Shown here: one piece after another, positions 1 through 64,000 of the stretch | Layout: every line of letters starts with the position of its first letter | How positions within the stretch are numbered: position 1 is the first letter of the stretch | DNA from: Fimbriiglobus ruber | GTDB taxonomy: Bacteria; Planctomycetota; Planctomycetia; Gemmatales; Gemmataceae | NCBI RefSeq assembly: GCF_002197845.1 | Contig: NZ_NIDE01000018.1 | Coordinates: 1 to 64,000, forward strand | Reading direction: 5' to 3' | DNA length: 64,000 nt | Made by a program: the position numbers and the translations under genes | Notes under the pieces: model-generated | What the model was told of the DNA's origin: nothing | What the model saw: only the letters and a program-made list of their open reading frames with translations | Databases searched by the model: none

Positions 1-215
1 GCGCTGCGGCGGATCTGCGACCTGGCCGGCCGGTTCCGGCGGGTCGCCCAGTCGAAGCAGCGATGAAGGTGACCCACGGGCTGGACGACGTGGTCGGGGT
101 CGAGCCGGGCGGGGACGTCGGCCGCCTGCTGCCCGCCGAGCTGGCCAAGCTCGTGGTCCCCGAACTGGAACTCGACACCCTGCGGCGAATCGTTGAGCGC
201 CAGGCCTGTGTCGCG
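1..215 (+). pseudogene. VWA-domain protein, upstream fragment (5' exon of intron-split gene)
   Basis: This is the piece of a VWA gene that lies before the group II intron. Frame 1 reads ALRRICDLAGRFRRVAQSKQR and then a stop at 64-66. From 63 the next frame reads MKVTHGLDDVVGVEPGGDVG, followed by RLLPAELAKL and a segment ending ERQACVA. Both pieces look like consecutive parts of the region that precedes the VWA domain in planctomycete VWA proteins, so one base seems to be missing near 63-66. The gene begins before the window. The VWA domain itself lies after the intron at 2600-3139. The frame break could be a real mutation or a sequencing error. Confidence 0.6.
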
Positions 216-2600
216 GTGTGACTCGTTCGCTGGAAACGGCTGCGTAAGCAGTCGGGGATCAGCGGCACCGTGCTTCGGCACGGTGACAACTTCATTCCTG
301 TGCGGGTGCGACTCCGCCCCTCCTGATGCGGAGGTGATGCACTGGCCCCAGGGTCGCGACTGACCATCAACCCCTGAAGCGGGCCCGAACGGCGGTTACC
401 CGGAACTCGACCGGGAATCCCGCCTAGCACGGCTGGGTATGGGTAGGAACACGAACTTGCGTCCGAATCGCCGTCAAGCGCTACGAGCCTACGCGAGTTA
501 TGGGCTCGGTCCAAAACGGGCATGGTGAACGGTGGGGTCTTCACGGCGACACCCACACGCATCCACAAAGTAACCCGGCGAATAGCAAGGCCCTTCACCC
601 AGCACACGACCGGAATGAGGAACGAAGTAACCCCCGTCGAGCTCTCCGGGCGCAACACGCCCGGAGCAAGTGTCAACCGCACGCCCGGCGGGGGAAGGAT
701 TGCCCAAGAAGCCAACGCCTCGGGGAAAGCCCGGGGATACGCAGACGTGGGCACGGTTACTCGGAAGGTAGGGTCGCGAAGCAGGAGTACACAAACTATG
801 AACACGGACCTCAATCCGATGTATAGGTGGGAGGCGCTCCCGTGGCGCCAAATCGAACGGGACGTCTTCAAGCTCCAGAAGCGGATCTACCGAGCCTCGG
901 CCCGAGGCGACAGTCAGACGGTTCGCACGCTCCAGAGACTCATGATCAACAACCGGGCGGCCAAACTGCTCGCCGTTCGTCGCGTCACTCAAGACAACCG
1001 GGGGAAGAACACCGCCGGGGTTGATGGGGTCAGCGCGCTGGCCCCGGAAGACCGTCTGGAGTTGGCCGATGGCCTCAAGGTCGGGGCCGAGGCCACGCCC
1101 GTGCGCCGGGTCTACATTCCCAAGCCGGGGAGTGAAGAACTTCGGCCCCTGGGCATTCCGACGCTGCACGACCGCGCGCTGCAGACGCTGGTGCGGTTCG
1201 CCCTGGAACCCGAATGGGAAGCCAGGTTCGAGCCCAACAGCTACGGGTTCCGCCCGGGACGGTCCTGCTGGGATGCGATCGGAGCGATCTTCCAATCCGT
1301 CTCGAAGATGGACAAGTACGTCCTCGACGCCGACATCGCGAAGTGCTTCGACCGCATCGACCATGACGCGCTGCTCAAGAAGGTCAACGCTGGCCCGACC
1401 ATCACCCGGCAACTCCGGGCGTGGCTCGAAGCCGGCATCCTCGACGGCGAGACGCTGTTCCCCTCGGAACAGGGCACCCCGCAGGGCGGGGCCATCTCGC
1501 CGCTCCTGGCCAACATCGCGCTGCACGGACTGGAGGAACTGGTCCAGGCGCGGTTCCCGAGACGACGGGAGTGGGTCAACGGAAAGGAGCAGAATATCGC
1601 ACCCCCACACGTCATCCGGTACGCCGACGACTTCGTCGTCTTGCACAGGGACGAGGCGGTCGTGAGGGAGGCCCGACAGGTCATCGCGGAGTGGTTGAAA
1701 GGGATGGGGCTGGAATTGAAACCGAGCAAGACCCGGGTCGGCCACACACTTCGGGAAGTGGACGGCCGCGCCGGGTTCGACTTCCTGGGCTTCTCCGTCC
1801 GACAGTACCCCGTGGGGGCGTCGCGATCTGGTAGCAAGTCCAACGGACAGCGGATCGGCTTCAAGACCCTCATCCGACCCAGCGCGGAGGCGGTGAAACG
1901 GCACGTGGCTCGACTCCGAGAGATACTCGACCGTCACAGGAATGCCCCGCAGGAGGCCCTCATCGGCCACCTGAACCCGGTCATTCGCGGGTGGTCGATG
2001 TACTACTCGACGGTGGTCAGCAGCCAGACCTTCTCGAAGGTCCATCACGTGCTGTTCCAGATGCTCCGCGGCTGGGCCAACCGGCGGCACCCGAACAAGG
2101 GCGGTCGGTGGGTCGGACGGAAGTACTGGCGGGCCGGCGACGGCCTCGGCTGGATCTTCAAACCGCCCGGGAAGGCGGTCCGACTTGCCAGCCACATGGA
2201 CACGAACATCGTGCGCCATGCCAAGGTACAGGATGCCCGCAGCCCGTTCGATGGCGACTGGGTTTACTGGGGTAGCCGACTGGGGCGATACCCGGACGTG
2301 TTCCCGGCGGTCGCGAGACTGCTGAAGAACCAGAAGGGTCGGTGCCCGCGGTGCGGACTGTTCTTCAAGCACGATGACGAGACGTGCGTCGATCACATCC
2401 AGCCGAAGTCCCAAGGCGGGGCGGCCGGTGGGTCGAACATCCAGCTCTTACATCTGCACTGCCACCAGGGGAAGACGGCGGAGGACCGCCGTCGAGGTGT
2501 GAATGACAATCACCGAGTAACTGAGGAGCCGGATGAGGCGAAAGTCTCACGTCCGGTTCTGAAGCCGAGTCGGAGTGGCGACACTCCGGCTTAGGGTAAC
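216..2600 (+). mobile_element. Group II intron with RT-maturase-HNH ORF
   Basis: The element starts with GTGTGACTCG at 216, which fits the group II 5' consensus GTGYG. The intron-encoded reverse transcriptase sits in its middle. Near the 3' end, 2525-2561 reads as a domain V hairpin (GAGCCGGATGAGGCGAAAGT then CTCACGTCCGGTTCT). A domain VI-like hairpin follows (GGAGTG / CACTCC around GCGA), then an unpaired A at 2593 and GGGTAAC. The ORF type and the 5' start suggest a chloroplast-like IIB lineage, which is inference. The 3' boundary is ambiguous: ending at 2600 gives the usual AY end but leaves the host gene one base out of frame, while ending at 2599 restores the frame. Positions 216-797 hold the intron RNA domains and no supported gene. 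Confidence 0.85.
798..2594 (+). CDS. ltrA: Group II intron reverse transcriptase/maturase with HNH endonuclease
   Basis: The intron-encoded protein of 598 residues drives splicing and retrohoming of its own intron. I chose ATG 798 because the N-terminus (MNTDLNPMYRWEALPWRQIE) matches the conserved start of this family and AGGAG lies about 10 bases upstream. The frame is open back to 522, but that extension is intron RNA. In order there are an RT domain with GKNTAGVDGV near residue 72 and the catalytic YADD at 275-278, a maturase/X domain (GHLNPVIRGWSMYYS), and an HNH nuclease with a CPRC pair near 516-519 and VDHIQPKSQGG. The C-terminus runs through domain V (EEPDEAKVSRPVLKPSRSG), as is common in this intron class. 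All key motifs look intact. Confidence 0.93.
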   Translation: MNTDLNPMYRWEALPWRQIERDVFKLQKRIYRASARGDSQTVRTLQRLMINNRAAKLLAVRRVTQDNRGKNTAGVDGVSALAPEDRLELADGLKVGAEATPVRRVYIPKPGSEELRPLGIPTLHDRALQTLVRFALEPEWEARFEPNSYGFRPGRSCWDAIGAIFQSVSKMDKYVLDADIAKCFDRIDHDALLKKVNAGPTITRQLRAWLEAGILDGETLFPSEQGTPQGGAISPLLANIALHGLEELVQARFPRRREWVNGKEQNIAPPHVIRYADDFVVLHRDEAVVREARQVIAEWLKGMGLELKPSKTRVGHTLREVDGRAGFDFLGFSVRQYPVGASRSGSKSNGQRIGFKTLIRPSAEAVKRHVARLREILDRHRNAPQEALIGHLNPVIRGWSMYYSTVVSSQTFSKVHHVLFQMLRGWANRRHPNKGGRWVGRKYWRAGDGLGWIFKPPGKAVRLASHMDTNIVRHAKVQDARSPFDGDWVYWGSRLGRYPDVFPAVARLLKNQKGRCPRCGLFFKHDDETCVDHIQPKSQGGAAGGSNIQLLHLHCHQGKTAEDRRRGVNDNHRVTEEPDEAKVSRPVLKPSRSGDTPA

Positions 2601-3139
2601 AACACCACGCGGTCGAGCCGGCCGGGAAGGGCCCGGTCGTCGTCGCCCTGGACGAGTCTGGGAGCATGGCCGGGGACAAGATCCACACGGCCAAGGCGCT
2701 GGCCCTGGCCCTCGCCGGGATCGCCCGCCAGCAACGTCGGTGGTGCGCGTTGATCGCGTACAGCGGCGACTCGGGCGAACGGCTGTTGCCGCTCCCCCCG
2801 GGCCGGTGGGACGAAACGAAGTTGCTGGACTGGCTGTCGGCGTTTATCGGGTGTGGGTCCGACATTGATGTCCCGGTCCGCGAGATGCCGCGGATGTACG
2901 CCGCCCTGAAGGCTCCGCCGGGGGTCACCGACCTGGTGTTCGTGACCGACGCCCGGTGCCGGTTGCCGGCGGACGTCCAGAAGGGCTTTCTGGATTGGAA
3001 GCGATCGGTCCAGGCCCGGCTCGTCAGCCTGGTCGTCGACAACCCGCCCGGCGACCTGAGCGCGATCAGCGACGAGGTTCACGCGGTCCGGTCCCTGGCC
3101 CCGGACGCGGCCGCCGTCGGCCGGGTGCTGTCGCTCTGA
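2600..3139 (+). CDS. VWA (MIDAS) domain protein, downstream exon
   Basis: This is the continuation of the gene broken by the group II intron. The frame reads QHHAVEPAGKGPVVVALDES and then GSMAGDK. DESGS is the DxSxS metal-ion-dependent adhesion site of a von Willebrand A domain, and VFVTDARCR supplies the later conserved Asp strand. It ends with VGRVLSL. There is no proper start codon. ATG 2666 lies inside the MIDAS loop and would give a truncated domain, so expression should depend on intron splicing. Proteins of this type are often encoded next to MoxR-type AAA+ ATPases, but none is visible because the window starts inside the gene. Only the VWA domain can be assigned; the function is unknown. 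Confidence 0.8.
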   Translation, partial: QHHAVEPAGKGPVVVALDESGSMAGDKIHTAKALALALAGIARQQRRWCALIAYSGDSGERLLPLPPGRWDETKLLDWLSAFIGCGSDIDVPVREMPRMYAALKAPPGVTDLVFVTDARCRLPADVQKGFLDWKRSVQARLVSLVVDNPPGDLSAISDEVHAVRSLAPDAAAVGRVLSL

Positions 3140-3242
3140 TGACCCGTGTCGTTCGTCCGGCCCGGTCGCGACCCGCCCGCGTGGCGGGACCGCGGCCGGG
3201 CCGATCCTTTTCCCCTCGCCCCGTTCCCCAGGAGTGTAACCC

Positions 3243-4109
3243 ATGACGACGAACCCGCCCGCCCCGTTCCCGGTCGCCGCCGGCGCCCGCCTGCTCGGGG
3301 AGGTGATCGCGTGGACGTGTTCGGGGGTGGCCGTCACCCACCCGGCCCTGGTCGCCGCCCTCCGGGACGCCGGGCTGGACGACGGGGTGGCCCGCGAACT
3401 CGCCCCCAAGCACGCGTTCACCCGGGCGTGCAAGAAGCTGTCCGACCAGCGGATCATCCGCCAGGTGGCCGAGGACGCGGCCACCGTCCGGTTCCAGTTC
3501 ACCCACGAGAGCCGGGACGGGGACCGGTTCGCGTACACCCTGGAGACCCTGCTCGCCCTCGACAAGACCACGGGCCAGGTCACCTGCGACCTGCCCGGGC
3601 TGGCGACCCTGGCCCAGGAGCACCTCGACCACGCGATCGACGCGCGTTCGGGCGCCGACGTGACCCGCGTCATTCAGAAGTTGTTCGACCGGCACGCCGA
3701 CCTGTTCCCGGTGCGGCCCCAGGGCGGCGTCTATTTCATGCCGGACCGGCACACCGGGTTCGTCGACCGGGTGCAGGCCATGCTCGGGCGGATCAACGGC
3801 CAGATCCTGCGGTTCCCGGTCCCCGGCGGGACGCCCGAGGGGGACCGGAGCGTCAAGGAGTCGGTGGCCGCCGGGCTGGCCGCCCTGGTCGACGACCACC
3901 GCAAGGCGGTCGCCCAGTTCGGGGACGACACCCGGGACGAGACGCTCAAGCGGGCCGCGAGCAAGATCCGGGTGACGCAATTCAAGATCCAGGCGTACGC
4001 CGAGTATCTGAGCGACGAGAAGGCCAAGCTCGACCGCGAGCTGACGGCCGCCCGGGACGCGTTGCGGCAGAAGGTCGAGCGGCTGGCCGCCGTCCTGGCC
4101 GTCGCGTGA
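3243..4109 (+). CDS. Conserved hypothetical protein, DUF6744-like
   Basis: A soluble 288-residue protein that starts at ATG 3243, about 100 bases after the VWA stop. AGGAG lies just upstream (CCCAGGAGTGTAACCC). I see no signal peptide or membrane segment. The middle (RQVAEDAATVRFQFTHESRD, LFPVRPQGGVYFMPD) looks like a small mixed alpha/beta fold. The last 90 residues are charged and helical (DDTRDETLKRAASKIRV, LDRELTAARDALRQKVERLA) and probably form a coiled coil. From memory it resembles the uncharacterised DUF6744 family seen in phage and planctomycete cassettes, but I cannot confirm that here. Same-strand spacing suggests co-expression with the VWA gene. Confidence 0.6.
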   Translation: MTTNPPAPFPVAAGARLLGEVIAWTCSGVAVTHPALVAALRDAGLDDGVARELAPKHAFTRACKKLSDQRIIRQVAEDAATVRFQFTHESRDGDRFAYTLETLLALDKTTGQVTCDLPGLATLAQEHLDHAIDARSGADVTRVIQKLFDRHADLFPVRPQGGVYFMPDRHTGFVDRVQAMLGRINGQILRFPVPGGTPEGDRSVKESVAAGLAALVDDHRKAVAQFGDDTRDETLKRAASKIRVTQFKIQAYAEYLSDEKAKLDRELTAARDALRQKVERLAAVLAVA

Positions 4110-4146
4110 CCCCCCGTTTCCCACCGCCCGGAGACCGATCCTGTCT

Positions 4147-4440
4147 GTGTCCCCCGAAGCCGGGCCGGTGCCCGCCCGCGACGTGCTGTTCGTGTCGACC
4201 CCGACCCTGTGGCCGGGGTGGCCGTTTCTCCCGGTCGTCCGCCGGGCGGCGGACCGGGAGGAGGAGTTGGGAGTCGTGTTCGACGCCCTCGGGGCGTGCG
4301 GGCTGACCGGGTACCGCGCGACCGTATTCCACGGCAACCTGTTCGCCCTACCGCCGACCGTGGCCGCCCTGCTGGCCCTCCCGCGGGAGGTGTACGACGC
4401 GCCCGAGGAGGTCGTCCACCACGGGTGGCGGGTCGATTGA
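4147..4440 (+). CDS. Small hypothetical protein (97 aa)
   Basis: A short frame that starts at GTG 4147 and lies between two cassette genes on the same strand. The upstream stop is 37 bases away and the next start is within 25 bases. The product (DVLFVSTPTLWPGWPFLPVV, REEELGVVFDALGACGLTGY) has no transmembrane segment, no metal-binding cysteines and no motif I recognise. The compact spacing and planctomycete-like codon use support a real gene. No function can be given. Confidence 0.5.
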   Translation: MSPEAGPVPARDVLFVSTPTLWPGWPFLPVVRRAADREEELGVVFDALGACGLTGYRATVFHGNLFALPPTVAALLALPREVYDAPEEVVHHGWRVD

Positions 4441-4462
4441 ACCCCGAACGGAGGTGACCGCC

Positions 4463-5593
4463 GTGATCGTGTGGAGTCGCGGGTCGGCCCGGGCGTTCCG
4501 GGCCCTGGCCCGCAAGTGTGTGGCCGGGCGGCCCCGGGGGCCGGCCCCGGTGGTCGTGTTCGAGGTCCGGGCCGGCACCCTGACCGTGTGGACGCGGACG
4601 GCCGACGCCGGGCTCGCGTACACCGCCCCGACCGACGGGACCGACCGGCGGCTATTGGTCCCGATGGCCACGCTGGCGGATGTCGAGGGAGGTGGGGACG
4701 AGCCGGTCGAGTGGGGAGTGGAAACCCCGCTCACGGGCACCGCCCGGTGGGCCGACCGGGGCGTCCCGCGGACCACCTCGTTCGACGCCGTCCGGCCCGA
4801 CAAGTCGCACCGGCTGCCCGGCTTACCGGACGAGTGGCACCCAGTGCCGGACGGGTTCGTGAGTGCCCTCCACGAGTGCGGGCGGACGGCCGCGACCGAA
4901 CCGGCCCGGTTCGCCCTGAACCGGGTGCAAGTGCGGGGTGCGACCGGGCAGGTGATCGGCACCGACGGCCGGTCGGCGCTCGTGTGCGGCGGGTTCACCC
5001 TGCCGTTCCGCGACGACGTGTTGATCCCGGCCGTCCCGGTGTTCGGGGCCCGCGAGTGGACCGCCGAGCCGGATGTCCGGGTCGGCCGGGCGGGCGGCCA
5101 CCTGGTCGTGGCGGCCGGCCCGTGGCGTGTGTTCCTGTCGATCGACACCGCCGGCCGGTACCCGGACGTGGCCGGCCTGGTCCCGAAGACCGCGACGACC
5201 ACAATCGAAATCGCCGACGGGGACGCGGCCGCGCTGGCGGTGCAACTCGCCTCGCTTCCGGGGGCCGAGACCGACGATCGATCGGTGACCCTCGACACCG
5301 GGGGCGGGGTCGCGGTCCGGGCGCAGGACGAGGCGACCGGGCGGTTCGAGGAGGTCCGCCTGGCCCGGTCGACCGCGGCCGGCCCGCCCATCCAGGTAGC
5401 GATCGACCGGCGAATTCTGGCCCGCGCCCTCACCTTCGGGTGCGGGACCGTCCGCGTCACCCCGGGCAAGCCGGTCGTGTTCGCGGGGGCGGACCGGGCC
5501 TTGATGTGCGTCGCCCTCGACCCGGCCCACGTGGTCGAACCCGCCGACACCGCCGCTCTCACAACCCCGATCGAACGCCCCAGGAGGAGCGAC
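4463..5593 (+). CDS. Sliding-clamp-like protein (DnaN-fold relative)
   Basis: I chose GTG 4463 because GGAGG at 4450-4454 is well placed; GTG 4454 is an alternative. Several stretches resemble DNA polymerase III beta clamps. ALNRVQVRGATGQVIGTDGR resembles the clamp strand ending in ATDG. IDTAGRYPDVAGLVP resembles IDGRFPDY..VIP. VAIDRRILARALTFGCGTVR and the following FAGADRALMCVAL resemble the last clamp domain. At about 375 residues the length fits a clamp. No stop occurs in this frame before 6355, because it runs on through the next gene's ATG at 5594, so the true C-terminus is unclear and an automatic call would fuse three genes. The native stop may have been lost to the same indels that hit the next gene. 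A clamp relative beside a VWA gene is unusual. The assignment rests on motif resemblance only. Confidence 0.55.
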
Positions 5594-5822
5594 ATGAAGC
5601 ACGAAACGAACGGCCCCCGCCGCCCGACCCGCCCGACCCGCCGCTTGATCCGGCCGACCCGCTGGCCGAGGCCGAGGGCCTCCGCGCGGCTCTGGCGGAG
5701 GCGGCCGGTCGGGCGGGTCGGCTGGTGGCCGCCCACAAGGGGCAGAAGCGGAGAAGAAGGTCCTGACCCAGGTGTGGGCCGGGCTCCGGCAACTCAACCT
5801 CGGGCCGGGGGGACAGCCGTGA
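5594..5822 (+). pseudogene. Small coiled-coil gene broken by two single-base deletions
   Basis: AGGAGG at 5582-5587 precedes ATG 5594. The coherent protein can be read only across three frames. MKHETNG is in frame 2. PPPPDPPDPPLDPADPLAEA then EGLRAALAEAAGRAGRLVAA is in frame 1. EKKVLTQVWAGLRQLNLGPG then GQP and the stop at 5820-5822 are in frame 3. The first break falls in a C5 run that would need six C. Both breaks are single-base losses. The reconstructed product is about 76 residues: a proline-rich head, an alanine-rich helix and a basic/hydrophobic tail. It may be a decaying gene or a pair of sequencing errors. Confidence 0.55.
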
Positions 5823-6355
5823 CCGGGGTCCTCCGCACGCAATTGACGACCCTGGCGGCGACCATCGCCGACCTGAAGGAGCGGGTCCGGGTGGCCGTCG
5901 CCGGGGAGTTGGCCCGGGCGGTCAGCGCGGCCGTCCAGCAGGTCGTCCAGGCCGTCGCCGCCGGCCGCACCACCGAACCCGTATCCGAATCCCGGCGGCG
6001 CCCGGCGGACCGGTGGGCGGACGACGAGGACGACTGGGATCGGACTCGCGACCCGTGGGCCGACGACCGGGAACCTCGTGAGCCGACGGCAGCCCGCCGC
6101 GAACACCGGCCCGCCGACCCGGTGGCCGTGGGGCTGACGACCGCCGTCGCGGCCGGCATCTTCGTCGCCCGCTGGTGGCTCCTTCGCCGCGGCACCTTGC
6201 TGGCCGCCGCCGGCCTCGGCCTGGGGGTCGGGCTCCTCGGGGTGGTCGGCGGGCCGGCCGCCCGGACGGCCGTCGCCGTTCTGGCCGCCGCCGCCGACGT
6301 CCTGGGCGCGACCGACGCCCTCGGGGCCGGCGCCGCACATCTCGAAGACGGTTAA
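5819..6355 (+). CDS. Small membrane protein of the cassette (178 aa)
   Basis: GTG 5819 overlaps the preceding stop as GTGA, which suggests translational coupling. The first 40 residues form an amphipathic helix (LTTLAATIADLKERVRVAVA). A very acidic and arginine-rich linker follows (RWADDEDDWDRTRDPWADDR). The last 70 residues hold two to three hydrophobic segments (VAVGLTTAVAAGIFVARWWL, LLAAAGLGLGVGLLGVVGG). The domain order of helix, charged linker and alanine/glycine-rich membrane tail resembles the reconstructed neighbour at 6518-8135, so the two may be paralogous. I do not recognise the family. An inner-membrane location is inferred from hydrophobicity only. Confidence 0.6.
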   Translation: MTGVLRTQLTTLAATIADLKERVRVAVAGELARAVSAAVQQVVQAVAAGRTTEPVSESRRRPADRWADDEDDWDRTRDPWADDREPREPTAARREHRPADPVAVGLTTAVAAGIFVARWWLLRRGTLLAAAGLGLGVGLLGVVGGPAARTAVAVLAAAADVLGATDALGAGAAHLEDG

Positions 6356-6366
6356 CCCAAATTCCC

Positions 6367-6445
6367 ACGCCGGACGGACCGCCGCCCGCACCCAGCCCCG
6401 GGGCTTCGCCCGCGGGTCACAGCCGGGGTCTGCCCCGTCCGGCGT
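6367..6445 (+). other. 11-bp perfect inverted repeat in the intergenic gap
   Basis: ACGCCGGACGG at 6367-6377 pairs with CCGTCCGGCGT at 6435-6445. The enclosed 57 bases are also GC-rich and self-complementary. It lies between the membrane protein stop (6355) and the next start (6518). There is no T-run, so it is not a classical intrinsic terminator. It may be an RNA processing or stabilising structure. Confidence 0.4.
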
Positions 6446-6857
6446 CGGGCTGATTGCTCACCCGAACCAAGCCACCACACCACCGTTATCCACCATTTGT
6501 TCCCAAGGAGAAAGATCATGAGCGTCACCGCGCCCTCGACGAACGGCCGGCCCCAGCGGAAGCAACTGGCCGACCAGCTCGACCGCCTGGACACGATCAT
6601 CGACGCCCTGGCCGAGGCCCTGCCCCAGGCGGTCGCCGACGCCTGCCGGGACGGCGCCCGGCAGGCCGTCCGCGATGCCGTCGTTGAGATCCTGAGCAAC
6701 CCCGACCTGCGCAGCTTGATCGCCGGCCCGGCCGTGCCGGCCACCTCGACCGCTGAGGCCACCCCGACCCCGCCGCCGGGTCCGGGGACGTTCGCCCGCT
6801 TCGCGACCGCTGCCCGGGCCTCCGCGGCCAAGGTGGTCACCGCGGCCTGTGCGCTCA

Positions 6858-7854
6858 GAGCCTGTTTGGGAATCTATGGGATTTGGGTGGTGGTGGTGGT
6901 GTCGGTCTGGAGAAGATCTCGACTCGGGGTATAGGCCGGTCAGCCCAATGGCCGCTTTCCCCGGAGGGATCATGCGAACGGGTTACCCGACCGACCTGAC
7001 CGAGTCCGAATGGGCTCTCGTACAACCGTTCGTCCCGCCCCCGACGGGAGCCGGGGCTCCCCGAACGGTGAACTTCCGATCCGTCCTGAACAGCATCCTG
7101 TATCTCAATCGGACCGGTTGCCAGTGGCGGATGTTGCCGAACGATTTGGGCACCCCATGGCAGACGGTGTACGCGTATTTCGCCACGTGGAAGCGGAACG
7201 GGACATGGACCCGGCTGAATGCCGCGTTGGCCGCCCAGGTCCGGGTAGCCGAAGGCCGGCCGGACCCGACCCCGAGTGCGACGTGCATCGATAGCCAATC
7301 CGTCAAGGGGACGGAATGCACGGAAAACCCCGGATATGATGGGGGAAAGAAGATCCAGGGGCGGAAGCGGCACATCCTGACGGACACGCTCGGGTTGCTG
7401 TTGGTGGTCGTCGTGACGGCGGCCAACGTGGACGACGGAGCGGCCGCCGCGACCGTCCTCGGGCGACTCGATCCCGGGGTGTATTCGCGGGTCCGGGCGG
7501 TGTTCGCCGACCAGAAGTATCACAACCATGCGTTCGAGGCGTGGTTGTCCGGTCACCGCCCGGGGGTGCGGTTGGAGATCTCGTCCCGCCCCCCGGGGGC
7601 GACCACCTTCCAGCCGTTGCGGGTCCGATGGGTGGTCGAGCGGACGTTCGCGTGGATCGGACGGTGTCGGCGGAATAGCAAGGATTACGAGCGGACCGAA
7701 TCGTCGAGCGAGGCCATGGTCCAGGTCAGCAGCATCCGACTCATGCTTCGTCGCCTGAATAAGTGTGCCTAACGACAGACGGCGAATGACGGCCCAGAAT
7801 ACCTAAACTACGAGTGCAGACGGATGTAGATAGCCAGGATTCCCAAACAGGCTC
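6858..7854 (+). mobile_element. IS5-family (IS1031-like) insertion sequence, complete
   Basis: The 997-bp element is bounded by 17-bp perfect inverted repeats, GAGCCTGTTTGGGAATC at 6858-6874 and its complement at 7838-7854. A 3-bp direct duplication TCA flanks it at 6855-6857 and 7855-7857. A TNA target duplication and a transposase of about 266 residues fit the IS1031 branch of IS5, from established knowledge of that family. Both ends and the single ORF look intact. Confidence 0.93.
6972..7772 (+). CDS. IS5-family transposase
   Basis: DDE transposase of the IS at 6858-7854. I chose ATG 6972 because GGAGGG lies six bases upstream and MRTGYPTDLTESEWALVQPF is the usual family start; the longer frame from 6849 begins outside the IS. 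The N-terminal DUF4096-like region (NFRSVLNSILYLNRTGCQWR, MLPNDLGTPWQTVYAYF) is followed by a DDE core with CIDSQSVKG (first Asp), VFADQKYHN (second Asp) and VVERTFAWIGRCRRNSKDYE (Glu plus the basic signature). Full length for the group at 266 residues. Confidence 0.95.
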   Translation: MRTGYPTDLTESEWALVQPFVPPPTGAGAPRTVNFRSVLNSILYLNRTGCQWRMLPNDLGTPWQTVYAYFATWKRNGTWTRLNAALAAQVRVAEGRPDPTPSATCIDSQSVKGTECTENPGYDGGKKIQGRKRHILTDTLGLLLVVVVTAANVDDGAAAATVLGRLDPGVYSRVRAVFADQKYHNHAFEAWLSGHRPGVRLEISSRPPGATTFQPLRVRWVVERTFAWIGRCRRNSKDYERTESSSEAMVQVSSIRLMLRRLNKCA

Positions 7855-8332
7855 TCACCGCCGACGCGGCGGCCGCGACCTTAACGACCGTTGCCGCCGT
7901 CCGCGCCCGGGTGGAGGGGGCCGCGGCGACGGCCCGGACTGTGGCCGGTGTCCTGCCAGTCCGGCGGATCGCCCTGATCGGGCTGGGCGTCGGGGCGGTC
8001 ACGGCCGCCGTCAGTTACGTCGCCCCGCACGGACTGTCGGCCACCCTGGCCGGCGCCGGCGGGGCGGCCACCGCGGTCGGCGTCCAGGTCGGCGTGTGGG
8101 CCCGGGACGCCGCCCGCCGGCTCGGGCTCGCGTAACGTCGATCACCTAACAAGGCAGGGTCTCAGACGATCGTTCGGCCGATCGCGCACTTGCCCCCGAG
8201 TGCGCCAGCCCGTGCGGACGGTCGTCCGGTCCAACTCGCCCCGCCGGCGACCGCCGCTCCGCCAGCATCTTTCGCCTTTCACCGCGTCGCCGCGTGCGCC
8301 GCATTCGGCGTAGCGGCGTTCCGGAGCTTGCC

Positions 8333-8539
8333 ATGCCCGACACGCCCGCCGATCGCGTTGTTTTTGACGAGCTTCATGTCACCCTGCTGGTCCACCGCGC
8401 CCTGTCCGACACCGCCGTCGAGCGAGCCCACCGGGTCATCGGCGGCCGGAGGTTCGTGGCCCAGGTGCGGCGAGCCGTCGCCGCCGTCCTGAGCCAGCAC
8501 CTGCCGCGCGGGCGGGTGACCGTCGTCGTGACCCGGTAA
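8333..8539 (+). CDS. Small hypothetical protein (68 aa)
   Basis: ATG 8333 follows CCGGAGCTTGCC, which gives a GGAG ribosome site seven bases upstream. The product (DRVVFDELHVTLLVHRALSD, RRFVAQVRRAVAAVLSQHLP) alternates short strands and basic helices, with no membrane segment. Similar short proteins occur in planctomycetes as far as I recall, but I know no function. It stands alone between the interrupted membrane gene and the GYF_2 gene, on the same strand. The 200 bases before it contain nothing I can name. Confidence 0.5.
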   Translation: MPDTPADRVVFDELHVTLLVHRALSDTAVERAHRVIGGRRFVAQVRRAVAAVLSQHLPRGRVTVVVTR

Positions 8540-8591
8540 CCGTCTTCGCGGCGTTGACTCCCCGCCCCATTACCACCGAGGTTTATGATCG

Positions 8592-9404
8592 ATGCCACCG
8601 TCTCCGAATGACTGGCTGTTGACCGGCCAGGTTCCGGCCGGCCCGTTCGCGCTCGACCAGATCCGCGGCCGGCTTGCCGCTGGCCAACTCGCGGCCGACA
8701 CCCCCGTCTGCCCGGTCGGCGGGACCGCCTGGGTGCCGATCGGCGACGTTCCCGGCCTCGGCAGTCCGGCTCCCTCACCCGCCCCCGGTGGCGCAACGAC
8801 CTCGTCCGATCCCCGGCGAAGTGTTCCGGTCGTAGCCCGGGTCGCTCTGGTGCTTACGGCCGTCGCGCTCGGGTACACGGCGTACGACCGACTCCACCCG
8901 CCGACCCCGCGCGAGGTCGTCGACCGGTTCGACCGCGCGGCGACCGCGGACGAGGCGGCCCGGGTCGCGAGCCGGCGGTTCGCCCCGGTCGCCCGGGCCG
9001 CCGGCGGATACCAGGTCGGGTTTCACGGCCGGGCGTACGACGACGCGGCCGGCCGGTCGGTCGTCGCCGAGGTGGTCTTCCACCTGATCGACGAGGACGG
9101 GTGGAAGGTCGACGACGTCGTCTTCGTGACGTACGACGGGCGACCCCTGGATCCGCCGGTTTCGCTCGCCGCGAGCCACCCTTCCGCGGGCGATTCCGCG
9201 ATCCCTCCCCCGCACGCGGCGACTGACCGGGTCTGGAAAGCCCAGCTGGTATTCGTTCTCACCGCCCTCAAGACCCTACCCGAGTGGTGGGCCAAGACCG
9301 GCAAGCCGATCGCCCTCGCGGTCGTCGCGGTCGTCGCGGTCATCGCGGCGGTCGTGGCCGTGGTTCGGGAAGCAATCGGCTCGCGGCGGAACGGGGCCGG
9401 GTAG
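8592..9404 (+). CDS. GYF_2-domain membrane protein
   Basis: A protein of 270 residues. The first 55 residues (NDWLLTGQVPAGPFALDQIR, AADTPVCPVGGTAWVPIGDV) match the GYF_2/DUF4339 pattern, in which a short sheet with conserved G-P-F and W presents a binding surface, often at the N-terminus of bacterial membrane proteins. A proline/serine linker and a first transmembrane helix (VARVALVLTAVALGYTAYDR) follow. A domain of about 110 residues with VVAEVVFHLIDEDGWKVDDV comes next. A second helix (IALAVVAVVAVIAAVVAVVR) ends in a basic tail. ATG 8592 is favoured by GAGG about 10 bases upstream. It appears to be the last gene of the cassette, followed by a terminator. Confidence 0.75.
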   Translation: MPPSPNDWLLTGQVPAGPFALDQIRGRLAAGQLAADTPVCPVGGTAWVPIGDVPGLGSPAPSPAPGGATTSSDPRRSVPVVARVALVLTAVALGYTAYDRLHPPTPREVVDRFDRAATADEAARVASRRFAPVARAAGGYQVGFHGRAYDDAAGRSVVAEVVFHLIDEDGWKVDDVVFVTYDGRPLDPPVSLAASHPSAGDSAIPPPHAATDRVWKAQLVFVLTALKTLPEWWAKTGKPIALAVVAVVAVIAAVVAVVREAIGSRRNGAG

Positions 9405-9556
9405 AAAGACGGGGGGCGGGCGGCAGCGGCTGTGGCCCCGCCCGACCCCGTCATCTCGAAAGTGCCGGTCAGCTGGGATCGTGTGCGACGGGACCGCTCC
9501 GAGCGTGGATCCCGCGGGACCCACGACGGTCCTCGCGTCAGCCCTCGAACGAGGCA

Positions 9557-9592
9557 AAAGGGCGTGGCGTGGTCGGAGTAGCCGCCCTTTTT
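9557..9592 (+). terminator. Probable rho-independent terminator
   Basis: AAAGGGCG at 9557-9564 pairs with CGCCCTTT at 9583-9590, and a run of five T ends at 9592. It lies 150 bases past the GYF_2 gene stop and probably ends the cassette transcript. Confidence 0.55.
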
Positions 9593-10107
9593 CTTAGCCG
9601 TCGGGCCCGAGTCCATGGGTTGTCGTGATGCGGTTGATCGACGGGACCGAGGAAGCCAAGCGTGCAGGGCCGTCCATGGTCGTGCTTACCATCCCGAATT
9701 TGTCGGCGCGAAGAGTTCCGATCCCTCCCTCGGTCTGCCGATCGCCTGCAATTCTTGTTGGTGCCGCCGCGGTCAGACCGTAGTCATTCCACCGCCGCAC
9801 GAGGTGCCGGACGGGGACGGCGGACAACCAGACCACGTCGGCCGCCGCGCCTGGGGTGCGAGGAAAATCGGTCTGGGCCAAGAGCCAAAAGCCACAGGGC
9901 ATGTCGCCGGACCTTCTTGACACGTTGACGGGTCGCCGAATATGGGTCCAGAGTTTGATGATCAGCAGAGGACGGAGGTGCAGTAAGCAGTGTTGGGAGT
10001 CCTTCACGCAGCATTGAGTTGTGGCTACAGCACAGGGAATCACCGGGTTCGGTATTAGACGTTTGTGAACCACAATCGCTGTCAGAATCGCATCCAATCA
10101 TTGCACG
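9593..10107. other. Stretch without a supported gene
   Basis: Open frames exist on both strands (for example 9594-10097 on the - strand), but none has a convincing ribosome site or recognisable domain. Base composition is less GC-rich than the neighbours. It may be a remnant of a former mobile element or gene; I cannot assign it. Confidence 0.4.
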
Positions 10108-11190
10108 TCAGAGTGCCTTGGGTTCGCCAATACTGATGAGTCGCGCGACGTCGTCCGATTTGAACCCCAACAATGTTGGGCGGACCGTCTCGGCCAGGAC
10201 AACGACGTCGTACAGTTCCGTCACCATCCCTTCGACTCGGACCCAGTGGGCTACTTCGCCGGTGGCCAAATCGACGACGACCAACCCGCACCAGGCGTCC
10301 GCCCCACGGCGGGCCAACTCGTCTCCCAAGGCCAGCCCGCCGAAGGTCCGGTCGTGCCGCGGCTTCGAGAGCCCGACGACAGCGTACCCCCCGACGAACG
10401 CGAGCCCGCGGGCATAACCCGGGCAGAACGCCACCGGCTCGAACCATCCCGCCCGGACGTCTACAACCCCGAGATAACCAGTCCCGCTGTTGAGTAGCCA
10501 CGGCCGATCGTCGGGGCCAACCCGCGGCGAGTGGGGCATCGAGAGGCCGCCGGCCACCACCTTGTCAATTCGGACATCGACCAGTATCCCACCGTCCCGC
10601 CGCCGGTCCCGCCATCCGTCCGCCACATCGGTTGTGCCGACGGCGGTGACGTACGCCACACGACCGCCTTCCAGAGCCAACCCGTTCAGGTGGCAGCGGT
10701 CCTCGGGGGCCAGCCGGGAGAGCCATGTCGGCTGCCATAATGGGGTGAAGCTATTGTGGTCCGACAGTGTGGCCAGGCACCCGAATTTGGTGTTGACGAA
10801 TACGACCCGGCCACCAGCCTCGACGACCACGTCATGGGCGTCGAGGTCGGCGGTGGTGTGGCCGGTCCGGGGGACGTACAACCGATCGTGCCCGTCGTGG
10901 ATGGCCCCAGGTTGTAGGGCGTCCGTGAACCGCCACAGCTGAAAACGGGTGGCGAGCCACAAGGTCCGGGCGTCGGGGGCCGCCCACAGGCCCATGCAGC
11001 GGTCGAACGTCCGCTCGCGGACGTCGAGCCGGCCGTCGGACTGGCGACCAAGGAGGAATAGCTTGCCGGACTGGTAGGTGGTGAAGCCGAGGCTGACACG
11101 ATGCCGGGCCAGCCAATCCGGAAAATCTGGGGAACACAGGACGTCTATCCAGTCGCCGTCGCGTTGCGGCGGTCGCGGGGCATCGATCAC
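10108..11190 (-). CDS. TIGR03032/DUF4915-family protein
   Basis: About 360 residues with the repeated short blocks of a beta-propeller-like protein. The start of the homologous region is DWIDVLCSPDFPDWLARHRV. It is followed by LGFTTYQSGKLFLLG, VRERTFDRCMGLWAAPDART and LWLATRFQLWRF, which is the pattern I associate with TIGR03032. I chose GTG 11190, with AAAGG upstream on the - strand, because the longer frame to 11334 adds a basic stretch unlike the family. There is no signal peptide. The family is uncharacterised, so no function is assigned. Transcribed away from the FG-GAP gene. Confidence 0.7.
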   Translation of the reverse strand: MIDAPRPPQRDGDWIDVLCSPDFPDWLARHRVSLGFTTYQSGKLFLLGRQSDGRLDVRERTFDRCMGLWAAPDARTLWLATRFQLWRFTDALQPGAIHDGHDRLYVPRTGHTTADLDAHDVVVEAGGRVVFVNTKFGCLATLSDHNSFTPLWQPTWLSRLAPEDRCHLNGLALEGGRVAYVTAVGTTDVADGWRDRRRDGGILVDVRIDKVVAGGLSMPHSPRVGPDDRPWLLNSGTGYLGVVDVRAGWFEPVAFCPGYARGLAFVGGYAVVGLSKPRHDRTFGGLALGDELARRGADAWCGLVVVDLATGEVAHWVRVEGMVTELYDVVVLAETVRPTLLGFKSDDVARLISIGEPKAL

Positions 11191-11586
11191 GGGAGCGCCT
11201 TTCGCAAAAATAGCCCTGCGGCGGGGGACGGTCGGCCGACACGAGTTCGCGGCCCGCAGACACGCCCCTTGTTGAGTGTACGCCGCGTTATGACGAAATG
11301 CGGTCCGCCGATTCCGGACGGCGGCAGAGGACATTTATTCGCGGAATAGAACGATCTAGTTACGCGATACGCAAGGTCTATTAATAATTGGTATTAATTT
11401 CGGATATCGGTTCTGAGGATGACGATTAGGGGTTATTGCGTGAAGTTGACGACAAGGTAATTGACAATGCGGGCAGGTCGGCTAGCTTAGCCAAAATTAT
11501 CTTGTCCCGCTGCTCCTCGCCGTCAACCTCCATGTTGGCTGACGTGGTGGTCGAAGCCCCAATCTCGTTCCCGGCCCAGGTTTCTT
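11191..11586. promoter_or_regulatory. Divergent intergenic region with AT-rich core
   Basis: The 396 bases between the - strand DUF4915-like gene and the + strand FG-GAP gene become AT-rich at about 11340-11470 (TCTATTAATAATTGGTATTA), in contrast to the GC-rich surroundings. This is the expected place for divergent promoters. I see no clear -35/-10 pair or operator. Confidence 0.4.
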
Positions 11587-14500
11587 ATGCCGCACGCTTG
11601 GTGGTGTCGTCTGATCGGCCCGCGTCACGGGGCAAACTACCGCCCTGGCCAGTCTACTTTCCGGCGGCGGGGGAATGGGCTCGGTCTCGACGAACTGGAA
11701 CCACGGCAAACGCCGGTCGTATCGCTGTCCGTTGGCGACGCGTCGTTCAACCTGGCGACCGGGAGCACGGGGATCACGGTGACCCGGTCCGGCGACACCG
11801 CCCCCCAGGTGGCGGTGAACTACAGCGTCTCGGACGTCACCGCGGTCGCCGGGACGAACTACCAGGCGAGCCCGGCCACCGGGAAACTGACCTTCGCGCC
11901 GGGAGTGACCACCCAAACGATCCCCCTGGCGATCCTGCCGAACAACTTCGCGGAGGCGAGCCGGACGTTCTCCGTCGATCTAACGAGCGTCGCGGGCGTA
12001 TTGGGTACGCCCGCGACGCTCAGCTCCCAGCAGACGTTCGCCACCGGAAGTAAGCCGGTTTCGGTGGTGGTGGCGGACGTGAACGGGGACGGGAAGCCCG
12101 ACCTCATCGTCGCCAACTATGACTCGGGCACCGTGTCGGTCCTGTTGAACACAACGGCCGCGGGTGCGACGACCCCGTCGTTCGCCCCCCAGCAGACGTT
12201 TGCCGTCGGCAGTGGGCCGCACTCGGTGGTGGTGGCGGACGTGAACGGGGATGGGAAGCCCGACCTCATCGTCGCCAACTACGCCTCGGACACCGTGTCG
12301 GTCCTGTTGAACACGACGACCACCGGGGCAACGACCCCATCGTTCGCCGCCCAGCAAACGTTCGCCGTCGGCAGCTTGCCGGAGGCGGTGACGGTGGCGG
12401 ACGTGAACGGGGACGGGAAGCCCGACCTCGCCGTCGTCAACTTTGCCTCAAACAACGTGTCGGTCCTGTTGAACACGACGACCGCGGGGGCGACGACCGC
12501 GTCGTTCGCGCCCCAGCAAACGTTCGCCGTCGGCAGCTTGCCGGAGGCAGTGGCGGTTGCGGACGTGAACGGGGACGGGAAGCCCGACCTCGCCGTCGCC
12601 AACTACACCTCGGGCACCGTGTCGGTGTTGTTGAATACCACAACCACCGGAGCGGCGACCGCGTCGTTCGCCACTCAGCAAACGTTCTCGGTCGGCAGCG
12701 GCCCGCGCTCGGTGGCGGCAGCGGATGTGAACGGGGACGGGCAACCCGACCTCGTCGTCGCCAATTATGGCTCGAACACCGCGTCGGTGTTGTTGAATTC
12801 GACGATCACTGGGGCGACGACCGCGTCGTTCGCCACCCAGCAGACGTTCGCTACGGGCACCAAGCCGGATTCGGTGGCGGTGGCGGACGTGAACCAGGAC
12901 GGGCAACCCGACCTCGTCGTTGCCAATCACGACTCAAACACCGTGTCTGTGTTGCAGAGCACGACGACCGCGGGGGCGACGACCGCGTCGTTCGACACCC
13001 AGCAGACGTTTACCACCGGCAGCGGGCCGTTCTCGGTCGTGGCGGCGGACGTGAATGGGGACGGGCAACCCGACCTGGTCATCGCCAACCACGATTCGAA
13101 CACCGTGTCGGTGCTGGTGGGAGAACAGGTGACCCTCGGCGCCGCCGGCACCGTCACCATCGACAGCGCCCCGGTGGTCACGTCGATCGCCCCGGCCGGC
13201 GCCAACCCGACCGCCGCCACAAACGTCGCGTTTAGCGTGACATTCAGCGAACCGATTAGCGGGCTTACGGCGTCAAACTTCTCGCTCAGTGGCACCGCTA
13301 CCAGCGGGGCGTCGGTGGGTACGCCGACGACGACCGACGGCGGGCAGATCTGGTCGGTGCCGGTCACCACCGGACCCGAAGGGACGCTCGAACTCGACCT
13401 GTCCAACCCGGCCGGCATCTCCGACGCGGTGGGCAACAAGCTTTACGACTCGACCAGCGACAACGGGTCGGCGTTCACGGCGGTGAAAGGATCAGCGTAC
13501 ACGATCGACCGCACCGGGCCGACGGTGACCATCGGCCCGCCGTCGGCCCCGGTCGTGGACGGCGGCCCGCTGACGTTCGCGATCACTTACGCCGACCCGG
13601 ACTTCGCTACGAGCACCCTGACGGCCGCCAACGTGACGCTGAACGCGACCGGGACGGCCACCGGGACGGTGAGCGTCACGGGGTCCGGGACGGCCTGGTC
13701 GGTGACCATCTCCGGAATCATCGGGGACGGCACCCTGGGCATCTCGCTCGCCGCGGGAACGGCCACCGACACGGCCGGGAACGCGGCCCTGGCCGCCGGC
13801 CCGAGCGGGACGGCGGTCGTCGACAACACGCCCCCAACGGTTTCTGGCATCACCACCCTCGATCCCGGCGAGAGCCCCGGCACCGACTCGTTTACGGTCA
13901 CCTTCGACGAACCGGTGACCGGCCTGACCGCCGCCGACTTCAGCCTCGCGGGGAGCCTGGCTTCGACGTCCTCGGTGGCCGCGGTCAACCCCACGGGTAC
14001 GGCGGCGTCGGTCTCGTGGGTCATCGGTCTGGCGGTCGGCCCCGGGGGCGGGACCATTGCCCTGGTTATGTCGAGCGGGGTGGGGGTGGGCGATGACGCC
14101 GGTAACGCACCTGTCGGCCTACCAGTAACCGGCCCGACCTTGACGTACCCAACATCTGTCTCGCCGCCCCCGCCGGGTTCGCCGCCTGTATCCCCGCCGG
14201 GTTCGCCGCCCCCGGTGTCGCCACCGCCGGTTTCTCCACCGGGTTCGCCGCCGGTGTCGCCACCGCCGGTTTCTCCACCGGGTTCGCCGCCGGTGTCGCC
14301 ACCGCCGGTTTCTCCGCCGGGTTCGCCGCCGGCATCTCCCCCAGCGTCCCCACCGGGCTCGCCGCCTGTATCTCCACCGGGCTCGCCCCCGGCATCGCCG
14401 CCACCATCGAGTACCCCCTCGGTATCTCTCGTCGGTGCTAATCAGGTGGCGGTCGGGCCCGGCAACGGGGGAGGCGGGCAGGTCATCGTGTATAACGCGA

Positions 14501-15447
14501 ACGGGACACAGGCCTATACCGTCTTCCCGTTCGGAGATTCCTTCACCGCTGGCGTGCGGGTGGCGGTTGCCGACTTCAACGGCGACGGCGTCCCCGATCT
14601 CGTCGCCGCGACCGGGCCGGGTGTGACCAACCAGGTCGTGGTTTTGGACGGGAATACCCACCAAGTGCTCGCGTCGTTTTCCCCGTTCGAATCGACGTTC
14701 ACCGGCGGGCTGTTCGTCACGGTCGGCGACGTGAACAAGGATGGCGTACCCGACCTCGTCATCACCCCGGACCAGTCCGGCGGACCGGTCGTGGCGATCT
14801 ACGACGGCGCCTCGCTCGGGCAGAAACAGGTGGTCCAACTGGCCCGCTTTTTCGGCATCGCCGACCCGAACTTCCGCGGCGGTGCCCGGGCGGCCGTCGG
14901 TGATATTAACGGGGACGGCGTCGGAGACGTGATCGTGTCCGCCGGGTTCGGCGGGGGACCGCGGATCGCCATTTACGACGGGACCACGCTGGACCAAGCC
15001 ACGCCCAAGGAGTTGGTGCCGGATTTCTTCGCTTTCGACTCTTCGCTGCGGAACGGGGCGTTCGTCACCGCGGGGGACTTCACGGGGAAGGGGTACGCGG
15101 ACCTAGTATTTGGGGCCGGGCCGGGCGGCGGGCCACGGGTTCGGGTGATCGACAGCGCGCAACTGCTGGCCGCCGGGAACTTCGGCACCCTTGACAGCCC
15201 CACGGTGTCGGATGCCGGGATTGCCGATTTCTTCGCCGGAGACACGAGCAATCGTGGCGGGGTACCGGTCGCGATCGCGAACCTGGATGGAGACGCGAGA
15301 GCCGATCTGGTCACCGGGGCCGGGGCCGGGGCCGGCAGCACGGTGACCAGTTATTCCGGAATATCCCTGGCCGGTGGTGGAACGCCGGCCACGTTATTCG
15401 CAGTCGATGCCATTCCCGGCTTCAACGGAGGAGTGTTCGTCGGTTGA
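11587..15447 (+). CDS. Large FG-GAP/VCBS surface protein with Calx-beta and Ig-like domains
   Basis: A protein of 1286 residues, probably extracellular. The N-terminus is basic and carries LDELEPRQTP at residues 34-43, an LE-x-R motif typical of large secreted planctomycete proteins. In order: a Calx-beta domain (about 50-140, with VTAVAGTNYQASPATGKLTF); seven FG-GAP units (about 148-512) with the Ca-binding-like DVNGDGKPDL; Ig-like domains (about 535-850); a Pro/Ser linker (about 855-940); and C-terminal FG-GAP-like repeats (about 945-1286) with DFNGDGVPDL and DINGDGVGDV. It ends FNGGVFVG, without a PEP-CTERM-like hydrophobic anchor, so sorting by the nearby exosortase is not indicated. The FG-GAP units probably form a beta-propeller. 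The ligand is unknown. Confidence 0.85.
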   Translation: MPHAWWCRLIGPRHGANYRPGQSTFRRRGNGLGLDELEPRQTPVVSLSVGDASFNLATGSTGITVTRSGDTAPQVAVNYSVSDVTAVAGTNYQASPATGKLTFAPGVTTQTIPLAILPNNFAEASRTFSVDLTSVAGVLGTPATLSSQQTFATGSKPVSVVVADVNGDGKPDLIVANYDSGTVSVLLNTTAAGATTPSFAPQQTFAVGSGPHSVVVADVNGDGKPDLIVANYASDTVSVLLNTTTTGATTPSFAAQQTFAVGSLPEAVTVADVNGDGKPDLAVVNFASNNVSVLLNTTTAGATTASFAPQQTFAVGSLPEAVAVADVNGDGKPDLAVANYTSGTVSVLLNTTTTGAATASFATQQTFSVGSGPRSVAAADVNGDGQPDLVVANYGSNTASVLLNSTITGATTASFATQQTFATGTKPDSVAVADVNQDGQPDLVVANHDSNTVSVLQSTTTAGATTASFDTQQTFTTGSGPFSVVAADVNGDGQPDLVIANHDSNTVSVLVGEQVTLGAAGTVTIDSAPVVTSIAPAGANPTAATNVAFSVTFSEPISGLTASNFSLSGTATSGASVGTPTTTDGGQIWSVPVTTGPEGTLELDLSNPAGISDAVGNKLYDSTSDNGSAFTAVKGSAYTIDRTGPTVTIGPPSAPVVDGGPLTFAITYADPDFATSTLTAANVTLNATGTATGTVSVTGSGTAWSVTISGIIGDGTLGISLAAGTATDTAGNAALAAGPSGTAVVDNTPPTVSGITTLDPGESPGTDSFTVTFDEPVTGLTAADFSLAGSLASTSSVAAVNPTGTAASVSWVIGLAVGPGGGTIALVMSSGVGVGDDAGNAPVGLPVTGPTLTYPTSVSPPPPGSPPVSPPGSPPPVSPPPVSPPGSPPVSPPPVSPPGSPPVSPPPVSPPGSPPASPPASPPGSPPVSPPGSPPASPPPSSTPSVSLVGANQVAVGPGNGGGGQVIVYNANGTQAYTVFPFGDSFTAGVRVAVADFNGDGVPDLVAATGPGVTNQVVVLDGNTHQVLASFSPFESTFTGGLFVTVGDVNKDGVPDLVITPDQSGGPVVAIYDGASLGQKQVVQLARFFGIADPNFRGGARAAVGDINGDGVGDVIVSAGFGGGPRIAIYDGTTLDQATPKELVPDFFAFDSSLRNGAFVTAGDFTGKGYADLVFGAGPGGGPRVRVIDSAQLLAAGNFGTLDSPTVSDAGIADFFAGDTSNRGGVPVAIANLDGDARADLVTGAGAGAGSTVTSYSGISLAGGGTPATLFAVDAIPGFNGGVFVG
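12028..13161 (+). repeat. Seven tandem 162-bp units encoding FG-GAP repeats
   Basis: A CAGCA(G/A)ACG start recurs at 12028, 12190, 12352, 12514, 12676, 12838 and 13000, exactly 162 bp apart (54 residues each). Units share QQTFA.GS.P.SV.VADVNGDG.PDL and differ by point changes only, with no length drift across seven copies. The last unit loses similarity after about 13124. Confidence 0.9.
14158..14418 (+). repeat. Pro/Ser-rich linker with 39-bp repeats
   Basis: Encodes a low-complexity linker with a 13-residue unit (SPPPVSPPGSPPV) repeated about three times, then degenerate PPGSPPAS units. It separates the Ig-like part of the FG-GAP protein from its C-terminal propeller. Such repeats are prone to copy-number change. 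Confidence 0.85.
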
Positions 15448-15493
15448 AGCCGGCATCATCTTGTAAATACTCACTGATCGTGCGCGCCCCTAC

Positions 15494-17230
15494 ATGAGTC
15501 CCGAGCCACAGACATCGCCGTCCCTGGACCCACCCGCTGGCGGCGAGCGTCCGCTCGGGGCAGGAATCAACTGGGAAGATCCGAACTCGCCGCTCGCTCT
15601 GCTCTACATGACGTCCGGCGGGGTGGCTGCGGTCGTCGTTCTTGGGCTGGCCTTTCTTCTGCTCTCCGTCGGACCGCTGTGGCATACCGATTTCTGGGTT
15701 CACTTGAAATACGGCGAGTGGATCGCCTCCCATCACACCCTTCCCGACCGCGAATCTCTCAGTCCGTTCATGGACAAGGACGCGCCGTTTTTCGACCCGC
15801 AGTGGCTCTCCCAACTTGGATACCAGGCACTTTTTCGGGTCGGGGCGTCCCTCGCCGGTGGTGACGACCGCAGTCGGTTGGAAGGCGGGGTCGAGGTGAT
15901 CCGCCTGGCTCACCTGTGTACCGCGATCGCGACCGTCGGGTTGTTGGGATTAGCTTACCGGCGGGCGAGCGGGTCTGCCGGGTGGGCGGTCGGGGCGATG
16001 GTCATGGTGATCGTGTTAATGTTGTCGTCCTTCGCCGTCCAGCGGCCGCAGGCGCTCGCCCTGATATGCTTCGCCGCCATCCTCTGCGGGCTGAGCCGTC
16101 CGATCCCGACGCGCCGGGCGGTCGTCTGGATACCGCTGGCCTGTGCCCTCTGGGTCAACCTGCACGGGTCGTTCCCGGTCGGGCTCGGCTTGGTCGGCGC
16201 GGCCCTCGTGGGCCGTGTCGCACAGGTCGTCTGGGCGGCCGGATATTCGGCGGTGCGGCGCGACGCAGCAACTCGCCGGCTCGGGCTCATGCTCCTGCTC
16301 TGCTTGGCGGCGACCGTGATCAACCCGTACGGGCCGTCAGTCTATCCCCGGCTGGCGACGTTCGCGACCCACCCCAACTTGCGGACCATGATCGAATGGC
16401 AGCCGATGGACTTCGGCAGTTTGCGAGGGGGCCAGTGGGTGTACCTGGCGACCGCGGCGCTCGTAATTATCACACCACTGGCGACTCGCCGGATGTACTC
16501 CCCGACGCAACTCGTCGTGATCGTGGCGTTCGCGGTGTGGCCGCTGTTCCACCAGCGGGCGCTCAACTGGTGGTTGCCGCTCGTGCCGTGGGCCGTCACC
16601 CCCCTGTGGGCGACCGCGAACTGGAGGTCGCAACCGACCGCCCTAGCGAGCGGAGCGAGTTTCCGAAAGACCGCGATTGCCGCCGTGCTTGTGGCTTTCG
16701 TGGCGGTGGTCTCGCCGGCTTCGGGTTGGATCAAGTCCGGCCGCCCGCGTCCGCTGTCCGCGTCCCTCCACCGCGGAACCCCGAACGATATCGCGGCGGT
16801 CCTGGCCGGCCGACCGGCGGTCGACGAGACCCGGGTAGTGGGGTTAGCTCGGGTAGTCAAGGAGTGGTATGGGGGGCGGCTAACGGGAGCGGTTTTCGCG
16901 AGCGAAACCCAGGGGGAGTACCTGTTGTGGGCGCTGCCGCCCGACACCCCGGTGATGATGTGTAACCACGCCCAGGCCTACCGTCCCGACTACTGGAATG
17001 CCTGCCTGGCCATCAAACGTGCGGCACCGGGGTGGGCGGAAGCACTCGCCGAGAACCGGGTCGGCGTCGTGGTCGTGGAGACGGACTTCCATCCCGACCT
17101 CTGTGCGGCTCTCCGGAACCAGCGCGAATGGCGAGTCGTCGTGGACGAAACGGGCGTGCCGGCACGCGACCCTTACGCCCGGTTGTTCGTGGCCGTTCGC
17201 GTGCCGCAAGCGAACGCGGGTACGGAGTGA
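15494..17230 (+). CDS. Multi-pass membrane protein, glycosyltransferase-like (GT-C-type topology)
   Basis: A protein of 578 residues with about ten hydrophobic helices between residues 40 and 430, then a soluble C-terminal part of about 150 residues. After the first helix, HTDFWVHLKYGEWIASHHTL and the following PDRESLSPF resemble the D-x-W-x-H-L-x-x-G-x-W-I segment found in polytopic proteins related to GT-C sugar transferases. The resemblance is local, so enzymatic activity is not shown. It starts 46 bases after the FG-GAP gene stop at ATG 15494 and runs convergent to cpaB. Attachment of sugar to secreted proteins is one possibility, as pure inference. Confidence 0.55.
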   Translation: MSPEPQTSPSLDPPAGGERPLGAGINWEDPNSPLALLYMTSGGVAAVVVLGLAFLLLSVGPLWHTDFWVHLKYGEWIASHHTLPDRESLSPFMDKDAPFFDPQWLSQLGYQALFRVGASLAGGDDRSRLEGGVEVIRLAHLCTAIATVGLLGLAYRRASGSAGWAVGAMVMVIVLMLSSFAVQRPQALALICFAAILCGLSRPIPTRRAVVWIPLACALWVNLHGSFPVGLGLVGAALVGRVAQVVWAAGYSAVRRDAATRRLGLMLLLCLAATVINPYGPSVYPRLATFATHPNLRTMIEWQPMDFGSLRGGQWVYLATAALVIITPLATRRMYSPTQLVVIVAFAVWPLFHQRALNWWLPLVPWAVTPLWATANWRSQPTALASGASFRKTAIAAVLVAFVAVVSPASGWIKSGRPRPLSASLHRGTPNDIAAVLAGRPAVDETRVVGLARVVKEWYGGRLTGAVFASETQGEYLLWALPPDTPVMMCNHAQAYRPDYWNACLAIKRAAPGWAEALAENRVGVVVVETDFHPDLCAALRNQREWRVVVDETGVPARDPYARLFVAVRVPQANAGTE

Positions 17231-17265
17231 GCGAGACCGCCAACGGGCCTCGGCCCGTCGGTCGG

Positions 17266-18453
17266 TTACTGAGACTTTGCGGCTGCGGCCGCCGCACGCT
17301 TCTTGTTCTCGTCGCATGTCGGACAGTCCTTCGTCCCGGTCGCGCTCGGCATTCGGAAGGTGAGGTCTCCCTGGGCGGACGGGCGCGGCGCGGCCGCGGT
17401 GCCGGATGAGGGCGGGGGGTTGGGGCCCGGCATCGGGGCGGGCGGGGTCGCCGGCACCCCGAACAATCCGGACGAGCCTTCCGACGGGCTCTCGGACTGT
17501 GTCGGCGGCGCGGCGGCCGGGGTCGCGTTCTGGAAAGCGGTCTGGCCCGCCTCCCGGACGCCAATCAGGTGGCGGGTCACGACCGGCGGTGGGGGCGGGG
17601 CGGCCGTTTCGGGCGCGGTGAGGTGAAAGATTCGGGCCAGGTCGCGGTCGCCGATCGCCAGGTCGCCGCGGGTGATCCCGTCGATCCGCTGGTCCTCGGT
17701 CGCGTACTCCTTGCTCGCCGGGTCGGAATACGTCCCGCCGGCACGGGCCGGAGCCTGGACCGGAAGCAGGCTGAGCTGGCCGTGGGTCTGGGCGAACTCG
17801 ATTAGCGCGGCCCTGTAAGCGTTGGCCTGAAGGGTGAAGTGGACTGGCTTGTCGTCCGGGTCGCTCATCATAACCGTCCAGGGGTTATTTCTCTTCATCA
17901 CCACCTTGCAAGCGCGCGCGATGCAGGCGGTCCGCAGTTCCTCCTGATTGCCGGACCCGATCCGGGACGTGAGCAACACGTCGACGAACTCGCCGAGTCG
18001 GATTGACCCGCCGGCCGCCTTGTCTTTCGGGACGGTGACGTTGACCGCTCGGGTATTCGGCTCGAGCCGGGCGCTCAGCGAGTCCGGAAGGGCCGGGTCC
18101 ATGAAGTATTCCTTGAGCAGAACTTGCCCGGCCCGGACGGTCTGTTTGGCGACGCGCAAGTGGGCGGCCCGGGGGTCCGGCGGCATTAACTTATCTCGCC
18201 AATTGGCCCCCAGCATCCGACTGTAAGCCTCGTGTTCCTCGAACGGGAGTTCTTCGACGGCAACCTGTTCGGCCGCCAAGGCAATGTCTTCGTAAAGGTT
18301 GATCTTCAGAACCAGAACTTTTAAGGCCGGCGGTTTCTCGGGCGGCGGCGGGGCGTCTTTCCTCGTGAACAGGCCGACGTACCTTGCGCCGGCGGCCGCA
18401 GCGAGGCCGGCGAGTAACGCCAGCGCAAGGATAAAGACGGTGCTGGCTCTCAT
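17266..18453 (-). CDS. cpaB: Flp pilus assembly protein CpaB/RcpC (SAF-type domain)
   Basis: About 395 residues. ATG 18453 gives a clean signal anchor (MRASTVFILALALLAGLAAA), while the longer open frame to 18972 adds only a disordered arginine-rich stretch. The central part has the SAF-like features of CpaB: residues introducing a strand pair (INLYEDIALAAEQVAVEELP), AKQTVRAGQVLLKEYF, then TRAVNVTVPKDKAAGGSIRL and GEFVDVLLTSRIG. The C-terminal 130 residues are proline- and alanine-rich and end with a CPTC pair (KDCPTCDENKKR). CpaB acts in the periplasm with the secretin of Tad pili. It lies 50 bases downstream of the TadE-like gene on the same strand. Confidence 0.85.
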   Translation of the reverse strand: MRASTVFILALALLAGLAAAAGARYVGLFTRKDAPPPPEKPPALKVLVLKINLYEDIALAAEQVAVEELPFEEHEAYSRMLGANWRDKLMPPDPRAAHLRVAKQTVRAGQVLLKEYFMDPALPDSLSARLEPNTRAVNVTVPKDKAAGGSIRLGEFVDVLLTSRIGSGNQEELRTACIARACKVVMKRNNPWTVMMSDPDDKPVHFTLQANAYRAALIEFAQTHGQLSLLPVQAPARAGGTYSDPASKEYATEDQRIDGITRGDLAIGDRDLARIFHLTAPETAAPPPPPVVTRHLIGVREAGQTAFQNATPAAAPPTQSESPSEGSSGLFGVPATPPAPMPGPNPPPSSGTAAAPRPSAQGDLTFRMPSATGTKDCPTCDENKKRAAAAAAKSQ

Positions 18454-18503
18454 GGGGCGAAACCTGGTGTCGAAATCGGGAAGGACGGGGAGCCTGGGAC
18501 GAC

Positions 18504-18932
18504 CTACTCCCTTTGCATGACGGATCGGGCAACGAGTTTCTCTTGGGCCCCGACCGGGGCAAACGGGGTCATCGTGGCCTGGCGGGCGCCGACCTCGACC
18601 CGGACCTCGATCAACCCGCCCGGGGGAACGGGCTGGTCGGGGGACGGTGCGCCGGCGACCGGCCCGACAAAAATTTGGACCCCCTCCGCTCGGACCGGGC
18701 CGAGGACGCGTCGGACCGCCGACTCGATTTGGTCCTGTGTCCCGCCGAGCGCGGCCGACCGTGCCCCCCGCGCGCTCGCTTCGGCGAGAACCTGCTCCGT
18801 GATGATCAAATCGGCGACCCCAATAATGCCAAGCACGACCGCCAGCATCAGCGCGAGGCTGAGGAGTGTCTCGATCGACACCGCGCCGCGCCGTCGGGTT
18901 CGCCGGGGCAATTGGGGAATGAGGCTGGGCAA
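18504..18932 (-). CDS. tadE: TadE-like minor pseudopilin
   Basis: The product carries RRRGAVSIETLLSLALMLAV, then VLGIIGVADLI. This is a pseudopilin N-terminus with Glu at +5 after a likely cleavage at the Gly, followed by one transmembrane helix. The rest (about 110 residues) is a small periplasmic domain (RGARSAALGGTQDQIESAVR). The start is uncertain: TTG 18932 sits just before the basic segment and has GAGG upstream, but the frame is open to an ATG at 19184. TadE-like proteins are processed by the prepilin peptidase and are needed for Tad pilus assembly. It probably forms an operon with cpaB. Confidence 0.75.
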   Translation of the reverse strand: MPSLIPQLPRRTRRRGAVSIETLLSLALMLAVVLGIIGVADLIITEQVLAEASARGARSAALGGTQDQIESAVRRVLGPVRAEGVQIFVGPVAGAPSPDQPVPPGGLIEVRVEVGARQATMTPFAPVGAQEKLVARSVMQRE

Positions 18933-19463
18933 GAATACCTCGTCGATGGAAGACCGGGCTACTTTCCGACACGGCACCGCTTCGGGAGAAACCGCGAATC
19001 CGGCTCGTACCGATCTTCCAATGACTATTTGCCCGGCCAACTCACTCTGCTCCGTACGCTTGGTTGTTGTTGAATCCGAAAAATGGACCAACCCGGGCCG
19101 CGCCAGACGACGCACCGCGATACGGAAGAGGTTTGGAGTAAGGCATCTAATTACAGTACTATTCCGGATCGCCATCTTCTCCAAACGAATTTTTACCGCA
19201 AAAGCGCGAAAGTCCTACCACCCGGACTGCTGACCGCCTTGGTCCGTGTCTTGTGCAGACGCCCGCTCGGGCCGACAGGAAGCTTGAGCCGAATTTCCTG
19301 AAAGTCACTTTTTGTGGATTGGTCGAGAAAAGGTACTCCGGTTGTGCCGGACATGCCGAATAGACCGCTGATAACGCGTTGTTACGACTGGTCAAGCCTA
19401 TAGATGGAGCTGGAGATGCGGACACCGGGATCGCACCGCAACGACCAGCGCGAATTACCCCCC
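18933..19463. other. Intergenic stretch upstream of tadE
   Basis: I see no credible gene here. Reading frames that cross it are extensions of the TadE-like frame. It should contain the promoter of the tadE-cpaB unit. From about 19080 the base composition is less GC-rich. Confidence 0.4.
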
Positions 19464-20276
19464 TCAAAAGACCAGGGCTTTGTCGCGGTTATTGGTGTTC
19501 ATCAGTCGACGGAGCTTTTGACGGCGAATTTTGTCCTTGATGAAATGACGGTTCAGCAGGAGATGTCGGACCGTTTCGTCGAACCACTCGCCGCTCATTT
19601 GCCCACTCAGGATGTCACACCGGACTTTATCAGTTTTCCGCGCGTCGGCGTGTCGAATCATCCGCGCAGGTTACCCGCCGATTTCGATCCGCGACCCCCA
19701 CTACTTGGCATCGAAATCTGGCCGGACCGCGATGAGGAGGCGAGACCACTCGTCGAACCGACCGTGCCTTCCGGTCGTGTCGGTCGACTCGATCTGGTCG
19801 AGGAATTGGGGGATGACTGTGGGTTCGTTGGATTTGTCCGCCTGCGCCACCTGACCGAGGGCGCTCCTATCCGGACTCGGCCCGTGACACCTCGCGAGCG
19901 CGTAGTCGAGCGGGTGGCCGACGTCGTGGGAGCCCCGACGCGTCTTCCCGTCGATCGCGATCCGACGAGCGGACCCGCCCTTGCCTGTCTATTTGGCGTC
20001 CCCGATCCATTCCCGGGAGCACGTCCGAAAGACTTCGGGCTTGAAAGCGATCAGCCCTCGGCAGATGCAGTCACACGAGCGAATGTCGTTCCGGAGGGTG
20101 AGAAATCCCCGAAGCCAGGCCGCCCGCCGGCAGATAACCGCCGGACTACAGTGCCTACACATAAGGCTACAGACGGCGATGCCGGTCAACTGTTGCTTGT
20201 TGCGGACACGCCGAGGGTCGGACCGCGGCGCGTGGTGCGAGCCGATGGCGCCGACGTTCACCCGCGGATTGCGCAT
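19464..20276 (-). pseudogene. Decayed ISAs1-family transposase
   Basis: Read on the - strand in several frames. DPRRVRNKQQLTGIAVCSLM fits the family N-terminus. LRNDIRSCDCICRGLIAFKP and EVFRTCSREWIGDAK lead to a stop. Then ARRIAIDGKTRRGSHDVGHP matches the ISAs1 signature IDGKTLRGS, and ALGQVAQADKSNEPTVIPQF matches the KSNEI segment. VRHLLLNRHFIKDKIRRQKL fits the C-terminus. At least one in-frame stop and several frame changes make it non-functional. I find no clear terminal repeats. It lies opposite a spurious + strand extension of the secretin frame. Confidence 0.75.
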
Positions 20277-20432
20277 CCGGGGCGCCCGGGGTCCAGTGGC
20301 CGGAGGCGAAATTCGTCAGCCGTGGCTGCCGGTCGAAGCGTAACGGAACCAGGGCGTTCGAATAGTCTCCGCAAACTGCTGGTTGCCGTGCGCCGACGGT
20401 GGCTCCCGTCCGCGACACTGTCTGCAAGGTGG

Positions 20433-22529
20433 GTGGGATGGGGTTTCAAAGGATTGTTGTTGTTGCTCGTCGTGGGTCTCACCGCCGCCCGCGGGGGAAC
20501 GAATTCCGATCGGTTGCTTCAAGCGACTTCTCCACTGGCGAGCCCGCCGCCGGGCCGCCTCGCGCCCGTACCGCGCCAGGAACGCGGCAGTACAACCCCG
20601 CCAGCCGATCCGCCGGCTTATCTGCCACCGACACCGGCCGCACCGGGTCCGCGCCCGGACGGTGGTAATCCGACCGTGCCGGCCGACCCACCAGCGGGCC
20701 TGCCGATTCCTGTCGCACCGGGCCCGCGCCCGGACGGCGGCACCACGACCCCGCCAGCCGATCCGCCCGCGGGATTTTTGCTGGCGCCCAGGCAGATTCC
20801 GACCGGACGCGACCGCATTCGCTTGCCCCGGATGGGCACCGAACTCGGCGGGACGCCGATCCCGACCCCGGGCGACCTCGAAGAGCAAAATCTGTTCGTG
20901 GACCGCATCGTTGATCCTCGGCTGACCCTCGACCTGATCGAGGGGCGGAGTCGGTTGATCATGCTCAAGGCGATCCCGACCCAGACCCAAATTGCCGACG
21001 ACACCGTCGCCTCGTTCCGGCTCCTACAACCGAACGGGACGCAGTTGACGATCATTGGCAGAAAGCCGGGCTTGACGGTCCTGAACCTGTGGTTCGCGGA
21101 CCCAAAAAATAAAGGGAAAGAACGGATTCTCAGCTACATGGTCCGCGTCCTGCCCGACCCGGAGGCGAAGGAACGGGCCGAGAGCGTCTATAAAGCGCTG
21201 GAAATCGAAATTAATCGGGCGTTCCCCAACAGCCGCGTCCGCCTCAGCCTGGTCGGCGACAAGCTGATGGTCTCGGGGCAGGCCCACGACATTCAGGAGG
21301 CGACGCAGATTCTGCAGATCGCCCGGGCAAACGCGCCCGGCGGGGGCGGCACCGGCACAGGTACCGCCGGGGACGGCACGCGGCCCCCGGGCGGGCCCGC
21401 CGGCCGGGTGCCCCTATCTTCGCTCACCCCGACCACGAACCCACTCGACCCACTCCGACCGGACCCGACGCCCGGCCTGGAAGACTACCAGACGGCCGGC
21501 GGCCCCATGGTCATCAATCACCTGCGGGTTCCCGGCGAACAGCAGGTCATGATCCAGGTCGTGGTGGCCGAGGTCAACCGGGCGGCGGCCCGCAGCATCG
21601 GGCTGGACTTCAGCATCTTCAACAAGGCGGGCACCATGGTGTTCGGCCAGCTGACCGGCGGCCTGACCAGCGCGGCAAGCGCGACCGCCGCGAACACCCA
21701 GAACGCCGGAACGGGGGGAATCGCCAACCTCCCCGCAAACCTGAGCAACGGGCAAGTCTCGCTCGCCATCAACGCCCTGCGGACCCTCAACTACGCCCGG
21801 TCCCTGGCCCAACCCAACCTGACGGCCATGAACGGCCAGACGGCCACGTTCCTCGCTGGGGGGCAGTTCCCGGTCCCGGTCATCGGCGGGTTCGGGGCAA
21901 CGGCAAACGGAGCCGGACTCCAGGGTGTGCAGTTCGTCCCCTACGGGGTTCAGTTGTCGTTCACACCGATCGTGACCGACCGGGACCGCATCCGGCTGTC
22001 CCTGGGAGCAACGGTGAGTACGAGAGACAACTCGGGGGCGGCGACCGTGGGGGGGACCAACGTCCCTGCCCTGAACACCCGAACGTTCTCCACGACGGTC
22101 GAATTCCGCCCCGGGCAGACGCTCGCCGTCGCCGGGTTGATCCAGATGAACCTCGGGGCGACCGCGAACCGGGTGCCGCTCGTGGGCGACTTGCCGATCA
22201 TCGGCCGGGCCGCGTCGTTCCAGCAGATCACCGCCGGGGAACAAGAGCTGGTCGTCCTGATCACCCCGGTGCTGGTCCACCCGATGGACCCGTACGAGGT
22301 GCCGCCGGCGTTGCCGGGGTCAGACATCACGGAGCCCGGCGACATCGAGTTCTACCTGCTCGGCCGGCTCGAAGGCCGGCGGACGTACGACTACCGCAGC
22401 ACCGTCCGGACCGACATCCACCGGATGCTCCGGTACCGGCGGTGCGAAGAGGCGTACATCGTCGGCCCGACCGGCCACTCGGAGCCCCCGGCGGCGAGTC
22501 CCCCCTATCCTGGAACCGGTAAGCGATGA
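20433..22529 (+). CDS. cpaC: Type II/IV secretin of the Tad pilus (CpaC/RcpA)
   Basis: About 698 residues from GTG 20433, where a hydrophobic signal segment begins (VGWGFKGLLLLLVVGLTAAR); the start is approximate. The frame is open back to 19404, but that part overlies a dead transposase. After a Pro-rich linker, residues about 165-222 form the pilus N-terminal domain (SRLIMLKAIPTQTQIADDTV). A BON-like domain lies near 253-300 (NSRVRLSLVGDKLMVSGQAH). The secretin core lies near 370-620 (VMIQVVVAEVNRAAARSIGL, RSLAQPNLTAMNGQTATFLA, GGQFPVPV, RVPLVGDLPIIG, LVVLITPVLVHPM). It forms the outer-membrane pore for the pilus. Its stop is followed closely by the lipoprotein gene. Confidence 0.9.
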   Translation: MGWGFKGLLLLLVVGLTAARGGTNSDRLLQATSPLASPPPGRLAPVPRQERGSTTPPADPPAYLPPTPAAPGPRPDGGNPTVPADPPAGLPIPVAPGPRPDGGTTTPPADPPAGFLLAPRQIPTGRDRIRLPRMGTELGGTPIPTPGDLEEQNLFVDRIVDPRLTLDLIEGRSRLIMLKAIPTQTQIADDTVASFRLLQPNGTQLTIIGRKPGLTVLNLWFADPKNKGKERILSYMVRVLPDPEAKERAESVYKALEIEINRAFPNSRVRLSLVGDKLMVSGQAHDIQEATQILQIARANAPGGGGTGTGTAGDGTRPPGGPAGRVPLSSLTPTTNPLDPLRPDPTPGLEDYQTAGGPMVINHLRVPGEQQVMIQVVVAEVNRAAARSIGLDFSIFNKAGTMVFGQLTGGLTSAASATAANTQNAGTGGIANLPANLSNGQVSLAINALRTLNYARSLAQPNLTAMNGQTATFLAGGQFPVPVIGGFGATANGAGLQGVQFVPYGVQLSFTPIVTDRDRIRLSLGATVSTRDNSGAATVGGTNVPALNTRTFSTTVEFRPGQTLAVAGLIQMNLGATANRVPLVGDLPIIGRAASFQQITAGEQELVVLITPVLVHPMDPYEVPPALPGSDITEPGDIEFYLLGRLEGRRTYDYRSTVRTDIHRMLRYRRCEEAYIVGPTGHSEPPAASPPYPGTGKR

Positions 22530-22555
22530 GACCAACTGCCGCGGAGGGCGCATCA

Positions 22556-23247
22556 ATGGACCGGTTCTTCCGACGTTCCGTGGTCTGGCTGGCTCACGCC
22601 TGTCTGGGGTTGGTCGTCGTGTCGGGGGCCGTCGCGGTCGCCGGCGCGCTCGGATGCAATCACACGGAGAAGACGTGCAACCGGCCGGGGTGCGAGGAGG
22701 TCGAGAAGGGGGCGATCCCCCAACCGGTCGGGACGTTTACGAGAAGGGACTACGCCAAGCAGACGGAAAAAGGCGCGGCCGACGCGTTCGTGATCTATTA
22801 CAACGAGTGGCTCGACGGCCAGACAGTCCTCGGGCCTTTTGGGGCGGACCACCTCGTCCGGATCGTCAGCTGTGTCGGTTCCACCTCGTACCCGGTCGTC
22901 ATCCAGAAGGATCCCGACCAACCCCGGCTCGCCGAGGAACGGCGGCGGGTGGTCATTAACGAACTCCTCCGGGCCGGAGTCGTCGACGCCGCGGCTCGCG
23001 TTGTGGTGGACCGACCGGCGGCCGAAGGCCTCTTCGGCGTGGAGGCCGAGCGGATTTACCCGCAGCTGATCCGCGGTTCGTTCAACGGAAACGGGTTCGG
23101 TGGCGGTGGCGGCGGCCTGAACGGGTTCGGGGGCGGCGGGTTCGGGGTGGTGGGTTCGGCGGGTTCGGGGGTGGTGGGTTCGGGGCCGGCGGGTTCGGGG
23201 GTGGTGGGTTCGGGTTTGGCGGCGGACTCTCGGGTTTCGGCCGTTAA
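22556..23247 (+). CDS. Glycine-rich lipoprotein next to the secretin (frame broken near its end)
   Basis: ATG 22556 has GGAGGG seven bases upstream; ATG 22526 overlaps the secretin stop. A signal peptide ends in a lipobox-like GALGC, with Cys about residue 34. A domain of about 120 residues follows (DAFVIYYNEWLDGQTVLGPF). The tail is an FGGGG repeat. At 23144-23147 one repeat has four G where others have five, and adding one G gives a clean tail, GGGFGGFGGGGFGAGGFGGG then GFGFGGGLSGFGR, stopping at 23245-23247. As written, the frame instead runs to 23512 through unrelated sequence. By position it may be a secretin pilotin or an OmpA-like Tad accessory, which is inference. Confidence 0.6.
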
Positions 23248-23312
23248 ACGAGAGTCCGTTTGCCTGATTCACGATCCGGTTGATGGTGTTGGTTCCGGGA
23301 TCGAGGCGAACT

Positions 23313-23440
23313 GGCGACGTGAGTCGCCGGGTTGGGGCACGACCCTCGAACCGCATGGCCCAAGACAGCGCCTGTGGTGGTCTTTACCCCGGGCGGGTGT
23401 CCTCTGGCGGTGGCGGCCCAACCCGGCGACTCACGTCGCC
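23313..23440. repeat. 24-bp perfect inverted repeat (possible MITE-like element)
   Basis: The 24 bases at 23313-23336 (GGCGACGTGAGTCGCCGGGT followed by TGGG) are perfectly complementary to 23417-23440, with an 80-base spacer. Similarity continues a few bases outward with mismatches. It sits between the lipoprotein's probable stop and the TadD-like gene. It may be a small non-autonomous element or a repetitive extragenic palindrome. I found no other copy in the window. Confidence 0.6.
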
Positions 23441-23547
23441 GGTTTGCCCCAGAGCGCCAGGCTGGTTTCTGCACCCGGATGTGATACTGTCGACTGGACC
23501 ATATGTGAGTGATCGACCCAGGTGCGTCACAACGGAGACGACGAGAC

Positions 23548-24414
23548 ATGAACACATGGTTTAAACCGGCGGTCTCCGGCGTGACATTCGCTTTCCTAGT
23601 GGCGCTGGCCGGGTGCAAATACCAGCTCCTGCCGAAGGAAGCGACCGGGGATGTGAAGTCGGCCCAGTTGGCCGGACCCGAGGCGCCCGGGGAACCCCCG
23701 GCAGTCGAGCTGCCGGCCGCGGATTCCGCCCGCCTCTGTCTCACGACCGCCCAGGAGTTCGAGCGGAACGAGCAAATCGAGGAGGCCACCCGGCTGTACG
23801 CCAAGGCCCGGTCCCTTGACCCGACCTTGGCCCGTCAGGCCGGCCGGCGGCTCGCGGTCTTGTACGATGTCGCCGGCGACTTCAGCAAGGCGGACGCCGA
23901 GTATCAGGCGTTGCTCAAAGCCGACCCGAAGGACGCGGAGGTCCACAACGATTTCGGGTACAGTCACTACTGCCGCGGCGACTGGGCGGCGGCGGAGGCG
24001 CACCTGTCTCGGGCCGTCCAGCTCGACCCGACGAAAAAGCGCGCGAGCATTAATCTGGGGTTGGCCCGAGCCCAACAGGGGAAAATCGAGGAGAGCTTCC
24101 AGGCGTTCAGCGCGGCGGTCCGCCCGGCGGACGCCCACTGCAACATTGCTTTCGTGTTGGCAGCCCAGGGGAAGACCGAACTGGCGAAAGACCAATACCG
24201 ACAGGCGCTGACCCTCGACCCGTCTCTACGGCAGGCAAAGTCTGCACTTGTGAAACTCGACGGTACTCGCGACGGCTCACCCGGCGAAGCCGTGGCGGCA
24301 CAACCACCGGTGAAGCACGACCCCGCGGCGACAGCCGCCACGGTTCCGACCGTCGAGCAGCTGGATGCCCGGATGTCCGGGCGCCCGGGTCAAACCGCGA
24401 CCGGTGCGCCGTGA
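23548..24414 (+). CDS. tadD: TadD-like TPR lipoprotein
   Basis: About 288 residues from ATG 23548; the frame opens at 23509, but MNTWFKPAVSGVTFAFLVAL then AGC is a proper lipoprotein signal with Cys 23. Four or so tetratricopeptide repeats follow (QIEEATRLYAKARSLDPTLA, FSKADAEYQALLKADPKDAE, DWAAAEAHLSRAVQLDPTKK, KTELAKDQYRQALTLDPSLR). The tail is low-complexity. TadD-type lipoproteins help assemble the Tad secretin in the outer membrane. It is on the same strand as the secretin gene, one gene away, which supports that role. Confidence 0.8.
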   Translation: MNTWFKPAVSGVTFAFLVALAGCKYQLLPKEATGDVKSAQLAGPEAPGEPPAVELPAADSARLCLTTAQEFERNEQIEEATRLYAKARSLDPTLARQAGRRLAVLYDVAGDFSKADAEYQALLKADPKDAEVHNDFGYSHYCRGDWAAAEAHLSRAVQLDPTKKRASINLGLARAQQGKIEESFQAFSAAVRPADAHCNIAFVLAAQGKTELAKDQYRQALTLDPSLRQAKSALVKLDGTRDGSPGEAVAAQPPVKHDPAATAATVPTVEQLDARMSGRPGQTATGAP

Positions 24415-24538
24415 TTCCCATACTCGATGCCGGTAGAATCCACGGCGGGGCCGCTTGTCACATCTCTCTCTGTTGGTACAAACATCTCTTGAGTGACGCC
24501 GCATGCGAACTCGGCCGATCCGTTCGAGTTGACCCGTC

Positions 24539-26200
24539 ATGTTTACCGCCCCGATGTCAAACCAACCGGCTGCCCCGGTGATCGCCGCCGGTTGGTGGGG
24601 TGGGGTGGTAGTGGCCTCCGGGCTCATCCTCGCCTTATTCGCCGATAGTCTGTCAAATCTCGTCCGCCTCTGGAATAGTGACCCGGGCTACTCCCACGGC
24701 TACCTCGTGTTGCCGGTCAGTCTCGCGCTGGCTTCTTCCACCTTCCGGCGGTCCGGGCCGCCGGGCCGGGGCGAACTCCTTGTCGGACTGGCCGGCATCG
24801 TCTTCGGCGTCGCCTGCCAGTTGACCGCGACCGTTTTCCGCTGGCCGCCGTTGAGTTTCGTGGCGATGGTCGCAGTTGTCCGCGGTGTCCTCGTCTGTGC
24901 CGGCGGGCAGGCCTGGGCCGCCGCGTTTACCTTCCCTCTTCTGTTTTTGTTCTTCATGTTCCCCCTGCCGGCCACCTGGACCGGGTACGCGGCTCTTTGG
25001 CTGCAAGACATCGTCACCCGGCTCGCCGAGACGGCGATCGAACTGTTCGCGGTCTGCCACCGGGTCGGGTACACCATCCACATCGCCGGCGTGGATACTC
25101 CCCTGGTCGTCGCCGAGGGGTGTAGCGGGCTCGGGCAGGTCGTCGCATTCGTCGCGTTCGCCACGCTCCTCGGCGAATTGACTCGTCGACCCGGCTGGTA
25201 TTGCTTCATTCTCGTACTCGCCGCCGTCCCAGTGGCGGTCGTCGCGAACACCTTACGCGTCGTCGCGATCGCCCTGGCCGTCAAGTCGTTCGGGGCGGGT
25301 TGGCTGGACGGGGCACTCCACGACGCCCCGGCGACGTTCAGTTATCCGGCCGGCATTGCGATTTTTCTTCTGGTCGATCGCGTCTTGTCAGCAGTCGTCG
25401 CTCGGCCGGCGGAGGCCACGACCGTCGCGAATCCGCCCCCAACTACACCAGAACCCGAGGGTGTTGGTCGAACCATAGCGGCCCGCCGACCGGTGGCCGT
25501 CGCGGCCGTGGTACTGGCAGTCGCGGTCGTCACTCAGGTCGCGCTCGCCGAACACGTGCGGGAGGCCAGGGACTTAAGCTTCCCGTCGCAATCCGGATCA
25601 CTGGATCACCTTCCACTGGTAGTAGCCGATCCGGATTCCGGCCGGCCGGCCTGGTCGGGGACGGACTTGCCCAGCGCCCGGGACGCGGTCCGGTCCCAAC
25701 TCCCGTTCCAGGCGGACGATCTGCTCGTCCGCGGTTACCGCCACGTCAGCGGGGCCGAGGCCCAGCTGTACGTGGTCCACTCGCGCACCGGACAGGACCG
25801 CAAACACCACCCGGAAATCTGTGTCCGGGACGTAGGCGGTGTGCCCGAGGATCTCGGATTCCGCGACCAGGTGCCGCTTTCCGCGGATCGCGCCGGCCGC
25901 GCCCAGCGGTTTCTTTTTCGGCCCGCGTCTGGCCGGCCGACCGTCGTGTACTATTGGCACTACACCGGCACGCCGGTCCCGGATCCGTCCCGGACCTTCC
26001 TGCAAACCCTCCACCTGCGGCTCGGCACCGCCGCCCCGAGTGTGACGGTGCAACTATCCGTCGGCACCGACGAGAAAGCCGTCCTCGATTCGGTCGCGAG
26101 GGTCCTGTTGCCCGCACTCGACCTGGCGGCCCGGCGGGATGTCCTCCCGCCGGGGGCGGAGACCGGCTGCGACCGCATCCCGATCGGGCTCGCCCGGTAA
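24539..26200 (+). CDS. Exosortase with fused EpsI-like C-terminal domain (XrtU-like)
   Basis: A polytopic membrane protein of 553 residues. The first 290 residues hold about eight helices and the exosortase catalytic residues: Cys195 in VVAEGCSGLGQ, Arg240 in ANTLRVVAIAL and His261 in ALHDAPATFSYPAGI. The part after about residue 320 starts with another helix (PVAVAAVVLAVAVVTQVALA). It continues with an EpsI/DUF3485-like domain (AQLYVVHSRTGQDRKHHPEI, CVRDVG). This fusion fits the planctomycete exosortase U type as I remember it. Exosortases process proteins with short C-terminal sorting tails; none is visible in this window. It precedes the TPR gene by fewer than 30 bases, so the two are probably co-transcribed. 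Confidence 0.85.
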   Translation: MFTAPMSNQPAAPVIAAGWWGGVVVASGLILALFADSLSNLVRLWNSDPGYSHGYLVLPVSLALASSTFRRSGPPGRGELLVGLAGIVFGVACQLTATVFRWPPLSFVAMVAVVRGVLVCAGGQAWAAAFTFPLLFLFFMFPLPATWTGYAALWLQDIVTRLAETAIELFAVCHRVGYTIHIAGVDTPLVVAEGCSGLGQVVAFVAFATLLGELTRRPGWYCFILVLAAVPVAVVANTLRVVAIALAVKSFGAGWLDGALHDAPATFSYPAGIAIFLLVDRVLSAVVARPAEATTVANPPPTTPEPEGVGRTIAARRPVAVAAVVLAVAVVTQVALAEHVREARDLSFPSQSGSLDHLPLVVADPDSGRPAWSGTDLPSARDAVRSQLPFQADDLLVRGYRHVSGAEAQLYVVHSRTGQDRKHHPEICVRDVGGVPEDLGFRDQVPLSADRAGRAQRFLFRPASGRPTVVYYWHYTGTPVPDPSRTFLQTLHLRLGTAAPSVTVQLSVGTDEKAVLDSVARVLLPALDLAARRDVLPPGAETGCDRIPIGLAR

Positions 26201-26227
26201 TGACTTTAGACACCCCGAGTGACCGAC

Positions 26228-29200
26228 ATGCGCCTGCGCCAAAACCGGGTTTACCGGTCGATTCTGTTGGCCCTGACCGTCGTCGGTCTGGCGGGGGCCG
26301 GCTACGTCGTGTACGGGACGTTCCTGGCGCCGGCCGCCCCCGACCGGCAGCTCAAGGCCGCCGAGGCCGCGTACGCCCGGGGCGTGGCCGTGTATCAGGC
26401 CCAGAACTGGGGGGAGGCCGTCACCCGGTTCGACGAGGCCCGGTTGCTGGCCGACAAGGGGCGGGGGCTGCTGGAGGAGCAGTCCCGCGCCGGGCGACTC
26501 TCGCCGGACGAGGTGAAAGCTCTGCTGGGCCGACTCGCGTGGATCAAGGCCCGGGCCGTCCGCGACCGGGCGTACGCCCGGTCGCGTGTCAATGGAACGC
26601 CCATCGGCGACGTGCCCGACACACAGTACGGGGAATCGTACCGCGGCGTGATGACCATCCCGGACGATGGCGACCGTGGGGAAGCGTTGGCCGCACTCCG
26701 GATCGCCGCCCTGTACCTTCGTTCGGACCAAGACGTGCTCAAGGACGCCCTGCGGGCCGAACTCGTTCGCCAGCCGATCGACTGGGGCACGGCCGAGCCG
26801 CTGCTCCGGGCCGCGATCGAGCTGAACCCGAAAGACAGCCGGGCTCAGTACTTCCTCGCCCGCTTCGAGTTCGACCAGCCGGTGGAAGGCTCGGGGATTC
26901 CGGTCCCGTTCGACAAAAAGGACACCGCCCGGGTCGAAAAGTCCCGGACGCATTTGGACGCCGCCCGGGAGAGTAAGGCACCGCACTGGCGGGTCGTCGG
27001 GCTGGAGACGGAGATCCGATCGTGGGAAGTGAGGACCGCGGCCGCCCGCCGGGTCAAGGCCGCCGCCGCCGCGACCAATGAACAGGCCCTTGACCGATTC
27101 CTCTTCGATCCCGCCGACGGCGCCATCGGCCAGATCGCCCGCAAAGAACACCTGACGGGTCTCGGGCGGGCCGACGTGGCGGGATTGGCGAATGTTTTGT
27201 CGGCCGGCCTCGACCGGGGCGTGGTCCACGCCCGCGCACTGGACGGCCGCCCGGACGAGGTTCGGGCGGTCGTCCGCGCCGCCCTCGATCTGGCCGACGC
27301 CACGGCCGGTGCCGCCGCCAACCCGCTCCTCTCGGATCTGGCTGTCGCGGCAGTCGATCTCATGTGGAAGGCACAAGCCCTACTGGCCGTCGCCGACGGG
27401 GCCGGCTGGCGGGACGCGGTGGCGGCGTTGGACGCCGTCGTGGCGAAGGCCGGCGACGCCGTCCGGGCCAACCCGCAGGTTCGACTACAGCTCGCGCAGA
27501 TCACCCACCGGGATTCGCTCATCGCGCTCCGCTCGAACGACACGACGCTGGCTAAGAACCTCGCGTCTCGGGCCATCAAGCAGGCCGAGGACGCACTGGC
27601 GAGCGCCGAGAAGGTCAACCCGGCCGCCCCGCTCGTTGACGAGTACCGGCTGATGTTGGCCGAATGGAAACTCCTCGGCGGTACCCGGATCGAGGAGGTC
27701 CGGCCGTACCTCGCCCGCGCCCGCGCGTCGGCCGGCCCGCGGACCAAGTTGATGGTCCAGTTCCTCGACGCGGTGGTGGCCGAGCGGCAGGGCCGGTTCG
27801 TCGCGGCCCGGGCGATCCTTCGCCCGGTCGCGGCCGCCCGGAATTACCCCGATCTGGCCTTCCGGGCAAACCTGTTGACCGCAACCCTTGCGATCACGTC
27901 CGGCGACCCGAGCGCGGCTCTGGCGGCCCTCCGGGAAGTGGAGCCGGTGTACCAGAAGCTGGACGACCTGCTCCCCACGGAGCGGGCGTGGGCTGCCGAG
28001 TACATCCGCGGGCGGGACGAAGTGATCGCCCTCCAGGTCACCGCGACCCTGGAACTCGGCCTCCAGTCGGTCGCCCGGTTCCGCCGCGACAACCCCGGCC
28101 GGCCGGTCCCGGCAGACCTGCTCACCCCTCACGAAACGACGACAGAGGGGCTGATGAAGAAAATCCGGCCGCCCAGCCCCGCAGACCGAACGGCCCGGCT
28201 GGCCGTTGCCGGGTATCTCGCCCTGACCGGCCGGCGGAAGGCGTCGGAGACCCGCTTGACCGACCTGGCCACCGACTACCCGGCGAGCCTGGAAGTCCTC
28301 CGCGCCCGGACGGCTCTCCTGGCCGTCCCCGAGAACCGGACGGCGACGGCAGCCGATCCGAACGCGGTCGCCGCCGGGGACGTCCTCATCCAGAAATTCA
28401 TCAAGGACTACCCGGGCGACCGGCCGGCCAAGCTGTACAAGGCCGAATGGCTGGTCAGGACCGGACGGTCCGACCAGGCGATCGAGTATTTGAAAGACCC
28501 GGGCACGTTCCTCGGCGGCCGGGACGACGCGGTGGACCGCGTGCTGGCCGCCGCGCTCTACCAGGCGGGCCTCAAGGACGAAGCCCGGGAAATCCTCGGC
28601 CGGTTGCCCGACGACCCGGCGGTCACGGCCATCCTGATCCGGTCGGCGGGGAGCCTGGAAGTCGGCCAAGCCCAGCTGAAGGAAGCGCTGAGCCGGTTCG
28701 AGAACAAGGGACTGTTTCAGGTTTACCAGGGGTCCGTCCTGTTAGGCCAGCGGAAGTACCCGGAGGCGGCCGCGGAGTTCTCCGCCGCGTGCGCCGTGAG
28801 CCAGGTCCGGCCGGCCGCCCGCGTCGGGCTGACCTGGGCTCTGATGGGTTACCTGGCCGCGGACCCAACGAGTGCCCGCGAGCTCGCCATTAAATTGGCC
28901 GGGGAGATGACGGACGAGCCGTCGGTCTATCTCGTCGCTGCCCTCGCCGCCCTCCGCCTGGACGACATCGGCACGGTGTCCGACAGCTGGGACCAAGTCC
29001 GGTCGATGTACGCGGCGGTGAACAAGTGGGAGGCGGTCGCGGTCGGGGCCGGGTTGCCGCGGGCCGACGCGGCGGTCGCCCGGGCCCAGTTCAAGCTCCT
29101 GGCCGGCGACCCGGTCGCGGCCCGCCGGGACGCGGTCGCCAGCCTGAGCCAGTACCCCGAGCACACCGCGACGCTGATCCTGTTGGCCGACCTGTTCCTC

Positions 29201-30277
29201 AGCCCGCCGGGGGATTTGACGCGGGTGCGGGATTATTACCGGGAGGCCGTCCGGCTGAACCCGGCCGACCCCCGCCTGCCGTACCTCGACGCCCGCATCC
29301 GGCAGGCCGACGGCGACTGGTCCGGGGCGGCCGCCGTGTACGACCGGCTGATCGCCGCGGCCCCGCGGAACCCGACCCCCTACCCGCCATTAGTTGCCGC
29401 GCTGGTCAACGCCGGGAAGAAAGACGAGGTTCTGAAGCGGACCCGGGATTGGCACGCCCGGTTGCCGGACGATGAGCGGGCCACGGTCACCCTGATCGAA
29501 CTGTTGGCTGGTTCGGGAGCCGGGGTGGAAGCCGACGAACTCGCCAACGAGTTCGTCGCCCACGCGCAGGCCGAGGCCGGCCGGCGGGCCGGTTTGGCCG
29601 CCCCACCGAGCGCTCTCCCGAGTGCACCGGGGGATGCCGTGGCGGCGGCCGAGAAGGCCCGGCTGTCCGCGCTTCTGGATGTCGCCGCAGCGTTTTCCCG
29701 GGCGAACGCCTTCGACGCCGCCACTGCCCGGGCGAAGGAAGTTCTGAAGACCCGTCCGGCCGACGAGCGGGCGCGGATGACCCTCGGCGGGATCGCGGTC
29801 GCCCGGGGGGAGTGGGACGCTGCCGTGGCCACATACAAAGACGTCCTCAAGGACAACCCCCGGCAGTTCGTCGCCGGGAACAACCTCGCGTGGATCCTGG
29901 CGGAGAAGAAGAACGAGCCGGCCGCCGCGCTCGAACTGGTCGAACGCGTTCGCCTGGGGCCGACGGGGACGCGGCCGATCAGTCCCGAGCGGCTCCCGGC
30001 CGACTTCCTCGACACGCTCGGGGTGGTGTATCACAAACTGAATCAACCCGACCGGTATCGGGAAATGCAGGCGGTGTTCGAGGCGGCCGCCCGGCGCTAC
30101 CCGGCCGACCCGCGAGTTCTGCTCCACCTGGGAGTGGCCCAGGTGGCGACAGGGGATCGAGCCCGGGGGCTGGCTACCCTCGACGCTGCGGTCCGGCTGG
30201 CGAAAACCCGCAACGGGCTCAAGGACCGGCAAAATAAAGATGTGATCGCTGCTGCCCAGACGTACCTCAAGAGCTGA
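26228..30277 (+). CDS. Very long TPR-repeat protein linked to the exosortase
   Basis: About 1349 residues from ATG 26228 (GTG 26219 is possible). One N-terminal transmembrane helix (SILLALTVVGLAGAGYVVYG) is followed by many degenerate tetratricopeptide repeats along the whole length, for example AYARGVAVYQAQNWGEAVTR, YREAVRLNPADPRLPYLDAR and WDAAVATYKDVLKDNPRQFV. No catalytic motif is visible. Its place directly after the exosortase recalls the PrsT-type TPR proteins of PEP-CTERM loci, which suggests a periplasmic scaffold for surface protein or polysaccharide export. That role is inferred from context. The reading frame looks intact. Confidence 0.8.
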   Translation: MRLRQNRVYRSILLALTVVGLAGAGYVVYGTFLAPAAPDRQLKAAEAAYARGVAVYQAQNWGEAVTRFDEARLLADKGRGLLEEQSRAGRLSPDEVKALLGRLAWIKARAVRDRAYARSRVNGTPIGDVPDTQYGESYRGVMTIPDDGDRGEALAALRIAALYLRSDQDVLKDALRAELVRQPIDWGTAEPLLRAAIELNPKDSRAQYFLARFEFDQPVEGSGIPVPFDKKDTARVEKSRTHLDAARESKAPHWRVVGLETEIRSWEVRTAAARRVKAAAAATNEQALDRFLFDPADGAIGQIARKEHLTGLGRADVAGLANVLSAGLDRGVVHARALDGRPDEVRAVVRAALDLADATAGAAANPLLSDLAVAAVDLMWKAQALLAVADGAGWRDAVAALDAVVAKAGDAVRANPQVRLQLAQITHRDSLIALRSNDTTLAKNLASRAIKQAEDALASAEKVNPAAPLVDEYRLMLAEWKLLGGTRIEEVRPYLARARASAGPRTKLMVQFLDAVVAERQGRFVAARAILRPVAAARNYPDLAFRANLLTATLAITSGDPSAALAALREVEPVYQKLDDLLPTERAWAAEYIRGRDEVIALQVTATLELGLQSVARFRRDNPGRPVPADLLTPHETTTEGLMKKIRPPSPADRTARLAVAGYLALTGRRKASETRLTDLATDYPASLEVLRARTALLAVPENRTATAADPNAVAAGDVLIQKFIKDYPGDRPAKLYKAEWLVRTGRSDQAIEYLKDPGTFLGGRDDAVDRVLAAALYQAGLKDEAREILGRLPDDPAVTAILIRSAGSLEVGQAQLKEALSRFENKGLFQVYQGSVLLGQRKYPEAAAEFSAACAVSQVRPAARVGLTWALMGYLAADPTSARELAIKLAGEMTDEPSVYLVAALAALRLDDIGTVSDSWDQVRSMYAAVNKWEAVAVGAGLPRADAAVARAQFKLLAGDPVAARRDAVASLSQYPEHTATLILLADLFLSPPGDLTRVRDYYREAVRLNPADPRLPYLDARIRQADGDWSGAAAVYDRLIAAAPRNPTPYPPLVAALVNAGKKDEVLKRTRDWHARLPDDERATVTLIELLAGSGAGVEADELANEFVAHAQAEAGRRAGLAAPPSALPSAPGDAVAAAEKARLSALLDVAAAFSRANAFDAATARAKEVLKTRPADERARMTLGGIAVARGEWDAAVATYKDVLKDNPRQFVAGNNLAWILAEKKNEPAAALELVERVRLGPTGTRPISPERLPADFLDTLGVVYHKLNQPDRYREMQAVFEAAARRYPADPRVLLHLGVAQVATGDRARGLATLDAAVRLAKTRNGLKDRQNKDVIAAAQTYLKS

Positions 30278-30440
30278 CCCGTTTTGCCGGCTACTTCCGA
30301 GACTTCTCGCTCCACGCGACAGACTGGGTGTAGTTTTTTCGATCGCAAGAGCGGGTGGTAGCGCATTTGCCCGGGGTACGCTTCGCGAACCCCCATACGC
30401 ATCAAGTTAAGAGCGGGTTGCCGTAGTGCGAAGTGAGAAG

Positions 30441-30489
30441 TCCTTCCATAATCACCAGTTAGAACAACTGGTGATGGTCTTGGGAAGGA
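30441..30489 (+). promoter_or_regulatory. Hairpin masking the transposase ribosome-binding site
   Basis: ATCACCAGTT at 30451-30460 pairs with AACTGGTGAT at 30466-30475. The outer TCCTTCC at 30441-30447 pairs with GGAAGGA at 30483-30489, which is the ribosome site seven bases before ATG 30497. Transcripts entering from outside would fold this way and block translation, a control known in IS10 and IS50. The pairing is seen in the sequence; the regulatory effect is inferred. Confidence 0.65.
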
Positions 30490-30496
30490 ATCACAC

Positions 30497-31884
30497 ATGA
30501 CGATGTTAGCGACCGTCGGTGCCGCGTTACAACGACTCCTCGGACCCCTCGCCGAGGACGCCGCCCGGGACACCGGTGTGATCGTCCGCCAGCGGAAGTT
30601 TACCCCCTGTCCTTGGCCCGAACATTTGTCCTCGGGTTCTTACAGAAGCCGAGCGCGTCCGATGAGGAACTCGCCCAACTCGCCACCCAAGCCGGAGCCC
30701 CGGTCACCCCTCAGGCCATCGACCAGCGCCACACCCCGCGACTCGTCCAGTTCCTCGAAACCCTCTTCCGCAAGAGCACGACGGTGGTCGTCGGATCGAC
30801 CCGCGCCCTGGCCCCCATCCTGGAACGGTTTCCCACGGTGACCATCCTGGACAGTTCGACGATTACCCTGCCGGACGAACTGGGGGACCGGTTCGCGGGG
30901 TGCGGGGGGAGTTACGGGCGCGGGGCCGCGGCTCTCAAACTTCAGACCGAGTTGGACCTCCGGAGTGGGGCTCTATCGGCCATCACCGTCGAGTCCGGCC
31001 GGATCCCGGACGGGGCGTCGGCCCGGCAACACGTGATCCCTCCGGCCGGGGGATTACGGATCACCGACCTCGGATATTATTCCCTGGCCGTGTTCGCCCC
31101 GATCGCCGCCGGGCGGGCGTATTTCCTGTCCCGGTTGGGATTTGGGACGGGCGTCCGGGTGGCTTCGGGCGGCCCGACCGTGGACCTCCTGCCGTGGCTG
31201 GCGGGTCAACCGGGTCCGTATGTCGACGCCCCGGTCTGGTTGGGCGAGAAGAGACTCGGGTGTCGCCTGCTGGCGTGGCGGTTGCCCGACGAACCGGCCA
31301 ACCGCCGCCGCCAGAAGTTGCGGGCGGCGGCCCGCGCGAAGGGGGCTCCGGAGCCGTCCGCGGCCCGACTCGCGTGGTGCGAGTGGACGCTCCTGGTGAC
31401 GAACGTGCCGGGGGAACTCCTGACCCCACCGGAAGCCGTCGTCCTGTACCGGGCCCGGTGGCAGGTGGAACTCCTGTTCAAGCGGTGGAAATCGCAGGAC
31501 TTGGTGGCCGTGCTGAGCGGTGCGACGGTCGTCCGCCAGATGGTCCGGGTGTGGTCGCGGTTACTGGCCGCGGTCGTCCAACATTGGTTGGTGGTGGCCA
31601 CCGCGTGGGGGGACGCGACCCGGAGTTGGGTGAAGGTGAGCGAGGCGGTGCGGGCATTCGTGGGCCGTCTGGTGGGAACCCTGGACGACCCCGTCGGATT
31701 GGCCCGGGTTCTGTCCGACCTCGGTCAGGTGGTCGGGAAGACGTGCCGCCGAAACAAACGTCGGAAACCGGGGACGGCAGAACTCCTGAACGATGTGAGC
31801 CTCTTGGACTTCAGCTTATTCTCGGACTCGCCTGAAGTGACACAAGTCGGCCTTGAGCAACCAGGCCTGGATAGCGGAGGATAG
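30497..31884 (+). pseudogene. IS4-family transposase with a frame break
   Basis: The start MTMLATVGAALQRLLGPLAE and ARDTGVIVRQRKFTP are in frame 2. The rest, LSLARTFVLGFLQKPSASDE onward, is in frame 1. A five-C run at 30603-30607 would have to be six C to join them, so one base appears lost. The DDE core is otherwise complete: ILDSSTITLPDEL (first Asp), YYSLAVFAPIAAGRAYFLSR and LYRARWQVELLFKRWKSQ (YREK-like signature with Glu). The last residues after FSLFSDSPE differ from a usual family end and probably come from the IS630 insertion. It is either inactive or dependent on frameshifting. Confidence 0.75.
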
Positions 31885-31917
31885 ATCCTTCACCGATCCG
31901 TCTGCGGGAGGGCAAGG

Positions 31918-32986
31918 ATGCGTCCCCAATATTCGTTTCCCGAACCCGTGGTCCAAGCGATCGCGGACGCGCGCTATCGGCACCCGGACCCGCGTGTCCA
32001 AGAGCGGATGGAGATTCTCTGGCTCAAGACCCGGAACGTGACGCACAGTCGGATCGCGGAGTTGGCCAACGTGTCGCGCTCCACGGTGCAGCGGACCCTG
32101 CGGATCTATGCGGCGAAGGGTCTGGATGGGGTCCGATCGTTCGGCTGGAAGGGCCAACCCAGTGCGCTGACACCGCATCACGGGACGATCGAAGACGCGT
32201 TTCGCCGGCACCCGCCGCACACGGCCCACGAGGCGGCGCGGCGGATCGAGGACCTGACGGGCGTCCGACGCAAGGCGTCGCGGGTGCGCCAGTTCTTGAA
32301 AGAGGATCTGGGGATGAAATGCCTGAAGGTGGCACCCATCCCGGTGCCGCCCAAGAAAACGGTCGACGAACACGCCCGCACGCAGGCGGATTTTTTAAAA
32401 GACGGAACTGGAACCGAAGTTGGCGGAAGCCCGCGACGGTAAGCGGACGGTGTACTTCGTGGACGCGTCGCACTTCGTCTTGGCGTCGTTCCTGGGGTGG
32501 GTGTGGTGCTTCGTCCGGTTACATGTCCGGGCCGCGTCGGGACGGCAGAGGTACAACGTGCTGGGTGCGCTGAACGCGGTCACGCACGAGCTGGTGACAG
32601 AAATCAACACGACGTACATCACGGCCACCTCGGTGTGTGCGTTGCTCCGCAAGATCGCGGCCCTCGGTGGGTCATTGCCGATCACGCTGGTACTCGACAA
32701 CGCCCGCTACCAGCGGTGCGCGCTGGTGGAGCACACGGCCAAGGCACTCGGGATCGAGTTGTTGTTCCTGCCGTCGTATTCGCCGAACCTGAACTTGATC
32801 GAGCGACTCTGGAAGTTCGTGAAGAAGGAGGCGTTGAACAGCCGCCACCATCAGGACTTCAAGAAGTTCCAGGAGGCCATCGACCATTGCTTGGCGGATC
32901 TGCCGACGAAACACCGAGAGAAACTGGCGACCCTGATGACCCACAAATTCCAGACGTGGGACAATGTGTCACTCCTGGACGCGTAA
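31918..32986 (+). pseudogene. IS630-family transposase split by a frame change
   Basis: The upstream frame (ATG 31918, GGGAGGGCAAGG before it) encodes the helix-turn-helix half (LKTRNVTHSRIAELANVSRS, TVQRTLRIYAAKGLDGVRSF). It stops at 32442. The downstream frame encodes the DDE half: YFVDASHFV (first Asp), ITLVLDNARYQRC (second Asp) and LLFLPSYSPNLNLIERLWKF (Glu). They join smoothly as QADFLK/TELEPKLAEARDGKRT if one A is removed from TTTTTTAAAAG at 32391-32401. That run is also a plausible slippage site, and IS630 elements are known to use frameshifting, so it may be active rather than dead. Confidence 0.8.
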
Positions 32987-33048
32987 AGTATAACTTGATG
33001 CGTATGGGGGTACGCTTCGCGAACCCCGGGCAAATGGGTAGTACGAAT

Positions 33049-34599
33049 CCAGCCCTTTCAACATGGCCCCTTGTTGCGAAATTCCTTCAACAAGCGGGCG
33101 GTTGAGTAATGTTTGTGTCTTTTGTTGTACACCGGTTTCTTTTTCGGTGGCTTTTTCGGTCCACGTTTGCTCCGGGTTAAGGCCGGGAGGTTGACATGCT
33201 TGGCGAGCGATCGCAGCAGCCTCGCCAGGGTCGACGGCGACAAACGGCTCCAACCCAACCACGGGTCGGGCGGTAGGTACTTCATCAGTGTGCGATAATC
33301 ATGGGCGCTTTCGTCGGCCAAGTAGTGGCCTGAGATTTCCGCCTCCGCCTCGACGCCATGCACCGAACGAATCGCGGAACGGACCACGGCCACGGCATTC
33401 CCGGCCAGCAATGCCATGGCGAAGCCAAACAATGCGGCCCGCGGTTGGCCCCGCCCTGGCTGTTCGCAGTTCAACTCTTGGGTGAGATACTGAAAATGGT
33501 TTTCGATAGTCCAGCGCAACAAGTAGAGTTCGGCAATCCGCTCGGCCGACACGTCGTCTGGCAAGTGGGTCAACACCGCCAGGGTGCGGTCGCCGTTACG
33601 GGTTTTGGCGAACAAGCGAATTTCGATCCGCCTCAGGGACAGGACGTCCCCAGTGTCCAAGTCGGTGGCCCGCACGCGTTGTTCGTAGATCGTCCCGGTG
33701 GCGGTTTTCCCGCAGTACTTCAGCCGGCTGACGGGCTCGCACGGCAGGCTCCGGCGGTGTTGCCGAACGAGTACAAAAGCCTTTCGGCCGGGGACACCGA
33801 ACACGAACCGCACCGTACAAAAATTGCGGTCGGCAACGAACACATCGTTGGCCTGCACGCGGGGCAGCAGTTGCGTCAGCAGAGCACGCTCCTGAGGATA
33901 CGCGTCTTCGCACAGCACCAAATCGGTGGCGAGCCCCACCCCGGGTTCGTAGACCACCCGCGACTTGCCCGGCAAACAGGCATTGAGCCATTGCCGCAAC
34001 GGTGTCAACCGATGGTGGGTGCCCGCCAACACATTGCCGTCGAGGACGCGCATGCGATAACCCGGCAGCGGTTCGCTGCGGGCGTTCGGCTTCGCATCCA
34101 GCACTTGGCCGCACCGCTGGCCGCTGTACCGCACCACCGCCTCGCTGACCGCCGGTTGCAGTCGGCCCAACTTGCCATACACCGCCTGGAACGACGTCGT
34201 GATCGTGGGTTGCGTCTCGGTCGGATCGGCTTGGTAGGCCGCCTGGACCGAGGCCCGCATGCCGGCCGCCACTTGGATCAGCAACCCCACCAATGCCGAG
34301 AGCGTCAATTCGCGGGTATACTGATCGGGTGCGTGTTCCTGGAACAACTGTTCCAGGGTGGGCTCGTCCAGCATCCATTCCCGCGTACCTCGCACCATGA
34401 CTCCCAACGGCACCACCAGGCCATGCGGCACCAGGGTGATGGGGATTTCCGCATAGGCGGGGCGCGCCAGCAGTTGTTCGAGCGGGTCGGGTTTCCGCGG
34501 CTTCGGTGGGAGACGCATCCTTGCCTCTCGCGAAAAAGCCGCATGTAATCGATTACGCTCCCGGGTGATAGGTCAAAGAGTTCATGTTGAAAGGGCTGG
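33049..34599 (-). mobile_element. IS4-family insertion sequence, complete, with 10-bp target duplication
   Basis: The 1551-bp element has perfect 17-bp inverted ends, CCAGCCCTTTCAACATG at 33049-33065 and its complement at 34583-34599. The direct repeat TAGTACGAAT flanks it at 33039-33048 and 34600-34609. One intact transposase gene fills the - strand. It inserted three bases beyond the right end of the element ending at 33035. An 11-bp duplication with one base less at the left end is an equivalent reading. Confidence 0.93.
33058..34518 (-). CDS. IS4-family transposase (DDE)
   Basis: A protein of 486 residues, intact. It starts MRLPPKPRKPDPLEQLLARP at ATG 34518, with AGAGGCAAGG upstream on the - strand. 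The DDE core has RVLDGNVLAGTHHRLTPLRQ (first Asp), VFVADRNFCTVRFV (second Asp) and LYLLRWTIENHFQYLTQELN (Y-x-x-R-W-x-I-E signature). The C-terminus is strongly basic (RSKRGPKKPPKKKPVYNKRH). It fills nearly the whole element and ends nine bases inside the left boundary. Confidence 0.95.
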   Translation of the reverse strand: MRLPPKPRKPDPLEQLLARPAYAEIPITLVPHGLVVPLGVMVRGTREWMLDEPTLEQLFQEHAPDQYTRELTLSALVGLLIQVAAGMRASVQAAYQADPTETQPTITTSFQAVYGKLGRLQPAVSEAVVRYSGQRCGQVLDAKPNARSEPLPGYRMRVLDGNVLAGTHHRLTPLRQWLNACLPGKSRVVYEPGVGLATDLVLCEDAYPQERALLTQLLPRVQANDVFVADRNFCTVRFVFGVPGRKAFVLVRQHRRSLPCEPVSRLKYCGKTATGTIYEQRVRATDLDTGDVLSLRRIEIRLFAKTRNGDRTLAVLTHLPDDVSAERIAELYLLRWTIENHFQYLTQELNCEQPGRGQPRAALFGFAMALLAGNAVAVVRSAIRSVHGVEAEAEISGHYLADESAHDYRTLMKYLPPDPWLGWSRLSPSTLARLLRSLAKHVNLPALTRSKRGPKKPPKKKPVYNKRHKHYSTARLLKEFRNKGPC

Positions 34600-34664
34600 T
34601 AGTACGAATCCCAAAGGCACGATCCTGGACAGCCGCTCTCTTGTCGCGTTCGGCGAGAAGTCTC

Positions 34665-35633
34665 CTACTTCGTGCGATTTTTGGGGTTGAGCGTTTTGCC
34701 GATCAGGTTGTTCGGGTCGGCCTTCGGCAGCGCCTCGCGGGCCTTCGCCCGGCGGGCGTTCAGCTCGAAGTAGACCGGCGCGACGAGGACGACGGCCGCC
34801 GGAATCCACAGGAATAGCATGGTCGGGAAGAGCATCCAGAACGTCGCCCGCTGGGCTCGGGCGTCGGCCCGCTGGCGGGCGTTGACGCGGACGCTGGCGG
34901 CGTACCCGGTCAGCGCGGCCGACACGTCGTTGCCCAACAGCTGGGACTGCGTCAGGATGACCGCCAGGTTACGGACCGAGACCGACTGCGACCGGTCGGC
35001 CCACCGCTCGAACGCGACGGCCAGGTTCAACATCTCGGCCTGTCGGAGCACCAGACCGAGTTCCTCGGTCATCCGCGGGAACGGCCCGCGGAGCTGCTCG
35101 GTGACCCGCTCCAGCGACCGGATTAACCCCTGCCCGGCGAGCAGGGCGATGGCCAACATGTCGGCGAACACCGGCAGCCCCCGCTCAATTTCCCCGTCCC
35201 GGGCGTGAGCGGCCAGGGCGAGGTAGACGCGGGGGACCGAATACCCGACGAGGGCCAGGACGAGTCCCCCGCCGGCGGCATACGGAATCCAACCGGGGGA
35301 GACGAGCATCGCGACGCCAGCCGCGACGAACACCGGGGCGAGCGTTAATAGGGCCCGGATCGCCCGGTATTGCACCAGCGCGGTCCGACTGTAATAGCCC
35401 GCCCGAAGGAGAATGGGGGCGATTTCTAGCTCGTCGCGCGCGGCGCCGGGGAGCCCCCCGGCCAGGACGTCGGTCATGTCACCTAGAACGGGTGGCGGGT
35501 CGGCGTCGCCCGCCGCCACGCCGCCCGGGTCGAGCCGGCGAACGGACGGGCGGCGGGCGAGCGACAAAAGGACCGCGCAGCAGGCCACCGCCACGCCACC
35601 CGCGACCAGACCGAACCAGACCCACTCGCCCAT
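34665..35633 (-). CDS. tadC: Tad pilus inner-membrane platform protein TadC
   Basis: A protein of 322 residues of the T2SF/GspF family. It has a first helix near the N-terminus, two helices around 95-135 (IRALLTLAPVFVAAGVAMLV), the T2SF cytoplasmic helical domain (about 155-270, with LPVFADMLAIALLAGQGLIR), and a last helix (MLFPTMLFLWIPAAVVLVAP). It is the last gene of the flp-tad run, 64 bases after tadB. TadB and TadC form the membrane base driven by the TadA ATPase. An IS element inserted just beyond its 3' end, so the gene itself is untouched. Confidence 0.88.
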   Translation of the reverse strand: MGEWVWFGLVAGGVAVACCAVLLSLARRPSVRRLDPGGVAAGDADPPPVLGDMTDVLAGGLPGAARDELEIAPILLRAGYYSRTALVQYRAIRALLTLAPVFVAAGVAMLVSPGWIPYAAGGGLVLALVGYSVPRVYLALAAHARDGEIERGLPVFADMLAIALLAGQGLIRSLERVTEQLRGPFPRMTEELGLVLRQAEMLNLAVAFERWADRSQSVSVRNLAVILTQSQLLGNDVSAALTGYAASVRVNARQRADARAQRATFWMLFPTMLFLWIPAAVVLVAPVYFELNARRAKAREALPKADPNNLIGKTLNPKNRTK

Positions 35634-35697
35634 CTCAGGATCACCCCCCGTTAACCGCGTCGGCGCGGCCCGCCAGGTCGCGAACAGTCGTTCCGGC

Positions 35698-36627
35698 TCA
35701 GTAATCGACCCGCAGGATGTACCACAAACAGACGGCCCCGATCATTTCCAGCACCGCACACCCGGCCAGCAGCGCCCACCCGCCCGGGGCGGCCAGGAAG
35801 GTCGCCACGTGTTCGGGCTCGGCCAGCAGGTAGACCAGCAGGATGATCGGTCCGATCGCCCCGATCGCGATGGCCACGATCCGGGCCTGGGCGGTCGCCG
35901 CGAAAAACTGGCCGCGGAACTGGTTCCGATCTCTAACGCTTTCCGAGAGTCGTTCGAGCAGGGCGACCAGGTCTCCGCCGACCTGCGCGTAAAGTCCGGC
36001 GGTCGAGACGAGCAGGTCGAAGTCGAGGAGGCAGATTCGTCGGGCCGTCGACCGCAGGGCGGCCACCGGCGACATCCCGAGCCGGATCAGACCGGCGCAG
36101 TAGGCGAATTCATTGGCTAACGGCTGCGGCCCCCGGGCGGCGTAGAACTCGATCGCCTGGTCGAGCGTCTGGCCGGCCCGGACCGACCCGGCGAGCGTCT
36201 GGAACGCGTCCGGGATCAATTCCTGGAGCCGCCAACGGAACTGGCGGGCCCGAAATACGATCACCGCCAACGGAACCCCCAGGCCCAGCGTGATCCCCAA
36301 CCCGGTCAGGCCGATGCTGTCCTTCCACAGGTACAGACCGCCCCCCAGAACCACGACCGCGAGGAGCATCACGGCCGCCGCCCCGGCTGGCGAGGCGTCC
36401 AGATCGGCCAAGTGAACGGCGGTCGAAAACCACTGATCGAACCGGGACACGCGACCCGTCGGGACGGCATCCGGGGTCGCCGTCAACCGGGTTCCCTCGT
36501 CCGACACGGCCAGCCGTCGCTCGATCGCGGAGCGCCGCCGCTCGCCCGCGGCGCGGGCGCCCAGCCCGACCGCCAGCACGAGTGCGACGGCCAAAACCGC
36601 CAATCCGAGTTCGAGCCCGCCTATCAT
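35698..36627 (-). CDS. tadB: Tad pilus inner-membrane platform protein TadB
   Basis: A protein of 309 residues of the T2SF family. The N-terminal helix (LELGLAVLAVALVLAVGLGA) is followed by a pair of helices near 85-125. The T2SF domain has LIPDAFQTLAGSVRAGQTLD near 138-157. A C-terminal helix pair follows (IVAIAIGAIGPIILLVYLLA). It starts 12 bases after the tadA stop, so it is very likely co-translated with tadA. It works with TadC as the platform for pilin polymerisation. Confidence 0.88.
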   Translation of the reverse strand: MIGGLELGLAVLAVALVLAVGLGARAAGERRRSAIERRLAVSDEGTRLTATPDAVPTGRVSRFDQWFSTAVHLADLDASPAGAAAVMLLAVVVLGGGLYLWKDSIGLTGLGITLGLGVPLAVIVFRARQFRWRLQELIPDAFQTLAGSVRAGQTLDQAIEFYAARGPQPLANEFAYCAGLIRLGMSPVAALRSTARRICLLDFDLLVSTAGLYAQVGGDLVALLERLSESVRDRNQFRGQFFAATAQARIVAIAIGAIGPIILLVYLLAEPEHVATFLAAPGGWALLAGCAVLEMIGAVCLWYILRVDY

Positions 36628-36639
36628 CTGCCGCCCCCG

Positions 36640-37956
36640 TTAGTCGTCGAAAACGGTTCCCTCGGTGAACGTCTCCTCCGGCAGCTCGACCCCCATCGCG
36701 GTCAGCTTTTCCAGTACCCGCGGCCGGTACCCGGTGGAATAGAACTCGCCGAACGCCACCCCGTCCCGGACGCCCAACTGGCGGTACCCGAACACATCCT
36801 TCAAAGCCACCCGGCCGTCTCGCACGCCCCGCACTTCGGACACGCGGATCATCCGTCGCTTGCCACCTGTGAGCCGGGACAACTGGACGACGAGGGTAAT
36901 GGCGGTGGCGATGTAGTACCGGATGACCGGGACCGGCAACTCGTACCCGGCCATCATCACCATCATTTCGAGCCGGGCCAGGGCGTCGCGGGTGTCGTTG
37001 GCGTGGATGGTCGTCAGCGAGCCCTCGTGGCCCGTGTTCATCGCCTGGAGCATGTCCAGCGCCTCGCCCCCGCGGACTTCCCCGACGATGATCCGATCGG
37101 GCCGCATCCGCAGCGCGTTGCGCACCAGTTCCCGCTGCCGGACCTCACCTGTCCCTTCGACGCTCGCCGTCCGGGTTTCGAGGGCCACAACGTGCGGCTG
37201 GCGGAGTTTCAGCTCGGCCGAGTCCTCGATCGTGATCAGTCGCTCGTGCGCCGGGATGTACTGCGAGAGGGCGTTGAGCAGGGTCGTCTTACCACTCCCG
37301 GTCCCGCCGGACACCAGGATGCTTACCCGAGCCTCGACCGCCGCCCGGAGGAAGTCCAGGAATTCGGTCGGCATGGTGCGGTTGGCCAGCAGGTCGTCCC
37401 CCCCGAGGCGGATCCCGAACCGGCGGATCGAGAGGACCGGGCCGGTCAGGGCCAGCGGCGGGATGATCGCGTTCACCCGGGAGCCGTCCGCCAGGCGGGC
37501 GTCGACCATCGGGGACGACTCATCGGCCCGCCGGCCGACCCGGGCCGCGATGCGCTGGACGAGCTGGAGCAGGTGGGCGTCGTCGTGGAACCGGACGGAC
37601 GTGAGTTCGAGGCGCCCGCCCCGCTCGATGTAGACGGAGTGCGGGCCGTTCACGAGGACGTCGCTCACCTCGGGGTCGGCCATCAGTTTGTCGAGCGGGC
37701 CGAGGCCGAAGACCTCGGACATGACCTCCTCGGTCAATTGTTCCCGTTCAACCTCGTTTAGTAATTCCGGGGCGGAGGCGCACAACTGGCTCGCCATCGC
37801 CCGGACTTCCCGCTTCAGCCGGACCGGGTCCCACCGGTTCAGCTTCGACAGGTCAAGGGTCTCGACGACCCGCCTGTGGGTTTCGGTCTTGAGCTGATGG
37901 TAGCGTGCCGCAAAGGTGTTGGCGGTCTGGGCGGCAACGGGGCGGTCGTCGGGCAT
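36640..37956 (-). CDS. tadA: Tad pilus assembly ATPase TadA/CpaF
   Basis: A protein of 438 residues, a type II/IV secretion ATPase. The N-terminal domain (EVFGLGPLDKLMADPEVSDV near 81-100) is followed by the RecA-like core with Walker A GGTGSGKT at about 217-224, an Asp box (TIEDSAELKLRQPHVVALET), a Walker B region (RIIVGEVRGGEALDM near 288-302) and the His box (GHEGSLTTIHANDTRDALAR). All motifs are intact and the length is typical. It powers pilus extension from the cytoplasm. The gene lies 31 bases after tadZ. Confidence 0.95.
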   Translation of the reverse strand: MPDDRPVAAQTANTFAARYHQLKTETHRRVVETLDLSKLNRWDPVRLKREVRAMASQLCASAPELLNEVEREQLTEEVMSEVFGLGPLDKLMADPEVSDVLVNGPHSVYIERGGRLELTSVRFHDDAHLLQLVQRIAARVGRRADESSPMVDARLADGSRVNAIIPPLALTGPVLSIRRFGIRLGGDDLLANRTMPTEFLDFLRAAVEARVSILVSGGTGSGKTTLLNALSQYIPAHERLITIEDSAELKLRQPHVVALETRTASVEGTGEVRQRELVRNALRMRPDRIIVGEVRGGEALDMLQAMNTGHEGSLTTIHANDTRDALARLEMMVMMAGYELPVPVIRYYIATAITLVVQLSRLTGGKRRMIRVSEVRGVRDGRVALKDVFGYRQLGVRDGVAFGEFYSTGYRPRVLEKLTAMGVELPEETFTEGTVFDD

Positions 37957-37987
37957 GGGGCGGGTCCGGCAGGCGGTTCGTCGGGGT

Positions 37988-39085
37988 TCAGGCGCCTGCC
38001 GTGGCGAATCGAGCGCGGACGTCGGCCGCGAGCCGGGCGAGTTCCTTCGTCAGTCCGGCCCGGGGGGCACTTTTTACCAGCGGCTGGCCTTCGGCCAGCG
38101 CCCGGTTGACCGCCCACGGGTCGTCGGACAGCCAGGCCTTGACCGGCAACGCCAGGGCTTTCTCAGCCTGGCGCCACGGGACGAGCCCGGACTGGCCGTA
38201 CCGGTTCGCGGCCAGGAGAAGAGTCCCTGCCGGAACCCCGGCGTCTGTCAACGCCTCGACGTACCGGCGGGTCAACCGCAGGGCCGGTAGGTCGAGCCGG
38301 GTGACGACGACGACCGCGTCGGCGTGGCGGCACAGCTCCTCGCCACCGGGCTGAGGGTGGCCCGCGTCCAGCACCACCCAGTCGTAGGCCGCCCGGAGCA
38401 GCACCTGGAAGTCGCGGGCGGCGGCCCGGGTGGGCGACTCGACCGCGAGCGTATCCGGCGGATAACCGAGGACATCCACGCCAGCCGGGTGGCGGACGGC
38501 CGCGTGCCGGATCATGCTGACGTCCATCCGGTCCCCGGCCCTGAGCAAATCGCCAACGGAGTGTTGCGGCTTCAGGTCCAGGTGGAGGGCCAGTTCGGGC
38601 ACCGGAGCACCGAATTCGCCGAGCAGGACCGACCCGCCGCCGGCCAGCGCGAACGCCAACCCGGTGGCGACCGTCGTCACGCCGGACCCGGTGAGAGCCG
38701 CAGTCACGGCGATCACCCGCCCGCGGCGACCGCCGGCCGAGCGCTCGGCGATTCCGACCCGACGGGCCAGTTCCGCTTTCAGTTCGGTGATCGACCAAAC
38801 GCCGATCGTCCCCGACGGGGCAAGCCCCGGCGTTTCGGCCGTCGTCACGGCGGCGATCGGCCCACCGGTCTGTCCGAACGCGAGCGAAATGGTCTGTTCC
38901 GCCGCCGCGAGGTCCGGTTCCAGAAGGACCAGCACGAGCTGAGCGTCGGGGGAGCGGGCGAGCCGCAACCGGGTCTCGGCGAACGATACGCAATCACCCG
39001 GGGCGCATTCGAGGCCTTGACCCAGAACGACCTGGCGGCACCTTGTTCGGTCCGCGGAGCTGTCACCGGCGATCACGACACGCAT
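37988..39085 (-). CDS. tadZ: TadZ/CpaE-like localisation ATPase
   Basis: A protein of 365 residues. An N-terminal receiver-like domain (residues 1-100) is followed by a ParA/MinD-like domain. The P-loop is deviant: ALTGSGVTTVATGLAFALAG near 130 lacks the usual KGGxGKT lysines, as seen in some CpaE/TadZ proteins. WVVLDAGHPQPGGEELCRHA and AVVVVTRLDLPALRLTRRYV follow the MinD pattern. TadZ marks the pole or site where the pilus is built. It lies between tadV and tadA on the same strand; the 199-base gap before it is longer than the others and may hold a secondary promoter. Confidence 0.85.
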   Translation of the reverse strand: MRVVIAGDSSADRTRCRQVVLGQGLECAPGDCVSFAETRLRLARSPDAQLVLVLLEPDLAAAEQTISLAFGQTGGPIAAVTTAETPGLAPSGTIGVWSITELKAELARRVGIAERSAGGRRGRVIAVTAALTGSGVTTVATGLAFALAGGGSVLLGEFGAPVPELALHLDLKPQHSVGDLLRAGDRMDVSMIRHAAVRHPAGVDVLGYPPDTLAVESPTRAAARDFQVLLRAAYDWVVLDAGHPQPGGEELCRHADAVVVVTRLDLPALRLTRRYVEALTDAGVPAGTLLLAANRYGQSGLVPWRQAEKALALPVKAWLSDDPWAVNRALAEGQPLVKSAPRAGLTKELARLAADVRARFATAGA

Positions 39086-39284
39086 CTACATCGGCCCCGC
39101 GAGGAGCCCTCTCCGCTGTGTCTTCAAGGCGTTTGGCTGTTGATAGTTGACCACTCCAGCCAACGAGCCGCGGCGCCTCGGGGTATTTTTTGCATTTATT
39201 GCGCTGAAACCCCTGTTTTAGAACCAGTAGGTCGCCGCGACTGTCGAGGCGGTCGGGAGGCGTAAAGTATTTCCTGCCGAACGC

Positions 39285-39893
39285 CTAAGATGGTGGCGGG
39301 CCTGCTTTGACCGGCGGGAACCCGAGGGGGGTCCAGAAGACGAACAAGAGTACCGCGATCGTCGCAACCGCAACGGGCAAGGCATAGGTTGTCCGCCGGC
39401 GGGTCTGCGGCCGCGGTTGCCCGGGCTGTGGGACTGGGGGAACCGAAGGAACGCCGGCCACGACAAGCACCAACGTCCAGACGATGAGGACGACCGAGGA
39501 CACGATCCAGATCAGGACAATGTACGGCAACCCGACCCAGGCGGCGACGGCCGCGATCAGCTTGACATCCCCGCCGCCACAGGTTCCGAAGATCCAGAAC
39601 AAACACATTACGGCGAAGGCGACGGCGAACCCGACCACCGACCACGCGAGCCCGTCGATCGTCCCGAGCCAAACCGACCCGGTCTCGAACGCCCACAACG
39701 GTCGGCCCTCAGCCCCCAGCCACCCGCCCCGGACGGCGTTCATCACGAGCCCGAGAGCCATCACGGGCACCGTCAGGCGGTTCGGAATAATCTTCCGGCG
39801 CGTGTCGACCCAGGCCGCAACACCGGTCAGTATAACGAGACCGGCGCAAAATACCCAAGCGAAGACGGGGTCGGGGAAGAATGTTCTGGCCAC
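39285..39893 (-). CDS. tadV: Prepilin peptidase TadV/CpaA (A24 family)
   Basis: A protein of 202 residues with about six helices. The two catalytic aspartates of A24 peptidases are visible, Asp30 in AAWVDTRRKIIPNRLTVPVM and Asp109 in GTCGGGDVKLIAAVAAWVGL (GxGD motif). It should cleave the Flp pilin and the TadE-like pseudopilin after the Gly of their leader. It lies 84 bases downstream of flp, separated by a strong palindrome. A Pro-rich loop near 150-165 and one more C-terminal helix are slightly more than the minimal family. Confidence 0.9.
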   Translation of the reverse strand: MARTFFPDPVFAWVFCAGLVILTGVAAWVDTRRKIIPNRLTVPVMALGLVMNAVRGGWLGAEGRPLWAFETGSVWLGTIDGLAWSVVGFAVAFAVMCLFWIFGTCGGGDVKLIAAVAAWVGLPYIVLIWIVSSVVLIVWTLVLVVAGVPSVPPVPQPGQPRPQTRRRTTYALPVAVATIAVLLFVFWTPLGFPPVKAGPPPS

Positions 39894-39927
39894 TTTCGGT
39901 CTCGGATCGTGACAGGTCTACCAATAG

Positions 39928-39953
39928 TTCGGGCCCCGATATCGGGGCCCGAA
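39928..39953 (-). promoter_or_regulatory. 26-bp perfect palindrome between flp and tadV
   Basis: TTCGGGCCCCGAT followed directly by its complement, with no mismatches, lies 24 bases after the flp stop. It would form a very stable hairpin in the flp transcript. There is no T-run, so it is more likely a 3' stabiliser or partial terminator that keeps pilin mRNA high compared with downstream genes. Confidence 0.65.
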
Positions 39954-39977
39954 GCGAGATGCCGACGAAGAGTAACA

Positions 39978-40298
39978 TTACGGGCAGACGTTGACACCCG
40001 TGTAAACATTATTCGGGTTAATCGCGGCCGGCGTAACGGTGTTCGTCCCGAAGGTCACGTTACTCGGGATGTCGATCGCCTGCGACCCCTGCGTGGTCGC
40101 GGAGCACCCGCTCCGAGTTGCCACTTCGTAGCCCTGCGACAGGGCCAGGATCGCGTTGCCCAGTTCCGTGTATTCGGCGTTGAGGGCGTTGGACAAGTTG
40201 CTGAACCCGATCACCATCCCGAGGCCGACGATCGTCAGCAGGAGCAAGTACTCGAGGGCGACCGCGCCTTCCTCGTCCTTCCACAGCTTCGCGAACAT
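39978..40298 (-). CDS. flp: Flp-type major pilin
   Basis: A protein of 106 residues. I chose ATG 40298 because GGAGG lies five bases upstream and MFAKLWKDEEGAVALEYLLL is a typical Flp leader; the longer frame to 40457 is not. Cleavage after Gly11 would leave AVALEYLLLLTIVGLGMVIG, with the Glu-Tyr pair at +5/+6 that defines Flp pilins, followed by the assembly helix. The mature C-terminal part (about 55 residues) is longer than in minimal Flp pilins and has two cysteines (RSGCSATT and VCP at the end) that could form a disulfide. It is the first gene of the tad run. Confidence 0.92.
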   Translation of the reverse strand: MFAKLWKDEEGAVALEYLLLLTIVGLGMVIGFSNLSNALNAEYTELGNAILALSQGYEVATRSGCSATTQGSQAIDIPSNVTFGTNTVTPAAINPNNVYTGVNVCP

Positions 40299-41245
40299 GA
40301 ATACCTCCAAATGGTGACGCCCAGTTAACGTCTCACTAACACGCGGAATGCGGGTGAGTGTGTCCGATGGGCAGATGTCAGACCGACTCTCTCCCTCCGG
40401 CGGAGACCAGTTTGCCGTCCTCGACGGTTCGTGACCAGATCGATTCAAAGGCCTCAACCGGGGGATTGCACTCGTTTATTTTCTCTGCAAAAGCAGGTGT
40501 ACCTGAAGAAGCAGCCCAACCTTTCGAGTCAAATCGCGGTTCGCCTACAGCAGGATCACGAAATCATCTCAAGGTCATGTCGTACAGCCAGACGTTAGGC
40601 GTGAAACCCAACAAACCCAGCCCGGACCAGAGAATCCGGAGGGTTAAATCGCAAACTGCCGCGTTAGGGCTGAATTTTCGGCTTACTGTAAGGATTGTCA
40701 GCACCGACAGCAAGTGAAAAGAATAAGAAAATCGGTCTTCGCGATATTAATGATTCTAGGGCTGGACACACGCTTGGCTGTACGGCATTATCTGGACTTT
40801 CCTGCCTCCGTAATTTACCGCCTCGGTCGACGAGCGGCTTTTTGCATACCGTAACGAGGGATCGGCTCCGACGAGGGGCATCCTGATTCGAACAGGCGTT
40901 CACGGTTGGTTTGGTCGTGTTAACCGATCGCAACATGACCGAACGGAAACTAAAAGTATGCGGGTATATTTGAATTCAGAGATTGATAAAAATTCATTTA
41001 TCTACTGTTTTTTGATTGATATTCGGCCTTTTTGACTTTCTTGGACTGTTAACCGATTTCATACGGTATTGACGCAATGGACAGTGAGCAGGTCACAAAG
41101 TCGGCACAAACTATAAGAACTACGCGATCGGGATCTTTTTTACTTGCAGTTATAATCTCCAGTTTGTAATCGTAGTTCTGCTCAAGGCGACTTGGATTTT
41201 TTGAAAATTTGCGACCGGCAGCATATCCACACACGAGCCACAGAA
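40299..41245. promoter_or_regulatory. Long low-GC spacer between flp and the giant gene
   Basis: 947 bases without a supported gene separate two divergent starts. Composition drops sharply, most clearly at about 40930-41200 (GATTGATAAAAATTCATTTA, GTTTTTTGATTGATATTCGG), in an otherwise GC-rich window. It must hold the promoters of flp and of the giant gene. Small frames in it lack ribosome sites. I see no riboswitch or clear operator. Confidence 0.5.
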
Positions 41246-44200
41246 ATGTCGCGCCCCGCCCGCATCGACCAGTGGTTACGCAAAACCTGGTTCCGTAAGT
41301 ACGCGATGGGCAGCCGTCGGCCGATCTTATCGACCGAGCAACTCGAAGACCGCCTCGCTCCGGCCGGCTTACAATTCGTCGCCACGAGCAACACGCCGCT
41401 CGATTTGTTGGTGGCCGGCAACACGATCGAGATCGTGGACACGAGTGCCCCGGCTGACATTCTGGCGTCCGCTCCATTGGACAACACAGCGGGCGGGGTG
41501 GATATCCTCGGTAACGGGTACAACGTCGACCTGACGCTCGACCCTTCGGCCGCAAGCATACCGGGCGGCGTCGTGTTCGACGGCGGCAGCGGGGCGAATA
41601 CCCTGACCGGGCCGGTCACCAACACGACCTGGACGATCACCGGGCAGAACGCCGGGACGGTCGCGAACACCGGCCAGGCCCCTTACGTGCAGTTCACCGG
41701 GGTCGGGAATCTGGTCGGGGCGGCGAACAACCAAGACACCTTCGTCCTCGACCCCGGCGGGTCTCTGACGGGCGGGTTGGACGGCGGCGCCGGCGGGTAC
41801 GACACGCTGGACATCAGCGGGTCGCACTCGGCCGTCACCCTGGGCGCGATTAACGGCAGCACCGGGTGGGTGACTCTCGACGGCACGACCACCAATTACG
41901 CCGGGCTCGAGCCGGTCAACCTCGGCGGGCCGGTCGCCGACCTGACCCTGAACCTGTCCGCGTCGGCTGACTCCGGGGTTCTGCAAGCCACCGGCAACCC
42001 CGGCGAGATGGCGTTGCTGGCCGCGGGGACGGCCGAAACGCAGATCTTCCAGGCCCCGACGAACTCGTTGACCGTCGACCTGGGCGCGGGCGACGACACC
42101 CTGCAAGTCAATTCACTCTCCGCGGGGTACGCGGCCGACCTGTCGATCGACGGCCAAGACGGGTTCGACCACGTCGTCCTCAACGGGACGTTGGACCTCG
42201 GCGGCAAAAGCCTGACCGTCGACGCCGAGCAGATCGACCTGCCGGCCGGCAAGTCGGTCACCGACGCCAACAACGTCACCCTGACGGCGAACAACCAGTC
42301 CGTCCGCACGGTCGACCCCACGGCCATCACCAACGCCGTCCTCCAGGCGGTCGGCCTGACCCAGCCGTCCGACCTCCTGAACTTCGACCCGTCGACCATC
42401 AACACCCAGACCGTCGCGAACGCGATCAAGGCCGTCAACCCGCTGAGCTACCTCGGGGCGACCGCGGGCATCAACGTCGACGGCAACATCACCGCGACCG
42501 GTAACGTCGCCCTGGCGGCCAGCGCGAACAACAAGGTCGGGTTGAGTACCACCCTCGGGTCCAACCTGGCTATGTTCCGGTTGACCGAGGCGACCGTCAG
42601 CGTCTCGGGCGCGACCGTGACCGCCGGCGGAAATTTTTCGGCGACCGCGGACAACTCGGGCGACCGCGGCGAGCTCGACGGCGGCGACGACAAGACCGTC
42701 ATCAACTTCGGGATCGACCAGTCGTCCGCGACGATCGACGGCTCGACCGTCAAGGCCAGCGGCGTGGTCGTGAACGCGAACAGCGCGGCCGACTACACGC
42801 AGAAGGGCGCGAAGGCGATCAACCTGATCGACGGGAGCACGACCGCCAGCATTACGAATTCGACCGTCACCGTGTCCGCCGGCGGCGTCGCGGTCGGCGC
42901 GACCGAAAACAGCACCGTCTCAACACAGTCGTCCGGCCAGGGCTCCCTGGCGGTGGCCCTGAACTACATCCACAAAGACACGGACGCCTTCACCACGAAC
43001 TCGACGATCACGGCCGCCGGCGGCCCGATCTCGTTCGCGGCCTCGGGCGCGGCCGACATGACCGCCCAGTCGGTCATCCTTCCCCCGCCCCCGCCGCCGG
43101 GTGGTGGCGGGAGTCCGCCGCCCGCGCCCCCCGGATCGCCGAACGCGTACGTGTTCGCCGGTAACGTCACCGTCGGCGACGTCCGGGCTTACGCGACCGG
43201 GTCGACGCTCACGACCACGACCTCCGGCGACATCGCGATCACCGCGAACAACACGTCCACGACCACCGCGACGATCAACAGCGACGCGACCGCGGACGGC
43301 GGGCAGGCCGGGTCGTCCGACCCCGACCTCCGCTCCTTCGGGCTGGGCGTGGCGGTCAACATCGCCGGGTACGACATCGTCAACGTGGTCGCCCAGGCGA
43401 TCGACGGCCTCCTCAACGACCCCGGCCTGCTCGGGTCGGACCAGCCGACCGGAACCCTGGCCTACACCCAGGACAGCACGATCACGTCCGCCGGGTCGTT
43501 CACGCTGACGGCCGACAACACGGCGACCGACGCCGCCACACTGAGTAACAAGTCCACCGTGGACGGGAGCGGCGGGTCGACCACGACGACCGCCCAGCCG
43601 ATCGCGACCGGGCTGGTGGCGGCCCTCAACATCCTTTCCACCTCGACCCAGGCGACCAGCGACTTCACCCCCGCCGTTCCCAACCCGCCGGCCTTACAGA
43701 CGCCCAACCTCACGGCCGCCAAGGACGTGACGATCGCGGCGACCGACGCGGCCAACATTAACGCGACGCTGACGATCGGCGCGTCCGTGACCCCGCCGCC
43801 CGACGGCGGTTCAGAAGAAGTCGGCGGAGCGGTCTCGTTCAACTACGTCACCGGCGGGGCCACCACCCGGCTGACCAACCAGATCGTCTCCATCGGCGGG
43901 AACCTCTCGTCCAGCGCCACCGAGGTCGCCACGATCACTGCGGCCACGACCAACGAGGTCGATTCGGAGGCGAAAGCCGGCGGGACCGGCGGATCGTCCG
44001 GATCGCCCCCGCCCCAGAAGTTGACCACGCAGTCGCTCGCCATGAGCGGCGTGCTCGGGCTCAACGTGGTGTCCGGGGCGGCGTCCAACACCGCGACCGG
44101 GAACCGGGTGACCGTCGGTGGGAACGCGGAGTTCAAGGCGAACGCCGCCCAGACGCTGACCGCGACCACGAACAACTCGGCCCAGGTCAACACCGGCGAC

Positions 44201-47200
44201 GGGTCCGGCAAGGGGACCGGGGGCGGGAACGGCACGACCACGGCGGGCGCTCTGTCGCTGGCCGCCAACATCGTCGGGTACGACCTCGCGAACGCCCTCT
44301 TCCAGACGGTCGACGCCCTCCTCGGCTTCCAGGCGATCGGCTCCCCGAGCGCGTACGGCACCCCGTCCGCCGGCGGCGCCCTGGTGTCCCTGACGGACAC
44401 GAAGGTTACCGCGACCGGGACGCTCACTCTCGACTCGACGGACGCCGCGGCGATCACGTCGTCGATGACGAACAAGACCAACGCCGGCGGAACCACGAGC
44501 GGCGGCCGGGCGACCAGCCTCAACGGGATCGCCGTCTTCAACAAGGTCAACGCCGGCGCCGATACGACCGTCACGTACTCGCCGACGTACCAGGCCCTGA
44601 ACCTGCCCAACGTCGACCTGACCGGCGGCACGATCGCGATCACCGCGACCGACTCCGGCAGCATCAATTCGACCATCTCCCTGAGCACCGACCTGTCGGT
44701 CGCCGGGGCCGGGGGCGGCGGTACCGGGTCGGCGACCCAGGCCGCCAACTACGGGATCGGCGGGGCGGTGTCGCTCAACGACGTCCTCGGCGGGGCTCAC
44801 GTCTCGATCAGCGCCGGCGACTACCAGGCGACCGCCGGTTCGCTCAGCATGCTGGCCACCGAAACGTCCGCCATCACGTCCACGACCACCAGCCAGCTCC
44901 AGGCCAGCCAGACGATCGACGGCCAGCAACAGCGGAACATGGGCTCGAACCCGAACGGCCTGTCGGTCGGCGCGAGCGGGATCATCGCCAGCAACTCGGT
45001 CCTCTCGGCGGCCGACGTGACCGTCGTCGGGGCGCCGGAAGTTAACGGGGTCCAGCGCGGCACGCTCCTCCAGGCGAGCGGCGACGTCACGGTCAAGGCT
45101 GTCAACTCCGGGACCGTGACGGCGTCCGCGGTCAACTCCTCGTCCACGTCCGCGAGCACCACCCAGAAGACGCAATCGGCGCCCGGCGGCGGGACGGTCT
45201 CGGCTTACGACATCGGCGCCACCCTGGCGTTCAACTCGGTCGGCTGGCAGGCCACGAACCTGCTCTTCAGCGGGCTCGACGCCCTGATGGGCGACACCAC
45301 GATCGCCAGCGCGTTCGGCCAGGAGGTCGGGTCCGGGGCCGTGGTCAATACCCTCGACACCCGCGTGCAGGCGGGCGGCATCGCGACCCTGGACGCCGAG
45401 AACACGGCCCAGATCGGCTCGACCATCTCGAACACCTCGTCCGCGAACGCCTCCACCCAGTCGCCGGCCACGCGCGGGGTCGCCCTCGGCGCCGTGCTGG
45501 CTTCGAACCGGGTCTCCGACAGTGCCAGTGTGACGGTCAATTACTCCACGAACTTCCCGCCGCTCCTCTCGGTCTCCGGCGACGGCGGCGTCAACGTCAC
45601 GGCGACCAACGGCGGGGCGATCACCTCCAAGATCCAGCTCGACACCGACTCGACGGTGACCAGCGGCGGCGGCAGCAGCAACACCGGCGGGACCTCGCCG
45701 ACCACCGGGGCAGCCGGGGTGTCCGGGGCGGTCTCGTTCAACGACGTCGACGGCGGGGCGTCCGTCACCCTGAACCGCACCGACGTGTCGAGCGCGAACG
45801 GCAACGTCGCGGTGGCCACGACCGACACAACAACGATCTCGGCCGACACCGAGACCCAACTCCTCGCCAGCGAGACGTCCAACGGCACCCAGAAGAATTT
45901 CGGGTCGAACGCGAACGGCCTGTCGATCGGGGCCAGCGGCGTGATCGGGATTAACGTGGTCCTCGGCGGGTCCACGATCTCCCTGGTCGGCGGCACCCAG
46001 TACGCCCACCTGGACGCCCCGAACGGGGTCGTGACGGTGGTCGCCAACAACACGTCGGCGGTGACGGCGACGACGGTGAACTCGTCGAAGGCGTCGATCG
46101 CGGGGACGACCAAGAGCGAACCGGCGCCCGGCGGCGGGACGATGGCGGTGTTCGACGTCGGGGCTACCCTGGCGTTCAACTCGGTCGGCTGGCAGCCACA
46201 GAACGTCCTGTTCAGCGGGCTCGACGCGCTGATGGGCGACACGACGATCGCCGACGCGTTCGGGGCGGCCACCAACGCCGGCGCCGAAATCGACATGACG
46301 GACGTCAAGTCGACCGCCAACAACATCGACATCGAATCCCACAACAAGGCGAGCATCACCTCCACGATCACGAATACGTCGGCCGCCGACGCGACCGGCC
46401 GGCCGGGGACGACCTCCCTGAGCCTGGGCGCGGTCCTCGCGTCGAACCGCGTCGCCAGCTCCGCGGTCACCAACGTGACCTTCTCGAACCACGAAGTACC
46501 CTCGATCATCTACGACCTGGACGGCGGGTCCGGCGTCCGGATCGCGGCCGACGATACCGCGGCCATCACGTCCACCATCAACCTGACCACCGACGTCTCG
46601 GTGATCAACGGCCCGGGCAGCATGGGCGGGATGACCACCGACCCGAGTACCGCCACCGGGGCCGCCGGGATCGTCAGTTTGAACGACGTCCGCGGCGGGG
46701 CCACGGTCGACAACAAGTACGCGACGATCAACTCGACCGGCGGCAGCGTCGTCCTGGAAGCCACCGAGAACGCCTCGATCGCGGCGACCACGTCCAGCCA
46801 GGTGACGGCGACGGCGTCGGTCGACAACAAGAACAAGAAAGTCGGCGGGCCAGCGAACAGCGGGCAGAGCGGGAACTCGCTGGCGGTAAGCGGCATCATC
46901 GCCACGAACGAGGTTCTCAACCAGGCGACCACCAGCGTCTACGAGAGCAACCTGACGGCCCCGAACGGGCCGGTGTCCGTGACCGCGACCAACTCCGGGG
47001 TGATCACGTCGAACGTGACGAACGCGGCCGAGACGAAAGTGGCCGCGTACACGCAGGCCGGGACGACGACCAACCCGACCCCGCCGTCGGCCACGTCGGC
47101 GGCCGTCACGCTGGCGTTCAACTCGGTCGGGTACGACGGCCAGAACATCTTGTTCAACACGATCGACGCCCTCATCGGCGACCCGGCGGTCGCGAACGCG

Positions 47201-50200
47201 CTCGGGAACAACGTCGAGTCCGGCGCGTCGTCCACGATGTACAACGGCGTCGTCCAGGCGATCGACTTCACCCTGGAAGCCGACAACACCGCCCAGATCA
47301 ACGCGACCATCGGCAACAACGCCAACGCGACTGCCTCCGGCACCGCCGCGACGAAGTCGACCAGCATCGGCGCGGTCGTCGCCATGAACAAGGTGAGCGG
47401 GACGGCGGACGCCGAGCTCACGTACGACAGCCAGTACGCTCACTACAACGTGCCCGACGTCCAGACCTTCGGGACGACCTCGGTCCTCGCGAACGACGCG
47501 AGCGGGATCAACTCGACGGTCACCCTGGCGACCACCGCGAACGCCCCCGGGACCGGCGGCGGCGGCACCGGCGGCACCCCCAGCGAGTTCGGGGCGATCG
47601 GGGTCGCCGGGGCGGTGGCGTATAACGACGTCCGCGGCGGGGCCATAACGAACGTCGACAACGGGCTCGTGACCGCCAGCGGCGACATTCAGATCGTGGC
47701 GACCGAGGCCGCGACCCTGACCGCGTCGATGAGCAGCGAACTCCTGGCCAGCTCGGCCGTCCAGAAGAACCCGGACGGCAGCACCTACTACCGGTCGTTC
47801 GGCAACACCCCCGGCCCCGCCTCGCTGGCCGCCGGCGGGCTCATCGCCACCAACGTGGTCGTGTCCGCCGCCAGCTCGACTGCGACTAATAGCACCCTGA
47901 CCACCCAGGGCGACGGCGAGTCCCCCGGCGGGGACGTCGTGATTCGGGCCAAGAACACCGGCACGATCACCGCCACCACGGTCAACGGCGTGACCGCGGA
48001 CGCGTCCAGCCTGTCCGGGGCGAGCGCGTCCCCGACCGGCGGCCCGGCCGACGGCGTCGGGGTGACGCTGGCGTTCAACTCGATCGGCTGGCAGTCGCAG
48101 AATCTCCTGTTCAACACCCTGGACACCCTGCTCGGCGCCCCGGTCCTGTCAGGCACGGCGTTCGGCAACGAACTCGGGTCCGGGGCGACGGTCACCGTCA
48201 CCGACACGCTGGTGAACACCAACGGTCAGTTCGTCGCGGACGCGACCTCGGCCGCGAACATCACGTCGACGCTCACGAACACCACGACGGCCAACGCGGC
48301 CACGGGCGAGAAGGGCCGGAGCGGTCTCGCCATCGGGGCGACACTGTCGTCCAACAAGGTCAGCGACCGGGCGACGACGTCGATCAATTACGACCCCTTG
48401 TTCATCGAGAACAACCCGACCACGCCGTACATCCAGGCCGGCAACGGGGCCTCGATCACCGCCACCGATTCCGCCTCGATCGACGCGACCATCTCGCTGG
48501 CGACCACCGCGGCCCAGAGCGGGACCGGGTCCGGCGGCCAGGGCAGCAACACCGGGGCGGGCGTGACCGGGGTGGCCGCGACCGTCTCCATGAACGACGT
48601 CGACGGCGGCGCGGGCGTGACCGTGTCGAACACGCCGCTCGTAGTCACCGGCGGTGACATCCTCGTCGCGGCGACCTCGGACGCTACCCTGACGGCGACC
48701 ACGACCACGGAGCTGACGGTCAGCGCCAAGGCCCTGGGCGTCGGCGTGACGGCCGGGAGTTCGCTCGCCGTCAGCGGCGTCATCGGGACCAACATCGTCC
48801 TGAACTCGGCCGACGCGACCGTCCAGAACAGCAACCTGAGCGACACGGACGAGGGCGGCGGCAACGTCACCGTCCAGGCGACCAACACCTCGACCCTGAC
48901 GGCCGCCGCGACGAACTCGGCGGCCGCGTCCAGCACCTCGACCGGGTCCAACGACGGGCAATCCGGGAGCGGCAGCTCGAACGACGCGTTCGGCGTCACC
49001 CTGTCGTTCAACACGATCGGCTGGCAGGCCCAGAACGTCCTGTTCAACACGATCGACGCCCTCATCGGCGACCCGGCGATCGCCAACGCGTTCGGCGGCA
49101 ACGTCGGCTCCGGGGCCAACGCGACGTTGACCGACACCCCGGTCTCGGCGACCGGCGCGATCACGGTCCAGGCGACGACGGCCTCTACCATCAACTCGAC
49201 GATCACCAACACGACCACCGCCAGCTCGACCGGCCTCCAGGGCCGGACCGGGACCGCGCTCGGGGCCGTCCTCTCGCTCAACAAGGTAAGTAGCAAGGCG
49301 ACCGCCCTGTACACGTCCACCGGGTCGACCAAGCAGACCGCGTCTGGCATTGCCGGGGTCAACGTGACCGCGACCGACAACGCCAAGATCAACTCGACCA
49401 TCACCCTTTCGTCGACCACGGTGACGAACGCCGCCAACAGCCAGTCCACGAAGGCCACCACGGTCGCCGGGGCGCTGTCGATCAACGACGTCCGCGGCGG
49501 GTCCTCCGCGACCCTCTCGAACCTGGCCGTGACCGGCGGCGGGGCGGCCGTCGGGGCCGTCGAGTCGTCGCAGATCACCTCGACCATGACGCTCGCGGCG
49601 ATGAACTCCGGCACCCAGTACGGGACCGACACCAAGTCGCTGGCCATCGGTGGCCTGATCTCCACGAACCTCGTCCAGTCGAACGCCGCCGCCCTGCTCG
49701 GGACGAGCAACGTGACGGTGACGGGCGACGTATCGGTCACGTCCAACGACTCCGCCCAGATCTCGGCCACGCTGAGCAACAAGGCCGTCGCCGACCAGAA
49801 CCTGCCGGTCTCGTCCGCGAACGACATCGCCGTCACCCTGGCCTTCAACACCGTCGGCTGGCAGTCGCAGAACGTCCTCTTCAACACGATCGACGCGATC
49901 CTCGGCGACCCGCTCATCAACAGCGCGCTCGGCGGCCAGGTGCCGAGCGGCGCGACCGCGACGATGGTCGACACGGTCGTGAACGCGACCGGCCAGGTGA
50001 ACGTCGCCGCGGCGACCGACGGGTCGGTGAACTCGCAGATCACGAACACGACCGACTCGACGGCCCTCGGCCTGGAGTCCGGCAGCACCTCGGACGGCGC
50101 GAGCACGCTGAGCCTGGGGATGGTGATTTCGATGAACCGCGTGAGCAGCAGCTCGGACGCGGAAGTGCAGTACAGCCCCGGCTTCGTCCACCCGTCCGGG

Positions 50201-53200
50201 GCGGACGTGACGGCCGGCGCCGGGTTCGCGGTCACTTCGAAAGACACCCCGACCATTACCTCGACCATCGACGTGACGGCCAACTCCACGGTCGTCGACC
50301 CGAGCGGCCAGAAGCCCCGGGCGTCCGCGGTGGCGGGCGGCGTGGCCCTTAACGACGTCCGCGGCGGGGCGACGGCCCAAGTGACCGGGGCGAACGTCCT
50401 CGCGACGGGCGGCACCGTGACGGTCCAGGCTACCGAGACGGCCACGATCACCGCGAACGTCCACATGGAGTCGGAGGCGATCGCGGCCACCACGAACGAC
50501 GGCAAGTCGCTCGCGGTGAACGGGCTGATCGCCACGAACCTGATCCTCAGCAACGCCCAGGCGAACGTCACCGGCAGCACCCTGACCGCCCAGGCCGCGA
50601 CCGGCGACATCGATGTCAACGCCGCGGGGAACATGAAGATCGTGTCGAGCATCGACGGGTCGGAGACGACCAACGGCACGTCGATCGGGGTGACGCTCGC
50701 GTTCAACTCGATCGGGTACAACGCGGAAAACTTCCTGTTCAACGTGATCGACACCTTCGCCGACGGCACCTTCGGGACGGCGAACCCGTCGATCGTCCAG
50801 GCACGGGTGACGGATTCGACCCTAACGGCCGGCGGGAACGTCAACCTGACCTCGACGTCGAGCAGCACGATCACCGCGAACGTCAGCAACCTGGCGATCG
50901 CGATCAACCCGAGCATCGGCAGCTCGAACGCGAACGCGGTGAGCGTCGGGGCCATCATCGCCAAGAACGTCGAGGCGACCAACGCCGGTGCGTACCTCGT
51001 CGGCAGCGGGAACAACGACACCGCAACCGGTCAGGCGATCAACCTCACCTCGACCGACAGTTCGGCCGTGAACTCGGACGTCACCGCGACCGCGGTCTCG
51101 GTTTCCGGGTCCGCGAACGCCGGCGGCCTGAGCATCGGTGTCGGTCTCGGCATTGCCCGGAACGACATCAACAACACGCTGGTGTCGACGATCGACGGCA
51201 TGAAGCAGGTCACGAGCACGACCGGCGGGGTCGCGCTGACCGCGAACCAGGCGGGCGCGAGCATCGTGTCGAACGCCAGCGCGGTCGGCGTCGGCGTCAC
51301 CGCGGCCGCGAGCGGCGGGACGAAGTCGTTCACCGGGGGCGGGGCCGCGTCGCTGAACAACATCGCCAGCACCGCCCAGGCGGTCGCGAACGACACGAAG
51401 ATCACGTCGGCGGCCGGCGTCAGCCTGACCGGCTTCTCGAACGCCACGATCGTTTCGACGGCCCTCGGCACCGCCGTCTCGGTCGGCGCCAGCCAGCAGG
51501 GCAGCATCGACGGCTCCGTGGCCGGGGCGTTCAGCTTTAACGGGATCACCAAGAACATTGAGGCCGAATTCACCGACACCGCGGGGACCGGGGCCGGCAA
51601 CGTCCAGGCGGCCGGCGCCGTGACGATGACCGCGACGGACCAGTCGAAGATCACGTCGAGCGCGATCGGGGCGTCCGTCGGCGTGGCGATCGCCGGCGAC
51701 GGGACGACGCTCGGCGGGGCGCTCGGGGTGTCCACGTCGAACAACAATATCTCCGGCACCGTGCAGGCCGGCTCGAACCACGTGAACGTGACGACCACCA
51801 CGGGCGCGATCACGGCCACGGCCACGTCGGCCCAGTCCGAGATCGACAGCACCGCGACGGCGGTGTCCGTCGGCCTGAGCGGGTCGGGCAGCGGCTGGTC
51901 GATCGCCCTGAGCGGGGCCGGGGCGATCTCGCTGAACACCGTGAGCGTGGCCGACCAGGCCGTCACGACGAACGCGAACCTCACCGCCCCCGGCTCGATC
52001 ACCCTGGCCGCGACCGACGGCGCGACGATCAACTCGACCGTGACCGCCGTGTCGGTGAGCGGCGGGTTCGGCGGGGAGAACTCGGTCGGCGTCGCTTTGG
52101 CCGCCGCCGCCGGTACGAACGCGATCACGGACACGGCCCAAGCCGAGATCGCCGGCGGTCAGGTGACCTCCGGCGGCGGGGCAATCTCCGTCACCGCTCT
52201 GTCCGACTCGGTCATCAAAGCAACGGGCACGGCCGCCGCGGTCGGCATCACCGGCAGCGGCCAGACGGCCGTCTCGGGCTCGGTGGCCGTGACGTTCATC
52301 GAAAACACCATCGGCAACACGATCCGGGCCGCCGTCTCGGGCGGGGCCGCGGCGCAAGCCCTGGGCGCGATCACGATCGCCGCGACGGACAACGCCTCGA
52401 TCGACTCGACCGTCACCGCGGTCGCGGTCTCGGTCGGCGGGTCGGGTGAGAACGCGGTCAACCTGTCGATCGCCGTGGCGGTCGCCGAGAACGCGGTGAA
52501 CAACACCACCCAGGCCTTGGTCGTCGGCGCGAGCGCCAAGGCCGGCGGCCCGCTGCAAGTGACGGCGACGTCGGGCCGGTCGATCGACGTGACGGCGACC
52601 TCCGCGGCTATCTCGGCCGGAGGGTCCGGGGAGATCTCGGTCTCCGGGGCCGGGGCCGGGGCCGAGGCGCACAACGTCGTCGGCGGGACGACCGAGGCCG
52701 GGATTCAGAACGCGGGCGCGGCCAACGGAGCCGGCGTGACCGTCACGGCCGACGACAAGTCGCAGATCAACTCGACCGTGACGGCGGCCGCCGTTTCGGT
52801 TTCGGGCAGCGGCGAGATCGCGGCGACGGTCGCGATCGCGGTCGCCTTGGCCGACAACACGATCAGCTCGCAGACGACGGCCGACGTCCTGAACTCGAAG
52901 GTCACGAGCACGGACGGCGTGAGCGCGACGGCGACGAACGACGGCTCGATCAAGGTGGTCGGCACGGCGGCGGCGGTCGGGTTGTCCGGCAGCGGGGAGA
53001 TGGCGTTCTCCGCGGGCGGCGCCGGGGTGGGCGTCACGAACACGTCCACCGCGTCCACCGCGGCGACCATCGGCACCAGCCAGGTCACGCCCGGCGGGGC
53101 GGTCGCGGTCGACGCCTCGAACTCGCAGGCGATCAATTCGGTCGCCACCGCCGCCGCGATCACGGTGGCCGGCAGCGGGAGTCTCGCGGTCGGCGTCTCG

Positions 53201-56200
53201 GTCGGCGTGGCGACGAGCGAAAACGACATCGGCGGGACGAACCGGGCCGGGATCGACGGCTCGTCCGTCACCGGGGCGACCACCGTCACGGACCAGGCCA
53301 CGGACGCGGCGGCCATCGACGCGACGACGACGAGCGTGTCGGTCGCCCTGTCCGGGGGCGGTGACCTCGCCGGCGCCGGGGCCGTGGCCGTCTCGACCTC
53401 CAAGAACTCGATCACGACGGCCACGGCGGCCGACGTCACGGCCGGCAGCAACGTCTCGGCGGCCGGCCCCATCACGGTGGAAGCGGCCGACCAGTCGACG
53501 ATCCACAGCACGGTCACGTCGGTCGGCGTGAGCATAGGGGCGTCCGGGACGGGAGCCCTGGCCCTCAGCGTGGGCGTCTCGCAAGCCGAGAACGACGTGG
53601 CCGGTTCCACCCGGGCCGGCGTCGACGACTCGACCCTCTCGGCGGGCGGGCCGGTGAACGTGACGGCCAACAATTCTGCGACGATCGCCACCGTCGCGAC
53701 GGCGGTGGCGGTCAGCCTGACGGGGAGCGGCGACTTCGCGATCAGCGGGGCGGGGACCGGGGCGGTCGCCGACAACAACGTCACGACCGCGACGGCAGCT
53801 GAAATCACGACCGGCAGCAACGTCACGGCCGGCAGCGCCCTCACGGTGGCCGCGACCGACACCCGGTCCGTGGACAGCACGGTCACGGCCGTCGCCGTCG
53901 GTCTGAGCGGGTCCGGGACCGCGGCTATCAGCGTGGCGGTGGCGGTCTCCGAAGCGAACAACACCGTCGGCGGTTCGACGACGGCCGACATCACCGGTTC
54001 GACCGCGACCGGCTCGAACGTCGGCGTGACGGCGACGAACGACGCCACCATCGAAGTCGTCTCGACCGCGGTCGGGGTGAGCATCGCCGGCAGCGGGACG
54101 GTCGCGATCGGCGGCTCGGGAGCCGGCGCGACCGCGAACAACACGAGCACGACGGCGACGGCCGCCGACATCACCAACAGCACGGTGACGACGCCCGGCT
54201 CGGTGACGGTGGCGACCACCGACACCCGCGACATCAACTCGGTTGTGACCGCGGCCTCGGTCAGCGTGGCCGGGAGCGGCACCCTGGCCGCGACCATCGC
54301 GGTCGGCGTCTCGATCGCGTCGAACGACATCGGCGGCTCGAACCAGGCGTCGATCGACCCGTCGACGGTGACCGCCGGAAACACGGTGAGCGTGACGGCG
54401 ACGGACACCACGCCGACGGACGGCCTGAGCATCACCGTCGCCTCGACCGCCGTGGCGATTTCCCTGGCCGGGAGCGGGACGGTCGCGGTCGCCGGCGCCG
54501 GGGCCGCGGCCACGGCAGACAACGACATCACGACCGCGACGACGGCCCAGATCGCCGACGGCAGCACCGTCACCGGCCCGAACGGCGTGACCGTGACCGC
54601 GACGGACAAAGCGACCATCAACTCGACGGCGACTACGGCGGCCATCTCCATAAGCGGGAGCGGAGAGGTGTCGGTTAGCGTCGGCGTGGCCGTCACAACC
54701 GCGACGAACGAGATCGCCGGGTCCACCGTCGCACAGATCGATTCTTCGACGGTGACGGCAGCCAACGGGTCGGTGACCGTGGGCGCGTCGTCGGACGCGA
54801 CGATTAACTCGAACGGCATCGGGGCGGCCATCGCCCTCTCGGGCAGCGGCACGGTCGCCATCACCGGGGCGGCGGCCGCGGCCCAGACGACGAACACCCT
54901 GACGAACAAGATCGAAGCCCTGATCACCGACAGCCACGTGTCGGCGGGCGGCGACGTCACCTTCACCGCGACCGACAGCTCGGACGTCACCTCGACGACG
55001 ACGGCTGCCGCCGTGTCGATCGCCGGCAGCGGTGAGGTCGCCGGCGGGCTGGCGCTGGCTCTCGCCCTAGCCCAGAACAACGTCGGGACAACGACCCGCG
55101 CCGTGGTCGACAACTCGACCCTCCAGACCCCGACTGGGAACGTCACCGGGACGGCCACGTCGGGCACGACGATCGTCGCCGTCTCGACCGCGGTCGCGGT
55201 CTCCTTCTCCGGGTCCGGCACGGCCGCCGTCGGGGCGAGCGGGGCCGGGGCCACGGCCGACAACACTACCACCGCGGTAACCGACGCGGAGATTTCGGAC
55301 AACAGCAAGGTCAACATCAACGGGGCCGTCACCCTAACCGCCACGTCCGACCCGACGATCGACGCGACCGTGACCGGCGTCGCGGTCTCGGTCAGCGGGT
55401 CGGGCGCGGGTACCCTCAACCTGACGGTGTCGGTCGTCGAGGCCGAGAACTCGATCGGCGGGACGACACAAGCGTCCGTCGACGGCTCAACGATCGACGC
55501 GAAGGGCGGCCTGTCCGCGACGGCGGTGACCCACGACACGATCAACTCGACCGGCGTGTCGGTCTCGGTCGCCGCGGGCGGCAGCGGCTCACTCAGCCTG
55601 TCCGGGGCCGGGGCCGGGGCGGTCGCCGACAACTCGACCTCGTACACGACCGTGGCCCTGGTCGACCAGGGAAGTTCGGTGACCGGCCCGGGGGCCGTGA
55701 CGCTGAGCGCGACGGACACCTCGACCATCGACGCGGTCACCGTATCGGCGGCCGTCGGCCTGAGCGCGTCCGGGAGCGGGGCCGTGTCGCTCACGGTCGG
55801 GGTGGCGACCGCCGAAAACAGCATCGGCAGCACGACCGAGGCGGACATCGATCACTCGTCGGTCTCGGTCGGCGGCGCCATCAACGCGACGGCCGTGAAC
55901 CACGCGACGATCACCGCGACCGGGGCGGGCGTCAGCGTCGGGCTCTCCGGCAGTGGCGACGTGGCCGTCTCCCTGGCCGGGGCCGCTGCCACCTCAACGA
56001 ACACGATCACGAGCGCGGTCGAGGCAGTTGCCGCCGACGCGTCCTCGATCGCCGGTTCCTCGGCGACGTTCACCGCGACGAACGACAACAGCATCACAGC
56101 GACCGACGTGAGCGTGGCGGTTAGCCTGGCCGTCAGCGGCGGGGTCAGCGTGGGCGCCGCGGTCGCGGTCTCGCTGGCCGAGAACAACATCGGCGGGACG

Positions 56201-59200
56201 ACCACGGCCGGGGTGAGCAACACGATCGTCGCCCTCGGCCAAAACGCCCTCGTCGCGAACGCCACGACGGAAAACTCTGTGACCGCGACCTCCGTCGGCG
56301 TTGCAGTCTCGATCGGCGGCGGAGGCATCGGCGGGGCGGCGGCCGGCGCCGGGTCCCAGGCAGACAACACCACGACCGGTACGACAACGGCCGAAGTCAC
56401 CGGCGGCAGCACCGTGACGGCCGGTTCGGTCAACCTGAACGGGACTGACACGTCGAACATCGATGCCACCGTGGTCGGCGTGGCGGTCGGCCTGGGGATC
56501 GGCGGCGGCGGGGCCGGGGCGCTGACGATCGCAGTCACCGAGGCGGACAACAACATCGGCGCGACGACGGCCGCCCTGATCAGCGGGTCGTCCGTGACCG
56601 CCACCGGAGCCGTCGCCGCCACGGCCCTGTCTCACGAAACGATCAACTCGAGCAGCACCGGCGTGTCCGTGGCGGTCGGCGGGTCCGGCGGCTTCACCCT
56701 GAGCGGGGCCGGCACCGGGGCGACTTCCGACAACACCGAGACGGCGACGACGAACGCCGGAATCGTCGCCGACAGCAACGTCTCCGCGGCTACCGTGGCC
56801 CTGTCGAGCAACGAGAACTCGGCCCTGACCACGACCGCGGTCGGCGTGTCGGTGTCGGGCGCCGCGTCACAATCGCTCTCGCTCACGCTGTCGGTGACGG
56901 TGGCCGAGGCGTCGAACGACTACGACGCGACCACCACCGCCCAGGTCGACGACTCGAAGGTGGTCAGCACGGCCACGTCCGCCCCCAGCGGCATCGGGGT
57001 GGACGTGAGCGCCGGGTCGGCGGCCACCTTGCAGGCCACGAGTGCGGCGGTGGCAGTCGCCGTGTCCGGGTCGCTCACCGTGTCCCTGAGCGGGGCCGGG
57101 ACCGGAAGTACCGGCTCGAACACGATCAGCGGCACGGTCGAGGCGGACGTGAAGGACAGCAACGCGGCGAGCGGCCTGGGAGTCCAGAGCGTGCTCCCGG
57201 TCTCGATCACCGCGGTGGACGCGACGACGGCCACGGCCGACATCACGGCGGTTTCGGTCTCGGTGTCCGGCGGGGTGATCGGCGTGGCGGGCGCGGTGGC
57301 CGTCTCGACGGCGTCGAACGACGCCAACACGGCCACGATCGCCGGGGTCGACAACTCGGCGGTCGTCTCGACCGCCGGGAGCGTCCTTGTGTCCGCGGAC
57401 TCGACGGGCAGCGTGACGGCCACGCCGGTGGCGGTCGCGGTCGCGATCTCCGCCTCGATCGGGGCGGGCCTCTCGGGTGGCGGAACGGTGGCATCGAACA
57501 CCACGGAGCGGAAGGTCGAGGCGTACGCCCAGAACAACTCGGTCGTCTCGGCCGCCGGGAACGTCTCGATCCTGGCGAACGACGTGTCGTCGGCTACCGC
57601 GGACGTTACGAACGTCGCCGTCGCGGTCGGGCTGGTCGCCGTGTCGGTCGCGGCCGACATTGCCACGAACACACTAACGAACACCGTGTCGGCGTACTCC
57701 GCCGGGTCGCAGGTGACGTCGAACACCAACGACATCGACATCAAGGCGTCCGCCAGCAACCCCGTGACGACAACGGGGGACGTCATCTCCGTGTCAATCG
57801 GCCTGGGCGGGGCCGGGCTCGGGACGAACACCCAGACCAGCATCGACGGCACGGTCCAGGCGTACGCGACGGACTCGACTTTGACCGCGACCGCCGGGCA
57901 GGTTCTGATCGACGCCTCTTCGAACGAAACGGCCACCACCAGCACGACCAACGTGTCGGTCGGTCTGGCGGCCGTCAGCGTGATCCTCTCGACGACCGAA
58001 GTCGGCGGGACCACGCAGGCGTACGTCGGCGGGACCACGCAAGTGAACTCTGGCCAGTTCACCGTCCACGCGAATTCGGTCGCAGACGCCGACTCCGCGG
58101 TGACGTCCGTGAGCGTCGGCGGGGTCAACGGGGCGGGAATCGAGTCGAGTTCCAAGGTCGATCGCACGTCGGCCGCGTTCGTCGATTCGGAGTCAAACGT
58201 GACGGCGACCGGGGCCGCGAACGTGTACGCGGAGTCCACGAACACGGTCCCGTCCGAAGTGACCGGGGTCACCGTCGGGTTACTCAACATCACCTCAATG
58301 ACGACGAGTTCGACGCTCAGCGGCTCGACCACCGCGGGCGTGAAGGCCGGCGGGGCGCTGACCGCCAACAGCGCGGACGTGTCGGCGACCAGCACCAATA
58401 CCGTCTCGGCGGACATCACCGGCGTGAGCGTCGGTTTCGTCACCGGGGCCGTCATGACTACCACGGCCCAGGACACCTCCGACACGGAAGCGTACGTCGG
58501 CGGGACCGGGGCGAACGACCCCGCCGCCTCGCTGACCGTAACAGGGTCGGGCGGGGCGACCGTCGACGCGACCTCGACGACGACGGTGACCGCGAACTCG
58601 GACGCGGTCGGCGTGTCCTTAGGCGGGAGTGGCAGCCAGACGACCACGACCGCGACCGCGGGCGGGACGACCGAAACGTTCCTCGGCCGGAACTCGACCG
58701 TCAACGCCGGGACCGGCGACATCGGTATGGACGCGGACAGCACGACCTTCGCCTCGGCGACCGCGACGGGCGTGTCGGTCGGTCTCTTCGGCGGGTACGG
58801 GGGCGCCTCGGTGACGACGAACGCGACCCCGACGGTCGAGGCGTTCACCACCGGCGGCGGCTCGCTGACGGGAGGTAACGTCACCCTAGAATCGAGCCTC
58901 AACCGGGACGCGTCCGGGAACTCGATCACCAGCTTCGACGGGATTTCGGCCCCCGCCTACGGGCAGCTCACCCTCGGGGCCGGCGGCCTGCTGTTCGGGG
59001 CGACCGGCGGAACCTTGAACGTGACGGACGCACCGACCGTCACGGCCGGCCTCGGCGGCGGGACGGACGTTTCGGCGGCCGGCGTGGCAACGATCGAAAG
59101 CAACGTCTACCAAAACGCTTACGCGGACGGCCTGTCCGCGTCCGGCGGGGTCGGGGCCGGGGTCGGGATCGTGACCCCGACAGTGCAGTCGGGTGGGTCG

Positions 59201-62200
59201 ACCTCGACCTACCTCGACGGCACCGTTCAGAACGCCGCCAGCGTGTTGGTGGAATCGCACGTCGATGCCAGTTCGGACCTCCAGGGCCGGGCCTACGGGG
59301 TCGGGGTCGGGGCCGGCGTCACCTCGTCTACGAACCAGGCCACGACCAACCCGGGCGTGACCACGGACATCGGTTCGACGGGCCAGGTGACGGCGGCCGG
59401 GAACGTCACGATCGAGTCGCTCGTGACCAGCCAAGCGGAAGCGGACTCGATCGCCGTTTCGGTCGGGGGCGGAGCCGGCGTCGGCACCGTCAACACGACC
59501 ACGACCGTCAGCCCCACACTCGAAACCTCCGTCGACCAGGGCGGGAACGTGACGAGTACCCAGGGGAACGTCGCGATCCTGTCGGCGAACAACTTCGACC
59601 CGACTTCCGGTCCGTCCGGAAACTACTTGACGGGCAACCAGGCCCTCGCAACCGTCAAGAACGTGACCGTCGGGCTCATCGCCTCGGTCGCGAGCGGGGG
59701 CGTCACTTCGAACGCCCAGGCGGACGTGGACGCGGCGACGATGGCCGGGTCGAACGTGTCGGCCCCGTCCGGGAGCGTGACGATCGATTCGCTGTCCGGG
59801 AATTACGCCCAGGCGACCCTGGAGAATAACAGCGGCGGCACGGTCAGCGTGACCAACATGAACCCGACCGCCAATTCGAAGGGTACGACGACCGCCGAAT
59901 CGCTCGGCAACATCGGCACCCCGACGGCGGCCGGCACCCGGGCCGCGACCGTCGAGGCCGAATCGTCCGACACCGCGGTCGCCGATCTCCAGTCGTCGGA
60001 CGGTGGGATCGTGAACGTTAGCAGTAGTAACGCTAACGCGAACACCACCCCGACCGCGGGGGTCACGATCGGCGGGACGCTCAACGCGTCCGGCGACGTG
60101 ACCGTCCTGGCCAGTACGAACCCCGGCGCCAACAGCGTATCCAACAGCAGTTCCGGTGGGGCGGTCGACGTCGACAGCTTCAACGCCAACTCGACCCTCA
60201 CCCCGACCGTCTCGACCACCGTCAACCCGGGCGCGGTCGTGGCCGCGGGCGGCACGCTCGACATTTCCTCGACCAGCGGGGTCGTGCCCGCCTCGACGAC
60301 GATCTCGGACGGCACCTTCGACGCCGCCACGGACGTCGACCCGACCGATTCCCCCACCGGCAACAGCATCACCTTCGGGGCCCCGGACGGCCTCCAGGAA
60401 AACAGCACGGTCACCTACATCGCCAACAACAACCCGGTCATCCCCGGGCTGACCGACGGCCGCTCGTACTCCGCGATCCCGGTCTCGCCGACCACCATCC
60501 AGCTCGGCGCCGCCCTCGATTTCGGCAGCGCCACCCCGGCGACGGTAGACACGACCGACGACCTTCTGGTGTTCCCGCAGCCGGTCAACCTGCAGACCGG
60601 CGACGTGGTGTTCTACGACCCGAACGGTGGCACCCCGATCCCCCTGGTCGGCGGCGGGTCGCTGCCCGGCGGGTACAACAGCAGCGACCTATACACCGTA
60701 CAGATAGTCGACTCGACGCACGTCCGGCTCATCCCGTACGGCGAGACGCCCTACACTTACACCTTCACCCCGTCCAGCACACACGGTAACCCGAGCACGC
60801 CGCTGATCAGCGGCAACGCCTTCTACCTGCCCAGCAATAGCTTCTACAACGGCGAAGCCGTTTACTACAGTCCGCCGCAGGCCACCGATTTCGACCCGGC
60901 CGGGGTGAACGTTTCGATCGACTCGAACGGGAACATCGTCACGACGTCCGGCAACCAGATCGACTACTCGGCCAACGCTCGCAACATCTACCTGGGCGCC
61001 GGCCAGCCGTTCACCGACGGCGAGACGGTGGTCTACCACACGACCGGCAACGCGATCACCGGCCTGGTCAACGGCGGCATCTACACGGTCGCGAACCCGA
61101 CCAGCACGTCGATCCAGTTGAAGTCCGGCAGCACCGTGGTGGCGGTGGTGCAAAACACCGGGACGGGTACCCAGTCGCTTACCCAGGCCAACACGAGCTC
61201 CGTCAATGGTCTCGTGCCCGGCCAAACGTACTACGTCGTCAACCGGACCTCCACCTCGATTCAGTTGGGCGCGACCCCCGGCGGGTCCCCGCTGGCCGTG
61301 TCCGGGACGTCGGACGGTAACCACGAGTTCATCCAGGTTCTCGTGGACTTCAGCGGCACCGGCACCGGCGACCAGAAGCTGGTGTTGAACATCACCGGCA
61401 CCGGGTCCGGCCCCCAGCAAATGGGCGGGGTGGGCGGGTCGGCGACCCTGCTCGGCAACCCCCCGGGCGGCGGCACCGCCACCGCCTCGGCAACGGGCTC
61501 CGGCGGCGGCGTGGTCGTCAAACAGAGCGGCAGCTCGAACAGCACCTCCAGCCCGACGGTCACGACCACGATCGGCGGCAACGCGTCGCTCAGCGGCGGG
61601 ACCGTGAACATCACCACCCAGTCGACCAGCCAGGCCAACGCGGTCACCGGGGCCGGCAGCTTCGGCGGGATTCAGGACGGGGACGCCGACGCTACCACCA
61701 CGGTTACCAATACCGTGACGACCACGATCGCGGACGGGGCTTCTCTGGCAGCGGCCGGCGACCTGACGGTGTCCACCAACTCGACCGAGAACGGCGGCGT
61801 CCAGGGTTCGATCGGCGCCGGGTCCATCCTGGGGAACGGGTCGACCTCCAACACGACCCTGAACATGAACTACTCCAGCACGACCAACATCGACGGCACG
61901 CTGACGGCCGGCGGCACGCTGACGGCCGCCGCCACCTCGTCCCTCGATGCGTCCAACACCGTCGACGCCCACTCCGGCGCGGGCTTCGGCTCCAAGGCCG
62001 TCGCCAACGGCAATACCAACATCGGGAGCGAATCCGACCCGAACGCCGACACGGTCCGCTTGCAGCCCGACGCCAACCTGGTCGGGCAGGCGGTCCAGCT
62101 GAACGCCGAGTCGACCCACCTCGCGGCCAACACCCAGGCCAACGCCAGCTCCGACAACGGCGGCGGCGGCGAAGGGGACGCGACCGCCAACACGCCCTCG

Positions 62201-64000
62201 TTCGACACCACGGTCGTCAAACTGGACACGGGCTCGAACACCCAGGGCGACACCGTCCAGCTCAACTCCGATCTCCTGGACGGTAATGTGACGGCGAACG
62301 CCCACGCGTCCGCCACCGGGTTCCTGGTCACCATCGCGAACGCGAACGCGAATGCCGTAGACACCGGGCTCGCCCAGGTCTACGGCCAGAACGAATCGGT
62401 CATCCGCACTACTAACCTCCAGGTGTACACCAACGACTACGACACCAGTTCCTCGACCAGCGGGGAAGGCGGCGGGTCGATTATCCCCATCCACAATGGG
62501 AACGGCAACCAGAGCAACACCCAGATCGCCGGCCGGCAGACGTTCTGGGAGTCCCGCGTCATCATGACCGGGGCGCCCGACCCGTTCGTCGAGGTGGACA
62601 CCACCGGCACCCTGGTCCGGGACGACGGCGCGACGGTCTACCAGGTGCTGAACGGGGTCACCTCCGGGCCGGTCTCGGTGGGGTACGTGTTCGCCCCGGG
62701 CTCGACCATCGACGTCGCCCCGATCGGCCTGAGCGGCAACGGCGGGTACGCCCTGTTCCAGGCCAACCCGGTCAACGGCCAGGACAGCTACATCCTCGGC
62801 AACGCCGGCGAGTTCGTGTACCAGCAGACCTTCGACAGCGTCGAGATCCTGAACTCGTCCGACCGCGACCTGGTCGTGAACAGCATCGACACGGTGAACC
62901 GGAGCGGTAGCCCGCTCATCCAGATCAAGGAAGACAGCATCCCGGACGTCGCCCAGCCTCAGGAGCAGTCCCAGGAATCGTCGTACGTGCAACCGGGCGC
63001 GTCGCCGACCCAGTACCCGTTCGGGTTCGTACCGAATTTCTCCGGCGTCACCTTCCACTTCAACATCATTGACTCGGTCACCCCGACGAACGTCGAGATC
63101 CTCAACCTCCAGCCGGGCGGGATCGCCTCGTCCAGCCTCACCCTCAACGGCACGATCACGAACCCGATCGGTTCGACCACGGTGGAGAACCAGCGGGGCG
63201 ACATCATCGCCGGGGCGGACGGCAACCCGGATACGATCCAGACCAACACCCTCCAGCTCGACGCCGAGACCGGGCCGAACGTCAACAACGGCTCCATCGG
63301 CAGCCCGACCAGCCGGCTGAACGTCCAGCTCGTGCAGACCGACGGTCGGCCGACCAACATCGTGGCCGATGCGGACCAGAACCTGTACCTCGGCCTGACC
63401 GCCATCCGCCGGTCGAACACCGTCACCGGGGCCTTCCCGGTCGACATCCAGTCAATCCACGCCGGCGGGAACGCCGACTTGCTGGTCAACGACAGCGAAC
63501 AAGAAACGTCGGGGGACGGGACCGGGGCCGTCGAAGTGCAGACCTTCACCCCGTACGTCCCGGCGAACACCACCCCGACCACCGACGGCTTCTTTAGCAC
63601 GTTCTTCCGGCCGGACGGCACGGGGTCGGGCTTCGACGGCATGGGCATCTTCGGCGGCACCCCGACGCCCATCGACAGCGACTACACCTTCCCCGACCTC
63701 GCGGCCGGCAACCAGATCAACGTCCAGCACCCGTCGAACGCCACCACGGTGACATTCACGGCCGACACGGACGTCGACGCCACCCTGACCGACCCCGACA
63801 CTGGGCGGACGATCTCGACCCGCGACGGCGTCGGCGAGATCGACATGGGGACGGACGGGTTCATCAAGGACACGGAGACGAGTTTCCAGCTGTACGCCGG
63901 GACCATCCAGTCTCGCGACGCGTCCGTCGAGCTGGACACCCCGGACGTCGCCGGCCCCGGTCAGGACGTGGACGTCCTCCCGAACGGGTCGATCTCGGCG
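41246..64000 (+). CDS. Giant repetitive secreted/adhesin-like protein (at least 7,585 codons, C-terminus beyond the window)
   Basis: One frame runs from ATG 41246 to base 64,000; spot checks across its length (42.3, 43.8, 47.6, 50.8, 53.0, 57.5, 60.7 and 63.96 kb) stay in the same frame with sensible protein. The N-terminus is basic and Trp-rich (MSRPARIDQWLRKTWFRKYA). TEQLEDRLAPAG at about 36-47 is the LE-x-R motif of large planctomycete exported proteins. About nine modules with LAFNSIGWQSQNLLFNTIDA follow at 43.3-50.8 kb. Then come alternating SGSG modules at 51-57.5 kb, variable SVGL modules to 60.2 kb, and IQL repeats at 60.3-61.3 kb. Composition is dominated by T, S, A, V, G, N and D, and I saw no Cys in the parts I translated. 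The modules recall LktA-type filamentous adhesins. A surface location is inferred. The ribosome site is weak. Confidence 0.9.
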   Translation, partial: MSRPARIDQWLRKTWFRKYAMGSRRPILSTEQLEDRLAPAGLQFVATSNTPLDLLVAGNTIEIVDTSAPADILASAPLDNTAGGVDILGNGYNVDLTLDPSAASIPGGVVFDGGSGANTLTGPVTNTTWTITGQNAGTVANTGQAPYVQFTGVGNLVGAANNQDTFVLDPGGSLTGGLDGGAGGYDTLDISGSHSAVTLGAINGSTGWVTLDGTTTNYAGLEPVNLGGPVADLTLNLSASADSGVLQATGNPGEMALLAAGTAETQIFQAPTNSLTVDLGAGDDTLQVNSLSAGYAADLSIDGQDGFDHVVLNGTLDLGGKSLTVDAEQIDLPAGKSVTDANNVTLTANNQSVRTVDPTAITNAVLQAVGLTQPSDLLNFDPSTINTQTVANAIKAVNPLSYLGATAGINVDGNITATGNVALAASANNKVGLSTTLGSNLAMFRLTEATVSVSGATVTAGGNFSATADNSGDRGELDGGDDKTVINFGIDQSSATIDGSTVKASGVVVNANSAADYTQKGAKAINLIDGSTTASITNSTVTVSAGGVAVGATENSTVSTQSSGQGSLAVALNYIHKDTDAFTTNSTITAAGGPISFAASGAADMTAQSVILPPPPPPGGGGSPPPAPPGSPNAYVFAGNVTVGDVRAYATGSTLTTTTSGDIAITANNTSTTTATINSDATADGGQAGSSDPDLRSFGLGVAVNIAGYDIVNVVAQAIDGLLNDPGLLGSDQPTGTLAYTQDSTITSAGSFTLTADNTATDAATLSNKSTVDGSGGSTTTTAQPIATGLVAALNILSTSTQATSDFTPAVPNPPALQTPNLTAAKDVTIAATDAANINATLTIGASVTPPPDGGSEEVGGAVSFNYVTGGATTRLTNQIVSIGGNLSSSATEVATITAATTNEVDSEAKAGGTGGSSGSPPPQKLTTQSLAMSGVLGLNVVSGAASNTATGNRVTVGGNAEFKANAAQTLTATTNNSAQVNTGDGSGKGTGGGNGTTTAGALSLAANIVGYDLANALFQTVDALLGFQAIGSPSAYGTPSAGGALVSLTDTKVTATGTLTLDSTDAAAITSSMTNKTNAGGTTSGGRATSLNGIAVFNKVNAGADTTVTYSPTYQALNLPNVDLTGGTIAITATDSGSINSTISLSTDLSVAGAGGGGTGSATQAANYGIGGAVSLNDVLGGAHVSISAGDYQATAGSLSMLATETSAITSTTTSQLQASQTIDGQQQRNMGSNPNGLSVGASGIIASNSVLSAADVTVVGAPEVNGVQRGTLLQASGDVTVKAVNSGTVTASAVNSSSTSASTTQKTQSAPGGGTVSAYDIGATLAFNSVGWQATNLLFSGLDALMGDTTIASAFGQEVGSGAVVNTLDTRVQAGGIATLDAENTAQIGSTISNTSSANASTQSPATRGVALGAVLASNRVSDSASVTVNYSTNFPPLLSVSGDGGVNVTATNGGAITSKIQLDTDSTVTSGGGSSNTGGTSPTTGAAGVSGAVSFNDVDGGASVTLNRTDVSSANGNVAVATTDTTTISADTETQLLASETSNGTQKNFGSNANGLSIGASGVIGINVVLGGSTISLVGGTQYAHLDAPNGVVTVVANNTSAVTATTVNSSKASIAGTTKSEPAPGGGTMAVFDVGATLAFNSVGWQPQNVLFSGLDALMGDTTIADAFGAATNAGAEIDMTDVKSTANNIDIESHNKASITSTITNTSAADATGRPGTTSLSLGAVLASNRVASSAVTNVTFSNHEVPSIIYDLDGGSGVRIAADDTAAITSTINLTTDVSVINGPGSMGGMTTDPSTATGAAGIVSLNDVRGGATVDNKYATINSTGGSVVLEATENASIAATTSSQVTATASVDNKNKKVGGPANSGQSGNSLAVSGIIATNEVLNQATTSVYESNLTAPNGPVSVTATNSGVITSNVTNAAETKVAAYTQAGTTTNPTPPSATSAAVTLAFNSVGYDGQNILFNTIDALIGDPAVANALGNNVESGASSTMYNGVVQAIDFTLEADNTAQINATIGNNANATASGTAATKSTSIGAVVAMNKVSGTADAELTYDSQYAHYNVPDVQTFGTTSVLANDASGINSTVTLATTANAPGTGGGGTGGTPSEFGAIGVAGAVAYNDVRGGAITNVDNGLVTASGDIQIVATEAATLTASMSSELLASSAVQKNPDGSTYYRSFGNTPGPASLAAGGLIATNVVVSAASSTATNSTLTTQGDGESPGGDVVIRAKNTGTITATTVNGVTADASSLSGASASPTGGPADGVGVTLAFNSIGWQSQNLLFNTLDTLLGAPVLSGTAFGNELGSGATVTVTDTLVNTNGQFVADATSAANITSTLTNTTTANAATGEKGRSGLAIGATLSSNKVSDRATTSINYDPLFIENNPTTPYIQAGNGASITATDSASIDATISLATTAAQSGTGSGGQGSNTGAGVTGVAATVSMNDVDGGAGVTVSNTPLVVTGGDILVAATSDATLTATTTTELTVSAKALGVGVTAGSSLAVSGVIGTNIVLNSADATVQNSNLSDTDEGGGNVTVQATNTSTLTAAATNSAAASSTSTGSNDGQSGSGSSNDAFGVTLSFNTIGWQAQNVLFNTIDALIGDPAIANAFGGNVGSGANATLTDTPVSATGAITVQATTASTINSTITNTTTASSTGLQGRTGTALGAVLSLNKVSSKATALYTSTGSTKQTASGIAGVNVTATDNAKINSTITLSSTTVTNAANSQSTKATTVAGALSINDVRGGSSATLSNLAVTGGGAAVGAVESSQITSTMTLAAMNSGTQYGTDTKSLAIGGLISTNLVQSNAAALLGTSNVTVTGDVSVTSNDSAQISATLSNKAVADQNLPVSSANDIAVTLAFNTVGWQSQNVLFNTIDAILGDPLINSALGGQVPSGATATMVDTVVNATGQVNVAAATDGSVNSQITNTTDSTALGLESGSTSDGASTLSLGMVISMNRVSSSSDAEVQYSPGFVHPSGADVTAGAGFAVTSKDTPTITSTIDVTANSTVVDPSGQKPRASAVAGGVALNDVRGGATAQVTGANVLATGGTVTVQATETATITANVHMESEAIAATTNDGKSLAVNGLIATNLILSNAQANVTGSTLTAQAATGDIDVNAAGNMKIVSSIDGSETTNGTSIGVTLAFNSIGYNAENFLFNVIDTFADGTFGTANPSIVQARVTDSTLTAGGNVNLTSTSSSTITANVSNLAIAINPSIGSSNANAVSVGAIIAKNVEATNAGAYLVGSGNNDTATGQAINLTSTDSSAVNSDVTATAVSVSGSANAGGLSIGVGLGIARNDINNTLVSTIDGMKQVTSTTGGVALTANQAGASIVSNASAVGVGVTAAASGGTKSFTGGGAASLNNIASTAQAVANDTKITSAAGVSLTGFSNATIVSTALGTAVSVGASQQGSIDGSVAGAFSFNGITKNIEAEFTDTAGTGAGNVQAAGAVTMTATDQSKITSSAIGASVGVAIAGDGTTLGGALGVSTSNNNISGTVQAGSNHVNVTTTTGAITATATSAQSEIDSTATAVSVGLSGSGSGWSIALSGAGAISLNTVSVADQAVTTNANLTAPGSITLAATDGATINSTVTAVSVSGGFGGENSVGVALAAAAGTNAITDTAQAEIAGGQVTSGGGAISVTALSDSVIKATGTAAAVGITGSGQTAVSGSVAVTFIENTIGNTIRAAVSGGAAAQALGAITIAATDNASIDSTVTAVAVSVGGSGENAVNLSIAVAVAENAVNNTTQALVVGASAKAGGPLQVTATSGRSIDVTATSAAISAGGSGEISVSGAGAGAEAHNVVGGTTEAGIQNAGAANGAGVTVTADDKSQINSTVTAAAVSVSGSGEIAATVAIAVALADNTISSQTTADVLNSKVTSTDGVSATATNDGSIKVVGTAAAVGLSGSGEMAFSAGGAGVGVTNTSTASTAATIGTSQVTPGGAVAVDASNSQAINSVATAAAITVAGSGSLAVGVSVGVATSENDIGGTNRAGIDGSSVTGATTVTDQATDAAAIDATTTSVSVALSGGGDLAGAGAVAVSTSKNSITTATAADVTAGSNVSAAGPITVEAADQSTIHSTVTSVGVSIGASGTGALALSVGVSQAENDVAGSTRAGVDDSTLSAGGPVNVTANNSATIATVATAVAVSLTGSGDFAISGAGTGAVADNNVTTATAAEITTGSNVTAGSALTVAATDTRSVDSTVTAVAVGLSGSGTAAISVAVAVSEANNTVGGSTTADITGSTATGSNVGVTATNDATIEVVSTAVGVSIAGSGTVAIGGSGAGATANNTSTTATAADITNSTVTTPGSVTVATTDTRDINSVVTAASVSVAGSGTLAATIAVGVSIASNDIGGSNQASIDPSTVTAGNTVSVTATDTTPTDGLSITVASTAVAISLAGSGTVAVAGAGAAATADNDITTATTAQIADGSTVTGPNGVTVTATDKATINSTATTAAISISGSGEVSVSVGVAVTTATNEIAGSTVAQIDSSTVTAANGSVTVGASSDATINSNGIGAAIALSGSGTVAITGAAAAAQTTNTLTNKIEALITDSHVSAGGDVTFTATDSSDVTSTTTAAAVSIAGSGEVAGGLALALALAQNNVGTTTRAVVDNSTLQTPTGNVTGTATSGTTIVAVSTAVAVSFSGSGTAAVGASGAGATADNTTTAVTDAEISDNSKVNINGAVTLTATSDPTIDATVTGVAVSVSGSGAGTLNLTVSVVEAENSIGGTTQASVDGSTIDAKGGLSATAVTHDTINSTGVSVSVAAGGSGSLSLSGAGAGAVADNSTSYTTVALVDQGSSVTGPGAVTLSATDTSTIDAVTVSAAVGLSASGSGAVSLTVGVATAENSIGSTTEADIDHSSVSVGGAINATAVNHATITATGAGVSVGLSGSGDVAVSLAGAAATSTNTITSAVEAVAADASSIAGSSATFTATNDNSITATDVSVAVSLAVSGGVSVGAAVAVSLAENNIGGTTTAGVSNTIVALGQNALVANATTENSVTATSVGVAVSIGGGGIGGAAAGAGSQADNTTTGTTTAEVTGGSTVTAGSVNLNGTDTSNIDATVVGVAVGLGIGGGGAGALTIAVTEADNNIGATTAALISGSSVTATGAVAATALSHETINSSSTGVSVAVGGSGGFTLSGAGTGATSDNTETATTNAGIVADSNVSAATVALSSNENSALTTTAVGVSVSGAASQSLSLTLSVTVAEASNDYDATTTAQVDDSKVVSTATSAPSGIGVDVSAGSAATLQATSAAVAVAVSGSLTVSLSGAGTGSTGSNTISGTVEADVKDSNAASGLGVQSVLPVSITAVDATTATADITAVSVSVSGGVIGVAGAVAVSTASNDANTATIAGVDNSAVVSTAGSVLVSADSTGSVTATPVAVAVAISASIGAGLSGGGTVASNTTERKVEAYAQNNSVVSAAGNVSILANDVSSATADVTNVAVAVGLVAVSVAADIATNTLTNTVSAYSAGSQVTSNTNDIDIKASASNPVTTTGDVISVSIGLGGAGLGTNTQTSIDGTVQAYATDSTLTATAGQVLIDASSNETATTSTTNVSVGLAAVSVILSTTEVGGTTQAYVGGTTQVNSGQFTVHANSVADADSAVTSVSVGGVNGAGIESSSKVDRTSAAFVDSESNVTATGAANVYAESTNTVPSEVTGVTVGLLNITSMTTSSTLSGSTTAGVKAGGALTANSADVSATSTNTVSADITGVSVGFVTGAVMTTTAQDTSDTEAYVGGTGANDPAASLTVTGSGGATVDATSTTTVTANSDAVGVSLGGSGSQTTTTATAGGTTETFLGRNSTVNAGTGDIGMDADSTTFASATATGVSVGLFGGYGGASVTTNATPTVEAFTTGGGSLTGGNVTLESSLNRDASGNSITSFDGISAPAYGQLTLGAGGLLFGATGGTLNVTDAPTVTAGLGGGTDVSAAGVATIESNVYQNAYADGLSASGGVGAGVGIVTPTVQSGGSTSTYLDGTVQNAASVLVESHVDASSDLQGRAYGVGVGAGVTSSTNQATTNPGVTTDIGSTGQVTAAGNVTIESLVTSQAEADSIAVSVGGGAGVGTVNTTTTVSPTLETSVDQGGNVTSTQGNVAILSANNFDPTSGPSGNYLTGNQALATVKNVTVGLIASVASGGVTSNAQADVDAATMAGSNVSAPSGSVTIDSLSGNYAQATLENNSGGTVSVTNMNPTANSKGTTTAESLGNIGTPTAAGTRAATVEAESSDTAVADLQSSDGGIVNVSSSNANANTTPTAGVTIGGTLNASGDVTVLASTNPGANSVSNSSSGGAVDVDSFNANSTLTPTVSTTVNPGAVVAAGGTLDISSTSGVVPASTTISDGTFDAATDVDPTDSPTGNSITFGAPDGLQENSTVTYIANNNPVIPGLTDGRSYSAIPVSPTTIQLGAALDFGSATPATVDTTDDLLVFPQPVNLQTGDVVFYDPNGGTPIPLVGGGSLPGGYNSSDLYTVQIVDSTHVRLIPYGETPYTYTFTPSSTHGNPSTPLISGNAFYLPSNSFYNGEAVYYSPPQATDFDPAGVNVSIDSNGNIVTTSGNQIDYSANARNIYLGAGQPFTDGETVVYHTTGNAITGLVNGGIYTVANPTSTSIQLKSGSTVVAVVQNTGTGTQSLTQANTSSVNGLVPGQTYYVVNRTSTSIQLGATPGGSPLAVSGTSDGNHEFIQVLVDFSGTGTGDQKLVLNITGTGSGPQQMGGVGGSATLLGNPPGGGTATASATGSGGGVVVKQSGSSNSTSSPTVTTTIGGNASLSGGTVNITTQSTSQANAVTGAGSFGGIQDGDADATTTVTNTVTTTIADGASLAAAGDLTVSTNSTENGGVQGSIGAGSILGNGSTSNTTLNMNYSSTTNIDGTLTAGGTLTAAATSSLDASNTVDAHSGAGFGSKAVANGNTNIGSESDPNADTVRLQPDANLVGQAVQLNAESTHLAANTQANASSDNGGGGEGDATANTPSFDTTVVKLDTGSNTQGDTVQLNSDLLDGNVTANAHASATGFLVTIANANANAVDTGLAQVYGQNESVIRTTNLQVYTNDYDTSSSTSGEGGGSIIPIHNGNGNQSNTQIAGRQTFWESRVIMTGAPDPFVEVDTTGTLVRDDGATVYQVLNGVTSGPVSVGYVFAPGSTIDVAPIGLSGNGGYALFQANPVNGQDSYILGNAGEFVYQQTFDSVEILNSSDRDLVVNSIDTVNRSGSPLIQIKEDSIPDVAQPQEQSQESSYVQPGASPTQYPFGFVPNFSGVTFHFNIIDSVTPTNVEILNLQPGGIASSSLTLNGTITNPIGSTTVENQRGDIIAGADGNPDTIQTNTLQLDAETGPNVNNGSIGSPTSRLNVQLVQTDGRPTNIVADADQNLYLGLTAIRRSNTVTGAFPVDIQSIHAGGNADLLVNDSEQETSGDGTGAVEVQTFTPYVPANTTPTTDGFFSTFFRPDGTGSGFDGMGIFGGTPTPIDSDYTFPDLAAGNQINVQHPSNATTVTFTADTDVDATLTDPDTGRTISTRDGVGEIDMGTDGFIKDTETSFQLYAGTIQSRDASVELDTPDVAGPGQDVDVLPNGSISA
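43347..50800 (+). repeat. Nine long modules with an LAFNS-GW-QN-LF motif
   Basis: The motif starts near 43347 (GVAVNIAGYDIVN), 44248 (LSLAANIVGYDLANALFQ), 45215, 46160, 47102, 48060, 48990, 49830 and 50687. Spacing is 840-967 bp, so about 280-320 residues per module. The core is TLAFNS-GWQ-QN-LF-T-DAL-GDP-IA-AFG. Each complete module also has an NDVRGGA-like element (for example SINDVRGGSSATL) and an L-V-G-I-ATN segment. The first two copies are the most divergent. Central copies share whole phrases, which suggests amplification within the gene. Confidence 0.85.
51030..57480 (+). repeat. Alternating two-type SGSG module array
   Basis: Two related modules of about 66-70 residues alternate. 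One has SGSG...SGAGAGA-ADN-TT-T-A-I (for example SGAGTGAVADNNVTTATAAE). The other has SGSG...SV-VAVS-AEN-IGG-T-A-ID (for example LSVGVSQAENDVAGSTRAGV). Each ends with VT-TATD-ATI-STVTAVAVSV. A pair spans about 400 bp, which gives roughly 15 pairs. It is probably a beta-helical stack; that is inference from composition and period. Confidence 0.8.
60325..61330 (+). repeat. GD-V-Y...Y-V...IQL repeats in the giant protein
   Basis: At least four related units: STVTYIANNNPVIPGLTDGR then TTIQLGAAL; QTGDVVFYDPNGGTPIPLVG then STHVRLIPYG; TDGETVVYHTTGNAITGLVN then TSIQLKSG; and LVPGQTYYVVNRTSTSIQLG. They differ from the flanking S/T/A/G-rich modules by containing Tyr, Phe and Pro. They probably form a distinct folded insert in the stalk. 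Confidence 0.7.

What the first reader, a model, noticed from the sequence alone, without database searches (positions are those of the whole stretch)
24539..30277. Exosortase-EpsI fusion with a 1349-residue TPR partner but no visible substrate
The catalytic Cys, Arg and His are intact, so the enzyme should be active. No protein that ends in this window has a PEP-CTERM-like tail; the giant protein's end lies outside. If that end carries a sorting tail, the giant protein would be the natural substrate.
Basis: inference. Interest (0 to 1): 0.55.

Follow-up and report, generated by a model that had tools for sequence, protein, structure and literature searches.

The report
Exosortase cassette with displaced PEP-CTERM client
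This is a bacterial protein-sorting enzyme and its large repeat-protein partner, which in relatives sit beside the small surface protein they probably process; here that protein's place is empty and the likeliest replacement lies just beyond the window, so the giant gene is probably not the client.

Summary
An exosortase (24539-26200, Cys195/Arg240/His261 intact) with a diverged EpsI-like C-terminal domain is followed 18 bases later by a ~1350-residue TPR protein with an N-terminal membrane anchor, and no gene ending in the window has a PEP-CTERM tail. The proposed substrate fails: the giant gene ends at 66313 with a mildly hydrophobic stretch but no sorting motif and no Lys/Arg in its last 100 residues. 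The very next gene (66388-67107) is a PEP-CTERM protein inside the same rearranged Tad-pilus cluster.

Of 95 genomes of the family, 12 have this exosortase, and the same 12 have the TPR protein beside it. In 11 of 13 orthologous loci a PEP-CTERM gene lies beside the exosortase (in G073 broken over two frames); one contig is cut there, and the window is the only exception. Among 20 other exosortase loci of the family, 1 (3 by a loose scan) has such a neighbour. This looks like a Gemmataceae cassette of substrate, exosortase-EpsI and TPR protein that here lacks its own substrate gene, probably served by the 66388 protein instead. It is a new variant of a known kind. Activity, client and the TPR role are inferred.

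The parts
24539..26200 (+). Exosortase fused to a diverged EpsI-like domain (553 aa). Residues ~13-286: helical exosortase core with Cys195, Arg240, His261; ~310-345: linker helix; ~350-540: EpsI-like domain, likely periplasmic
   Evidence: PF09721 and TIGR02602 over cut-off; invariant residues in 12 orthologues; EpsI models match 7 of 12 orthologues; AlphaFold model mean pLDDT 80.9
26219..30277 (+). TPR partner (1349-1352 aa), 18 bases after the exosortase; N-terminal basic residues and one hydrophobic segment, so the repeats probably face the periplasm
   Evidence: TPR Pfam hits; PrsT model 108.6 bits, below its cut-off 312.2; the same 12 of 95 genomes carry exosortase and TPR orthologues
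24415..24538 (.). 124-base gap between the TadD-like gene and the exosortase: the place where relatives G023, G021 and G072 carry the PEP-CTERM substrate gene
   Evidence: Gene order in relatives; no PEP-CTERM frame here
41306..64000 (+). Giant gene (8335 aa from ATG 41306, 8373 aa from TTG 41192); it continues past the window to 66313 on the same contig and ends without a sorting tail. The proposed client, the PEP-CTERM gene (239 aa), follows at 66388-67107 + in continued numbering, outside the window
   Evidence: Giant. PEP-CTERM gene: TIGR02595 27.7 bits on the genome, cut-off 16; 24.8 bits on the protein, with NF038127 44 bits
23548..24414 (+). TadD-like TPR protein, upstream neighbour of the exosortase
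   Evidence: TPR Pfam hits; orthologues beside the Tad secretin in G023, G021, G072, G034
19404..22529 (+). Tad-type secretin (gene start uncertain)
   Evidence: PF00263 E 6.8e-37
34665..40298 (-). Further Tad genes: two T2SSF proteins (34665-35633, 35698-36627), T2SSE ATPase (36640-37956), TadZ-like (37988-38935), prepilin peptidase (39285-39761), Flp pilin (39978-40298; under its Pfam cut-off)
   Evidence: Pfam hits
30613..34518 (.). Transposase genes directly after the TPR gene (30613-31884 +, 32450-32986 +, 33058-34518 -), between two parts of the Tad cluster
   Evidence: PF01609 and PF13358 hits

Best explanation
It is a Gemmataceae exosortase cassette of three normally adjacent genes: a small secreted PEP-CTERM protein, an exosortase fused to EpsI, and a ~1350-residue membrane-anchored, probably periplasmic TPR protein. 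Proposed working: the substrate crosses the inner membrane by its signal peptide and stops on its C-terminal helix and Arg/Lys cluster, leaving the PEP motif at the periplasmic face; Cys195, helped by Arg240 and His261, cleaves there through a thioester and hands the protein to an unknown acceptor; the fused EpsI domain and the TPR protein, on the same side of the membrane, present the substrate or acceptor. In the window genome the adjacent substrate gene is missing and the likeliest client is the PEP-CTERM protein at 66388-67107, inside the same rearranged Tad cluster. Shown: intact triad, conserved exosortase-TPR pairing, conserved PEP-CTERM neighbour in relatives, its absence here, and the PEP-CTERM gene past the giant. 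Inferred: activity, client identity, acceptor, periplasmic role of EpsI and TPR, and that the substrate gene was lost rather than never there.
For: Exosortase orthologues score 242 bits or more in 12 of 95 family genomes, the next listed exosortase 83.6; TPR matches at E <= 1e-15 in 13 of 95, namely those 12 plus G033. The two genes are adjacent in all 12; in G034 the TPR gene is in pieces on two contigs. A PEP-CTERM gene lies beside the exosortase in 11 of 13 loci: same strand, immediately upstream in G023, G072, G021, G044, G027, G038, G039, G034 and G073 (there cut by the contig end, its body and tail in two different frames), divergent upstream in G043 and L095 (two genes, the nearer one recognised by eye only). 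G036 is cut there; the window is the sole exception. With 1.5-kb flanks and one scan: 8 of 12 orthologues against 1 of 20 other exosortase loci by eye (Fisher p 3.6e-4) or 3 of 20 by the bare scan (p 0.006). Of 8 substrates compared, 7 are joined by alignments over 100 residues at E <= 1e-5 (10 of 28 pairs; E for a 17-sequence set), and 7 of 8 match TIGR02595 at E <= 0.1. The 11 exosortase rows in the tree form one group, support 98/95, apart from 19 others. Of 9 PEP-CTERM-like tails in the window genome, 66388 scores best with a profile of 11 cassette tails: 27.0 bits, next 21.6.
Against: The 66388 protein is not homologous to the relatives' substrates outside the tail, and it is also the best TIGR02595 hit of the genome, so its first rank is weak evidence. 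The genome has two further exosortases on contig C4, beside polysaccharide-type genes by my reading, and about eight other PEP-CTERM-like proteins, so any enzyme may serve any client. The 12 cassette genomes have 2 to 25 PEP-CTERM matches each at E <= 0.05, so the system is not dedicated in the strict sense. Substrate G027 is linked to the others only weakly. Gene calls came from my own codon-usage script. Similar divergence of exosortase and TPR (Spearman 0.92 over 45 pairs of 10 genomes) may just follow the species tree.
Confidence: 0.68

Rival explanations
1. The exosortase here has no special client: it is one of three exosortases that together process all PEP-CTERM proteins of the genome, and the TPR protein is a general PrsT-like adaptor.
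For: Three exosortases and about nine PEP-CTERM-like proteins, eight of them on other contigs than this exosortase; the PrsT model matches 10 of 10 TPR orthologues at E <= 0.001; adjacency to a substrate is missing in the window.
Against: In 11 of 13 loci a PEP-CTERM gene sits beside this exosortase, more often than beside other exosortases. TPR matches at E <= 1e-15 appear only in genomes with this exosortase, plus G033.
Confidence: 0.22
2. The window copy is a decaying remnant: without its substrate gene, and with transposons behind it, the exosortase-TPR pair no longer has a job.
For: Substrate gene missing at its usual place; transposases directly downstream; the cluster is rearranged relative to G023.
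Against: Both long frames are open, the catalytic and EpsI signature residues are kept, and a PEP-CTERM gene lies in the same cluster.
Confidence: 0.08
3. One reading: the giant protein is the natural substrate through a C-terminal sorting tail.
For: It is a large gene in the same region and its end has a mildly hydrophobic stretch.
Against: Its end has no PEP-like motif and no Lys/Arg in the last 100 residues; TIGR02595 and PF07589 do not match its end, but do match the next gene.
Confidence: 0.02

Closest known systems
XrtA/PEP-CTERM system with PrsK-PrsR-PrsT (PMC1569441; passages read)
   Same: Exosortase, PEP-CTERM clients and a TPR protein as co-distributed parts; that paper suggests TPR domains as adaptors for protein modification.
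   Different: Scores are below the XrtA (102.9 of 208) and PrsT (108.6 of 312.2) cut-offs. PrsT is described as having a lipoprotein signal; the window TPR protein has no cysteine in its first 45 residues, though four relatives (G073, G023, G021, G044) do have one in the hydrophobic segment. About 1350 aa against a 899-position PrsT model; the exosortase is adjacent to TPR and, in relatives, to the substrate.
Exosortases with a C-terminal EpsI region: XrtD (TIGR04152), XrtW (NF038142), TIGR02914
   Same: Fusion layout; the XrtD model spans residues 45-474 of the window protein. PMC1569441 already reports EpsI-like regions fused to or adjacent to EpsH-type proteins and says EpsI has no known function.
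   Different: Far below the XrtD (155.7 of 400) and XrtW (145.7 of 425) cut-offs.
Dedicated sorting systems, as defined for rhombosortase/GlyGly-CTERM (PMC3237569; passages read)
   Same: Sorting enzyme encoded next to its presumed target, which can reveal extra components.
   Different: Cassette genomes hold further PEP-CTERM proteins, the window genome two further exosortases; the presumed target is separated from the enzyme in the window genome.

Membership tests
Exosortase (EpsH family) | Match to PF09721 / TIGR02602 over curated cut-off | tested here: met
   137.7 of 25.7 bits; 108.8 of 105.55 bits
Exosortase (EpsH family) | Catalytic Cys, Arg, His | tested here: met
   C195, R240, H261 invariant in 12 rows
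Exosortase (EpsH family) | Cleavage and transfer of PEP-CTERM proteins | not testable with these tools
   Needs an experiment
EpsI domain (TIGR02914 / PF11984) | Profile match over cut-off | tested here: inconclusive
   Window domain 14.6 of 42.8 bits, no PF11984 match; 7 of 12 orthologues match each model at E <= 0.01
XrtD / XrtW / XrtA subfamilies | Curated cut-off of the subfamily model | tested here: not met
   155.7 of 400, 145.7 of 425, 102.9 of 208 bits
PrsT (TIGR02917) | Curated cut-off | tested here: not met
   108.6 of 312.2 bits
PEP-CTERM protein (gene at 66388) | Motif, TM helix and basic tail; TIGR02595 cut-off 16 | tested here: met
   27.7 bits on the genome, 24.8 on the protein; PF07589 22.5 on the genome but 20.5 of 20.7 on the whole protein
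Strictly dedicated sorting system | Single target in the genome | tested here: not met
   2 to 25 PEP-CTERM matches at E <= 0.05 in each of the 12 cassette genomes

The most novel reading that the evidence does not exclude
The EpsI domain, said in 2006 to have no known function, may be a Mog1/PsbP-like chaperone domain that cradles the hydrophobic tail helix of the PEP-CTERM precursor, while the ~1350-residue TPR protein is a dedicated periplasmic receptor that brings the client or acceptor to the exosortase. Basis: by my recollection about 17 of the top 24 rows of the structural comparison, from some nine distinct proteins (TiME, PknH ectodomain, Apa, SciW, PA94, Mog1, EagT6, Tsi3, PsbP; Z 5.8 to 7.5), share one fold superfamily, and the titles of SciW and EagT6 entries show them bound to effector transmembrane or N-terminal regions. 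Z under 8 can be a common arrangement only, so this is a lead.
Probability: 0.13. Interest if true: 0.65.

Novelty: new variant of a known kind. Interest (0 to 1): 0.42.

Why it matters
Exosortases often have many candidate substrates, and pairs of enzyme and client are hard to assign. A recurring three-gene cassette gives a defined enzyme-client-partner set, makes the roles of EpsI and of a TPR partner testable one at a time, and ties exosortase sorting to Tad-pilus loci in some of these genomes. The window suggests how a client can be displaced while enzyme and partner stay.

Tried and rejected
Giant gene as substrate: rejected on its C-terminus. Homologue of the relatives' substrate elsewhere in the genome: profile A2 found only the 66388 tail, E 0.035. 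Fold search of the substrate model (mean pLDDT 68.5) gave no match at E <= 0.001. Foldseek on the exosortase model gave nothing at E <= 0.001; the second look suggested a fold for the EpsI part only, and no exosortase structure is among its rows. PDB sequence searches gave nothing for the 15608 membrane protein and one match of E 0.49 for A1. Cassette beyond the family: 392 genomes drawn from the phylum gave only the window genome for exosortase and TPR profiles at strict E-values, but in the rows shown just 3 and 2 candidates per genome were scored, so absence is not proven. PEP-CTERM list of the window genome: L011 (C5:36954, below cut-off, no PEP motif) and the weaker rows were dropped before counting nine. 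Tree: the partial rows G034 and G036 were left out, and L052 was lost by my motif filter. Papers: searches on exosortase with Planctomycetes, EpsI, TPR, dedicated, Tad pili, Gemmata and tetratricopeptide listed no title or abstract start describing this cassette; only PMC1569441, PMC3237569 and PMC12188702 were opened, in passages; Haft 2012 (10.1128/JB.06026-11) is not held.
Full report
Observation. The window is bases 1-64000 of a 170,901-base contig (C18) of a 12.36-Mb genome. The exosortase passes PF09721 and TIGR02602; Cys195, Arg240 and His261 are invariant across 12 orthologues, as are residues of an R-x-H-H-P-x-x-C block in the C-terminal part. The EpsI label is fair but rests on relatives: the window domain alone is below the curated cut-off (14.6 of 42.8 bits) and unmatched by PF11984, while 7 of 12 orthologues match PF11984 and 7 of 12 match TIGR02914 at E <= 0.01.

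The giant gene. Read past 64 kb, its frame ends at 66313 (8373 aa from TTG 41192, 8335 from ATG 41306). The last 100 residues have no Lys or Arg, the last 60 no P-E/A/S-P motif; a stretch of mean hydropathy 1.61 is present, close to the 1.67 of the 66388 tail. Lacking motif and basic tail, it is not a sorting substrate of a known kind. The next gene, 66388-67107, is a PEP-CTERM protein with a signal-peptide-like N-terminus (TIGR02595 27.7 bits on the genome, cut-off 16). With TIGR02595 six places in the genome pass the cut-off, with PF07589 five; counting weaker ones with a visible motif-helix-basic tail I list nine proteins.

Conservation. In 95 genomes of the family, 12 have an exosortase orthologue (best pieces 263.8 bits or more; a second piece of the G021 gene 242.2; next exosortase 83.6), and the same 12 have the TPR protein, G033 having a weaker TPR match only. 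Full-length TPR orthologues run from 1347 to 1387 residues where the start is clear (G036 1328 and G027 1314 have uncertain starts). In nine of the ten TPR rows compared, basic residues and then a hydrophobic segment open the protein; G027's called start misses it. The exosortases form one group (98/95) of 11 rows against 19 others in an unrooted tree; their nearest rows are L053, L061 and L065, on long branches.

The neighbour. In 11 of 13 loci (12 genomes plus L095) a PEP-CTERM gene lies beside the exosortase on its upstream side: 9 on the same strand and 2 divergent. Details that weaken single cases: G073 is cut by the contig end, with body and tail in two frames (broken gene or assembly error); in L095 the nearer of two such genes has a tail recognised by eye only. 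G036 cannot be judged because its contig begins inside the exosortase. In the window, TadD (23548-24414) is followed after 124 bases by the exosortase, with no PEP-CTERM frame between. As a control, 20 other exosortase loci, namely two of the window genome and the 18 that one search returned as loci L050-L067, were scanned with the same flanks of up to 1.5 kb: 3 pass the loose scan, and by eye only L066 is a real PEP-CTERM tail; 8 of 12 orthologues pass the same scan (Fisher p 0.006 and 3.6e-4). Of eight substrates compared, seven are joined by alignments of over 100 residues at E <= 1e-5 (10 of 28 pairs); G027 is not. The window genome shows no match to their bodies.

The cluster. In G023, G021 and G072 the cassette follows the Tad genes: Tad assembly genes on the minus strand, then secretin, a small conserved protein, TadD, PEP-CTERM gene, exosortase and TPR on the plus strand. 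In the window, Tad genes lie on both sides of transposase genes (30613-34518), and the giant gene, the PEP-CTERM gene and a cytochrome c554-type gene lie between Flp and a TadG-like gene at 68928-70049. The PEP-CTERM gene at 66388 therefore sits within the rearranged cluster. In G027, G038, G039, G043 and L095 no Tad gene was recognised in the stretch held, so the Tad link is not general.

Which client. A profile of 11 cassette tails (G073's not included) ranks 66388 first among nine tails of the genome, 27.0 against 21.6 bits for the next. It is also the best hit of the genome with TIGR02595, though third with PF07589, so the ranking is only suggestive. Two other exosortases on contig C4 could process the same proteins.

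Mechanism. Cleavage at the PEP motif by a cysteine enzyme with a catalytic triad, and transfer to an unknown acceptor, is the model of PMC1569441 (passages). Here EpsI is part of the enzyme and the TPR protein is a constant neighbour, so both are best seen as parts of the sorting machine; this is inference. The predicted structure (mean pLDDT 80.9) gives the EpsI part a compact mixed alpha/beta domain; its top structural rows suggest a Mog1/PsbP-like fold, Z 5.8-7.5, which is not conclusive (the superfamily name and its members are recalled).

Novelty. Exosortase-EpsI fusions and TPR proteins in PEP-CTERM systems (PMC1569441) and adjacent target-enzyme pairs (PMC3237569) are known separately. 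I found no description of this combination in the paper searches listed under Tried and rejected. I rate it a new variant of a known kind.

Noticed in passing
15608-17230: Multi-TM protein without a Pfam match that recurs near the cassette in G023, G044, G043 and L095 (next to the TPR gene in G043 and L095).
   Followed up: partly
22526-23512: Small gene without a family match, conserved between the Tad secretin and TadD in G023, G072, G021 and G034.
   Followed up: no
41306-66313: Giant ORF of more than 8300 residues with an N-terminal STEQLEDRLAP motif, between the Flp pilin gene and a PEP-CTERM gene; weak LktA_tand_53 repeat hits.
   Followed up: partly
11587-15447: 1286-aa FG-GAP and Calx-beta protein with an N-terminal LDELEPR motif.
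   Followed up: no
G000:C14:1226284 and 1227524 (loci L007 and L006): Two neighbouring, about 62% identical PEP-CTERM proteins with nearly the same tail, on another contig than any of the three exosortases.
   Followed up: no
L026 (G000:C1:1534098-1534406): The only PF11984 (EpsI-type) match over cut-off in the window genome, away from all three exosortases.
   Followed up: no
L084 (G033:C378): A TPR protein (847 aa) related to the cassette TPR in a genome without the cassette exosortase, in what looks like a polysaccharide locus.
   Followed up: no
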